Assembly (NCBI RefSeq): GCF_029227915.1
Contig: NC_079878.1
Span: 21,973,501 to 22,037,500 of the forward strand
DNA: 64,000 nucleotides
Source of the DNA: Hydractinia symbiolongicarpus
Taxonomy: Eukaryota > Cnidaria > Hydrozoa > Anthoathecata > Hydractiniidae
Direction: 5' to 3'
Made by a program: the position numbers and the translations under genes. Below the pieces are notes generated by a model that worked only from the letters and a program-made list of their open reading frames with translations, made no database searches and was not told where the DNA came from. This document shows positions 1-64,000 of the stretch, one piece after another (within the stretch, counting starts at the first letter, position 1; each line of letters starts with the position of its first letter).

Positions 1-274
1 AACAATAAATTACATTGGGTAGTTGCAAAGGGATAACAACTACGTTTGGGATAATTCCTTGATCGAGTTCGACTCTAATACTTTCCATTGCAATTTCAAC
101 AAACTTTAAAAATTTAATTAAGGAAGTATTTAAGAAGTCTATAAGGATATGGCTATATTATTAGTTAAAAATATCGGTGAAAATAAAGGGAATTTCACCA
201 ATAATACATTATTAATTGTTTCTTAACACGACCCTGTTCTTTATCCTTAAAACTGCTTCGTTCTTTCTTCCTAG

Positions 275-3200
275 ACTTTGTCCCGATCTCCATTGCTACC
301 TTCTCTTTATGAAGACTTTTCGATACTAAATGAAGCTAACACCATAAAAGCATTGTCTAATGCAGACACATTCAAGTATATGATTGATGCTCAACAAAGA
401 AGACATTGGGGTGGAATCTGGAAAGCACCTATTAAATACTCGTATGTTTCTAAAGTAACTGTAGTGCAATACACAAAATTTCAGTACGAAAAATTTAAAA
501 CAAACGCTTCCTAAGCTGTAATTAACCTTTTTGTTTAGCAGATAAATAAAATCGTCATAGAAGATTCACTTTTTAGTTTTATAAAATTTGTTTTTAAATT
601 CAGTTGGATTGTGATGATGATTTTTCAAAAATTCTTAACTGAAGTTATTTGAAATTTTTCTGCCGAAAGTGCTTTATTTGTTCAGAAAATAATCCGCCTG
701 TTTACACAAAGTAACCAATTTACTTAGATGGGGGTTATTATCATAATTATAGTACAATTACAAAAGTCCCGGCTTTTAAATTGATTCACAGAGTGATGTT
801 TTATAAACTAGTTGGTTGCCCGTGGGTAAACCCATGGGTCCACGCGTCCTTGTTATTCCGCATTTCGTGTCTCTCGCTACTTGTGATACCATTGTGTGCA
901 GAAACTGATATACGACGGTTATTATTAAAGAGAAGGTAAGATAATTAAAAAATGACATAAAACTAAAACACAAGCTGTCTATTTCTCAAATGAGACATAT
1001 AACCGTACCCTCAATTTTAAAAAAGCTACAATTTTCAGTTTCTCCCTTCAGTAGTATCATTACGCAATGTAGCAGGTGTTATGATCAAATTACCTATGCT
1101 TTTTGACAATTCGTGATTTATTAAAACATTTTTAAACAATAAGCTTCTTGTTTTTAGCTTCACATCAACTAGTAAGGGACGCGAAGACGTTGAGTTGCTC
1201 AAAAAATTTAGCGAATGGGACTATGAAGTAGACTGGTGGCGAGGACCTAGAGGACGCATGCCTTATCTTGGAAGAGCATCCAAAAACAAAGCATTCTTAA
1301 CAACTGCCAGTTTTGACGACTACACGGAATGGGGGTCTATTGTATCTAATAATTCTGATGGAAATGTACCATCAAAATGGATTCACCCACAAATGAAAAG
1401 TCCTGGCGTTATTTGGTACTGGGTTAATGAAAATGACTGTGATGCTGATTATAAAAAAAGTATAAATCTTTTATAGCTTTTCTTTTGGATTGGTCAAACA
1501 CTGGAATTTTAAATTGTTGCAATGAGCCATATCATGCACGCCTAGGACGCTTCATTACTGCAATCCAATGCTTCTATAATACTTCGGTATTTAAAAAATA
1601 GTTTTTTCCTCTTCTTTCATATTATCAAAAAAATAGAAAAAAATATTTCCTGCAAAAAACTATTGGATAAACAGTTTTAGCAAAATTTCTTTGGAGTATG
1701 AGTTTAGAAATTTTCAGTGAGGATTTAAATAAAAGCATGTATTCTTGGTTGGCGCAGAAAAGTATGATTTTTATAGTGAGATCTTCGACGCTTAAAATAT
1801 GCAATACGTTTCATAATTTTTTTTTTCGTGACAAAAACTGATTATTCTTAACAAAAGAATTAAACTAAGTTAATGAACAAGACCGGGCAGTTTCAAGGTA
1901 TTTAACAAGTTTCGTTAAAAATCTTTTTCATTTTTAGTTGATGGAAAATACAGCACCTGGACATTGTGGACCCCATGCTCTTCATTTTGCGGCACTGGCA
2001 CACAAGCAAGAAAACGAGCCTGCAATAGTCCTGAGCCACGTTGTGGTGGTGATCCGTGTGAAGAGACAGCCAGTACGGAAGAAACTCGAACTTGTACCGG
2101 AAAGTGTTCAGGTAGCTACGTTTCATAAATATCCGTAAATACAATTCACTATGAAGATTGTTCCATAAGAAATAATATTTTTTGCTTCATCTTTAGTGTA
2201 TATTTTTTATTATAAATTTCACCAATAGAAACATCTATTCGAACGCCAGATGACGCTTTTTGTTTTGAACCAAAAAAAGGCGGTTGTAAACCAGATGATG
2301 AAACAGTTATCGTTCTTCGTCCAACTTCCTCCCATTGCCACGGTTCCGAAGCTAAATTTGTGTTCAATTCTGCTACCGGTGCTTTGCTTCACAAATGTAG
2401 TGGAAAGCCTGTCTGTCTCAAAGGAGGTAGCTCAAATTATGCCACCCGACTTGTTGTTAGTGCCAACTGTCCCTCGCCTACTACCGCCAAGCATTTATTA
2501 AGGACCCTTTGTAAGTATATTTTTGGAGTACAACGGTAAATATGTGACTGAAATAATATTTGTTTTTGCTCTATTTGTTATTTCTTTCACATGTGACTGA
2601 GAAGTAATACATGCTCCGTCTTAGGGAAAAGCATTCAATTCAATACACTCTGTCTGGATCCGTACGGAGGTTCAATAAGAGATAACGTCGAAATAGCTTT
2701 ATGGAGTGGTTGTACAGTTGCCAAAAGAAGATTCATAATGACTAACCTTGGTAAGCAAGTTTGACCGAGCTAAAAATATTGAACAATAATTCTACAAGAA
2801 AAGCCAGTACCCAATATAGAAAACAAGAAAAGCCAGTACCCAGGAAAAAAAATATATATATGTGCTGATGAAGGTAATGTAGCCGAAACACGCGGCTTGT
2901 TAGGTGGTCATGACCTTCATCAGCCCATATATATTTATTTTATTTTTTTCTGGTAGGTGGCAGTGATTGGCGGAAGTGAAGGCTTGCGCTGGTAGGCTTA
3001 AACCCGTAAATGGGCTCGATCCTGTAGTGAGAGAAAAGGCAATTGCAAACTCGTCTCACTATTCGACCAATAGCTCAGTTGGCAGAAGGGGGGGGAATAA
3101 CCCAATGGTCGCTGGTTCAAATCCCGCTCGGACCAAGTTTTCACTTTCGCTTATAGAGATCACCTCCACTTCTGTAAATTGTATAATGTATATACGCCTT

Positions 3201-4799
3201 GTACTGTATTCTACTACTGTTGTTCTACTACTCTTCTATAAATTGTACTGTTCTACTACTGTTCTATAATATGTATACTGCACCCAGAAAAATAATATAA
3301 TATATATATTTTTACAATGTGGTGATAATGTGTTGCCTTCCTAACATCTTTCCCTATAAATATATTGCCTGAGTGAGTGACAAGTCAGTCTAGCAATTCA
3401 AAAGCGAGGTTTCAAAGGTGACAGTGATGATTGTTACGACGGCATATTTTTTGATTTTAGCAAACGGTCCTGTTGTAGCTAATTATTTTAATAACATACA
3501 AGATTCTGCGTTCGCCAACTTAACATCCGATCCACGGTATCCTAACTCACCAACAGCTTCTGGTTTTATTGACAACTTTGATTCAGCTGCGAATGTTGGT
3601 AGCAAATACGGTTTGCAACTGCATTCCTACTTTGTTGCCCCGCAATCTGGGTTTTACAAGTTTGTTGCAGCATGTGATAACGTATGTCAAGTGTACCTAT
3701 CTACTGATTCTGATCCTGCAAATAAAGCCAGCATTATTACTGTCACGTCATATACCAGTCGATATCAGTACAACAAGTAAGTGACAGATTCTCTTTCAAA
3801 AGTTCCGTTTTCGCAGTTCAATGTATTTCTAAAGATATTGGTTGATCAAAAGTTCTGTAAAACCTCTAGTATTTATAAAATATAAGTGCAAAGACTACTA
3901 TGATAAAGTAGATTTTAAACTACTCAATCGTCACAACATAATTGAGTAGAAAAGCTGTGGAAGATATGATGAATATGAAAAATATATAAAAATAATAGTT
4001 GGTAAAAATTTTTGCCCCCAATGCATATAAGTGGACATTTCGGGTATTTGGGTACTTGTCTTTTTGCTTAAAAACTAGCCGATTGACTGAAGGCCGTTTT
4101 AAAGTTCATATGGAGATTTAAAGCCAGATTGAAGTTCGTCTGGAAAAAATTCTTACTGGGGATTAAGTTAGCGATTAGCTGGGAAAATTATTAGTTATTG
4201 ACCCTCCTCAACACTATACTTTATATAATTTTTATATATAAGTTATAGTTTTATTCAATACAGAAAAAAATACAAAATCGCATCAAATAAATTTAAATAC
4301 TAGCAAAAGAAAATCTGAGGGAAAGGACACCTGGTCACTGCATATAGGCTTAAGAAATCTATATATATATAGTACAGACAAGTTATCTACTTTGTAGAAA
4401 GAGACAATAAATAAGAAAGATTTCTGACACATGTGTATATCTAAATCTGGACTGCTTGTGTATTTGTATTCAGTATTATGTATGAACTATTCAGTAGCCT
4501 GTTAATAAATGTACGGGTTCGTCCCTCCTTAATAATCGCATTTCGTGATACTGTAGCACGACGATTCCTTTAGGGATGGACAGACATAATACGACTAATA
4601 ATAACATAAAGATGTAATATCTTCTAGGCGAACATCACAGAATTCAAATGCGATAAAACTGGCTGCTGGTAGTGTGTATTACATTGAAGCCATTATGATT
4701 GAATTAGGCGGAGGTGATCACATCTCGGTTGGAGTTTATCTTCCTGATGGAACAGGAATATTGCCTATTACTTCTGATTATCTTACTATACCAACCTGA
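275..4799 (+). CDS. Multi-exon secreted-type protein with TSP1 and PA14 domains (5' end outside window)
   Basis: I propose exons 275-441, 1158-1459, 1938-2111, 2229-2510, 2625-2750, 3461-3776 and 4628-4799. All have AG/GT borders and reading phase carries through every junction, ending in TGA. Exon 3 encodes a thrombospondin type 1 repeat: STWTLWTPCSSFCGTG followed by paired Cys and TCTGKC-like spacing. Exons 4 and 5 hold a Cys-rich region with repeated C-x-P-x-GG / N-x-x-V-x-L patterns (CFEPKKGG, CLDPYGGS), resembling lectin-like trefoil repeats; this is uncertain. Exons 6 and 7 encode a PA14 domain (YFNN start, GYYKFVAACDN-type core, later AAGSVYYIEAIM), a carbohydrate- or adhesion-related module. 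Exons 1 and 2 carry a Trp-rich segment (WWRGPRG) that I do not recognise. The upstream exons, including any signal peptide, lie outside the window. An extracellular adhesion or recognition role is inferred from the domains only. Confidence 0.75.
808..932 (-). mobile_element. Non-autonomous Helitron-type mini-element
   Basis: Read on the minus strand it starts TCTTTAATAATAACCG and ends with a hairpin (CCCATGGG..CCCACGGG) about ten bases before CTAG followed by T. That is the classical Helitron end structure: 5'-TC and 3' hairpin plus CTRR, inserted between A and T. It is a relative of the copies at 6569 and 17570, in the first intron of the TSP1/PA14 gene. Confidence 0.6.
2840..2953. repeat. 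Terminal-inverted-repeat hairpin element in an intron
   Basis: The left arm (2840-2875) and right arm (about 2911-2953) are near-perfect inverted complements: CCAGG + A-run + TATATATA + GCTGATGAAGGT against its reverse. The unit looks like a MITE or the end structure of a retroelement. It lies in the intron between exons 5 and 6 of the TSP1/PA14 gene. A 19-bp direct repeat (CAAGAAAAGCCAGTACCCA) occurs twice just before it. Confidence 0.6.
2865..2900 (+). ncRNA. Hammerhead-ribozyme-like core (candidate)
   Basis: CTGATGA at 2865-2871 is followed by a short stem-loop (GGT...GCC) and GAAA at 2885-2888, which is the order of the conserved hammerhead core. There is one extra A before the stem II strand, and the cleavage side (GTT near 2900 or GTC near 2910) pairs only weakly with the rest. 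Hammerheads of this style are known in Penelope-like elements and retrozymes. This one may be inactive or a chance match. Confidence 0.25.
2954..3290 (+). repeat. tRNA-related SINE-like repeat
   Basis: At 3064-3135 there is a tRNA-like block with a box A (TAGCTCAGTTGG, 3071-3082) and a box B (GGTTCAAATCC, 3114-3124). The 5' acceptor strand does not pair with the 3' strand and the anticodon arm is replaced by a G-run. It is therefore not a working tRNA. An AAAAGGCAATTGCAAACTC block upstream resembles conserved SINE body segments. It is probably a tRNA-derived SINE inside the TSP1/PA14 gene intron. Confidence 0.45.
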
Positions 4800-6090
4800 C
4801 TTTAAATACGTTTTCTGGCACGCTTAATAAAAGTAATTATTGTAAAGCACGATTAGTAACGGGACATTTATGCACTTTGACCATTTTATAACGAAATACA
4901 TAAACGCACGATGAAGACAGATCATTGTAAAGGATGTAACTTTTGGGAAACCTTGATACCTCACCTGTTCTTACTCTCTGCTTTCGTTTTAAGCTACCTG
5001 TCATAGAAGCCTGTTTTTAGTAAGTTGCGCTCCTCAACATGCCAACTTTATGATTATAAAAAATCCATAATTTTTCCAGGTTCACGTTAATTAAAAGTGT
5101 TACAGACAGGTATGATGTAACCAAAATAAGCCATGCAGAAGATCCAATTTATGCAAAAAGGAGATAGGTTCATTAATCTATTAAAAAATAAACCCTTGAG
5201 ATGGATTACATACAAAAGATTTATGAGGTGTTTTAGCCCTCCGAGTTCGCACCTTTTTCTGCAAAAACACTTTTTTAGGCCAAGAAATAATTAACTTTCT
5301 GAAGCTGAGGAAAAAATCTAAATAGTTTGTGCTTGGTACCTTCGATACCTTAATTCAGCGTTATAAAACAGAAGGACAACCTTTCATAACCACCTAGTCA
5401 TTAAATTGCAGTTGAAACAAGGGGAAAAGAATATGCGTTACCCAACTTTTAAGAAGATAATGGTTTAATTAGTTAAACTTTCGCAAATTTAACAACTTTT
5501 CGTTTGTCCTGCGAAAGTTCAATTCTCAAAATTTTTAAAAATGACCATTCAGAAAAGTTTGTTCAGTTCAATTAAAACTTGCTTATAGAATTATAAAAAT
5601 TAAAAATAAAACGATGCTTCAATATGCATCCCGAGAAATCAAGTAACAGTTTCCAGAGAGGGTCTTTTCCTCATTTACATTACAAGCCACTGTATGAAAA
5701 CGAAGGAAGGTTGCCGCATTCCTTGACTATGTGAAAAAAAAAAATAATAAACGTCCGAACATTGTACAATACTCCTTTTAAACGTGTGCAGCTTGAGTTA
5801 CAATAAACAATCTATTCAGAATTTAAAAATCTCTATCGAATTAACCCATTGAAAAGTCGATGTGATCATCAGAATTCTTTACCCGGCAAATATAATATGG
5901 GCGGCTTAAAGTGTAATTACAACAAAAATTGATGTAAATTCTTCGACATGAGTTTTGACGGTTTTATGTTGACTGAGTAATAATAAGCTGGAGGGCCCAG
6001 TCTGAAAATGATATGAAACGCTGTGACATTGTTGTTTTTTCTATCCTATCGGCCCGTCTACAAGAGTGCAAAGCCAATCAAAATGCTTAA
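4800..6090. other. Intergenic, no gene seen
   Basis: AT-rich spacer after the TGA of the TSP1/PA14 gene. I see no coding pattern or clear repeat. Confidence 0.6.
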
Positions 6091-6348
6091 CAACCCGTAT
6101 TGCCCGCTTGTATAAGCCAAACGGTAAACAATATTCAATACTACTCGTTTGCCCGTGGAAAATGTAAATATGGTCCATATCGCTCTTTTGTGCCCCCTGT
6201 CCCACTGTTAAAATGCTGTAATGAAATTTACTTGGATTGCAATGATTATTGCAATGATTATAGGTGCAATTATAATGGCGTTTTCGATTACAAAAGCCCC
6301 AGTTGTGCTTGTCTAAGACAGAAAAAGTGTCATTCTTTAACTACCTAA
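6091..6348 (+). CDS. Cys-rich open frame, possible terminal exon (unknown)
   Basis: This open frame has no ATG in its first part. It could be a terminal exon spliced in after an AG near 6117. The second half holds eight Cys within about 45 residues (CCNEIYLDCNDYC ... CACLRQKKC), suggesting a small disulfide-rich secreted domain. The CC-x(6)-C-x(3)-C spacing faintly recalls phospholipase A2-like folds, but the catalytic HD pair of PLA2 is absent, so I do not call it an enzyme. It lies on the + strand between the TSP1/PA14 gene and the toxin-like gene. It may equally be a chance open frame or a pseudo-exon. Confidence 0.25.
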   Translation, partial: QPVLPACISQTVNNIQYYSFARGKCKYGPYRSFVPPVPLLKCCNEIYLDCNDYCNDYRCNYNGVFDYKSPSCACLRQKKCHSLTT

Positions 6349-6568
6349 CCAATTTAAAACCCTGTGGTCCAAACCAATTAAATATGATAAACCATTGTCC
6401 TAAAGTATAAGAAAAATTAAAATGAATGTTTAAGATTTACTTTAAAGAATGTGTATTGTAAAGTGAGTATTTTGATGTTACCAGTCAATCAAAGAACTAT
6501 ATTATTTAAAAAAGACATTCACACTGCTTAAATATATTTCCACTTTCTAATTTTTACTTGGGAATTTA

Positions 6569-6714
6569 TCTATATTATAATTCCCGTATACGTCTGTCCG
6601 TCCGTCTATCTGTCACGCAAAATGGTAGCTTAGCTGCGCAGGTAGCGAGACGCACGCAATGCGGTATAAAAAGGACGGGCGAACCCGTGGATTTTTCCAC
6701 GGGCTAACGACTAG
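6569..6714 (+). mobile_element. Non-autonomous Helitron-type mini-element
   Basis: It starts TCTATATTATAATTCCCG and ends with the hairpin CCCGTGGA-TTTT-TCCACGGG, then CTAACGA and CTAG. It is flanked by A on the left and T on the right. It is 146 bp long and has no coding capacity. The 17570-17700 copy is strongly similar over its whole length. Confidence 0.75.
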
Positions 6715-7259
6715 TTTTAAAAAATAAAAGAAAGAGTCGATTCATTGTGTTAATGTGTAATAAAAAAAGAGCAAGTAATGTTAAATTTCCTAACTAGTTT
6801 TCCATCCCCTGAAGGTGAAAATTGTTATATAAAATATTACTGTCCAATAAATGTATCAAACGCGCTCATAAATTAAAATAAAATAGGTCATACTATTTAA
6901 AAAATAATGACCAAAATTTTGGGCCGGTATGAGTTCAATAGCTGTTGCTCTGACATTCACAGGGAAATATTTTCCCGGCAAATTATTTCAAGTAGATATA
7001 TGCATAATATCACCAAATTTGAAAAACGTTTAGATAATTGTTATAAAAAGCTAAATACAAACAAAGTTACATTTAATACTTGTACCAAAACCACGTTTTA
7101 ATATGTCACGACTCTACGCTCTGCCTCAAACAGTAACAAATTCGTAAAATTGGACAAGATCTAACATAAATCATTTAAAACTGGATTGGTTCCAATCAGC
7201 AAGATTTTAATCTACATTGAACATGAATCCCTAAGCTTCTCTGCAATAAAAACCACAGT

Positions 7260-7427
7260 ACTCTCTCTGTCCGTTCAAAATAGTTGCGCCGCGACTATAA
7301 TTCAACCCCTCGGAAAGTAATTTTATTACTTCATACCAACAGGCGAACAAGGATACACGAAATAACATTGCGGAAATTATTTAAGACAGGCGAATTTACG
7401 CAGGTTTTTTCACGGTCTATCGACTAG
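7260..7427 (+). mobile_element. Diverged Helitron-type mini-element
   Basis: The segment keeps the CTGTCCG start region, a GCGAA..TTTACGC region and an end TTTTTTCACGGTCTATCGACTAG similar to the clear copies. The left border is not certain. Confidence 0.4.
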
Positions 7428-7892
7428 CATCTTGAAAATAATTTGAAGTAAAACTGTTGAATAAATTGATAAAGCAGAAATATATTTTAAATGTTTTAGA
7501 CATTTGCAAAATTCTTGTATTTTTAGAGAATGTTATAGAGTATGACGTTCTAGAGAAGTTTATTGTTTGACATTTTCTTTCAAGTTTGACATTTTTAAAA
7601 ACTTTTTTAGCAAAGAACTCGCACCCTTGAACAATCCGCCAAACAAGTTTTCGTTTTCTGAAGCATTCTAACAAGTATTCAGACAACTTTAAGCATTATT
7701 TCGATAAAAACAGATGTGTTGCTGAAAACGTTTTTTCTGAGATAGTGTTTAGTGGCGTTTAGGGGAATAAGACTTAAAACAATTGAGTTTAAAGGCACTT
7801 TCGATATGACCTTTAACATTATCACTGGCTAATTATGTTTTACAAAGCAACTGTAGTCATTCTGACATTGTTTTAGCTTTTTTTATCTCCAT

Positions 7893-10800
7893 TTATTTAT
7901 TCCAATCTGGACATATTGACCCTTCTTCAGGCGCTTTACATGTCAGGAGTATAAACGGCGCCTTATCTTTATTCGATTTGGTTAATTCTTCTGGATATAC
8001 AGCCCACTTGTCTTTTAAACCATTCCACGCTCTTGTCTTTGTATCCTTTTCTGCTATTGTGACGACTATACCTTCTGGCGCCATGTATTTGATAATGATA
8101 AAATTTGCATGAGATGGATTATTACTGTCGCTAACTTGAACATATTGGTTAGACGAGCCGATGGAGACATAGGTGTAAAACGGATGCCTAAAATATTAAA
8201 GATATAGCACTTTTAAGCTTTTTAATTCATTCCACATCTTGTGTCCAGATTTAAATGTAGGCAAAATAAGTTATTTAGTGATACTTTTTTTTAACCGGTT
8301 TAAACGAGAAATACGCAGCGCTGATTGGCTAAAAAGCCGTCACTACGGGGTTATACAGCGTGGTATACTTCTTAACTTGAAAAACAGATAACATTTCCCG
8401 AAAATCGTTAAAACATAGCTACATACATACATACTCAAAAATGAAGTTGCAGTAAATCTAAAATCTCGAATCATTTGACCAGAAAAACAGGAAGAAATGT
8501 TGATAATTCTAAATTCATGTTTCATGGTGCATACATAAGTAAGTGCGTGTTTGATGTATAAATTCATCAACACAGACTCCTCTTCTGACGAATATTAAGT
8601 TTGGTCCAAAAGGAGTTAGAAACAATTCTGTGTACGATTATTCGAATGTTTTGTTTTATAAAATTAAAACAAAAAATTTAAATCGAATGTTTTCTTTTTT
8701 TCACAAAACCTGGTTTTCACAACATAGTCACCTTGAAATCTTAGAAAATAATTCTGGTTTTTACAAACCTTACCAAAGTTCAGTTCATAAATACAATATA
8801 AACTATTTTATCTATCTCTTCCGTGAAATAATACCCTCGGCCAGCGTGTCAACCTCGCAAGCTCGGTCTATAACTTGAACTTCGGAAAATATTTCACGTT
8901 ATAAATAAACAAAACAGTTTATATTGCAATATGATTGTTTTGTTTCGGTGAGTCTAGCTTTATTTCTGTTTGTTTCACGCAAGAAGTATAGCTGCCACAT
9001 TATTTATATATTTAGAAGTTAATGTTGTGAAACACATGTCTATCAAAATAAAAATAAAAACAACTTAGCATTTCGAGATGGTGGTGTTGTACTTAGAGAC
9101 AAACACCGAGACTAAAGCATTGCAAAGACTGCTATTATATAAATACATTAACTAATATTATTTTACTTTGCCTGATTATGGGAGAAGGATCTCCTGAAAT
9201 GTCGCGCCTTAAACTCACATGTTAAAGAATTAATTAACCTTCAATGGTAATGTCAAAGCTGAAAAGACAAACCGAAATAATGTCTTCATTCTTCTTCTAA
9301 CATAATAGAAATATCTGGATTCTTAATGTATTAACTACATAAGTACGTAGCTATAAAGTCCAGTAGAAAGGAGGCGAACAGTTAGGGGATTAGCCCTACC
9401 GCCCACTCCCGTTCCCCACCCGTAATAACAATAATGATATTCTTTTTACGAAGAGAAAGAACCCTTCAAGTCTAATCTGTTAATTTTATTAAAATTTAAT
9501 GCGTTAGCAATCTAGAAGTAATATTTTTTTTAAATTCTCCCAAGGAGAAAAACCACTTCTTTCTTACGGAGATAAACTTTAAGTCAAATTTGCTTCCTGC
9601 AGCTTTGATGAAAAAAAAACAAGTCGAATAATATACGTAAACTAGCTCGCCAACAAAGTTTATAAAAAGCTGTCTATGAAATTGTGATTTCTGTTACGAA
9701 GTTAGACACGACATATTTTGCTATTCGGATAGGCAATAATATTGATAGAAAATTCCTCGAAATTTCAGTTTTCGTTAGGTCAGTCTGGAGTAAACTAACT
9801 GACAGGAAGAAGAAAGACCACAAGCTCCACCTACAATTTTTGAAATTCAGTACCCCCCAACCCCCCCCCCAAAAAAAAAACAATAACAAAAAACAAAAAA
9901 AACGGGGTATAAGAAAGTCACTCAGTGAGAAAAAGCAAAATAAAGAAAAATAATATACGATCTTGTTCGAAAAAGAAAATAGCTTTAGTTAAAAAAACCA
10001 TATTACTAGAAAAAAGAAAAAATACAGCCTATCGTGGTTGAAAGTTAACATTTTGATCTCACCATCATGTTGAGCATACTTTTTTTGTTACCTGTGCTAA
10101 GTTTTGTCGAAGATAAAGTAGTTTTTATTTTCCGACCAATTTTGGCCTAAAATGACATTTAGGGGACAAAAATCTAAATTATGACGTCACTATTATGTTC
10201 AGCGTAATTTTTTTTGTTAACTGTGCCAAATTTTGTCGAAAAGAAATACCAATTTTGGCCGATGACATCTAAGTACTTAGAGAGTTTAGGTACAGAGTTT
10301 AAATTTGTGACGTTGCAACTGACCATTTGGTTAGTTAGTTACGAGTTGGAAGCATATCCTCGCAGGCGAGATAGTAAAAAGAAAAAAAAAAAGAAAAAAT
10401 AGTTACCAAGATGAGAATCGAACACACGACTACTCCTGTGGCGGTACTCAGAGAGGCAAAAATTTCTACTTCGGGACGCACAGCTGTATTTGAATACCCT
10501 AGCATCTGCGAGCTCGTGTAACAACTTTATTTGAGGAAGGCTTAATTAACACGATGTATACAGCCAGTGAGATAACAGATTTTTTAATTTCTTTTAACAT
10601 TTATTTTTATTAAATCTAAGTTTGCTTCAAAGTTTTTTAACACACGTTGTACTACATGTATTTACAATTTTGGTAACGTTAATAGTCACTTACCTATACG
10701 ATTTATCTTCGCTGAATCGCGGATCAACCAATTCAAAGCTATAATAGCCGTCGCTCTTTTTTGTAACATGGATCTTGTCATTTGTTGTAGGAGTGCCCCA

Positions 10801-13800
10801 ATTATAACTCACGGAATACACAATTCTATCATGAGGAATAATAGCAGAAGAAAGACTTCGCCGCAAATAATAACCAGGCCAATACTTGGATCTGATGACA
10901 TAATGGCCAGTGGGCACTGCGTCAGGTTCACGTATTCCATTTGCTTTTATAAAAGAGTAGAGAAATCGGCTGCGATTATTATGCCCTGGTGGATAATAGT
11001 GGACCATGGTTTGTGCCACTGCTAAGGAAGGTGTATGAAAAAAGCTTAGATGCCTCTGATAAACGTCTCGATTATGACCCAAGAGGGTTTGATATTGACC
11101 AGCTAATTCATTTCCTTTCTCTCCTGCAAAGGAATGAAAATTATACCTCTCTTTTTGTAAGCAGAATGATTAGGTTTTGAATAAAGTACAGCCACACATT
11201 AGTGGTAAGACCTAGGGATTTTATTATCTTATTAACATAATAAGCGCTCAAAATTGTTCTTACGAAATTTCAATTTCATTAGCCTGAGAAGATGCAAATC
11301 AGGTCATTAACTGCGTGTTACAAATATGGTGGAAAGTGTTAAGAAAATAAAAAACACCTTCTGCGGATCTTAGTCTTAAATAAAATACGTATTTTGTACT
11401 CATACTTACGCGTGCCTTCATGCTTTTGTTCTCACATGATTTACGTGTATATCCGCCTTTACCCTTTTAATTATTAGTGTTTCGTGTTTACAGAGTAAGA
11501 AAAGGCGTATGCTTGGTTTATGGGCCTAGCTCAATTTGCACACTATACGCGATGCAATTATTTTTTAAATATTAGCAGCCCATTTTCGTTTTTATAAAAT
11601 ATAGCCATTATTTCTTCATATAATATTATAGTGAAATTTCTAGTATTGAAACGTTTAAGTAAAGCGTTCGTGAGAGTTTAAATGGAAAATCAACCCATGT
11701 CTCTCCAAAAGTCGATCGTACGACCTCAAGATGTATCTTTTCTTATTACATTGATTGACCTTATAAACGCATGGCTTTTGGCCTTTCTGAAATGATGGAC
11801 GTAGTGGGGGTCTGCAACATCTTATTTCGACAAAACGTAGTACTAATGTTTGTTAGCACAATAAAGGAAAAAAATAAACAATTCAAAATATGTTTCTGAG
11901 CCTAATATATAAGACTAAAGCGGTAAAAAAATCTTTAATATAAACTTGGAATTGTTAGTAAGCATATTTAAAAACATATTTGTCCAATTTTTTCATACTT
12001 TGTACTTCCGAAGTTATAACAAATGAAATTGGGATAGAAGGATAAGAAAGCCCCCTAAAAGTACCTGACCTGAATAGTACCCAAGTATAGGTACTATTCA
12101 GGTAAGTTAACCCTTAGATTTTGCAACTTTTTTTGAAACACTTGAAATTCCTTTTTCGACTTTGAACACGATTTCTAACTAACTGCTACCTCAAAATTAG
12201 TGAATCTGACCACCCTCATCCCTAGAGCTTTTTGTCTTTTTTATATGAGAGAAGACCACGAAAAAACCTTGGTATCGTTGAGTGATTTTTGGCCAATATA
12301 TGGCCAGATTATGCGAACGTGTCATAAGCAATACATTAATTTATGCCATTAAAAAATGGCGGAACTTTAGCGATTAGAAAATTTACGTTTCGGCAACAGA
12401 AAACGTACTGATAATTGTATTGTCTCACGAGAGAAAAAAGAACAGGAAAAGTTATCTTGGTAACTGCAATAAACGTCTTTAAAAGTTAGAAAAGAAGTTG
12501 TGCTGTTTTATGCACAAGCTACATAATACTTTAATATAATTTAGCTAGCTAGCAAGTACTTCCTGAATAGATCTTTTGTTTTTCATGATTGAAATATGTC
12601 AGAGTCTATGTGTTATGTTAGGGTCTAAAAAAGAATTTGTACCTGCCCCTGCATGAATACGGTCAAGGTAGTTATAAATTTCAGGGATTTCTCAAAGACA
12701 CTAGACCCCCCCCCCTCTCTTCCCCTTTCTCAAGTTTAATAATTTCATTCTCTTTTCTTAAATAAATTGCACATAGAGTCCACAGAAACATACGTATTTT
12801 TAGGATTTTGTGAATCCGATTTCAAACAAATATCTTTGGGAGAAAGTAGATTAAGGAACAAAGAAACATTTTTTTAATCCTCTTTAAACTTGCAAATTTT
12901 ATCTAGCTAATAGCTAAATGAAAACAAAATACCAAGCTAAATTATATAAAACTAGCTGTCATCAACACGACTATATTAGGTTTTTGATCGCCAGTACTTG
13001 CTAAACCTATTAAAAACCTTGTTAGTTAGCTACATAAACTTGTTTTTTATATATGAGTAACCTACTTTTTTTGCCGCTATCTTCTTTCTTAATGTACGAC
13101 GCGACACCATAAACAACGCAGAGATTTTTTTAATAAATCTAACAAAGTAAAACCAAACGTTTTTTCATAAATTTGATTAGCTTTTTAACAAAGTTTTTCG
13201 TTTATAATTATAATCGCACCAAAATACACCATTTTAATCTTGATCTGAAAAAGTGCCAGCTAAGAAAAAAAGTTCAAACAATATATTTTATTATCCGTTC
13301 AACGATACTGGGGCATTTTTCGACGTCATCTCTTACATCATAAAGGCAAAAAATCCTGTGGACTAGAGTGTGAATTTGACCACTGCCGAATAGAGAACTT
13401 TTATTCTCTGTCATATGAGGTTAAATCTTGTGTTTTTAAAGTTGCATAATCTTGAGTTATGGGCAATAAACGGTATGTTCGACATGTCGTTTATAGGTTG
13501 AATTAGGCATGTTTCATTACTTCAAATTTCAATCTTAAATGGCTTTTTCTGCAATATGACTTAGGTAGGAAAAGAATAAACATGCCTCAAATTGTTTTGT
13601 ACCTATCCGATGTATAAAGCTGCCTACATAGCGGGTTTCAAAGGCTGGTCAATGATGTTCACACGCAAGGCACGTATTTCAAGAGACTTCTATTGCATTT
13701 TATTGAATCATACATCTATTTTATTGGTATTTTATTAATAAATTAGAAAAGTGATGAAAATTAACCTGATTTTAACAGTACTGTCATCATCTTTATCAAT

Positions 13801-16083
13801 CCAACATCGCGGTACGTTGCCAATTGAGCAAACGCGATTGCTAAATCGTATGCACCTTTGCCACCACTGTTTGTGTTATCACCAGCACGGTCTCGTATTC
13901 GGTCACCAACTAAACCAAGAATGTATGCTCCGTAATTTGAAGGGATCTGCTTCACTGAAGCACGCAGTGTTTCATCTGATTTAAACTCTGTTGTTTCTGA
14001 TATTGCAGCAAGAGCTGCTTCCAACTCTTCTTTAAATCCATTTAATTTTGACTTTAACAATCCGTCGTTTTCTTCGCGAATTATCTTCTGTAGCAGGTTA
14101 CCTAATATTTCTAGATCCTATATAATAAGTCATAAAATTCAGTTATTTGCACATTTTTTTAAAATCTCGAGACTTTCGTAGAAGTTTGCAACTTTGTCTT
14201 CTGTTTCTCATGTGACTTGGATACACATTTCTTATAATTAACATGTTATAAGTAACTTGAAACTTAAATATTTCAAAAACCTGAGCAACTTGTAAGCAAC
14301 AAAAATACGAAACATTAGGCCAAAATTTTGTATAAAGTATGCAGAAAAAACCGTATGCGCAAGATTCATATGCGTTTCCTTTGCGAATTTTAACTAGGCG
14401 AATCACACTTAGATAATTTTAGAAAATTTCTTCTTGCCGAAAGTAATACACTCTTAAGCGAGTGATAAACGACGAATTTAAAATTGTCAAACTGCTTAGG
14501 CAACCCTTTTATCTTAATCTAGGTTAACCTTATTTGGCCCGATAGGGCGGATTCCTAACGGTTTTTTTTAATAAGTCCTTATTGCTGTGTTATATAGCTA
14601 TGAAACTTATTGCGTTTTATCTATTAGACACCTGCAGGCCAATTCCCATACCTTTCAGAGGCCTTGATATTGGCCATTACTTAAAACAACCCCTAAAATT
14701 CTCTATGAAGTCCTTATAATGGGGAAAATTTAACTCCTGTTAGGATTATCCTTAGAAATTGAAACTTACAACACAACTTTGTTTTATAAAGAATCATTTT
14801 GTATAATTTGGACTCGTGATTAATCCGATTTCTCGATTTTGTCGGATTTTCCCCGAAATCAGAAAAAAACCGGATTATCGGGCAATGTTTGGCAGTTTTT
14901 TATGCGATTCATGTAAAAAACGGAAAAAAAATTAAGTAACTTTTATTTAGCTTTTAAAAACTTCAAACAGAATGCAAAAATTCCAACAAGAACAAACGTA
15001 ATTACATTTTAAGCTGATAGTGGCATTTTTAACAAACTTTCAGGTTCTGATGACGTCACAGAAAATTTATTGACGCAAGAAAAAATTTATTCCTGCGATT
15101 TTGTTCCTTTTATGACGTACTATAAGTGTGCGAAGTTTGATTCAATTTGAACAACCCTATGAAAAGTTATTGAGGGTGGGGGGGGGATTAACTTGATCGT
15201 GTACCACCCCTTAAGGCTTTAGCAAAACTGAAAGGACATATATTGTTTTTGTTCAATTTTTTGATCAATAAATAAAAACATTTATTCTTGCTATGAACTA
15301 TATTTCATTTTTGCTAGGTTAAAATTCTGAACGGAATTTTTTCTCACGTTATGTCAAACCAGCTTAATGTTGTATTTGTGGTAGCTTTTATGTTCTTTGC
15401 AGTTCTCGCAAAAGAATATACGCAAGTAAAAACTTAACAGTAATACTTAGTTATCTTAGACCCTGCAAACAAAAGTTATACTAAAGTTTACTACGCACTG
15501 CCTTCGCCTATAAAAGTATGCAAAGAAAACGCAATTTCAATCCAATCTTCCGTCTTGAGAAAAAATATCAAAACAAAAGGTGCGTGCGATCCGTGAAATA
15601 TAGCTTTGTATCAAATACTCTTACATTTTTTGCAGGTTTAAAAAGAGGTATAATGGCTGAAATTACTGACGCAACAGCTGATAACGCTGGTCCTGCTGGA
15701 GATGGTAGAGCAGCTGATACTGTAGCAATAAGAGCAAAAGCAGCTTCGGCAGCATCGTAAGGATCTCCTGACTTAAACTTTCCTAGGCTTGGACCAATTC
15801 CTCTTACGGCATCCAACGCTTTCATGATATGGTTTGGATCATTTAATTTCTTTATAGCATCCTTTGATTCTTCTGCGCCGTCCGTTACAGATTTTTTTGT
15901 TCTTTCATCATTCTTAAGTATTTCAAGTTCGTCAAGTTGTTTTTGTATCTCTGCAAAGACTTGATCAGTCTTTTCCTCTAGTTTAGCTTTCATAGATGGC
16001 GTCATGTCTCTTGTATGGCAACTAGCATAGTTGATAAACAATAACAAAGCCACACACAACATCCACGCTGTTGGAATTTTCAT
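7893..16083 (-). CDS. Jellyfish pore-forming toxin-like protein (CfTX/CaTX family-type)
   Basis: There are four minus-strand exons: 15625-16083, 14117-13766, 11123-10694 and 8187-7893. Borders are AG/GT, phases are 0, 1 and 2 in turn, and the CDS is 1536 bp (511 residues). Exon 1 starts at the only sensible ATG and encodes a hydrophobic signal peptide of about 22 residues. A charged helical segment follows, then an Ala/Ser/Ile-rich amphipathic stretch (SAVASVISAIIPLF) like the membrane-spanning region of the box-jellyfish toxins. Exon 2 is helical; exons 3 and 4 look beta-rich, matching the C-terminal part of this Cry-toxin-like fold. Length is close to family members (about 430-470 residues). 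Expected role: a secreted nematocyst pore-former acting on target membranes, from family knowledge only. No frameshift or stop was seen. Family assignment is by pattern and has not been searched. Confidence 0.65.
8188..10693. other. Intron 3 of the toxin-like gene
   Basis: No exon-like segment is seen. A partly repeated ~125-bp unit (TGTGCTAAGTTTTGTCGAA..CAATTTTGGCC) lies near 10090-10265. A run of A/C tracts lies near 9850-9900. A box-B-like GTTCGATTCTC occurs on the minus strand near 10412, without a matching box A. Confidence 0.5.
11124..13765. other. Intron 2 of the toxin-like gene
   Basis: AT-rich, no coding pattern. It holds a small perfect hairpin at 12070-12102 (CCTGAATAGTACC and its complement). 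Confidence 0.5.
14118..15624. other. Intron 1 of the toxin-like gene
   Basis: AT-rich. It contains an inverted CGGATT/AATCCG-rich patch near 14820-14885 and a G-run at 15177-15187. I see no exon in it. Confidence 0.5.
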
Positions 16084-17569
16084 TGCAAATTATTGATTTG
16101 TCTAAATGAAAAAATGCAGCTTTCTTTGCAGCAACATAATTTACAATATCTTTCGGTAAAAAGTAGAGTTTCCTAAAATTACCTACTAAAAATGTGTCTT
16201 ATCAGAAATTAATTAATTAAGTGAAAGAAAGGCTAAAACCAAAGGTTTTTGTGAAAGTTAATTCTGACCACTAAAAATCATTCGCACAATCCGCAAGGCT
16301 TGATTTGTTAACATTTCTTTGTCGTAGAAAAGTAAATACAAGCTATTCAGTGAATTTTAATGAGAAGTATAGTAGGCTCTCACGCGCATTGTTTCTATTC
16401 CAGGGGACTAACTTTTCTGAGTCATTTTTCCCATTAGGTGTCGGTGTACAACTTGCTGCGAGTTTATTTGTTTAAAAGTTAAAAGAAATTTGAAGCAAAA
16501 CAAGATTACCCGAACAAACAGATACTCATGCCTAAGCTAAAAACACTGGCAGGGTTCCATTTGTAATTTTTTTCTGCAACACCGTACGCGGCCGTGAATC
16601 AGACAATTGTACACATTTCCAATTCGTTCTTTTTGCGACAAAGCGAAGTGTAGTAATAGAAGTAAAAAAATTGTTTGGACATTCATCCAGAGAACGCACT
16701 ACTCAGAAAGCCAAAGAAGAGCAGGTGTAACATTAAGAAGATGATCTATTGTTGTTCCGAGTATCTGTGTAACGATTTTTAGTCGTTTCAAATTTAAGAG
16801 CTCAATTTTTCCGGGAATATTTAGTTCCGTGATGTGTTGAGCCTGAACATATTTTCTTTACGCATTTCTTAATGAGATTATCATCTGAAGAATGGGTTAA
16901 AAGTTAATAATATGTCCAAGCTCGATTGTTTCTTCTAAGTATAGAAATGTGCATGAAATTTGATTAGAAGTTTCGTTTCCTATCGCACTTCAAGTAAACT
17001 GAACTTCCTTTCTCGTTCGCTACGAGTAACAGAAATTGCCACTAGCTGTAGCTAATTATAGTAAGCTTTATTGTATTAAGCCATTGTATATTTCATGCTA
17101 TAGTCATTCTAAAATTATATGAACCGGAAACACGATGTTCTTATATAAAACAGCGTGAATTGTTGATTTCTTACATTTTGGAAGGGTTGCTGTATGCAAT
17201 AGAGTAAATAACTAATTTGGTATAATATGTTACAAACTGCAGATTTTGTAATTGTATGACTTAATAAAATATGTTGAAGTTTTTTGATTGTCCTCCGTTT
17301 ACCTTTGACCTTAGTGTACTTTTGTCAAGGCAAGTGTATAAGTTACCAACGGCCGTTGGACGCCTTCGATTTAGTTGAACATTCTGAGTTTTTATTATTT
17401 TTTGTAGCATCTGCTTATATTTGTAGACGGATTGGTTTAGCGGGTATAAATATGGAATAATACAGATTGTGACTTTCAAAATTAAAATTTAAGTTATATG
17501 TATAGAATGTACCTGAAATTTCTTAGTAACGTCTTATTGTCTTTATAACCGTTCGTTAACTATATATGA
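16084..17569. promoter_or_regulatory. Upstream region of the toxin-like gene, function not resolved
   Basis: This is the 5' flank of the minus-strand toxin-like gene, so its promoter should lie just above 16083. I see no definite TATA/initiator pair or conserved repeat that would locate it. Confidence 0.25.
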
Positions 17570-17700
17570 TCTATATTATAATGCCCGTATACGTCTGTCT
17601 GTCACGCAAAATAGTAGCTTAACTGCGCAATAGCAGGAAACACGCAATGCAGTATAAAAGGACGGGCAAACCCGTGGATTTTCCACGGGCTAACGACTAG
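17570..17700 (+). mobile_element. Non-autonomous Helitron-type mini-element
   Basis: It starts TCTATATTATAATGCCCG and ends CCCGTGGATTTTCCACGGG, CTAACGA, CTAG, with flanks A and T. It is about 131 bp and strongly similar to 6569-6714, apart from a short deletion in the CTGTCCG repeat region. Confidence 0.75.
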
Positions 17701-18592
17701 TTCTATTAATTACTGTAGTCACTGTTTTAAGATGTACTACATAGAGAAAACTTTTTCAGTTAACACTAAAAATTGATTGTGACGTCTGTTGTTTTAACCC
17801 CTCACAGGTTAATCGGGACTACCTCAGACCAAATTGAGCAAATTTCACATCTTAAACAATTTCCTAAGCCTTTAAATACATTTCTAAACGGCTTTCATGA
17901 CGGATCCTCGCTGACGTTTTAGAAACTTTTAAAGACAATTTTTTCAGAGGGTGGAGAAAAAAATAATGTTCAATACTGTTATTGAATTATCAGATCTTAT
18001 CAACCTGAAAGGTACAAATTTTCATGTAAAAGTGTATGTTGTCGCAAATCAAAATAATTTTTTTTCACGTGTATTACTTTTAAATGTTAATGCCATTGTT
18101 ACTGTTATTTATTAATTCTCATAGTTTTAAAATTCATGTGTATAAAAATATTGATATGTCCAAAAAGTGTTCAGCTTTGTAGACATCTTAGATAGGCCTT
18201 TAATTATGTCTGAACCTTAAAAAATCCCGTATTTCAAATTAAGGAAGAAGAAGAGTAAACACACAGTGAAGCCAATTGGCTACAGCTAGAATCTATAGAA
18301 GTAAATGTTGCTTATTAAACCTAGAAATAAAAATCAAGTTTGCTGAATTTATCAGTTGCATCAAAAACTAACAGCACAATCGCAGCCAACGGTAAATCAA
18401 AAAAATTCCATGAAAGAAGCTTGAGAAAAAGTTCTTACCTACCAATGCCAATGCGTTCTCCTTTCTTTGCTTTTCTTTTTTTTCTTTGCCCTAAGCCTTT
18501 TTATGTAAAAAAAATCTCTAAATAGCAGGGGGGGTTTATTAAATTAATTTACTGAGAAAAGCTTTGAGTAGAGTAATGAAACTCAACCCCGG

Positions 18593-18900
18593 CGTCATTT
18601 AGACATAAACAACCTGCTTAAGTAGTTTTAGTTATACAAACAAAATCAAAAACATATTTCGCTTTATAATTTTCTGGAACAACAAAATAAGAAAAACAAA
18701 CTCATTTGAAGCATCTCTGGTTGAGAATATCTTCTTGTAAACTAGATTCTTAAAAATAATAAAATATATCATAATTTCAATGTCCCGGTAATAAGTAAAT
18801 ATCCGTCCTACATCTCTATTTTGAAGCGTATACACAACCATGTTTCTCCTTATAATAAATAACAATACTAAACAAACAAGGCAAAGGAAAAGACATTACA
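18593..18900 (+). repeat. Dispersed repeat, copy 1 (parts A and B)
   Basis: Part A (18593-18764) recurs almost unchanged at 19568-19734. Part B (18765-18900) recurs in inverted orientation at 19735-19890. A diverged inverted copy of part A lies at 20398-20520. The short open frames in it (IFKNLVYKKIFST..) look like chance frames. Confidence 0.65.
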
Positions 18901-18991
18901 TCATCGCGTTGTAAACTTAGATGTACCGTTTGTCGCTGAAAAATTTAAAATAAGTTTATTACGTTTATCCAGACGGGCGGACATTCTCTTT

Positions 18992-19022
18992 TTGTCTCTC
19001 TCTCTCTCTCTCTTTCCCTCTC
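18992..19022 (+). repeat. (CT)n microsatellite
   Basis: A run of TCTCTCTCTC with small interruptions. Confidence 0.8.
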
Positions 19023-19567
19023 TAGAAATATTTCCTTTGGCACTTTTACTGATCACTACTTGTCCTTACCAATACTCTCCCGCAATTTCCGCAAACTAGC
19101 TGATATTTGTATGTGATGTTTGACGTAGACCCTGGTAATTAAATAATCCGTTCTCCATTGTGAAAAATAAGTTTTAGCGTTTTAAGAAGTTTGAACCTTT
19201 AACGAAGTGGTGTTAGTGCCATCTGCAGTGGTTCAAAGAATGTGACAAGAGTTTATGTAATTTTGGGTGTGTGCTCTAAACTTAAGGAAGAATTTCAGAT
19301 ACTTTATGCTCCTACAATAGCTAACCAATATTTTTCAACTGAAATTTTAAAAAAGTAGCTTTTTCGCAGCAAAGTAAAACCAAGGTGGTGTTTTACAACG
19401 CTACGTTTAGCTCGAGTTTTGAAAACAAATGCGTTTAAAAAAATATCAAGTAAATTACGCTATAATTTCCCCAATTTACATTTTTTTATTTAATTGAAAT
19501 TATAGAACATGGTTCTATACATAGCCTTCTGTAAATGGTTAGTTTTGGGCGAATTTGAAAAAACTAC

Positions 19568-19890
19568 GTCATTTAGACATAAACAACCGGCTTAAGTAGT
19601 TTTAGTTATACAAACAAAATCAAAAACATATTTCGCTTTATAATTTTCTGGAACAACAAAATAAGAAAAACAAACTCATTTGAAGCATGTCTGGTTGAGA
19701 ATATCTTCTTGTAAACTAGATTCTTAAAAATAATCGACAAGATAAGGCAAGGTATTGTCGTTTCTCTTTGCTTGTTAAGTATTGTCATTTGTTATAAGGA
19801 GAAACATGCTTGTCTTTACGCTTCAAAATAGAGATGTAGGACATTTACTTACTTATTACCGGGACATTGAAATTATGATATTATTCATAA
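19568..19890 (+). repeat. Dispersed repeat, copy 2 with part B inverted
   Basis: Bases 19568-19734 match part A of copy 1 in direct orientation. From 19735 the sequence matches copy 1 part B as its reverse complement, including GGAGAAACATG..CTTCAAAATAGAGATGTAGGAC..TTACCGGGACATTGAAAT. Confidence 0.65.
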
Positions 19891-19894
19891 TAAA

Positions 19895-20170
19895 CTAGCT
19901 GGGGGACCCGGCGTCGAAACGCCAGGTTAAGTCACAAGTAACTGTGCGTTCAACATCCAGAACGAATAACAAGAACCGTTAACTGTGTCCCGCATTCAGA
20001 TAAAGTCACAAGTATCTATACGACCCGGAGTTGAACGACAGGAGAAGTACTTAATAAGAGCCGTAAACTGTGCACAGATCCAGGTGGTGCGCTTTAGTAC
20101 AGGTATGCAGTATGTTATAAATCCAGTGAAGCGCACACATATTTATCTATTATCTATATATTTACCTTAA
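19895..20170 (-). mobile_element. Helitron-type 3' end and body
   Basis: On the minus strand the end is a hairpin GGCGTTTCGACGCC followed by GGGTCCCCCAG and CTAG, with T after it. The body contains two related units (AAGTCACAAGTA..CCGT.AACTGTG). The 5' border was not found. Confidence 0.5.
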
Positions 20171-20397
20171 CGAGTAAAAACATACAGGAAACAAATATTA
20201 CAAAAATAAAAAGCTTAAAGACAAAAAGGTGAAACAAACCTACAAACCTAACTTTATTTTTCTTAGTTAATTTATTAAATGTATTTTAATCAATAATAAA
20301 ATTTACGATTAAACAACCCCCTGGTTACTAAAAACTCGCGGAAAATCAAAGGAATATAGGTATCCCTTTTGAACAAAATACGACTATTGTTAAAAAG

Positions 20398-20520
20398 ACT
20401 AGTTTACAAGAAGGCATGCCTTAAATGAGTTTTTTTTTATTATTTTGTTTGTCTAGAAAAGTATAAAGCGCATTATGTTTTTGATTTTGTTTATGTAACT
20501 GAAACTACTGAGGCAGGCTT
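20398..20520 (-). repeat. Dispersed repeat, diverged inverted copy 3
   Basis: The reverse complement matches part A of the 18593 repeat (CTGCCTCAGTAGTTTCAGTTAC.., then CTTCTTGTAAACTAG). Confidence 0.5.
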
Positions 20521-20704
20521 TTTTTATGTCTTATTGACGCAGTACTCACCGGGAAATTCTTCATAACTTTACCGGGGACTTTTTTATTACTACACTCAGA
20601 GCTTTTCTCATTATATTTATTTGGTTAACCCACGGAACGGAATAAAAAGGAAAATGTCCATTTGGGTCGTGTTAACCATTTAGTACGCATACACAGATTT
20701 TAAA

Positions 20705-20935
20705 GTGATATGTCACAACATCGGAAGAAGGAACAATCGACACCTTCTTCGTCTTCCCATAGTTAAGTTTAAATCGACAAAAAAGGCGTTTTTCTTCAAT
20801 GGTGCACTAAACTATAATAAACTTCCACTTGATATACGTTCAGAAAGTGACATTTTACCGCCAAGTTAAAGATTTAGTTTGCATGATTTAAAATTTTAGT
20901 TTTTAGTAGTTTTTATATACCTATCAGTTAAGTAT
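20705..20935 (+). pseudogene. LINE ORF2 C-terminal relic (CR1/L2-like)
   Basis: The translation reads RRRNNRHLLRLPIVKFKSTK, then KKAFFFNGALNYNKLPLDIR. This is the R-P-x(5)-K-x-SF-x-x-GAxxWNxLPxDIR pattern at the C-terminus of CR1/L2/Jockey-like LINE proteins. Only the last ~60 codons remain. A T-rich 3' tail follows to about 21080. Family placement is by pattern only. Confidence 0.5.
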
Positions 20936-23900
20936 GTCATTTGTGCTATGTGCTTCTTGTCTTTTCCATTTCACACCAGTGCCTTTTTTTTCTTTTGTGG
21001 TTCTCTTTTTTTGTTTGTGATTTTTAATATTTTTAACTGTGTTTGTAATGTACATATAATAAAGAATGTTTTTAACTTTTCATATTTATTAACAAGCAGA
21101 ACTCTATAGGAAGAACAGTTTATTTTTAACTGATATTTAGAACCTGTAAAAATATAAATGAAATAAAACTTTTTTGTTTCCTTTCGTTTCGCAAAAAAAA
21201 TTCTTCAATTGGAGAACAACTTTAGGATTTTCTCACATCATGTATCGTTGCTACATTTGATGCAATCTCTTCGTTTTGGTTCTGTTTGTGTTTCTGGAAT
21301 GGCAATTTTCTTAATAAAAAAAAAATGCCAGTATAAAAATTTCAAGGGTATTTCGGCCTTACCACATGCACTCTCAAAAAAAGCACAAATCGTATTCGGT
21401 TTTTCTTTCTGCATATTCTTTTGAAATAAACTGTCACGCGCAGATGATAGCAGCTTGGATACAAAAAAAACATGTAGTTTTGAAAACAAGCACCTGTCCT
21501 GAGTGATAAGATTGGTTGGAAAAACTTCAAAGCATGCATAAATTTTGACGATTTCGTAAACAGGATTTCCTTAAAAATCTTATTTAGAACGTCTGCCAGA
21601 GTTAGGCTTTATTTTTCACTAGTTTTTCTCCCTCATTTACACACCATGTTCTAATTATTTTTACGAACAATTTGGTTTCACTGATTATTTAATTTTATTT
21701 TCGGCCCCTAATACAAAATTTGAAACTGGATACAGCTAATTATTTTTCCTATTAACATCGTTATTCTAGCGACATATTCTTCTTCCAATACGCGTACGAT
21801 AAAATGTTTTTTCGATAACTTTGATTTCAAACCTACCCCGGTTTCTTGAGAGCGAATGTGGTTAAGGCATTGCCAAATATTTAAAAACAGACGGACTAAG
21901 AAGCTTGCATGTTTGTTTCAAGAAATAGTTGATTTATTTAAATGTAATATGTAAATTTAGAGAAGGGTTCATCAAAATAATTAAGTTATATCCGTTTATA
22001 TTTCATGCATAATTCTAACAGCAGTTACAATTCTTCACTTAATGCACAATGTACACTTAGGGTACATTTTAAAGAGAGTTGTTTTATCTAGAGTTCTAAA
22101 CAAAAAATAACCAATTCGCTTAACATTTATTGCGCTGTATTATATTGTCTTCATGTAATCAACCGCTTCTGCAGATATATCAATCATACACACCATCTCC
22201 AAGAATTATTTTTGTGCAATGCTACGGATAGAAACTTGTTATTTTTCAATTTCAAGTAGATGCTGTCGATTTACACCCCTTAAAAGCATAACCTGTGGTA
22301 TATCTTAACAATGCCAAGAAATTTTTTATAAATTATATGTCGTGTGTTATAGTTAAGCAATTTTAAGTGGATATGCACAATCATTCTAGGGCCTTTATTT
22401 AGAGGATTATCACCATTGACAATTGGTATTTACAAGTGAAAGTAGGGACACACATTTAACAAGGACTTGGTCCATGCCTTACCGCATCCGGTGGGGTTAA
22501 ACTTACTATAGCAAGTTCAGTCTTTTAGTCAAAATAAGAAAACCAGATTTTTTTATTTTATATACTCAGACGTTTGTTCGCTGAAAAAAGAATGAAGTCG
22601 CATTTTCGATAATCTTCCGCCCTGCTTCCATTTAATGTATTAGCTTGTTACTTTTATAATCTTATAAGACCGATGATTTTTGAAGAATCGTGTGTGAAAT
22701 TGCGGGTAACGTTATAAGAACCCTATTCCTGATATGATCTTACATATATAATTATGAATATGTCTAAGTTGCTAAATTATTTGATTTTACCTTGTTGTTG
22801 TTTAATTGCAACAAACACGAAGGTGAAGACATTTATTTGCCTCAACTACAGTGGGTAGACAACTCACTGTATCATCACAATATCAGCTACATTAGAAACC
22901 CCGACCACTCTGTCTCCAATTTATTATATGTTACAACGTTCTTGTCAGGGTTTTGGCTCCTTTTATTTTTATTTTGATAGTAGTGATCCTGATAATATTC
23001 GGAAAATAAAAAGTAAATAGGGAAAAGCTAAGTTTCTGACTTATTCTATCTACTGGGTACTTTTTGTTTCTGTTTTTGTAAATCACATTAAAATGATCCA
23101 CTGTGTTTAAAACAGATACTCTGTACTTCAAGGTGTTCCTATTAAATCCAAGTATTTTGAACAGACTTACTTTAACAGACTGTGAACAGACTTACTTTAA
23201 GAGAGAGATTGTCGTCCCGCCTGCAGAAAATCTGTAAAAACATTTTAAGGGCGTTTATAACATTACGTTCCAACGCATTTGTTTCGATTTGCTTCTGCTT
23301 GTGGTTTTAATATGATAATAGAATTTATTGTTGTTTTTATCAGTGTGGAATATTTGTTTGAGAGCCGCAATAAGTAAAAGTAAACCTAACCGTTCTGCCT
23401 TATTGTGCATTCTCACACAAAGCGTTGTGAACGATAAGAAATTGAGAAAATAAGACAATAAATACTCCCTGCCTTGTTTCACACCAAAACTAAGATGATT
23501 TTGTGAAACGTTTCACGCCTGCCAGATTCCCTGCAAGGTGAGGGCTTATATATAGTAAATTATGGACATTCACTATATGTCATTTTTAGCTATATATGGA
23601 TGCTTGGATGATATTTCCGATGATTTAAGATGTTGTTTTCCTCCTCAGTGATCATAAACCTTTTCACTGTCATTAGCTCGTCTTTTTATGTAAGCCAACA
23701 AAGTCGATAAACAACAGCCGTCTAGTTCCCCCTTTAACAACATCCTTAAAATGTTTTTAAATTTTTTCCAGGCGGGCAAACGATCTTCCTCGGCGTAAGT
23801 CTGCCCACAGCCTTCGAAATAAATTATATCAATGATATGTTTACAACACAAATATCTGTTTTGAACCCCATCAAGATGTTACATGGCCTATTTAATTTTG

Positions 23901-24850
23901 ATTTACAAGAAAGAGAAAAAAGTAGGTTGAATTAATCACATTTGAGGCCTAACTTGTTCAATATTTTCTTCTTATATTTCCGCCATCCCAGAAAGATAAT
24001 CATACTCCTGGTACTCCTTGGCAGTACACCTGCAAGGGAATCTAAATCTGCAAATATTTTTCTGTGCAGAAAGTCACCATTCGTGTGCAATGAAGAACCT
24101 AAACACTAATAAAATAAGTTACAATTTCAATTTGGAATGAAAAACATGCTTCTTCACTATTTCATATCGTAAGTGGAAAGATGTTTCTCGATTTAAAAAA
24201 TTACAGTGCAAGAAGCAAAAATAAGACAAAATTGTCCCATCATAGGTTAGCGATATGCGTTTGCCGCTAAAATCCTAAAGTAAGTTTATTTACTTTATCC
24301 CGACAGGCGGAAAGTTGCATCAAACAGACTTCTCGCACAAAAATTGATAAAGAAGTTTGACTAGCTTTAGAAGGAATAAATTATCCGCTCTTACTCTAAC
24401 TGTTTAAGGAGCTATAGAGTTTGGGAAAAGTATAGAAATATTTCAAAGCGCAAAGTTTTAAAAATGCATCATGATTTGAGAATGGTTGTATGCTTCACAA
24501 TTTTTGGCATTTTGTGGGGTTAAAAATTAGGATTTTTAACTGCTCGCATTAAGGTTTTTTTTTGTAGTTTTAAATATATTGAATTTTCATTTATAGCAAC
24601 GCCGCAACAAGCGAAAATAGAACTAATCGTTTGGCCCTAGCAAAAATTATTTTGCTTGTCACTAACAATAATATTTTTTATGTTTATCTAGCCGGGTTGA
24701 TAGTCATTTCAGGTTCTTCAACCACCTTAATTGAAGCAAATATGTATTTTTGGTATTTAGGTTCAGTCTTACTGCAATTGAACATTTGACAAACGAAACG
24801 AATAAGCGCACGAAGTTATTGTTCTGCACAATGTTTTTAATTCATTATAA
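20936..24850. other. Intergenic, no gene seen
   Basis: AT-rich DNA. The patch at 24246-24320 (GTTTGCCGCTAAAAT..TTTATCCCGACAGGCGG) resembles 18928-18985 and is a dispersed repeat. The minus-strand open frame at 23645-23851 matches nothing I recognise. Confidence 0.45.
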
Positions 24851-25153
24851 TGTGTTCAGTTTGTGATTGCTAACAATAAACATAGTTCAGTTTCAAGTGT
24901 TGATCGTAATAACATGCATAGGATTTGATGAATACGCGTTCTCAAGGAACTGTTCGAAAGATATTGAGGGGTATACCGATTTGTCAAAAAATTATCATTC
25001 TTATAAAATTTGTCAGATAAAGGTAACAAGTGCAAATAAAACATTGATAGGGAGGCTATATAGAAAAAGGGATGAGGGCAGAAGAGGTCAACGTAGAAAA
25101 TGTGAGTTCATCCTTATGTCGGCAACCCTGTTTTCTATTTTTGTATGTATCTT

Positions 25154-26295
25154 TTAGCAAAAAAAAAACCAATGAAGGTGATTGCCCCAAAAGCCAAACA
25201 CTGTGTCTCCTCAGCTACCAGCAGCGAGAAGGGAGTCATAACAACAATTGTGTGTTGCACCAGTGCTACAGGAAATTATGTGCCACCTTTAATGATTTTT
25301 AAAAGGAAAAGAATGAAACCTGAACTCATTGATCATGCCCCACCTGATACAATGCTCGGACAATTGCTGGATAACAGGCGAACTTTTTCTCACATATATC
25401 AAACACTTTCGTGTACATGTACGTTGTTCAAAGGATCAGAAAGTCTTACTGATTCTTGATGGTCATGTTACACATACGAAAAACCTAGAAACTATAGATT
25501 ATTGCAGAGAGAATGGTATTGTTTTATTGCCCCTACCACCGCACACCTCCCATAAGTTACAACCTCTAGATCGAAGTTTTTTAAGCCACTGAAGACTGCT
25601 TATCACACAGAATGTAGTCGATGGATGAGGAAACACCCGGGACGTAAAATAACTGTTGACCAGATTGGTGCAATTTTTTCAACTACATGTTGTAAAGCAG
25701 CCACAACTCAAATTGCAGTTTCTGGTTTTAAAACAAGTGGAATTGTACCATTAAATCGTGATGTTATATCTGATAATGAATATGCTGACGATGCACGTTT
25801 ATCAGTCGAGACCACTTTACCCAATGTTACCACTGCACCTCAATCGTCCACTGTTACCAACACACCTCAATCATCACCGGTTGTGCTCTCTTCAACACCT
25901 GTTGAAGAACCTTCATCTTCAAAAGCTGTTCAATTTTCTATTGAAACAAGTTTTGAAAACATTGTTCCTGTACCAAACGTTAAAATGCCAGCAAAAAAGG
26001 GTCAATTATTATTACAGCATCACCACATCGTAATATGTTGGGAAAAAAATTGCCGAAGAAGAGCAAAATAAAGGAAAATATGGATATAAAATGCTTAAAA
26101 CCAAAAAAAGGTAAAGGTAAATCGAAAGCAAAAGTAAAGCTTGTTCTTGAAGACTGGGAGTGTTATGTTTGCAACGGACTGTGGAGCTATGCAAAGGAGG
26201 GTGAAAAGTGGGTTCAATGTGTACGTTGTGTGACCTGGTGCCACGAAGAGTGTTGCACGTTTCCAGGTGGTGAAACTCTATGTGACTTATGTTAA
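25154..26295 (+). pseudogene. pogo/Tigger-type DDE transposase with C-terminal zinc finger (truncated, frameshifted)
   Basis: Pieces of one protein run through frames 2, 3, 2 and 1, with shifts near 25370, 25590 and 26010. In order they give the DDE_1 core after the first Asp (KPMKVIAPKAKHCVSSATSS, GNYVPPLMIFKRKRM), the second Asp (LLILDGHVTHT), the third (HKLQPLDRSF), a Ser/Thr/Pro-rich linker, a Lys-rich segment, and a Cys/His finger (WECYVCNG .. CVRCVTWCHEECC .. CDLC) of the PHD-like type often fused to invertebrate pogo transposases. The N-terminal DNA-binding part and first catalytic Asp are missing. Dead copy. Confidence 0.75.
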
Positions 26296-26467
26296 TATAT
26301 ATAGCTACTATTTTTTACCTTTTCGATTGACCACTTATAATATAACTTTTTGTACCATGTTTTCTTCTCTAATATTTGTGTGTGTGTTTACAGCAGGCAT
26401 CCATAATATATTATTGTAACTTTTATTTAAAAAAAAATGATCTGCTTACTTCAACCTTTTTTTTGCA

Positions 26468-26505
26468 TGTCCCATCTTGCCCCGATTGTGGGGCAAGATG
26501 GGACA
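26468..26505. repeat. 16-bp perfect inverted repeat (hairpin)
   Basis: TGTCCCATCTTGCCCC, loop GATTGT, then the exact complement. It lies 170 bp after the end of the zinc-finger transposase relic. A partial match (TTGTCCCATC) at 24234 could mark the other end of that element. Confidence 0.6.
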
Positions 26506-26654
26506 ACAGCTCCCCATTAAGTTTTAGTCATTTTTCACAAATTTGATGATAGTTTTTTGCTGATTATTTTGCTGCACATAAATTGTAATAGGCATAGGTT
26601 TAGACCATGTAACGACAGATTAAACAGGGAGTCCTGTTACAATATTTTCAAGAA

Positions 26655-26830
26655 TTTTTGGTGGAACAACCAATCATTTTGAGAAATTATCAGTATGGAA
26701 ACTTCCCTAATGTGATAAGCGTGGTGAACAGGAAGCACATCGTGTTAGGGCAGCCCGCAAACTCTGGGTCGCATTACCGGAACTACAAGAGCACAGACAG
26801 TATAATTTTGAAATTAGTTATAGGATCAAA
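26655..26830 (+). pseudogene. PIF/Harbinger nuclease fragment (DDE_Tnp_4)
   Basis: FPNVISVVNRKHIVLGQPAN followed by SGSHYRNYKSTDSIILKLV matches the conserved FPN.IGAIDGKHI....P..SGS.YYNYK..HSIVL block around the first catalytic Asp of Harbinger nucleases. That Asp is replaced by Asn (VNRKH for IDGKH). Only this block remains. Confidence 0.7.
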
Positions 26831-26899
26831 ATCCAAATTTTGTACATTTAATAGGACTCGAAAATGCGCGAAGGTTAGCAGGAATAAGTTATATATTAT

Positions 26900-28104
26900 G
26901 TGAAATATATAGTACTTTCATAATAAACACAACCGTCTTAACCTATAAATAAAGTCGTTTTGCTTTTTTTTCATTCAGAGATGTTGCTATCACATGGCAA
27001 CTACGGATCATAAGAACTTTGAGGAGATTGAATTGAGTGAAAAAAATTTTGCTGCTGCCCTTGGTTAAGTGAAAATGTGGGGTGGTATGGGAGCTACAGG
27101 GTTGTTGTTGCAACTGATATCCATAACCAGTAAAAAATGACGATGGCGGTGATCCAAAATTATTGTAGGGCGTCACAGACCTGGTTAATTGCGCAGATGA
27201 AATTTTCCCTTACTCGTATTCAAAAAAAGGCCGAACATTTTTTTTTAAACATCATCCAATCCTTAGGGTGACATTGTAAAAGGTGTCCGCGACAGTTTTT
27301 CGAAATAAATTCGCTCGCTTTACAAAACTGTTTGATTTAACTGATAAATTATTGGTTTTCGGTTATGCAGTTGCGTTTAAGCAAGCAGGTTGTAGCTTCT
27401 ATTGAAACCAATCGTTACCGACCTGTACGTTGCTGCATTGCTTTCAAATTCAATTTTGTAAACAAAATTTTTGAAATCTGGCGCGTAAATTATAAAAGTA
27501 TCCGTTGCTCATTGTTATTTCTGCATAACTTATAAATTATTTTTCTAGCGATAGAAACTCGTCTGTTTTGAAATTTGATCATTTTTTCAACATTTCTGGT
27601 GGTAAATGCAGTAAATAAGTAAAATCAGCCGTTTATGAGGGTTTGTTTTGGGAAATTATAGAAATATTTATTTCGATTAGTAAGTTCAAAGCTGCCGAAT
27701 GCAGGTGTGCATTTTTTCTGACGTTTACAAGAAGCTTTTGTGCATTTTTATTGGTTTTTTTTTGCGATAAACAGAAGAAAACATAAAAATGAGTGAATAC
27801 GAAAGAGAAACGATGGAGTTTAATCCTGATTGATCCTTTTTTGTAAATCATCACCAAACGAAACACGCATAATAGGAGATAGTAACAAATTATTTCCTTT
27901 TGTTCTGTGAAAAAAACAATCGTCATCGATCACCGATTCCAAGCGCGGATTTAGACAATCTTGTCACGCGACGTAGTAAAGCTAAATATTACGCAGCGGT
28001 GAACGAGAAATAATTTCGGAAATAAATACTCCTTTTCATTAATAAAAATGACGTAATCTTCTACGGCATGAAAACGAGGCAACCTATGCTAAAGTCATTT
28101 CAAT
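26900..28104. other. Intergenic, no gene seen
   Basis: AT-rich. Short open frames on both strands look like chance frames. Confidence 0.45.
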
Positions 28105-29080
28105 ATGGCCGAACGTAAGAGAAGTCATGGGTCATCCTCATCACTTGGACGTGAATGTGCAGCTTATGGCTGCTCTGCTCGTGACTATTACTTCGAAAAT
28201 GAAGAGAAGATACGTTCCGATACTACCTTCTTCTCATTTCCCGGTGAACCAAGCCGAAAACAAGTCTGGTGCAGCTTGATAAAACGTCAAGATGGCAGGG
28301 ATGGTTTCAAGGTTACAAAGAACACTGTAGTATGCGAAAAACACTTTGAAGAACAAATGATTTATAGGCCTCCAGAAGTACGAAGAAACGATTGCTACCA
28401 GATGCCAAGCCAAACATACATGCTTGGAATGACGGGACAAAAAAAGCTCGAAAAGAACCAACATTTAGACCATCTCCGAAGAAAAAGTTTCGAGAACCAA
28501 AAACTTTAGATGACTCTATGACAGTTGAAAACGAGCCCTCTGAATTGGATATTTTTAAAGCAGAACTGCAACAAATAAAAGATGAAAATACTTTTTTAAA
28601 ACAATATAATACTCAAAAAATTCAAAGATACAATAAGTTGATTAGTGAACAATCAGATAAAGTAAAAAACCTTGAAACACAAAATAATGATCAGAAATGT
28701 TTTATAAAAGATCTTGAACTTCAGAACCAGAGCTTTTCTGTAAAAAGTGAATCATGTAATTATTATACAGGTTTTCCATCACTTAAAATATTTCAAGATG
28801 TTCTCATTTTTCTTGATGCTGGTGAAACTGGTCAAAATATTATTTTGTACAACTATAAAGAAGGGAAAAACGATGCACGTGGTCGTTGAAGGTGTTTCTC
28901 ACCATTGGAAACTTTCGTGCTGACACTTGTAAAATTGAGACGGAATTTTGGAATTATTCATTTTTCATACATATTCAATGAATCAGAAGGTACGATAAGC
29001 AATACATTCAATACATGGATAAACTTTTTTTTGCTTACTGATGTTCAATTTCTACATAATTTGTATTTAACATGCAGCTA
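28105..29080 (+). pseudogene. THAP-domain transposase N-terminal half (IS4EU/Harbinger-like, truncated)
   Basis: The ATG at 28105 starts a THAP zinc-binding domain: C..YGC, FFSFPG, W, and CEKHF give the C2CH signature, in the first ~95 residues. A frameshift near 28390 moves to another frame (PDAKPNIHAW..), which continues through a charged linker and a coiled coil (FKAELQQIKDENTFLKQYN). Then comes YYTGFPSLKIFQDVLIFLD. A second shift near 28885 leads to a helix-turn-helix of the HTH_Tnp_4 type (LSPLETFVLTLVKLRRNFG, NESEGTISNTFNTWINFF; first residues read across the shift). The nuclease domain that should follow is absent. It is a dead element, not a host THAP gene. Confidence 0.7.
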
Positions 29081-29193
29081 AAATAGAATAGTCACTCAAA
29101 TAGTGGTTTATTAACATGGACATACCTAACTTGTGTCTCCTTCAAAGTGTCTATTCCTTTCAGGGTATCACCTCTATAAATTAACCACTTCTT

Positions 29194-29280
29194 CAAATGT
29201 TCAGCTTTATAACAAGCTAGATTTTTAAAATCGATGTCATCGATGTTAAAAATCTAGCTTGTTATAAAGCTGAACATTTG
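29194..29280. repeat. 87-bp near-perfect palindrome
   Basis: Two 43-bp arms around a single T at 29237 match with one mismatch. The left arm begins CAAATGTTCAGC and its mirror ends GCTGAACATTTG. It is just left of Helitron-like end sequences. Confidence 0.85.
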
Positions 29281-29317
29281 TATATAGTAGTGGATTCTTC
29301 CACGGGCATACAGCCGG

Positions 29318-31514
29318 TCTATATAATAATGCGAAGTGTATGAGACGTTCATGGTGGATATCTTTATTTTCTTTCGATGTTGCCGAAAAAGTTATGTCTA
29401 ATTTGTTAATCCTTCTGACGTTACGCCGAGACGTAAATATCACTACTTTAACGTCAATATCCATATTCAAAGAAATGTAGCCACTACAATTTAAGATGCA
29501 AGTATAATCTTTTTTAACAATAAAAGACTTTTCAATTAAAAAAGCACTTCAAGAGGACATGAGACATTATACGTGGAAAGATAACGACTATAAACAACTA
29601 TAAACACACAATATAAAGATTGACACTACACGACTAACGACATTGAATTCTGCTTTCTTGCACGACAAGTTCAATATCTCCGTCTAAATTATGTGTCGTT
29701 TCATACATCGATCGTGTTCCTCTGACACACAAAAACATGGAACGAATTAACGAAAAATTCAATCGGGTCTTTATCCAAGCACTAACAATTGATTTCGAAA
29801 GCTTGCGTTTTTCGACAATTAAATCTGCGGCATGCGACATTCCTCCAAAACATGAAAACACTACCGATGTAAACGAACTGTGATCAACAGGAATAATTCG
29901 TTCATTATATGATCGTTTTTTTTCGTTTTCATTCTTTTTATGAGCAACTTGAAGTGTCAGATTCTTGTGACATTTGACTAATGGGTTAAAAACCCTTAGA
30001 TCTGCATACGCCATTTGTCTTTTTACCCAAAAACTTCTTGCTGCAACACCAGTTCTTGCTTCGTTGGTCGTTATTGCAGTCCTCAGCTTAAATATTTCAC
30101 CGGTCAAAGGCCGTGAAAGCGGTTCCACAATAACTTCCAAACATACCTCTTTTACCATTTCCGCCGTTCAATTTCGAAGCTCTTTGTGTCTGTTGATTAT
30201 AAATCCGCCTCTTGTACAGGAAAGAGCGTGTTGGACATCGAACGGGGCAGAACAGACTCATGTAGTTGGTAATCTTTCAAGTGGGATAGGATACCGAAGA
30301 CGTTAAGCGTCCCAGAAAGATTGTTTGTCAAGTGCGAACCCATGTTCTTTGAGTGGAATAGCAGTTAACCAAATCGATGACTCATCATCCAAGCTGGCTT
30401 CAAGGGCTTTATTTTTTTTGAGGTCGGTAATTTGTTCGTTGATTTCATTTATCTGATGTTGATAATTTTCGTTCTTTTATCTTTTTATCTGTGTCGTTAA
30501 TGCAGCTACAACATGTTCCGCTTGGTGATCATAAACAGCGATATTTTAAATCATACATTCTTTTGGGTGACTGGTTATCGTCTAGGAACGTTCATACTCA
30601 TGATCGGCCATTTGAGAAGGTGTAATAACACCTAAGCCACCATATCTGGTTGGCAGAAAGTACAGCAATTTTTTTCTATCATTAAACTGATAATCGTTAA
30701 AAATAATACGAATAAACTCGTCAATTTTTCTGTCCACTTTCTTCAAAAGTACTGAGATGTTCGGTACAGTCCTCATGAAAAAACATATCTGTGTCTTAAA
30801 CAATGCATAAATGTACTATATGCTGCATGTGGCGGGTTCTTGCACCAGCAATTAAACTGTTCAACTGCTCAACCCACGAATTTACTTTGTAGTTGGTATA
30901 TTTTTTTCAGTACAATCATGATTCCCAATCACTGCTCCAAGGTGATGATTGCCATTTAAGGTACAATGCACTTAACATTATAAAGCCATATAACTTGGAA
31001 ACGAGGTGGTGACGTCATTCGTTTTTTACCGGATGGGTAGCAAGGGACCACCAGGGATCAATTTGGGTAATTTTTTGAAACCTGTGTCCCCGAATCCGTT
31101 TCGGGATGGACAGGTTAATGACGTCATCAAAAAACTTTACCCACAAATATCTTCGCAACCATTTGTCAAAGATACATGATCCTATACATTTTCTTGATTA
31201 ACCTTTTAAGATCATCTATACGATGAAGGCAACAGGTAGACAAATTTAAAAAAAATTGTTTTGTTTTGACGGGTCTTTGCTGACGTCAGCAACACTTTTA
31301 ATCCCTATATCTCATTAACACTCATCAAAAGCACAAGAACATATACATTTTCTTCATCAGCGCTTTAAGCACTACACAATATATAGGCAACGTGAAAACA
31401 AGTTTCTAATTTTTTTCCGTGGATAGGTTGCTGACATCATCAAAATTCAAATAACGCTTTTTTTGTCATTGTTATCTTGTCTAGGTGTATTCTTCCACGG
31501 TCCTTATTGACTAG
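29318..31514 (+). mobile_element. Possible larger Helitron-type element
   Basis: The left side starts TCTATATAATAATGCG like the small copies. The right side ends TTCTTCCACGGTCCTTATTGA then CTAG, followed by T. Between them lie a LINE relic (29637-30803) and diverged ~150-bp units with TGACGTCAT and TACATTTTCTT motifs (30990-31450). The ends may belong to one element or to two fragments. Confidence 0.35.
29637..30803 (-). pseudogene. LINE C-terminal part with restriction-like endonuclease (broken)
   Basis: Read on the minus strand. 30803-30582 gives the RT tail (LYFLPTRYGGLGVITPSQMA). Next come LTAIPLKEHGFALDKQSFWD, a zinc-binding patch (CVCSAPFDVQHALSCTRGG) and FIINRHKEL. 30158-29637 gives the endonuclease region (FWVKRQMAYADLRVFNPL, FSCFGGMS, VSAWIKTRLNFSLIRSMFLC). 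This C-x-C...H...C plus D-x-R-V-F-N-P layout is that of non-LTR retroelements with a C-terminal PD-(D/E)xK-type nuclease. The Asp expected in the ARLD motif reads as ARTG. Several frameshifts make it inactive. The exact clade is not determined. Confidence 0.6.
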
Positions 31515-31654
31515 TTATTAATATTTTGGAAGTACATTGACATCATCCACATCTGAAAATACGTTAATATCATCGACGTTTTAGAAGTAAAGTGAAAACA
31601 CAGTATTTTTAAGTAAAAAAGATTTTGCGTCTTCACGTTATCTACGTGTGGATT

Positions 31655-31803
31655 TGTGATGTCCGTTCGTTCCGCTCGGAAATCATATCTCCGTCCTTAT
31701 CCACTTTGCTCTGGCTATTTTGTAAAGCTGGAAATATACAACATGGCAGATACCATAGCATAAAGCTGTGTTGTTTACTGATAAATACCGCCCGTTCTTT
31801 ACA
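31655..31803 (+). repeat. 5' LTR of Ty3/Gypsy element
   Basis: TGTGATGTCC...TTCTTTACA, 149 bp. It is repeated at 41186-41347 with point differences and one ~12-bp length difference. It begins TG and ends CA. Confidence 0.85.
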
Positions 31804-31923
31804 GACATTACACTAGCGCTGCGAGTGAAAACAACTTAGAGTTTTACATTCTAATAACTCTTGAGACACTTTACTCCGTATTTACTACTTTATTATTACG
31901 AACTATACTTCCATTCTACTAAT

Positions 31924-34131
31924 ATGGCGAAATTTGTTGACATAAAATGTCCGTCCACTTTTGATACCCACGGGGACCCAACACGGCTTGGAACTTTTAC
32001 CTGAGGAAACAAATGTATACAAAATTGCATGCACGAAATTGGACATTATTTTCTCCCTCAAAAGAATAAAGTTATAAACGTATGTTTTTCGTACGTGTCC
32101 AAACAGACACAAATGAACCAATTGCGCAATATGTTACACGTGTGCGATCCCCAGCAAAAACGTGTGAATTTCATGACACAGATGATGAAATTGTTGACCA
32201 AGTAAGTGAAAAATGCAATTCCCGTAAACTCCGAAAACGACTCTTGAAAGAACACGACTTTACACTTGCGAAGTTGTGTGAAATTGCTGCAATCAATGAA
32301 GCTGCAGATCACCAAGCAGAGCAGTACAAAAACACACAACCTACTGACACTATTGGTAACGATGAATCTGACAACGATGAGGTCAACAGAATTTCAATTC
32401 GCACTCATCGAATTCGCTTTCCAAAAAGTTCTATTTCAAGACAAACAGAGAAGAATCAAACATGTTACAGGTGTGGTAGCAAGAATCACCTTGCTAATAC
32501 TTGTGAGGTAACAAAAGGAAAATCCTGTCATGCGTGTGGAAAAGCTGGTCATTTCAGTAACGTTTGCAAATCGAGCCAGCGACAAGATAAAGTAAGATGT
32601 GTAATCGCTGAGAGCTCTTCTTCTGATGACGTCTCTGTTTTTGCACTCACCAATATTGCACAATCCAACAACCCGTATCCAATCCAATTGAATGGTCATG
32701 TCATTAATGTCCTCATTGACAGTGGCAGCAATATCAATTTGATCAGTGCAGATATCTTAAAAAGCCTCAAACAACCACTTCAACTGAGGCCTTACAACAG
32801 AAACGTCTATCCCTACAAATCTAAGGTACCAATTGCTGTTATCGGCTATGTGTGGGCAAACTGTTGAGTCCAATAACCAAAACACTTCCGCAAAATTTGT
32901 TGTCGTACCAAGCTCTGACATCAATATTTTAGGTTATGATACCGCTTGTGCTTTGGATCTACTACGAGTTGGCACAAATACTGACGTGGTCAACCAAATT
33001 GAAATAACTAATCCCAGATTACATTAAATGCTGAGCGAATACGCTGATCGCTTTGAAGGTTTGGTAAAGCTGAAAGATGTGGAACTAGATGTGGAACTAC
33101 ACTGTATCACCCCTTTGTCAAAAAGCCCGTCGGTTACCAATACTGATGCAGAAACAGGTTGACGATGAGCTTGATAAATTACTTGATTATCATGTGATTG
33201 AACCTGTTGAATCACCGCCAATATGGGTCAACCCACTTGACATTGTCCCTAAGAAAGATTCCTCATCTACCAGCATACGCATGTGTGTTGATATGCGTGC
33301 TACAAATGCTGCTATTATTAGAGAACCATATCATATACCTACTTTGGAGGAGTTGCTACATGAGCTAAATGGTTGTACCGTGTTTACGAAGTTAGATCTC
33401 AACAAAGGTTACCACCAAATCGCGCTAGATACAGAGGGCGAGATTTAACTGCTTTCGCTACTCACCGTGGTATTTTCAGATATACAAGGATCATTTTTGG
33501 TATGTCATCTGCTGCTGAGTTCTATCAAAGAGAAATAGAGCATGCCCTCATTGGGATTCCTGGAGTGTGCAACAATTTTTGATGATATTATAATTGGAGG
33601 ACGCAAAACTGAAGAACTGCTTGACCGCATGAATAAAGTCTTTCAACGCCTACGTGAGAAACACCTTACAATTAACCGTAGAAAATGTGAATTTTTAAAA
33701 AGTGAACTCATCTAAATGGCTCAAAAATTGTCATCCGAAGTTGTTGCACCTGATAAAAGAAATATTCAAACAATAGTAGACTTGAAACCACCATCGAATG
33801 CCAAAAAAATGCGCTCATTCTTAGGCACGGTAACTTACTGTTCAAAATTCCTGCCTAATTTTGCAACTGTCCCTTATCCGTTACGTCAACTACTGCGAAA
33901 AGATTGCACATGGAATTGGTACATCGAGCATCAGACTGCATTTGACAATTTGAAGTCACTGCTCTTGTCCAGTAATACACTGGCATATTTCAACCCAAAT
34001 GCATACACAGAAGTAGTTATTGATGCTTCTCCAGTTGGTCTTGCAGCTGTTACCACACAATGTCAACCTGATGGAACTCTAAGACCAATAAGTTACGCTA
34101 GCCGATCACTATCTTCCGTTGAAACACGATA
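31924..34131 (+). pseudogene. Gypsy gag-pol, left part
   Basis: Gag begins at ATG 31924 (CPSTFDTHGDPTRLGT) but is cut by an internal deletion before 32060. It resumes with QYVTRVRSPAKTCEFHDTDD. Two zinc knuckles follow (CYRCGSKNHLANTC, CHACGKAGHFSNVC). Then come the protease (VLIDSGSNINLIS, catalytic D-S-G), RT (KLDLNKGYHQIALD; FGMSSA; a broken F-DDIIIGG catalytic motif near 33580) and the start of RNase H (AYTEVVIDASPVGLAAV). Frameshifts or stops occur near 32865, 33445, 33580 and 33715. The frame ends where the pogo-type element is inserted, in the codons VETRY. Confidence 0.85.
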
Positions 34132-34157
34132 CCGTCATTCTTCTAATTTAATCCGTC

Positions 34158-34269
34158 CTCTAATTAGTACGAATTAATTATTTTGGCAAAATGAAATAAT
34201 TTATTTAACTCTAATTATTAGTACGAGTCCATAATTACTAATTTCAGATTTTCCTCTAATTTAGTACGA
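34158..34269 (+). repeat. Subterminal motif repeats, left end
   Basis: Three copies of a CTCTAATTATTAGTACGA-like motif at 34158-34172, 34209-34226 and 34254-34269. They are probably transposase or accessory-protein binding sites. They recur at 36900-37011 through the tandem duplication. Confidence 0.7.
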
Positions 34270-34354
34270 TAAAGGTCAAATTTTCTTTAAAACACGTAAT
34301 TTTTTTTGTTTCAAACTTTCTTTTTTAAAAAAACATGAAAAATTTTAATCTAAT

Positions 34355-36119
34355 TTACAAAGTAAATGGATCGTCTTCAGCATCGTCACTGTCTAGGATG
34401 GTTTTAGCTTTTTCCATGCATTTTGAATAAAATTCGCCACTTCGGACCTTCGAAGGATCTGTGGTAGTTATTCCGCATACATCAAAGGATTTCATTGTCA
34501 TATCCTTGTCATCTGAAATAATTTGGAATGCCTTTTCAACCCAATCCACCATGTCCTGTCTGGTTGGCGGAGGTAGCTTATAATCGCTAGGTGTAGGTGT
34601 GGGCATCTTCTCGACTGCTTTGTTGACATGCTCGACCCAACATTTTCGTAGAATTGCTTTAAATGGTTTGTTAATACATACATCCATTGGCTGACACTTT
34701 GAAGTACAACCGGCTGGGATCATTAAGGCATCTGATTTGTTTTCGTTCAGCTTACTCGCCACAGTGTCTGTCTTGTGAGCAGAAAAGGCATCATAGGTAA
34801 ACAGGGAGTTTTCCAATCCGAGCTCTTTGTTGATTTTCTTCACATATTTGACCCATATCTCATCCAGCCAAACAATCATGAGATCTTCATCCATCCATGC
34901 TTTCTCTTGAGTTTTTACGACAAACCCTTCAGAAACACGCAATTTTCCGATAGTTCTTTCAGTCTTCCCTTTAAAAATCAGCATCGGCGGTAGCAAAGTA
35001 CCGTCAGCAGCAGCTGAAAGAACGATGGTGATATGTTTCTTGTCATTGCCTGACGTTCGAACAACACATTCTCTGCTACCGATCTTACAGATGCTCTTTG
35101 TTGGGACCATATCGAAAAAAGCTGGAGTTTCATCCATATTTCCCACCAATGATCTGGGATATTTCCCAATTCTCATGAAACAACCGGCATCTGCATAAAA
35201 CTTCGAAATCGATTCTTCCAATTGACGTGGAAGCTTTTGGCTCACTGATGTCCTGCTGTGCAGTGACAAACGATGTCGTTGAAAGAACTTCGCGACCCAG
35301 CCTCGGCTAGCATTAAAATCAGGATTGTGAGGTTGGACGACACCTTTTGCTTTCTCTTGTGACGCAAGAACAGACACTGGGACATGCAAATCTCTAAGTT
35401 CAAGAATCCATCGAATCAAATCATTCTCGACTTCCAACGGATATGTTATTTGTCGACCAGCTCCTGAACGACTCCCTTTATCACTCAACTTTACTGCTCT
35501 GCCTGGAGTTTTCACGATGTTTCGAAGAGTTGACTCGTGCACATGGAAAGCTTTGGCTGATTCGGTATAACTTTTCGTGCGTGCGTAGTGTTCTCGCATT
35601 TCGATTTTCGTTTTTTCAGTAAATCTCTTACGTGTTGTGTGTTCGTTTCCACCGACGATATTGGCTCGTTGGTGTAGATAGAAATTACATATGATCGATT
35701 CGAAATGCTGAGATTGTTGCTTTAGATTGTTGAAGTCGTGATTTTTTTCTATCATTCGCTCGATCTGTTCACCTGTGTACGGTTTGGGTGGCCTACCAAC
35801 AGGCTTCTTACTTGGAGGAGGCGCTATTTTTCCTGAAAATAATAATAGAAAGAATCCTTGAGCAAATAATAACTTAAACTCAAATGTATAGTATTTGAGA
35901 AAAAAAATCACCCCTATGAGTTATTCTGTCACTTTCATTTCAAAGTTGAAATCATAATTTGAGTCACATTAAACTAAAGGTTTACTTACTGCCTAAATAA
36001 ACCACGTCGTCATCTTTTGCAGTTCCAGGAGCAAAATAAGAGGATATTGTTGATTGACGCTTTCGTTGGTTTTTAACGTTGCTTTGAAAATAGCCAAACA
36101 GTTTGGTTTGGGTTGACAT
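34355..36119 (-). CDS. pogo-type transposase, copy 1 (two exons)
   Basis: Exon 1 is 36119-35990, starting at the ATG of MSTQTKLFGYF. Exon 2 is 35832-34355. The GTAAGT donor and TTTTCAG acceptor join in phase to give about 535 residues. Residues 4-11 (QTKLFGYF) and 22-29 (QSTISSYF) both fit the PCNA-binding box Q-x-x-h-x-x-a-a. An AT-hook-like VGRPPKPY follows. Next come CENP-B-type helix-turn-helix regions (TKSYTESAKAFHVHESTLR; then GWVAKFFQRH). The DDE_1 core has Asp residues in GNMDETPAFFD, FTYDAFSAH and SKCQPMDV (35 residues between the last two). It would cut and paste the element at TA sites. No stop or frameshift is seen. The pogo family is known for PCNA binding; two N-terminal boxes are unusual. 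Confidence 0.85.
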
Positions 36120-36367
36120 GATGATACCACGCGCGACAGACTAACAGCACTGACAAAAGAAAAGAGTGCTCCAAATCGATTGTTTTGAATTTGTAAAATC
36201 ATTTGGGTTTTCCTCTATGAAAAGAAACATTCGATTTGCAATGCAATGAGCTCGCAATATCATTTGGATTTTCCTCCGAACAAAAACATTGGATTCGAAA
36301 TGCAAAGACGTCAGTATTTGCCTGATGCTAGCTTCTACCTCGACGTACTCAGAAAAGTTGTAGAAAA

Positions 36368-36919
36368 ATGACCGACGATATTACTCCATTACTACTTTTT
36401 GATTTAGAGATACCAATACCATTGGAAAAAGAATTTACTGTTCCTTGTTGCATCAGAGGTTATCATATTTACAGATGGAAGCAATGGAAAGCTGAAATAG
36501 GATCAATTTTAACGAGCGAACCAGAAGTGAGACCGGGTGCTTTGGTTGAAGATAAATATTCCATTGCTGTATTAGATAATGGACAAACAATTGGACATGT
36601 GCCTAAATTTCTCTCGCAACTGATATTCTTTTTTCTGCGAAAAGATTGCACATGGAATTGGTACATCGAGCATCAGACTGCATTTGACAATTTGAAGTCA
36701 CTGCTCTTGTCCAGTAATACACTGGCATATTTCAACCCAAATGCATACACAGAAGTAGTTATTGATGCTTCTCCAGTTGGTCTTGCAGCTGTTACCACAC
36801 AATGTCAACCTGATGGAACTCTAAGACCAATAAGTTACGCTAGCCGATCACTATCTTCCGTTGAAACACGATACCGTCATTCTTCTAATTTAATCCGTCC
36901 TCTAATTAGTACGAATTAA
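36368..36919 (+). pseudogene. Chimeric frame: HIRAN-like N-terminal half fused to Gypsy RNase H
   Basis: The first ~88 codons equal the start of the intact HIRAN-like gene at 39110. After ..SQLIFFFL the duplication junction at 36635 continues in the same frame into Gypsy pol (RKDCTWNWYIEH .. VETRY), then into the transposon end, to a stop at 36919. It is open for 183 codons but joins unrelated halves. It lacks the end of the HIRAN-like domain, so it should not work as such. Confidence 0.8.
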
Positions 36920-37096
36920 TTATTTTGGCAAAATGAAATAATTTATTTAACTCTAATTATTAGTACGAGTCCATAATTACTAATTTCAGATTTTCCTCTA
37001 ATTTAGTACGATAAAGGTCAAATTTTCTTTAAAACACGTAATTTTTTTTGTTTCAAACTTTCTTTTTTAAAAAAACATGAAAAATTTTAATCTAAT

Positions 37097-38861
37097 TTAC
37101 AAAGTAAATGGATCGTCTTCAGCATCGTCACTGTCTAGGATGGTTTTAGCTTTTTCCATGCATTTTGAATAAAATTCGCCACTTCGGACTTTCGAAGGAT
37201 CTGTGGTAGTTATTCCGCATACATCAAAGGATTTCATTGTCATATCCTTGTCATCTGAAATAATTTGGAATGCCTTTTCAACCCAATCCACCATGTCCTG
37301 TCTGGTTGGCGGAGGTAGCTTATAATCGCTAGGTGTAGGTGTGGGCATCTTCTCGACTGCTTTGTTGACATGCTCGACCCAACATTTTCGTAGAATTGCT
37401 TTAAATGGTTTGTTAATACATACATCCATTGGCTGACACTTTGAAGTACAACCGGCTGGGATCATTAAGGCATCTGATTTGTTTTCGTTCAGCTTACTCG
37501 CCACAGTGTCTGTCTTGTGAGCAGAAAAGGCATCATAGGTAAACAGGGAGTTTTCCAATCCGAGCTCTTTGTTGATTTTCTTCACATATTTGACCCATAT
37601 CTCATCCAGCCAAACAATCATGAGATCTTCATCCATCCATGCTTTCTCTTGAGTTTTTACGACAAACCCTTCAGAAACACGCAATTCTCCGATAGTTCTT
37701 TCAGTCTTCCCTTTAAAAATCAGCATCGGCGGTAGCAAAGTACCGTCAGCAGCAGCTGAAAGAACGATGGTGATATGTTTCTTGTCATTGCCTGACGTTC
37801 GAACAACACATTCTCTGCTACCGATCTTACAGATGCTCTTTGTTGGGACCATATCGAAAAAAGCTGGAGTTTCATCCATATTTCCCACCAATGATCTGGG
37901 ATATTTCCCAATTCTCATGAAACAACCGGCATCTGCATAAAACTTCGAAATCGATTCTTCCAATTGACGTGGAAGCTTTTGGCTCACTGATGTCCTGCTG
38001 TGCAGTGACAAACGATGTCGTTGAAAGAACTTCGCGACCCAGCCTCGGCTAGCATTAAAATCAGGATTGTGAGGTTGGACGACACCTTTTGCTTTCTCTT
38101 GTGACGCAAGAACAGACACTGGGACATGCAAATCTCTAAGTTCAAGAATCCATCGAATCAAATCATTCTCGACTTCCAACGGATATGTTATTTGTCGACC
38201 AGCTCCTGAACGACTCCCTTTATCACTCAACTTTACTGCTCTGCCTGGAGTTTTCACGATGTTTCGAAGAGTTGACTCGTGCACATGGAAAGCTTTGGCT
38301 GATTCGGTATAACTTTTCGTGCGTGCGTAGTGTTCTCGCATTTCGATTTTCGTTTTTTCAGTAAATCTCTTACGTGTTGTGTGTTCGTTTCCACCGACGA
38401 TATTGGCTCGTTGGTGTAGATAGAAATTACATATGATCGATTCGAAATGCTGAGATTGTTGCTTTAGATTGTTGAAGTCGTGATTTTTTTCTATCATTCG
38501 CTCGATCTGTTCACCTGTGCACGGTTTGGGTTGCCTACCAACAGGCTTCTTACTTGGAGGAGGCGCTATTTTTCCTGAAAATAATAATAGAAAGAATCCT
38601 TGAGCAAATAATAACTTAAACTCAAATGTATAGTATTTGAGAAAAAAAATCACCCCTATGAGTTATTCTGTCACTTTCATTTCAAAGTTGAAATCATAAT
38701 TTGAGTCACATTAAACTAAAGGTTTACTTACTGCCTAAATAAACCACGTCGTCATCTTTTGCAGTTCCAGGAGCAAAATAAGAGGATATTGTTGATTGAC
38801 GCTTTCGTTGGTTTTTAACGTTGCTTTGAAAATAGCCAAACAGTTTGGTTTGGGTTGACAT
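37097..38861 (-). CDS. pogo-type transposase, copy 2 (two exons)
   Basis: Exon 1 is 38861-38732 and exon 2 is 38574-37097, with the same structure as copy 1. Three of the four differences from copy 1 change residues: K to E in TIGxLRV (37687), Y to C (38520) and P to Q (38532). The last two alter the AT-hook-like segment to VGRQPKPC. The PIP boxes, helix-turn-helix and all three catalytic Asp are kept. The copies differ by only ~0.15 %, so the duplication is recent. This copy sits next to the intact HIRAN-like gene, 248 bp away head to head, so the two probably share a promoter region. Confidence 0.85.
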
Positions 38862-39109
38862 GATGATACCACGCGCGACAGACTAACAGCACTGACAAAA
38901 GAAAAGAGTGCTCCAAATCGATTGTTTTGAATTTGTAAAATCATTTGGGTTTTCCTCTATGAAAAGAAACATTCGATTTGCAATGCAATGAGCTCGCAAT
39001 ATCATTTGGATTTTCCTCCGAACAAAAACATTGGATTCGAAATGCAAAGACGTCAGTATTTGCCTGATGCTAGCTTCTACCTCGACGTACTCAGAAAAGT
39101 TGTAGAAAA
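38862..39109. promoter_or_regulatory. Shared upstream region of transposase and HIRAN-like genes
   Basis: The 248 bp between the two divergent ATGs hold two related units (CATTTGG-TTTTCCTC.., ATTCGATTTGCAATGCAATGAG / GGATTCGAAATGCAAAG), so this is the likely bidirectional promoter. No TATA box is clear. An identical copy lies at 36120-36367. Confidence 0.5.
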
Positions 39110-39643
39110 ATGACCGACGATATTACTCCATTACTACTTTTTGATTTAGAGATACCAATACCATTGGAAAAAGAATTTACTGTTCCTTGTTGCATCAGAG
39201 GTTATCATATTTACAGATGGAAGCAATGGAAAGCTGAAATAGGATCAATTTTAACGAGCGAACCAGAAGTGAGACCGGGTGCTTTGGTTGAAGATAAATA
39301 TTCCATTGCTGTATTAGATAATGGACAAACAATTGGACATGTGCCTAAATTTCTCTCGCAACTGATATTCTTTTTTCTTAAATACGAAGGCACGTTATCA
39401 ATAAAGGTAACAGGAGAGCGAAGATTCTCATTCGATCTTCCACAAGAAGGTATGGAGATACCAGCTGATTTTGTCTTCAAAACAGTCGATGCAAAACTTC
39501 ACAATCAAATGAGAGAGAAAGTTCTCAAGGAACTGGAAAACTTTGAAGGGAGAAGAAAAGTTGGTATAAATAAGAGTTTAAAAAAGAAAGAAAAAAAAAA
39601 GAAAAAGTACCAAAAAGTGTGTTTTCAATTTTTCAACCCCTAA
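39110..39643 (+). CDS. HIRAN-like accessory protein of the pogo-type element
   Basis: Single-exon frame of 177 residues, ATG preceded by AAAA, divergent from transposase copy 2. Residues ~20-110 read CCIRGYHIYRWKQW .. VEDKYSIAVLDNGQTIGHVP .. FFFLKYEGTLSIKVTGERR. This has the G-Y-H-x-Y, D-(R/K)-Y-x-(I/V)-A-V and (I/V)-G-H-(V/I)-P pattern I associate with HIRAN-like proteins seen in animal transposon-rich genomes. HIRAN domains (as in HLTF and Rad5) bind single-stranded 3' DNA ends. The tail is Lys-rich (KKKEKKKKK), as in DNA-binding proteins. The position inside the terminal repeats shows that it belongs to the transposon. A role in handling transposon ends or replication forks is inference. 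The HIRAN call needs a profile search. Confidence 0.6.
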   Translation: MTDDITPLLLFDLEIPIPLEKEFTVPCCIRGYHIYRWKQWKAEIGSILTSEPEVRPGALVEDKYSIAVLDNGQTIGHVPKFLSQLIFFFLKYEGTLSIKVTGERRFSFDLPQEGMEIPADFVFKTVDAKLHNQMREKVLKELENFEGRRKVGINKSLKKKEKKKKKYQKVCFQFFNP

Positions 39644-39738
39644 TTTAATACGATTTGATTCCTATTTTACTCTAATTATTAGTACGACAATTAACTTCAA
39701 TTTCCAAGGTATTTTATTTCCTCTTATTATTAGTACGA
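39637..39738 (+). repeat. Subterminal motif repeats, right end
   Basis: Three copies at 39637-39653 (CCCCTAATTTAATACGA), 39670-39687 and 39721-39738. They have the same orientation as the left-end copies, not inverted. Confidence 0.7.
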
Positions 39739-39791
39739 CTCCTTCAAAATAATTATTTTTACCGGAGGATTAAATTAGAAGAATGACGGTA

Positions 39792-41030
39792 CAGTCAAAT
39801 TGAACGAAAAACCCTTGCTATTTTATTTGCCATAGAACGCTTTCGCATGTACTTATATGGTATAAAATTCACAGTGAAGACCGACCATAAGACCACCGCA
39901 AATTGAACGCTGGGTCATGAAATTGATACCCTACAATTATAATGTTGAACACCAGCCAGGTCAACACAATAGTGCTGATTTCTTATCACGTTCAAATCCA
40001 TTGCCCACCACCGATAAATGCCATCTTCTAGCGAAAGAGTATGTAGGTTATGTACATAATTCACAATCTCGCAGTCACACGGTACCGAATTGCTCTTGAA
40101 CAAAACAAAGACCCCAAAATACATGCTGTTAAACTTGAAGTCGAATCAGAGCACTTCATCAAAACCGATCTTACGCAAAATTTCTATCCTGTACGTAACC
40201 AGCTTACTATTTTCAAAGACGTCCTAATGATCAATAAAAAGATTATCATACCGTCTTCGCTCCAAAAAGAAATTCTACTAGTAGCAATTGAAGGACACCA
40301 AGGAATAGTGCGTACGAAACAACGTCTTCGCACTAAAGTCTGGTGGCCATTTATGAATGTAGCTGTTGATGAATTTGTCAGTTCCTGCCATGGTTGTAAA
40401 GTCACAGCTGACCCCGAAAGGAAAACACCTGTCATAATGACATAAATTTCCGATGCTTCATGGCTTCCCATTGGTGTGACTTGTGTGGTCATTTTTCAAC
40501 AGGTGAGAATTAATTGGACTGTGTTGACTACTACAGTAGATATCCTGAAGTTGAGATAATTTACAAAACTAATGCAACCAACATAACACAGAAGCTCCGT
40601 AAATTATTCTGTCGTTATGGTGCTCCTCTTTGTGGACCATAATCACCGATAATGGTCCACAAATTCGAAAAAACAAGTATTTAAATCTCTTATGAAAGAG
40701 TTTGGAGTTAAGCACTGCAAAGTAACTCCATACCATCCCGAAGCAAATGTTGAGGTTGAACAGTTTAACCGCACCTGGAAGAAAACTATTCAAGCTGCCA
40801 TTGCCGATGGCAAAAACTGGCACACTGTGCTTGAAAATTTTCTGTTAGCATATCGAACAACACCGCATGCTACTACTGGTATCGCACCTTTTGAATTGAT
40901 GTTTGGACGCATGAGTCGGGCGCTGATACAACAACAGACGAGGAATCGGATGATCAAACCATACCATACCAAGAATCTGATTCGGAGGAAGATCTTTTTA
41001 TTCCGGAACCAAAGAACAAACATTTAAGAT
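39792..41030 (+). pseudogene. Gypsy pol, right part (RNase H end and integrase)
   Basis: The frame resumes after the insertion with SQIERKTLAILFAIERF, then TVKTDHKTT (RNase H) and VEHQPGQHNSADFLSR. The integrase zinc-binding region follows (HQGIVRTKQRLRTKVWWPF, CHGC). The catalytic core is frameshifted between 40450 and 40690 (TDNGPQ-like bases near 40650). Its end is readable: KVTPYHPEANVEVEQFNRTW and AYRTTPHATTGIAPFELMFG. Stops near 39908 and 40445 confirm it is dead. Confidence 0.85.
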
Positions 41031-41185
41031 GAACTAAACATTTACAAACTATATTTATTGAAAACATCCTGTTCAACAAGTTAGAACTTCTTCCTTTTTC
41101 ACCATAGTCATAAGAAAAAGTTTTCGTATTTTTCTTGTGGCTATATACTTTTATTTACTTAGTTTATTTAGTGGTAGGGGAGAGA

Positions 41186-41347
41186 TGTGATGTCCGTTCG
41201 TTCCGCTGGAAAATCATATCTCCGTCCATATCCACTTTCCTCTGACTATTTTGTAAGGCTAAGAGTTATAGCTGGAAATATACAATATGGCGGATACCAT
41301 AGCATAAAGCTGTGTTGTTTACTGATAAATACTGTACGTTCTTTACA
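41186..41347 (+). repeat. 3' LTR of Ty3/Gypsy element
   Basis: TGTGATGTCC...TTCTTTACA, 162 bp, matching 31655-31803 with a ~12-bp extra segment (near 41266). It is preceded by a purine-rich tract. Confidence 0.85.
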
Positions 41348-42879
41348 TTTACTTGTAAAATGCATAGCCTGAGAGCACAGCAAGCCTGTAATATTTTTTG
41401 TCTTTAACGGGCAATTGTACTTTATACTGCAACAGTAAGTCCGAATTTTTACCCTAGTGTATCTGATCTAAAATTTAAAACTTCAAAAGAAACAAAAAAC
41501 TATTTTATTCTTATGTGAAAATGCCATGTTCGATTTTGGTACATTCTGAATAAATTCAAAATTGACATTCGATCGTTGCAAAAAAATCAATAAAATCATC
41601 GCATTTACTACTTCGTTTGTTCTTAAGGTAACCTAAGGAAAAGCCAACGGGTTAACCTGTCAGACCAAATAAAAACCGTGCATCTTCCTCTTTTAGCACC
41701 TTGACTTTGTCAACAAAAACAATGGGTTCTAAAAAAAGAATATAAACCTAAAAACCGAGTAAATCATATTCTCTTACGTTCTAATTACGAAAATAGTTAG
41801 CAATCCAAAGTCGCTGCTTTCTCACCCGTGTGTTGCAAGATTATACTCCTACAATATGTTACTTCAAAAAGTTCTATTATATACTACGCACATTGGCACA
41901 CGAGGTATTTCAATAGGATTTTATTTGGTTGTTTACCTCAATAACTCCGAATTGAAAAAAAGGTAATACAATTATATATCTAAGTTGTGGGAGAGAAAAT
42001 GCTCTTCTGCCAACTTAATGACATTTAATCGATGATTTCTTTCATCATTTTTTTAAAAGACCCAAAAATTTCTAAAAAGTTCCAGCCAGTGGTATGGGAC
42101 GTCTATTTTTAAAGGAACCAGTCCATCTTTTTCGATTTTTTTGATATAACAATGATTTTCGTCGTTAAAGTTCAGTATTTAAGCACTTTTCTACTAACTC
42201 GTATTCACGCCCAGGGTATTAAAGTTTTTCTAAAGTAACGTCTAAGCTTGCCCTACAGTTTTTTTTTATATATTTCTTCTTTTCTAAGCCAAAAATGCAC
42301 TTAAATAAACGCTAATCTAATTATAAGAGCGCATCATTTTGTAATTCTTTTGGCAAATTCGCGCCTCAATACAAGGCTAAATTATGGCTTTAAATATCGA
42401 TATAATTAAAGTACGGCGACGCAGCAACTTTTTCTTTGTTTAAATGAGTTAATATGTCAATTAATAGCCACCGAACGCCCGAGGACCTGTCTTACATTTG
42501 CCGATACAAATAATCACCACCGTCGAGAATCTACAAAATTGTGCGCGATATAATAAATGTTCGAGAAAGCGAAAAAACTATATCGCATTTGTTTTTTGTA
42601 GCTCGAGACTTTATGCGTGGTTAATACTGTTATAAGCAAATGAAAGGACAATAGCTATTATTATAGAAAATAGTTGTATTTTGTTTGTGTCTGTCCGCAA
42701 GAAAAACATTGTCAGGGTGACCACTAATAAAATAAGAACAAAAGTAAGGATATTAAAGAGACATGTTGCTGTGAACGAGATTGAAGAAATAAAAAAATAA
42801 GGATAATTAAGGAGAAAACCAAAACAAATGTGTTAAAAATAGCACCGATTTCTTCAAAAAACTTTAATTTCAAGGATAC
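41348..42879. other. Intergenic, no gene seen
   Basis: AT-rich spacer without coding pattern. Confidence 0.5.
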
Positions 42880-43720
42880 CAGGTTGTCTTAAGTTCTGGT
42901 AACTAGGTGGTCAAAGCTTGTGTTTTGGCCTGTACCGGGTTGTTTAACTCTTTGGTAAAATTTCCAGTAGTCAATCACAATTACCACTTTTGACCAAACT
43001 TCCCTTGCTTTCTTCGCTACACTTTGATTCTCGCCCAACGAGTTCCACAAAACATGTAGGGAATATCTGATCTTGTTAATTCAGTCATTTTTCATACTCA
43101 CTTGCTCTTGAGGGAATTTCATGGAAAATTTAAAACATTGATGGCATAAACTTTTTTAAGTTCCATTCAGTAGCTTTTGCGCCAGTTTTCAAGGTTCCGT
43201 TAATTGTATGTACCACAGGTACCAAGATCAACTAGCACACCTCAAATTCATTTATTTTGGCGCTCTTCGTTGCGCATTGACAAAAATGATTTGATTTGGT
43301 CCTTCAAGGGTAACTTGTATCATTTTTTCACTACTTAAACCACTCACACAGAACTTAAACATTTTAAGAATATCTACTGCTGCAGCTTTTCCCATAAATC
43401 CCGAACTATAATATTGAGTGCATACCATGTTGATTTTATTATTCCAAAACCTAATATATTATAGGACTCGTCAAATAAGCAAACAAAGTGACCCAATTCA
43501 CTTACACTTGCACGTAAAATGTTTTTGAAAAAAGAGCAACACCATGTGTGATAATATAGCTTCACTTTGTTGGACCACATGAGAAGTCTTCAGCCATTTT
43601 ACTATCAGGAAACATGAAAAAAAATGATCTGACTTGTTATCACTCGATCTAAAGGAGTATTTGCTTTGAACAATGTCAAGGCAAAAAATCAATATTGCTT
43701 GAACAAGCATCCTTTTAAAG
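42880..43720 (-). pseudogene. hAT-type transposase relic
   Basis: Minus-strand pieces line up with a hAT family common in cnidarians. They are YSFRSSDNKSDHFFSCF (about 43650), a LGHFVCLFDESYN block (about 43470) in the place of the usual F-x-x-x-F-D-E-S-x-N segment, and VHTINGTLKTGAKATEWNLK (43150-43212) in the place of HTVHGAFKTG. It has many stops and shifts and no open frame over 70 codons. The assignment rests on these three ordered blocks. Confidence 0.5.
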
Positions 43721-44294
43721 CATATTCACAATGTTTGATTGCTTTGTTGTTAAAGCAGCAGATTCTGTCTGCTCATGGTTGGCATAGTTTCCTTTCGAGT
43801 AAGGGTAATGTTAGAATCCTTTTAAGGTAAATGCTCAATGTGTTTTATACCAGAAACTTTGCATTTTTAAGTCTAATTGTCTTTGTCTTTCTCTATCCAC
43901 GTTGGATTATTTATTAACAGTTAACCAACTAACCGAATGTCTTGGAATTTACAATTATATTTAGAAAATATAAGATTTTCGGGTAACAGAGAAATATGTC
44001 TTATTTTACTGGTGATGAACAATCCATGAACACATTTCCAAAAAATTATGGTCAGAAAAATAAGAAATAAGGAGATTAAAGAGAATAGCTAAAATTTCAA
44101 TTTTTTTAAGTATATTTAAAGACCAGTCTCTGTAATAATAGCTGTCGTTTGCTTCTTCGAAATGGTTGCTTTGATTTTAATACCCAATTGTGTAATTTTA
44201 AAAAAGCACATAATACTAATGTTGGAAATATGAATGATGGCAAAAATCTATGGACTGGTGTACCTGTGGATTCGTCCAAAACCTAACGACTAAG

Positions 44295-44402
44295 TCTATA
44301 TTATTAATAGCCCTATTCTTTCTGTATGAAAAAAAATTGTGCTACAAGCACACAAATAGCGTAATATATAATCCGTGGATTATTTCACGGAATATGGACT
44401 AA
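44295..44402 (+). mobile_element. Non-autonomous Helitron-type mini-element
   Basis: It starts TCTATATTATTAATAGCC and ends with the hairpin CCGTGGATTATTTCACGG, then AATATGGA and CTAA, followed by T. It is 108 bp. Just before it, GTGGATTCGTCCA..CTAACGACTAA looks like the 3' end of a second copy. Confidence 0.6.
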
Positions 44403-45769
44403 TTATGTTATAGTGTCGTGTTAGAATTTTGTTAATAGTGTAACGCGTTAAAACAGGAATAATGACAAGCATGCCTATGTCTATTGTATTGGTATAGAAG
44501 CTGTTTACTATTTTTTAAATTCTTTTCATCAGGCTATGGTGTCTTCACAACTTAGTGTATTAAGAACGGAGACGCTTTGCTTATCTAGAAAGCACGTTTA
44601 GTTAGTGCGTTGGAAGCAGATAATCTTGCAAAGGAGTACGGAGAAAACATTTCATCCAGATGCCTTTTTTGTTTCTCTGACCAAAATAAATAGCTCTGCA
44701 TCAATGCAAAAAATCTAATAGACCTATTTCAATATCCATTTCCATTCCGCAAAATACACAGCTGGGAAAACGAGGTTAGTTTAGAGACAATTTTAATTTG
44801 TCAGCGAAGTGATGCACATATAGTTTGTTTACCTTTATTATTTCTCAAATTAACTTGTCAAATGGGCAAATTATTTTATATCCATTGGGCTTATTAAAAT
44901 TGCTGGTTTATATTTTTTAGATTTCTTTAAATGCTAACAGAATTGTAGATAAATACACCACTCACGATTTGTTTCAAGACACATGTTGTTTCAAGTCAGA
45001 TGTTGTTTCAATGCAATAACGTTTAACGGTACTACTTTTCCTGCCATATTTAGGTGTCATTGCTAAACGATTCTAGTTTTATGATAGATACTGATGTGCA
45101 TGTTGTTGATACAAACGAAAGTGCATTGGCAAAAACAACAACACTTTTTTCGACACTTTACCAATTTAATTTTATATTCTTAGCTTTATTGTTTATTATT
45201 ATAAATTTAAAACTTTTTTCATGTTTTTTTTATCTTTAGCTGACGAGCTAATGCTCAAAAAAATCCTACAGTCCGTGCTAAACTTTTTTATGGGTAGCAC
45301 AAATAGACATAATCCTGCTTGTCGTTTTTACACATAGACATACATTTTACATTATTCTTCTTTAGAGCATAAGCAGTACTTCACTTACTTCGTCAATTGA
45401 ACATAAATCTGCACGGACAACAGTGAAAAAGGTTCTGCATTAATTTATCGCATGTTATTGATAATAAGTATATAATTATTGTCATTTTTGTAGACAACTT
45501 TTCAGGGTTTTGGAAGGGTTGGTCTATCAACAAAAGTTTATAAGCGTCAAAACTTTAATCGATTTTTAGTATAGTTTCTATTCTACTGAAAAGGGTTGGA
45601 GTCCATTGCGTCTGCTGAAAATATATCAAACTATCTAATTATTATTTTAGTGGGTTTTGCGAAATGTGTTAAAAAACCCGGGTTTTTTTCACGAAACCCT
45701 ACAATTGTAGTATTTGCAAAGTACCGCTTATGTCAAAGTATTATTAGTTACTTTTTACTTTTTATAGCG
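44403..45769. other. Spacer; possible small exon
   Basis: Mostly AT-rich DNA. A 61-codon frame at 45054-45239 with a hydrophobic end follows an AG and could be an exon, but nothing supports it further. Confidence 0.35.
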
Positions 45770-47927
45770 CCGAACAAAGAAACCGTACAGATACTGCATT
45801 TTTTGCAACAACAAAGAAGGCATATCAGATCAAAGCATAAACACCACCCTGAAGTGAAGGTTGTACTCAAACTTAAAAAAGAGCAAGTTGCAGCTTATGA
45901 GGACTTCAGGCACCGAGGAATCTTTGAATATAATATGAAAGAAGCTTTAATTGAAAAACCTGAATTTGAGCCAGAGACACGTGGAAGGGATCAAAATGAT
46001 TTGGTATACTGTAGTAACTGTAAGAAATTTATTTCTCGGAGATTTTGGCATCAGCATATGAAAAACTGCCTGGCTAATTTGTGTAAAAAACTGTTCCCGT
46101 ACCTGTCAACTTGTTATCATTACCAGAAAACTTAAGAATAACTGATGGTTTCCGTGACAATATCTTATCAAAATTCCATAGGGATAATATTGGTGATATA
46201 TGCAGGACAGAAAACACCATCATTAAAGTTGGGACAGTGTTTTATCATAAAGATAAAAGAAAATGCGAGAAGTCATTTGAAGTCAGAAAGTCTGTCAGGA
46301 AAGACAGACATGCGTAGAATTGCTAACATGTACAATTTATTTCTTAAGCAAAATGACATTGAAAGGCCAAATGGAGATGCAAGTGATATGTTCAATCGTA
46401 GAAATTTTGAGCATTTAAAAAATGTTATTGATGTATACACAACCAGTGAAGACAACAAATTTAAACCTGGTTTAAAACAAAATTTTAACTACTTACTAAA
46501 ACGTGTTGCAAAGGTTTTGAAAGGCCATTACTTAGTTTCAAGTGACAATTCCGCTGCTGAAGAAATTGACCGATTTATTTCTAGGTTAGAAATGTACGAA
46601 GACTTTGTATTTGCAGATGCAACCTACTAACTGAACAAACACCAGAATATAAAACTGCGAAAACCTTCCGAGCTGCCATTGGAGGAAGACATCCAACTTC
46701 TTAAGAACCATGTAATGCAAAGGATGAAAGAGCTTTTGCAAGATCCTTTTACAATATTTGATGTGCCTTCGTGTGTCGATTTGCGAGATTGTGCTTGCTG
46801 TAGATTAACTTTGCTAACTGCACGTAGAGGTAAGTTATTCAGTTACGTTGCAGAACTTTTTTATCTATAGTATCAGTTGTTATTTTAGTTGTAATATGCA
46901 ATTGTTCTTTTGTTAATATTTTAGGAGGAGAGCCAGCACGTATGTTGTTATATGAATTTCAGCAGGCGATTAATGATGCTTGGATAGATAAGCAACGCAT
47001 TGATTACTTAGATCCTCTTGATCAATTATTAGTTGATACAATCAAGTTTAATATATGACTAGAAAAGGAAAAAATCAGATAGTCCTGGTTCTTATTCCAC
47101 CAGATACAATAGATGCTCTAAAAAAACTAGCTGACCCAGATATAAGAAGTGACGTTGGAATTCTACCTGATAATAACTACCTTTTTGCCAGCACAAGGAA
47201 ATCTGAAGGACATGCGTCTGGCTGGCATTCAGTTCACAATATAATTGAAAAAATAGACCTAAAGAAGCCAGACAATATTAAAGTGACATCCAATAGGCAT
47301 AGGGTCAGTACCCTTTATGCTGCACTTCACATAACAAAATCAGATCGGGATTGGTTTTACAAACACATGGGACATTCTCGTGCTATCAACGAAGGAACAT
47401 ATCAAGCACCTCCTGCCCTTATGGAGATTACGAAAGTTGGAAAAAAGCAACTCCTTCAGATAAATGCAGGTATGTCTGTCATAATCACTCTCATGCTTGT
47501 GCAACTATTTCATTTTGTAAACAAGTCACATTTAATCCTGTAATGCGTTGAGAAATGTTCTTACGATAACTTAAAATATGACACTTACTTTGAGATATAA
47601 AAGTAAACATCTTTTTCAACTTCTGATATGATATTTTGAAAACCCAAAAGGATCCTTGACACATCAGCAAATAGAATTTAGCTAGTATTACAATTCAATC
47701 ACTCGTTTTTCACATTTTTTAAGGTAACCGAGCATCACAAAGAAAATTTGAAGGACAAAGTAGAATTAGTACAGAAACTTCATGTATGTTCCAGGATTTT
47801 CATAGTTAAGGTCAGTATAGGTCACATTGCTTATCCTAATTGCATATTTACATCGTTCTCAGGTGACGAAGCATCACAGAGATTATTCAAAGGGTGGAGG
47901 ACGGCAGTCATTTGTCTTTTGTTATAA
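45770..47927 (+). pseudogene. Zinc-finger tyrosine-recombinase protein (Crypton-like), decayed
   Basis: In order: a C2H2-like finger (RYCIFCNN, then RHIRSKHKHHPEV after a shift), a helix with HRGIFEYNM, a second finger (YCSNCKKFISRRFWHQHMKNC), and the recombinase fold. The fold reads NILSKFHRDNIGDIC, MRRIANMYNLFLKQND, KVLKGHYLVSSD and LPLEEDIQLLKNHVMQRM. The first catalytic Arg is in TARRGGEPAR (split by an intron 46831-46924). The second Arg is in SNRHRVSTLYAAL, with His and the Tyr nucleophile in GHSRAINEGTYQ. An AGAC duplication near 46305, a shift near 46100, a TAA at 46628 and a shift near 47050 break it. Two small alternative-looking exons follow (47724-47783 and 47863-47927). It probably derives from a mobile element. 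Confidence 0.65.
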
Positions 47928-48189
47928 TTGAATCTCTTGAGCGTTTTGCGAGTTTATATTTGCGTGTTAAAAAACAGTGCGCTCGCGAAGAAATATCGGA
48001 GCAATTATATTTCTTGTAATAGCGAGATGCATTGTGTAAATGTATTGATAGCTACTCCCTTAAGTATTAGCGTGAAGTAATTAAATAATAAAAATCTTTC
48101 GCGAAGTTTTATAATACAATTCGCGAGGATGTATTGTTGATTTAATTACTTAAAAAGATTCCAGCGCGTTTAATCTAACAAACGAGAAG

Positions 48190-48675
48190 CATTGTTCACA
48201 ACTATTAAGTGCCGCTTTTCGTTGTTAAACTTTTAAAATGCGATCTAAAAAAACATTTCTATCGCCGCTTTTCGTTGTTAAACTTTTAAAATGCGATCTA
48301 AAAAAACATTTCTATCGCTGCTATTCGTTTTTAAACTTTTGAAAAGCGATCTAAAAAAACATTTCTATCGCCGCTTTTCCATTTTAAACTTTTGAAAAGC
48401 GATCTAAAAAAACATTTCTATCGCCGCTTTTCGTTTTTAAACTTTTAAAAAGCGATCTAAAAAACATTTCTATCGCTGCTATTCGATTTAAAACTTTTAA
48501 AAAGCGATCTAAAAAAACATTTCTATCGCTGCTATTCGTTTTTAAACTTTTAAAATGCGATCTAAAAAAACATTTCTATCGCCGCTTTTCGATTTTAAAC
48601 TTTTAAAATGCGATCTAAAAACATTTCTATCGCCGTTTTTCGATTTTAAACTTTTAAAAAGCGATCTAAAATCAA
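48190..48675 (+). repeat. ~52.5-bp satellite, array 1 (about 9 units)
   Basis: Each unit contains AACTTTTAAAATGCGATC, an A-run, CATTTCTATCGC and CGCTTTTCG. Units differ at a few positions (AAAATGCG or AAAAAGCG; GCCGC or GCTGC). Confidence 0.9.
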
Positions 48676-48685
48676 TATAGAAAGT

Positions 48686-48815
48686 GTTGCGGAGAGGTTG
48701 CCAAGGCAAAGCACGGCAAGGAAAGGGCACGGCAAAGGCAGGCAAGGAAACAGGAAGAGGAATCAGCAAGGCAGGGTTAGGCAAGGCAAGGGAACGGCAA
48801 GGCAGGGGCAGGCAC
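48686..48815 (+). repeat. GGCAA-rich purine tract
   Basis: Irregular repeats of GGCAAGG, GGCACGG and GGCAGG over ~130 bp, strongly strand-biased (almost no T) and GC-rich compared with the surroundings. It lies directly after satellite array 1. The open frames through it are low-complexity only. Confidence 0.75.
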
Positions 48816-49199
48816 CTTAATAGAGAATCCCCCTACTACTCAAAGATGCGTATACTCGATATATCTAAGATATGTATCATAATAATCCAGGAGTATAGAA
48901 AATATTGAGATGCAAATATTTCAAATTCAGTAACTCAAACAAAGCTCTCAAATTTATATCCGCTCAATATATATACAGTGAATCATGTTAGCAGAATTAT
49001 GTGCCAATACAAATATTTAAACAATCGGTCATAACGCCAAAAAAACTATCAATTTTTAACAAATCTGAGATTAAAAGTTAACTTGGTTCCAATGACAACA
49101 ACATTAAAAAGTCAAGATATAGAAATAATTAGAGAAGTCCACGAAAAAGGCGAAACATTTACTTGGTTGTTGTAAGTGCAAGATAATTATGTTTTTCCT

Positions 49200-49268
49200 A
49201 GCCCTGTCCAGGATTTGAACCTGGATCTCTCATTTGCATGAGTGTCATAGCCATTAGACCAACAGGGC
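49200..49268 (-). tRNA. tRNA-like gene, isotype unclear (compact anticodon arm)
   Basis: The minus strand begins GCCCTGT and ends ACAGGGC, giving a perfect 7-bp acceptor stem. Box A (TGGTCTAATGGC) and box B (GGTTCAAATCC) are canonical, and the T stem CCAGG/CCTGG is perfect. The anticodon arm is shortened: CTCA/TGAG closes a 6-base loop TGCAAA, so the RNA is 69 nt. If the loop is missing one base at its 5' side, the anticodon would be GCA (Cys), but the body is not typical of Cys tRNA. It may be a pseudogene or a tRNA-derived sequence. Confidence 0.6.
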
Positions 49269-49366
49269 ATGATTATATATATATGAAAAACTTTACATGT
49301 GCATCTTATATATGCTCACAGTCTTTTTACTAAAAAATATGGCACCTAGTTTGGTATATTTAGCAC

Positions 49367-49841
49367 GAGGGTGCCGATAAGCCGCATACGCCGTAAAAAG
49401 TGCGGGCGTTTTTGGGCTAGTTCGGCTTTTTGAAAAAAGGTCAGGTATTTGCCCGAAAAAACCCGCATAGTCCCGAACAATGCCCGAAAAAAAAAAGATT
49501 CACCACAAATGACTCTCGAAGAATTATTTAAAAAAGTATAAAAATTAAAATGAACTAACTATGTGATAGCGAAGTTCTTAAAAGAACTGTTTTTTATGAT
49601 TTGTGATAAGATTTACTTGATAAATAACTTATATATAAACTTTATTAACTCCTTTCTCTTCAAACGCATTCTTTTAATTGTCGTCCGCCATGTTTATGTT
49701 ACAAGGTGTTGCATTTCGAGAATGTTCCGGGCGAGTTCGGGAAAGTGCGGGCGGTTTCAGCCGACAACCGTCAATTTAATTCGAAAAGTCGCCCGAACTC
49801 GCCCGTATATATGCGGGCGTTTGCGGCTTATCGGCACCCTC
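49367..49841. mobile_element. GC-rich MITE with 20-bp perfect terminal inverted repeats
   Basis: The ends are GAGGGTGCCGATAAGCCGCA and its exact complement, with further matches inside (GGGCG/CGCCC). The interior is enriched in CCCGAA/TTCGGG motifs. The flanks (TTTAGCAC and TTTATTTA) share only TTTA, so the target duplication is uncertain. It is non-coding. Confidence 0.7.
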
Positions 49842-50775
49842 TTTATTTAGCTAGAAAATCTGAGCCACTAAATTATGTTTTATGCTTTAGTTAGGGAGCT
49901 TTTTAGGGGTGTGAATGACCTAAAAGTGAAAAATAGTGATAGCTCTACATAACCTTCCATTTTCACAATATTTTTCAAAATAAATACTATGGACAAGGTT
50001 GCAAAAAACACATTATGGAGGTTGCATTTATTCTTTTATTTATAAAAAAAGTCCAGGCTCTTCTGCTAAAAAGAATATATGTCTATACCAATGTTCTTTT
50101 GCTGATTTGGCTAAACTTTTGGTTCTTAGTTTTTTGTCTAAAATTGTTAGAACCAACATATTTTGTGGATAATTGTAGATATTTGACGGTACTTTCCTAA
50201 TCAGAGCATAATTAACTCATTGTGCAGTATGTGTATGACAAGAAAATATGTCTTAAGGATCATTTAAATCTAGCTACATAGCTAATTTTATGCCGGCCAA
50301 GTAGCCAGTTTTATGTCAGATAAGTAGCTAGTGAGAAAAACAGTTTTGTGCTGGTTAACTACCTAGTTTATGCTGCTAGCTAGCCAATTTGGTAGTGTTA
50401 TACCAGCTTATTTTGCCACATATGTTGGTAGTTATTTGCTAGTTAGGTGTGGGTGAGAAGAGGTTCATTACATGTAAAAAATAGTGATATACTAGCTAGC
50501 TATTCATACTTCCCTCTTTCGTTTTCTTGAAAATAATATAGTTCGTCCCCATTTTCCGCTTGGCACTATCTTTAAAAAACAACAAACACTCCATCGCTTT
50601 GCTCCCTGATAAACACATTAAATTGCTGGATTACTGTGATTTTTAGTTTGAATTTTTATAATTCGGATGTATAGGGACGAAATCGCATAGAAATGCTATA
50701 TACTCTCCATCGTACTTCTTTTCCCTTATATTTGGCTTACATAATGAGGAAATAGGCTCTGCTACTCTCCGCAAA
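49842..50775. other. Spacer between satellite arrays
   Basis: AT-rich. At 50260-50450 short AGCTAG / GTAGC motifs recur. I see no coding pattern. Confidence 0.4.
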
Positions 50776-51880
50776 AGCATTTCTATCGCTGCTATTCGTT
50801 TTTAAACTTTTAAAATGCGATCTAAAAAAACATTTCTATCGCCGTTTTTTGTTTTTAAACTTTTAAAATGCGATCTAAAAAAACATTTCTATCGCTGCTA
50901 TTCGTTTTTAAACTTTTAAAATGCCATCTAAAAAAACATTTCTATCGCCGCTTTCCGATTTTAAACTTTTAAAATGCGATCTAAAAACATTTCCATCGCC
51001 GTTTTTCGATTTTAAACTTTTAAAATGCGATCTAAAAAAACATTTCTATCGCCGCTTTACCATTTTAAACTTTTAAAATGCGATCTAAAAAAACATTTCT
51101 ATCGCCGCTTTTCGATTTTAAACTTTTAAAAAGCGATCTAAAAAAACATTTCTATTCTCGCTGTTCGTTTATAAACTTTTAAAATGCGATCTAAAAAAAC
51201 ATTTCTATTGCCGCTTTTCGATTTTAAACTTTTAAAATGCGATCTAAAAAAACATTTCTATCGCCGCTTTCCGTTTTTAAACTTTTAAAATGCGATCTAA
51301 AAACATTTCCATCGCCGTTTTTCGATTTTAAACTTTTAAAGTGCGATCTAAAAAAACATTTCTATCGCCGCTTTTCCATTTTAAACTTTTAAAATGCGAT
51401 CTAAAAAAACATTTCTATCGCCGCTTTCCGATTTTAAACTTTTAAAATGCGATCTAAAAACATTTCCATCGCCGTTTTTCGATTTTAAACTTTTAAAATG
51501 CGATCTAAAAAAACATTTCTATCGCCGCTTTACCATTTTAAACTTTTAAAATGCGATCTAAAAAAACATTTCTATCGCCGCTTTTCGATTTTAAACTTTT
51601 AAAAAGCGATCTAAAAAAACATTTCTATTCTCGCTGTTCGTTTATAAACTTTTAAAATGCGATCTAAAAAAACATTTCTATTGCCGCTTTTCGATTTTAA
51701 ACTTTTAAAATGCGATCTAAAAAAACATTTCTATCGCCGCTTTCCGTTTTTAAACTTTTAAAATGCGATCTAAAAACATTTCCATCGCCGTTTTTCCATT
51801 TTAAACTTTTAAAATGCGATCTAAAAAAACATTTCTATCGCCGCTTTTCGATTTTAAACTTTTAAAAAGCGATCGATTTC
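50776..51880 (+). repeat. ~52.5-bp satellite, array 2 (about 21 units) with 473-bp higher-order repeat
   Basis: Same unit as array 1. Distinct variants recur at a spacing of 473 bp, nine units: GCTTTACC at 51054 and 51527, TCTATTCTCGCTG at 51151 and 51624, GCTTTCCGATTT at 50950 and 51423. Confidence 0.9.
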
Positions 51881-54160
51881 ATATTTAGATTTTGTACTGT
51901 CTACCTAAGGATGGTATTTTCGCACAAAGACTTATTAAGATTTAAGAATATGTGAAATGATATTTAGACAGTTTAAATCTTGATAATGAAATTTTGTTGT
52001 TTCTAACTAAGGATAATGTTTTAGGAGGTAAGACCTGTCAGTAGCATGTAAACTGATACTTTAGCATTAAAATTTTGATATTAAAATTGATGTTTGTGAT
52101 TTAAAAATGCAGAATATAAAGTCTCCTTATGTTTTTTTGCTAAATTCATGTTCAATTAGAATTGATCATATATTATGTTAATATTCTTTAGGAACAAAAT
52201 ATCTTAAAGTTATTATTCCAAGTGTAAAGCTAAAGGTATGCTTGTAGTTCAAATCTTAGTTTATTTTTAAACTTTCCATACGGATTTTTTTTTTTTGGTG
52301 ATAGATGTGTTACTAAAACTTCAAAAAAAATGCCATTATTCATTATGTAATCAATGGGAATTTTCTAAATAGCTCAGAGCCATTTGTTTTATAATGGTAA
52401 AGCACAAACGAAAATAATTTAAACTTTAGGTGTACTATTTATTATTATGTCCTTGACTTCCCTCATATATTATAAAGATGTTAGAATTTTATTTACTTGT
52501 TTTAGAGAATGAAAAAAAGTCTTAGAGGACATAATTGGCATGAAGCTGAAGAAAATATTGCCGGAAATATTGCAGAGATGGGAAAGACCCACCACATTTA
52601 GAAAAGTTGTGGATAAACGAATCAATAGGTTTAAAAAAAATATATGTTACATATCAGACGTTACCTTCATGAACTTTTATCCTTGTAGTTTCTTAAAAGT
52701 GTTTGATTCACTCCGATTTTATTTATGTATTTTACTACTCTTTAACGCCCGTAGAAAGATGCACTAATGCAGAAGATGAATCGAAAAAACATAGGTGGTT
52801 TTAGAAGTTTTGCTGTTGTCAACAGTGCATATGGAGAAATATGTTATGATAAATTGTTTACCCATTGACTTTATGTCTTAATTTGTAGATCTTAAATCGC
52901 TGATTAAGAAAGAATATGGGATTGTGTGCTTTTGACGAACGTATAAGGAGAGATAAGGGTTTTAAAATTATGCTCGCGTCAGCAAAGACTTGCCAAAATA
53001 CAAAAGAAATTGTGTAGAGCTTGAGATGCTAAACATGGAAATGTATATGATGTGATTTTGACAAACATTTTAAGGGATATAGGGATTTAAATGTTTTTGT
53101 TTACGTCATTTCTGTCCATTCCGAAATTAGTGGTGCTTTAGGAAATTGATCCTAATTTGGTCCTAGATAGTCCTTAGTTGCCCACGTAGGAGATAACATC
53201 AGTTATTTCTACCGGTTTCCAAGTCATTTACCCTGAAACTTAAAAGTGCAATGCAATTGTTTTAACATCAAAGTTTGGTAAATTACAGAATAATTTTATA
53301 GGTGATGTTTTATTTGCTGACAACAGTTGCAACTAAAGCTATTTGTGAAAGTTTTTTCATAAAAAACCTATTATATCATATTTCTGCTTAAGTGGAATTG
53401 AGGAAATCTACCAGCATTGATCAATGCGAAAAACCTTTTTAAATTTACGAAAACATATTAATGTATCTCCAGAAATTGCTCTTTTTTCTCTTCCTATTTC
53501 TATAGTATAAACTTAAGATGATTAAAGATACAAACGCATTTTATTTGACGAAAATAATATATGTAAAGTATATGTTGCTCAAATCCACCTTGCAATCCAA
53601 AAAATAATTAAGGAAATGAATGCACCACAAAAAAAATTATTTGAGGAAACAAATTTTTTTAGACCATGCTCCAAAAAACGATAAAGATTAGTTGCAAATA
53701 AAATTAATGAAAACATAATAGAAATAGTGCATTTGTACATTGAGAATTTTGCAAACAAAATTACATTGTATGCTGAGCACACTAGTTTTAAAAAAATACA
53801 CAAAACTCCCCCAAAAAGTATTAACAGTTTGTGGCAGCATATATTTTATATATCTTGCTGTCATGGGGACAACAATAGGAATAAACATATCTGTATTTGT
53901 GCACAAAAAAATGCAATTTTTATAGTCTAATAAAGACTTAGCTAGAATACTGCACGATTGCATGACATACAATAAAGAAAATCTTATTTTTAAAATGCAT
54001 TCTACCATTTGTATAAATTCTGACATGTGGAATATTTTTAGGTTAGGTTTGTAACAAGATGCATAAGGAGAGTTTTTATGTGAATATGCAGGTAAATATA
54101 GCACATAGAACCATGTTCATAAATGCATGCAATATGGGTATTTTTAAGCTACCAGCTTTT
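51881..54160. other. Spacer / intron, no sure exon
   Basis: At 52513-52640 a 5'-AG is followed by a Lys-rich open segment (MKLKKILPEILQRWERPTTF) that may be an exon, without proof. At 53090-53260 lies a diverged unit like the intronic repeat at 54520-54700. Confidence 0.35.
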
Positions 54161-54782
54161 GAAAATTCAATTAATTTATATTTTATCCTAATATAACTTG
54201 TGTTTGTTATAAACGAAATGACTATTTTGTTTTTACAGGGGACCTTATCAGTGACCATGATGCAGAACTCCGAGAAATAAATTATGCTCAGGAAAAAGTT
54301 GGCAACTTCATTTTTTACTTACATAAGAAAGATCAATGGTTTGTATTTGCTGTTCATTTTAAATATTTTACCATTTTTCTACTAGTAAATAAGGCCCTAA
54401 GGCGGTGGAACAATTGAAAAAACCTGTCATTTGAATTTTGATGTTGCCTCTTTTGTGTAAAGCTTGAAATAAGGGTCAAGAAAATGTTTAAGATCATGTA
54501 CTTTTAACAAACCGTTGAAAAGATATTGGAGTTTACCAGTCTTTTGATGACGTCTTCGACCCGTTTGATGAAAAAGTTGTTTGACCCAGTTTCAAGAAAT
54601 TGGTCCTATTTTGGTTCCAGGTGGTTTCTATTTACTCATACAGGGGGTTACATTTTTTCACCCGTTTCTACTGCTTCCTAAGTTATTTAATAAATTTGAT
54701 GTCAGTCTAAATGCATTGACGTGGTTCCGTAAAAAGTCTACATAGTTGACAAACAGACATACTTTAGCTGTTACAGAAAAAT
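54161..54782 (+). repeat. 622-bp tandem duplication, unit 1
   Basis: Contains a 100-bp exon-like segment (54239-54338) with flanking intron sequence. It is repeated immediately at 54783-55400 with only a few differences. Confidence 0.85.
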
Positions 54783-57700
54783 GAAAATTCAATTAATTTA
54801 TATTTTATCCTAATATAACTTGTGTTTGTTATAAACGAAATGACTATTTTGTTTTTACAGGGGACCTTATCAGTGACCATGATGCAGAACTCCGAGAAAT
54901 AAATTATGCTCAGGAAAAAGTTGGCAACTTCATTTTTTACTTACATAAGAAAGATCAATGGTTTGTATTTGCTGTTCATTTTAAATATTTTACCATTTTT
55001 CTACTAGTAAATAAGGCTCTAAGGCGGTGGAACAATTGAAAAAACCTGTCATTTGAATTTTGATGTTGCCTCTTTTGTGTAAAGCTTGAAATAAGGGTCA
55101 AGAAAATGTTTAAGATCGTGTACTTTTAACAAACCGTTGAAAAGATATTGGAGTTTACCAGTCTGTTGATGACGTCTTCGACCCGTTTGATGAAAAAGTT
55201 GTTTGACCCAGTTTCAAGAAATTGGTCCTATTTTGGTTCCAGGTTGTTTCTATTTACTCATACAGGGGGTTACATTTTTTCACCCGTTTCTACTGCTTCC
55301 TGAGTTATTTAATAATTTGATGTCAGTCTAAATGCATTGACGTGGTTCCGTAAAAAGTCTACATAGTTGACAAACAGACATACTTTAGCTGTTACAGACA
55401 TATTTTTATATTATTAAGCATATTTTTGTTAAAATGAAAATATAAGTAAATTGCTTTAGTTAATTAATTAAATTTACAGTATTAATGACATGTTTTTATG
55501 TATGCTTCAACATACAATTTGTTTACACATTTAGTTTAACTGGGCTTGGTAAAATGTGAAAATATAAATTTTATCACTTAAAATTATTGTGCAAATAATA
55601 TTTTAAGCCTATTGTATAAAGTAATGCACGAAAATGTGTATATAAATCAGATATTTTTTTGTTTTTGTAACTTATTTACTATGGATAAATACTTTCTGTT
55701 TACAGTATTGATGCGACTTTGAGTCATTAAATATGCAAGTTCATCAATGATTCCCCTCGAAGATACTGCAATGCCAGCATGAAACAACTAACGATAGATG
55801 GAAAACCACATCTTTGTCTGTTTGCATTACATGACATTGGTCTGTTTAGATCACATGACAAAAGGTCAAGAGCTGAGATATGATTATAATGACAAGGACA
55901 TTTGGTGGCGGGAAAAAAGTTAGTGAAAAACATTTGTATTTAAAACACATCTAAAAATATTTAAAGTTTTGAGAATAAACCTGGAAATATCTTTTTAAGA
56001 ATATCTAGTTTTTTACTTATCCAATTTTATTAGAGTCCAAAAATTATCTTGTGATTTAGAGATTTACAAATACATACTGTATGTATGTCAAAAAGGATTA
56101 CCATATACTTGACCATTCGAAATTGTTCTAAATGTTGTCTCCATTCATTCTTTTTAGAAAGACACACAGAAACCTTTTTTTAAAGTAAGTAACTCCATAT
56201 TATTACTTTCAGTTTATATATATATAAAAAAATTATGAAACAATGAATTTGATAACTATTTTTTTTTTCAAAATATTTTTGGGAAAGCCTGAGAAATGTT
56301 ATTTGTATCTTTGGGTTTATTTATAGATTTGTTATGAAAAATGTTTTTTTCTTTTACAGGATGATATATTTCCTGTAAATATCAGTATTGAAGCGGCTAA
56401 AAAAACGGATAAAATGGTGCGTATTCATGTTTTTTATAAATCTGAAATCCAGTTGCATTTAAGTTGCATGGAAATATGTAACCATAAAAAAATGTAATTC
56501 TCCTTTTTCAGATAAAAATTATACCTGCATCAGAAAAACAAACCACTTTTCAAAACATTACAATTGCTTTCGATTCAAGTAAACAAAGGGATGAACAAGT
56601 AGAAGAGCATTTGAAGGTATGAACAACTCCATTATCACTGACTCGTGATACACTCGCCAAAAAAGGAAGGAATGTCTTTCTCTAACAGGTTTGTGTTATT
56701 CAAGCTTTCCCTGTCACATACAGTCTACTGTGAATCTAGACTTGCTCACTGTTCTCTCTCTTTTGGAGTGAGCTTAACAAGGAAATTCTCTATATTAAAC
56801 AAGTGTCAGCAAGTTAATTAAATTTTGTAATAAAAAAATTGTAGTCTCTTTATGAAACCAATTGGTGTTATTTTTTATATTTTTAAAACTTATTGTTTAC
56901 TGTTAATAGCAAATATAGTTTAAACCTGTATTTATTGCAATGTGATGTTTACCTTTTTTCTTAATTTCTAAAATGTTCTAGACATTTTGTCCCTTTCTTT
57001 TTTATTTAAAATTTAGATTTTTTATATTAAATGTGAGCACAAGAGTAACAAAGAATGTGAAAGTTTCAAAGGACTTGAGAACAACTAGGATTTTTTTGCA
57101 AGAAATCATTATACTTAAAATCATAACAAGTTCTGAAGTATCATACTCATTATATACTTTCTCAAAAGTATTAAATATGGTTAATTAGATCATGAGTGTT
57201 GGTATTTTTTTATTTTAAGGATCTTGTGATTTTAAGCCCGCATGACAAAACTTGTAAGTTGTATAATTTTTTAGAAATCAATTAATAGTTGCTCCAAAAA
57301 CTTAGTCATCTTGACCATCAAACTCTTATAAACAACATTTAGTAACCCAACCCGGTTTTAAGTTGGTCCACAAGTCTGGCATATAAATTCTCAGTTATGG
57401 CTTTTCTCTGTGGGTGCCACTTCTATGGATCATCCATGCAAAGTAAGGAAAAGTTGCCAAAGCTGATACAAGTCTAGTTTTTACACATTTGTGACACAAC
57501 ATTTTTTGCCTCCGAAGGTCAATAGATAGTACCATATCATGGGTCAGAAAATCATTGTGTACAATAAATAACCAGTGCATAAATCTTGCTTTTAGGTTTC
57601 AATATGGAGGCAGTTCAAGAAAAAGCAGTACGTTAAAATATTTCTGTGATATTTTCTATGTTGTCTAGTAGAGAAATGAATTCTTGTGCGAAAGTTGTTT

Positions 57701-60700
57701 GTAACATGTATATCATCATATTTACTTTACTAATTTATATTTCAGTATGATTTGCAAAAGTAAAAAAAAAAGTTTTAACTCTTATAGAACTTGGAGTGTG
57801 GAAGCAACTTAGTTGAGGATTCGTCAGATGGAGAGGCATGGCTTTTTTGGTTAATGCAGTGTTAAGTTTGTCAAAAGCTGTTTTAAAGGTTCAACTAGTT
57901 AAAGCAAATTTCTGTTTAGACTGCTTTTAACCAGTTGAAAAAGTTAACACAAGTCAATTTTTTAACAAGTTGAAAGAAAGGCTCTAGTGTTCTCGCGAAG
58001 CTTATTTAATGTATTGATGTAAGAACTGTTTTTAAAAACTTTTAGCAAACTTTCTCAGCGAATATGTTTTTAAAAAATCATGTTTTATAAAAAAATAAAG
58101 AAAGCCGTTTTTAAACCAACGCTGAAAGGCTGTTTAACCCTTTCATTACCTGATACCCGCTGTGCGGGGGATAAAACCCCCTATTTTTTCCCTGATACCC
58201 GCCCGGCGGGGGATGGAAAAAATCGAATTTGTAGCTAAAGGCTCAAGGCCGTACACCTAAAACCACGCGTAAGAACAATCTAGAAGAAATTATCTTTCAC
58301 GGGGTCGAAACCCGATGTGATTTGAAGTATTACTTCTAGAGTTATGAAAATTTGATTTTTCCATTCAAGATGGCGTCAAGGAAAAATTTTTATCGAGATA
58401 TAGATGAAATAGTGGACTTTGTGACTAATGATAATGATAGTGGAGATGAAAATATACTTGAAACAGATTCAGAACTTGGCAGTGATTGGGAATATGATGA
58501 TGAGGGGCCTGTTACAGACACTACAGGAATATGTTATCGAAGTCGTCAAACATCTTGTTGTTTCACGTCCAGCATTGCCGCAAATACAACACCAGAATGA
58601 TGATGTTTACCGTCTCACTGGTCGACATTTTCCTTCGGTAAAGCAAGCAGCTGAAGGTGCCGCTGATCAACGACCGTCAAAGAATTGTCGAGTTTGTTAT
58701 GCAAGAGGTATACGTACAAACAAATGAAAGCCTCTCAAAACCGTTTATATTTGTAGAAGCTGCCTAAGTGAACCTGGTTTACATTCAGACAAGTGTTTCG
58801 AACTTTACCATATGTCTATTGATTATGGCACGAATGACGACTAAATTGTATAGATGATCGATTGATACGCACAACGTGTCTAATCATTTTTCGAACACTT
58901 GACACTTGATTTATTAGTTTGCCTTTTGTTTTGCTTTTGTTTTTGCTATTTGAGGAGCTTGTAGTTGCATATGAGAAAGTTTATTTGTTATTTTCAAATG
59001 TTTTGAAATCTCGCCGTTGAAAATACGATGCAACGGCAAAGAAAAAAGTGAAAGAAACTTCGAAAACGTTACTGAATTTTTATTTGCTAGACCATAAAAC
59101 AAGTATAGCTGGCATCAGAATATTGAAGTATATCTAATTCTGCTTTGAATCAACCATGATTCAACTCTTTTTTTCTGTGTTTTGCTGTCATATTACGAGT
59201 TACTGTTTGCACATGCGTTTTTTACCGTTTTCAGGCTTTTTTCTAAAATTGCGTAAATTCAGGACCGTTCATTTTTTTTTTCTGAAACTTCATCAAGTTA
59301 TTAGTTATAAAGTATATTTACAAGATTTGTAGAAATTATTTGAAAAAAAAGTGAAAAAATATTTTTCACGGACCTTCTAATTCAAAATTTCCGCATTTTT
59401 TTATTTTCCGCCTCCGCCATTATTGTTTCTCGTACGCACCGAAAATAAAATTTTGAAAATATTTTTTTATTTTCTAGTGGAAAAATATATAACAAGAAAA
59501 GGATCCAAATTTGGTGAAGTTTCAACCATTGGTTTAGAAGTTATGGCACTTTAAAGAACATGAGGTAAAATTCATTTTCTTTGCTCCGGGAAATTGGAGG
59601 GTTTTTGTCCGGTAATGAAAGGGTTAAATGTTACATGTCATTAACTTCGAGTTAAGTCTTATTATTTTTGTAAAACCTTTCACTTCTTAAATCTTTCATA
59701 GTGCTATGTGGAAGTTTTGCCAAAGTTGTTGAAGGTTCAAAAGGAAGTGGTAGGATTGGTAAGTATTTTTTCCAACCTACTGAACGTCTAATTTATTTCT
59801 GGTGCATGTATTTATTTATTTTGGTTAAACATACCATTATTTAAAACAACATTTTCTTGTTAAATCTTCTAGGAGAAAGACATCTTAAATGATGCTGTTT
59901 CTGACGCGGTTAATTGTATGTTGGTGCCACATTAATGATGAAGGTATACGTACTAATATAGTAATAAATTGCTAATGTTAAAAATAAAAATGTTTTTGGA
60001 ACGTTTGATACTTATTTATTAAAACAGTTAGAATAATTTAACATTTCAGTTACAAAAGACAAAGACATTAAGAACCTGATTTTCCATTTCCATATTCTTT
60101 GTTTTACAAGTTTTTCCTTTAACAACATAATATTTTGATATATTTTTTCCAAAATTATATATAAAATTTTTATGTAAATTTAGCCTGAAGAGAAGAAAGC
60201 AATTTGCACAGTTTCAGATGACACCGAAACAATTTTTTCAGACATTGTATGTTATAAAACAAATCGTTTCTTTTATATGTGTCTGTGCAAATTACTTTTG
60301 TATGAAAATTTAGTCAAGTTAATGTGTTAGATCTATCTCTACTTAGAGATTGCTTCTTCACTCCAAATATTACTTTTCTTTTTCTACAGGACCTTCTTTC
60401 TTAATTTCGTTTTGAAACTATCAAGACATGACCCTTATAAATTCCTAATTTAAAATAACGTAACATAAATACTTAAAATAAGACATACTCTCTATGTTGC
60501 AGTGTTTGCTAATTAACTACTCACACTAATTTAGGGGTTGATTTCAATGTGGAAATTATTAAACCAGTAAGTTCTTAAGTTTCGTTAACTCCAACTTTTC
60601 AAATGAAAAAATGCAAAACGAAATTATTTTATTTATTATTTTATTTATCTTTCAATTTTTAGTTTTCTATGCTGCATGTTAAGTATATAAGCTTATAACA

Positions 60701-61240
60701 TTGTAGATTTCACAACCCAATAATCGGAGATTACAAACCGAAGAAGAGACTAAAGTCAGTGGTTTATTTCCACATTTTTAGGGTGAAGAGGTATGGATTT
60801 AATAAATAATGATTTAAACACATGTTAAATATCATTTTTTTTATATAAAAATGTGTGAAATGAGTTGTAATATCAGTACGGTTTCATTAGAGGTTTTAAC
60901 ATAGTGGTTACTGTTTTGTTTTGTTATGCAATTCAATATTCCAACATCCTCTGTTTACATGTAGGAGAAAGAAGTAGCTGACGTGGTTTCTGAAACTATA
61001 AATCATGTATTGAAGGATGTATGTGGCACGGAAAATCCAACGGTAATTTTACTGTCAATATTAGATGTGATGTACTAAGTATAATTAATTAGTTTCTTAA
61101 TAAAATTTAGTACTTGAAAGCATGCCATTATCTTACTTAAATAGAAAACGGCTGCGAATAAATCCGTGATTCCGGAAGAGCCATTATTTAAAATGAGAGA
61201 TAATACCTTAATGCTAAAGATTCGTGACTTTACTTGGCCT
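54239..61240 (+). CDS. Chain of micro-exons of an unknown gene leading to a recombinase-like domain
   Basis: Candidate exons with AG/GT borders and open frames: 54239-54338 and its duplicate 54861-54960 (DLISDHDAELREINYAQEKV), 56360-56415, 56512-56616 (IKIIPASEKQTTFQNITIAF), 57220-57253, 57596-57627, 57788-57834, 59702-59758, 59873-59915, 60184-60246 (CTVSDDTETIFSDI), 60965-61042 (EKEVADVVSETINHVLKD) and 61145 on. Many are multiples of three in phase 0. The products are acidic and match no domain I know. They all lie on the strand of the recombinase-like exon at 61403, so one long gene is likely. Exon borders are predictions and some may be false. Confidence 0.4.
54783..55400 (+). repeat. 622-bp tandem duplication, unit 2
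   Basis: Second copy. The exon-like segment is 54861-54960 and is identical at the protein level. Single-base changes are visible in the downstream intron part. Confidence 0.85.
58138..59623 (+). mobile_element. piggyBac-type element, internally deleted
   Basis: It is flanked by TTAA on both sides (58134-58137 and 59624-59627), with 13-bp inverted ends CCCTTTCATTACC. Two copies of a CCTGATACCCGC..GCGGGGGAT unit lie just inside the left end. A transposase remnant is inside. It sits in an intron of the micro-exon gene. Confidence 0.85.
58370..58845 (+). pseudogene. piggyBac transposase remnant (N-terminus joined to C-terminal Cys-rich domain)
   Basis: ATG 58370 starts MASRKNFYRDIDEIVDFV and an Asp/Glu-rich segment typical of piggyBac N-termini. 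After a frameshift near 58520 the sequence is already the C-terminal end: YRLTGRHFPSVK, then the zinc-binding Cys-rich domain (NCRVCYARGIRTNK, stop, YICRSCLSEPGLHSDKCFELYH). The catalytic middle (~450 residues) is deleted. It cannot be active but keeps the ends needed for mobilisation in trans. Confidence 0.75.
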
Positions 61241-61402
61241 TGACGCATTTTCTCTAGACTTCCAAAAAACAGACGCGTTGCATTAAAGTAAAAAAGTGAT
61301 TGCAGCGGTCCCGGTCAAATCCTTAAAGAAGACTCTCTAAATAACAGACACCATTTGAACAGCAGTCATTAAGACATTACAACGTTTATTTCAAAATTAC
61401 AG

Positions 61403-62420
61403 CAGAGGCGGAAAAATTTTAAAGTGCAAGAGAAATTGGAGAGATTCGCGCGAATGACGGACAATGTAGAAATGCTTCTTGATCAAGAGCAAGTAGGAAC
61501 ATACCGTAACAGTAACCAGGGAGCCAAAAAGGTTGAAGCCATACTAAAACTTTTGAAAGAAGACATAGGATATGGCCTAACTCAGATGGAGTATTGCGCC
61601 GTAAGAGATTATTTATATGCAGTGATTCATTTATCAATTGCACAGAGATCTGGGGTCGCGGCAAACCGCACAATGAATGAAAATAATACAGCAAATGTTG
61701 ATGGAAAATTTGTAATCTATTTTTGGGACCATAAAACAGTTGCCACCTATGACCCAGCTAAAATCGTCCCTAATGAGGACGAATTTGATTTCTTGACAAC
61801 ATACGTGAAATTTGCCAGACCACATAATTTACCGAAATGCGAATATGTATTTTTAAGTTGGTCATGAAAGAAAGTGTCACCCAGGGACATTAGTAAACGC
61901 CTTCATCTTCAATGGGACAGAGTTGGTAACTTTAGGATAAATGTCATCCAAAATATCTTTCAGCTAATATAATTCGTAAGTCTCTTAGCACAGCATTAAG
62001 AGAATCGGAAAGCTGTAACTTAAAAGATGCTGCCACATTGATCACACATACCATGAGGACAGCAGAGGAACACTGCTTCCTGAAAAATATGAAAAGTCTT
62101 CTTTGATCGGGCCAACAGCAGTAAAAGAACTTTTCCAAGCTGACATGTCAAATAGAGCAGCTAGACAAGAAAGCAAAAGAAAGTCTGGTCAGAACAGGAG
62201 ATTAAAGAGCTGAAAGAGGCGTTTCTTGTCAATAATGATGTGAGTTTTTCAGAAGTTAAACAAAAATGCGCAGCCGTACCAACTCTAAAGGCGTAACTAA
62301 GACAGGTCTATGACAAGTTGCGTCATATATCTCTTAAAAAAACACCGCTGTGTGTCATAAAGCGAAAATCACTGTTTCTGAAACATGATTTAAAATTAAT
62401 TTTAATGCATGAAAAAAACT
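61403..62420 (+). pseudogene. Tyrosine-recombinase-like domain with SANT-like tail, broken
   Basis: The exon starts after TTACAG at 61402. The fold reads LTQMEYCAVRDYLYAVIHLS, then the first catalytic Arg in IAQRSGVAANRT, then IYFWDHKTVATYDPAKIV. A TGA at 61865 interrupts a frame that continues KKVSPRDISKRLHLQWDRVG. A shift near 61950 leads to the second Arg (RKSLSTAL), DAATLITHTMRTAEEHCF, and GPTAVKELFQADMSNRAARQ. The residue expected to be the Tyr nucleophile (EHY) is Cys. A SANT/Myb-like segment follows (WSEQEIKELKEAFL, QVYDKLRHI), with a TAA at about 62296. Relatives are common in cnidarian genomes. This copy is inactive as a recombinase. Confidence 0.65.
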
Positions 62421-64000
62421 AATCAATAAAGGCGGAAGCATAGATGAAAACAGAGTGACGACACATCTAGAACCATGTGTATTGTTTGAGAAGTACAACT
62501 TTGTTCAGTTATGCACTGGCATAAATTACGAGAGAAAAGAAAAGTGAGTTTTACAATACATACACCCCTTATAGTTTAGCACACGCTGCATCAATCTTAT
62601 TGATTTGGAGGAATTTTCCTAGAATTCTAATTTTTAGGTATACCTTCGTGGTACAAACATGGTTCTAAAGCTTCTTCACTTCTCTTTAATAATAGCCGTA
62701 TTTTGTCTGTCTGTCCGCGAAAGATGCGTCCCGTAACGGAAACACGAAATTTTGTAAATTACGCACGAAAGAAGAAGATACGCACTGTTTCCGCACTGTG
62801 GGGAAGATTTTATTTTATTTTCCCGCTCTTGGCGTGTTTCACAGTTTCCACGACCAACCAATCAACGAGCCTTATTACACAGACTCTATTGTTCCTATAA
62901 ACTTTGCCCCGGGTTGCTGTCCGTTTCCAGCGTTGCAAACATCTCGCGCTCCAGCGGACAGAAATGAACGGACTGAAGATTAGCAAGAAGACTGAGCAAG
63001 GTGTCAAGGAAAGTTTCTTTACTATAATTTGCATCGTTTCTTGCTTTTTTATACTTCTGAAGAAGACTTTTTGTATTCTTAGAATATTCTTTTCAGTCCT
63101 TTCTTTGTTTCTTTGCATTTTTAGCTAGCTAGGAGGCAAGTTTTTTATACTTCTGGAAAAACTTTTTGCATTCTTAGGATATACTTTTTCTTCATTAATC
63201 ACATAATTTTAATAAGCAACTTACAATTTTGATTTGGTGCTTATCAAAGTTGTGTATTGCCTACGTGACCATTATATGATGGGTTTCAGGTGTTCTCATG
63301 CCTTAATAGGTGTGTTGACAGTGTTAGCATGTTCTGTCTCTAGCTTTAATCGGAGATAGTATCTCAACTTCAATGATTAAAGTGTGTGTTTACGCCTGAA
63401 CAAGTGCCGCGTCTACTTGATCTTTGTGGCACACAGTTGTCGCACGCGGTGTTGCTAAACTAAATTGTATATCCTTTTAAAAGAACCTCTATCTCCTACA
63501 CTGTAAAATATTGTTGTCCACTGCCTGTGAGAGTTTGCGTCATATTTTATTGTGCAAATGTATGTTTTTCTTCTCTCATAGGTGGGGTGCGAAATCCAAT
63601 GGCTTACCTTCTCGAGGTGCACCCCGTTACGTCAATTTTAGCTGGATTTATAAATAAACAAATTTTTCGAGCTCACAATTATATAAACATAATTTAATTT
63701 AAGGGTGAATAAAATTAAAACTTTGTAGCCCTTTCTAACTTAAAGAACTTTATTCTACTAAATTCACTTTTTTAAAGTCCAGTTAAAGTTCGCAAACTGA
63801 AAGCCAGGGTTGCCTTAAGGGGGATTTTCACGAAGCGAATTGAATGGCGAATTCGCTTTTTAATTTTCACAACAAAATAAATTAGGGGCCAAATTCATTG
63901 TTTACATTAGTTAACCGCGTTCTGATTGGTCAAAAACTAGCAGCGAAACCTTTAGCCGCGAAAAAGTAGGAACTGTTTCTACTTTTCAGCGAACCGAATA
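62421..64000. other. Spacer with repeat fragments
   Basis: At ~62682 a Helitron-like 5' start (TCTTTAATAATAGCCGTAT, CTGTCTGTCCGCG) is followed by no clear 3' end. From 63790 to the window edge, GCGAATT/AATTCGC inverted motifs follow a CAGGGTTGCC start that could be a hAT-type MITE end. I see no gene. Confidence 0.4.

Follow-up and report, generated by a model that had tools for sequence, protein, structure and literature searches.

In a 64,000-nucleotide stretch of contig NC_079878.1 from the colonial hydroid Hydractinia symbiolongicarpus (the window), it was found that a complete two-gene element of the pogo superfamily occupies positions 36874 to 39789 (2916 bp), as delimited by its ends, its copies in the genome, and its terminal inverted repeats (TIRs) with TA flanks. 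The left TIR, CCGTCATTCTTCTAATTTAATCC, lies at 36874-36896 on the plus strand and the right TIR at 39767-39789 on the minus strand, bordered by a TA target-site duplication on the left (36872-36873) and on the right (39790-39791). With the TA counted in, the inverted ends are perfect over 25 nucleotides (36872-36896 and 39767-39791). A subterminal repeat, CTCTAATTATTAGTACGA, is present on the plus strand at the left end (36951-36968) and, in the same orientation, twice at the right end (39670-39687 and, with one mismatch, 39721-39738). The element carries two divergent genes, a minus-strand transposase gene and a plus-strand gene for a 177-residue protein, and the 248-bp region between them (38862-39109), a predicted shared promoter, contains an imperfect 55-bp direct repeat (38937-38991 and 38998-39050). 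The whole element is inserted in the pol region of an LTR retroelement: the sequence preceding it encodes RNase H domains, and the sequence following it an integrase H2C2 domain. The retroelement flanks, read by eye across the insertion (...ETRY^SQIER...), are Ty3/gypsy-like.

A reading made from the sequence alone had taken 34132-39789 to be a single TA-flanked element. The two divergent genes and the PIP boxes that it named were confirmed, but the span was wrong: the segment 33893-36636 (plus strand) duplicates 36635-39378 with 99.85% identity (four mismatches), so the element is limited to 36874-39789 and the tandem copy lies outside the element proper. This copy consists of 239 bp of retroelement flank and element bases 1-2505, ends within the HIRAN ORF, and may be a genuine duplication or an assembly error. 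It is true that the longer span has TA and perfect inverted ends at its start and finish, and that TA with a TIR is found at 34130-34154 too. Nevertheless, it is scarcely credible that the whole 5.66-kb unit is the mobile element, since its extra part is retroelement sequence plus a copy of the left end, and since the 17 copies fetched from elsewhere with both ends span 684-2,932 bp. No copy elsewhere with an equal tandem structure was seen in the genome copy search.

That search covered the 481-Mb assembly, in which the window belongs to a contig of 35,952,230 bp, and all DNA loci described here come from this one genome. Near-full-length copies comprise the window copy and 12 others with 96-98% identity, and eight internally deleted copies were also fetched. 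Both ends are retained in 17 of the 20 fetched copies (L009-L028). All 17 have TA on both sides, as does the window copy, and their TIRs are perfect except for one mismatch in L022 (16 of 17). Three C6 copies without a left end resemble one segmentally duplicated copy. Since the 12 other copies differ from the window copy by substitutions at 1.0-1.5% only, the window family is young, and its copies alone are too young to reveal selection. Among the 13 near-full-length loci (L001, L009-L020), an open 535-residue transposase is found in three after I applied the splicing, and the HIRAN frame gives a 177-residue protein in seven; the other six HIRAN frames have an altered tail (four), a stop (one), or a deletion (one). 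For the window copy, the HIRAN frame was taken from its own ORF; the locus-wide reading caught the truncated tandem neighbour.

The transposase gene has two exons on the minus strand and encodes 535 residues after predicted splicing. Exon 1 (38732-38861; MSTQTKLFGYFQSNVKNQRKRQSTISSYFAPG...), which bears both PIP boxes, is present in 13 of 13 near-full-length loci. It is followed by a predicted intron (38575-38731; GTAAGT...TTTTCAG) and by exon 2 (37097-38574), which encodes CENP-B_N-like, HTH_Tnp_Tc5, and DDE_1 domains. In the relatives P0114, P0126, and P0151, the reading frame apparently runs on across this intron acceptor (FSGK...). In Pfam, the window transposase scored 78.4 bits for DDE_1 (cutoff 22), 41.8 bits for HTH_Tnp_Tc5 (cutoff 22.2), and 20.8 bits for CENP-B_N, just below the cutoff of 21.2, with no match to BrkDBD. 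The catalytic residues of the spliced protein are D277, D391, and D427, with 35 residues between the last two (DD35D); across 22 aligned sequences, D391 and D427 are invariant and D277 is nearly so. The TA duplication, the short TIRs, DDE_1 with its DDD triad, and HTH_Tnp_Tc5 together place the element in the pogo superfamily.

The two consecutive N-terminal PIP boxes noticed earlier are indeed present. Box 1 (QTKLFGYF, residues 4-11, 38829-38852, minus strand) and box 2 (QSTISSYF, residues 22-29, 38775-38798, minus strand) both fit the strict pattern Qxx[ILM]xx[FY][FY] and are separated by a basic stretch. Two or more strict boxes anywhere in the protein, equalling this pair, occurred in three of 20,000 shuffles of the window transposase. 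All 13 near-full-length loci have an unaltered box 1 and a canonical box 2, the latter with a T-to-Q change in L013; L013 has no start ATG, and in L017 and L018 a stop codon separates the two boxes. Are the boxes kept in more diverged relatives, as the sequence-only reading would have it? In six readable diverged loci, box 1 is canonical in five, but box 2 is canonical in only two, retaining QxxIxxF in five. L029 has QTNLLGYF and QTNITSFF in two frames, L038 has QTNLLGYF and QSDITFFF, and L030, L031, and L033 have Q[TA]KIQNYF and QVKISSFL (L031 in two frames), while both boxes are degraded in L035 (QTSLQKIL); a seventh locus, L032, has lost exon 1. The same layout is seen in three more distant proteins whose sequence extends through this region, P0116 (QSTLKSYF and QLQISAFT), P0117 (QSTLKNYF and QLKISDFT), and P0188 (MQSIKGFF and QLSISSFA). 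Judging from the box sequences in these diverged loci and distant proteins, box 1 is well conserved as a PIP box, whereas box 2 is a second clamp-like motif of weaker character, with the full canonical form in the window family. An N-terminal excess of the loose motif [ILMV]xx[FY][FY] (35 versus 6.5 expected in 120 listed transposases) was set aside as evidence, because many of these matches are to an internal NFY motif, whose N-terminal position is only apparent since the proteins start in exon 2.

The plus-strand gene (39110-39643) encodes a 177-residue protein with a HIRAN fold, a type by which repair enzymes hold DNA, and a long basic C-terminal helix, both the fold and the helix being predicted. 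The HIRAN profile PF08797 gave E 0.22 and 11.8 bits, not reaching the gathering cutoff of 24.7 bits. It matched five of the 52 alignment members (best E 0.019), and the unrelated family ComJ matched seven of the 52 (best E 0.0038). Because PF08797 stayed below its threshold and ComJ matched better, the sequence alone is indecisive on the HIRAN identity. However, fold comparison assigned the predicted fold to HIRAN. In addition, the window protein has a homologue (34.5% identity, E 8e-14) in the HIRAN protein of a sister element (element B, see below). The element B protein passes PF08797 with 34.1 bits against 24.7, while that of element A falls just short with 23.0 bits. Thus, the Pfam check suggested by the sequence-only reading was negative for the 39110 protein itself, but by its predicted fold and the homologous proteins of the sister elements the window protein can be taken as a HIRAN protein. 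No HIRAN chain was recovered from the PDB sequences with the HIRAN profile, and in a profile comparison just 26 columns could be aligned to HLTF, with 4% probability. No relatives of either protein were confirmed in the collections of viral contigs and genome contigs.

The residues Y73, D94, H110, and K113 of HLTF have equivalents in Y35, D62, H77, and K80 of the window protein, which are kept in 48, 48, 51, and 49 of 52 sequences, respectively. On the other hand, the alignment revealed that the window lineage lacks N90/N91 of HLTF as well as its stacking tyrosines, Y72 and Y93. According to PMC4666394, the N90/N91 double mutation alone fully impaired the HIRAN domain of HLTF, and PMC11237066 describes this domain as binding 3' ends. 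Since these residues are absent, 3'-OH-specific binding is doubtful here, and the HLTF-like end recognition expected earlier is unsupported.

I fetched 18 diverged loci (L029-L046), of which seven contain a substantial window-type transposase. A divergent HIRAN gene adjoins the transposase in six of the seven, L038 being the exception. L034 has the HIRAN gene only, and the other ten hold ends or short fragments, some of which are shorter transposase pieces (those in L044, for example) that have no HIRAN neighbour. In L029, TIRs (CCGTAATTATTCTAAT...) enclose both genes, with TA on the right and not on the left. A search of the genome with the HIRAN protein listed at least 150 matches, 150 of 481 candidates being scored; among the matches listed, a hand count gave 14 rows with a 147-residue and 23 with a 192-residue open frame. 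At L047, a site with both frame sizes, it was revealed that two different Tigger-like elements lie side by side. Element A (TIRs at 193-220 and 2981-3008) has a 532-residue transposase frame ending in KKQCSIKDFFKS and a 147-residue HIRAN frame. Element B (TIRs at 3346-3384 and 6151-6189) has a 539-residue transposase frame ending in KQSSIKDYFK and a 192-residue HIRAN frame; frame lengths in both elements are counted from stop to stop. In both, the gene pair is divergent and lies inside the TIRs. Their transposases scored 131 and 132.6 bits for DDE_1, have HTH_Tnp_Tc5 and DDE_1 in common with CENP-B_N in A only, and show DD30D and DD32D spacings. L031 also contains a diverged B-type element with the same gene pair and a C-terminal QASIKDFF. 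Thus, a second gene in relatives, which the sequence-only reading called for, was found beside the transposase in six of the seven diverged loci with a substantial transposase, in elements A and B, and in the B-type relative.

In summary, three pogo lineages combine HIRAN with a PIP box, which the transposase bears at one end or at the opposite one. By shuffling, a strict box anywhere arose in 287, 378, and 309 of 20,000 transposase sequences (1.4-1.9%). The same pairing in two distantly related elements of this genome suggests a shared helper function. Outside the genome, six of 66 transposase rows (120 listed, 214 found) are on contigs equal in size to those of HIRAN rows, one of them 2,881 bp; these equal contig sizes, in a comparison with 142 HIRAN rows, are the only sign of a pairing there. 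HIRAN genes outside pogo elements also exist in the genome: that of L048, whose HIRAN match reaches only E 0.028, is near a ubiquitin-hydrolase-like ORF, and that of L049 has no transposase in view.

How does the element compare with known systems? It resembles Passer, a DD35D pogo group, in the TA duplication, TIRs shorter than 30 bp, and HTH_Tnp_Tc5 with DDE_1 (PMC7386202, PMC9976928). Passer is described in PMC9976928 with a single ORF, whereas the window element has the HIRAN gene inside its TIRs, and differs further by its predicted intron, its two PIP boxes, and the lack of a BrkDBD match; Passer may, according to PMC7386202, carry HTH_Tnp_Tc5 alone without BrkDBD. Elements A and B look Tigger-like by their domains (HTH_Tnp_Tc5 and DDE_1), by their spacings (DD30D and DD32D, within DD29-36D), and by their ends (short CAGT-type TIRs and TA). 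They carry a divergent HIRAN gene, while most complete Tiggers are single-ORF elements according to PMC9219625. Drosophila pogo was identified among the interactors of PCNA, with a box conserved in Tigger and Lemi1 (PMC5371812). It shares a PIP box in the transposase with the window type, which differs in having two tandem N-terminal boxes and a HIRAN partner gene. Compared with HLTF and Rad5, the window protein has the predicted fold and part of the conserved residues, but it stands alone without an SNF2 motor or RING and has an added basic C-terminal helix. Bacterial HIRAN genes lie beside HipA and diDNase genes, the latter often in genomic islands, but their predicted roles are in antitoxin action or defence, outside any DDE transposon (PMC11706625). 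A literature search for HIRAN paired with pogo, transposase, or Tigger gave no such element among the matches listed. PIF/Harbinger elements also combine a transposase with a helper gene, but they belong to a different superfamily and their helper is Myb-like. Thus, the kind of element is already known and the HIRAN partner is the new part; as far as the literature searched shows, no other eukaryotic mobile element has been described with its own HIRAN protein.

It is nearly certain that the parts are correctly identified, namely a DNA transposon of the pogo superfamily with two genes, one for a DD35D transposase bearing two PIP boxes and a divergent one for a HIRAN-fold protein. What the parts do together is far less so. 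The best explanation, in which a PCNA-tethered transposase works with a HIRAN helper, has about an even chance of being right, and the detailed mechanism, PCNA docking plus HIRAN action at the ends or the clamp, slightly less than that. In this mechanism, the transposase would move the element by cut and paste, and its PIP boxes would tether it to PCNA, so that its action would coincide in place and time with DNA replication or repair. For its part, the HIRAN protein would work in trans at the cleaved site, on either the DNA ends or the clamp. It may bind single-stranded ends, or PCNA as the HIRAN domain of Rad5 does; it may protect the cleaved complex against the fork remodellers of the host and assist in delivering the ends to the repair machinery or the target. 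Of the earlier interpretation, the HIRAN protein, the pairing, and box 1 have stood, while the boundaries had to be corrected and neither HLTF-like 3'-OH recognition nor a coupling to replication forks is supported. Several observations argue against the PCNA-and-helper explanation. According to PMC7804152, the HIRAN domain of HLTF itself does not bind PCNA, and the HLTF residues N90/N91, Y72, and Y93 are missing here. Most relatives have only a degenerate box 2, and in L035 both boxes are degraded. The L038 transposase (one of seven diverged loci) and the L044 fragments have no HIRAN neighbour, HIRAN genes occur outside pogo elements (L048 and L049), and one genome supplies all DNA loci. It is a tentative idea that a PIP box and HIRAN form a transposition module common to pogo lineages (DD35D and DD30-32D), in which the transposase would dock on PCNA and HIRAN would manage the cut ends, either to link excision with replication-linked repair or to keep the fork remodellers of the host from removing the transposase.

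Two other explanations are close rivals of the favoured mechanism, each on its own being rather unlikely. The stand-alone HIRAN protein may be a decoy that antagonises the host: by occupying ends or partner surfaces, it would keep host HLTF/Rad5-type translocases from dismantling the cleaved complex, and the PIP boxes would be a separate matter. This agrees with the report that the isolated HIRAN domain of HLTF is dominant negative and inhibits the removal of Cas9 from cleaved ends by HLTF (PMC11237066), and with the make-up of the protein, which consists of a HIRAN fold plus a long helix, with neither motor nor RING. However, N90/N91, whose mutation much weakened such inhibition in HLTF, are missing in the window lineage. 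Equally, the protein may be a plain accessory DNA-binding or targeting factor for nuclear import, end pairing, or regulation, with no link to PCNA or forks. The predicted basic C-terminal helix and the divergent gene starts 248 bp apart are consistent with such a role, to which the joint occurrence of a PIP box and a HIRAN gene in three pogo lineages is opposed. Two-gene DNA transposons in other superfamilies also count for it, and the second gene of PIF/Harbinger has a comparable role. It is improbable that the HIRAN gene is a functionless passenger captured in a hydrozoan pogo ancestor, the PIP boxes being simply a known pogo feature. The single genome and the youth of the window family leave some room for this, but HIRAN relatives are retained at 34-98% identity, and pN/pS between the window copy and the seven diverged loci L029-L035 (more than 100 aligned codons each) is 0.34-0.56, with synonymous sites saturated.

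Passer is under development as a gene-delivery tool (PMC9976928; PMC11840574). If the helper gene is kept, part of the Passer/Tigger machinery may have been overlooked in one-gene descriptions. PMC5371812 describes it as unclear what PIP boxes contribute in pogo transposases, a question for which the present element offers a direct test.

Window 33893-39378, which takes in most of the two-gene pogo element, is a tandem duplication with a 2.74-kb unit, whose copies differ by 4 mismatches and overlap by about 2 bp at the junction. The duplication could be genuine or could be an assembly error. At window 36368-36919 the HIRAN reading frame runs as far as its midpoint and then continues across the junction, without a frame shift, into RNase H sequence of the retroelement, so that a chimeric ORF results.

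Subterminal repeats in identical orientation were found at both ends of the element (window 36951-36968, 39670-39687, and 39721-39738). Similar repeats, mostly in the same orientation, occur in A and B, the two Tigger-like elements that adjoin each other at locus L047. These repeats are possible binding sites of the transposases.

HIRAN-like ORFs were also found at two further loci of the genome, in stretches lacking a pogo transposase (L048) or a transposase (L049). In L048, a HIRAN-like ORF of 263 aa lies close to one that resembles ubiquitin C-terminal hydrolase (2289-3080 and 4268-5299), and open frames of the HIRAN-like type, comparable in length and score, recur among the matches listed in the genome HIRAN search. 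The 256-aa ORF of L049 (2396-3166) has a cysteine-rich N-terminus; Pfam gave no match for it, and its relatedness comes from BLAST. Rows resembling it likewise come up repeatedly among the matches listed.

Elsewhere in the window, two mutually related arrays (48211-48671 and 50773-51874; about 90% identity) have a period near 53 bp and are satellite-like. Positions 54160-54777 and 54782-55398 form a tandem pair of about 618 bp each, 99% identical.
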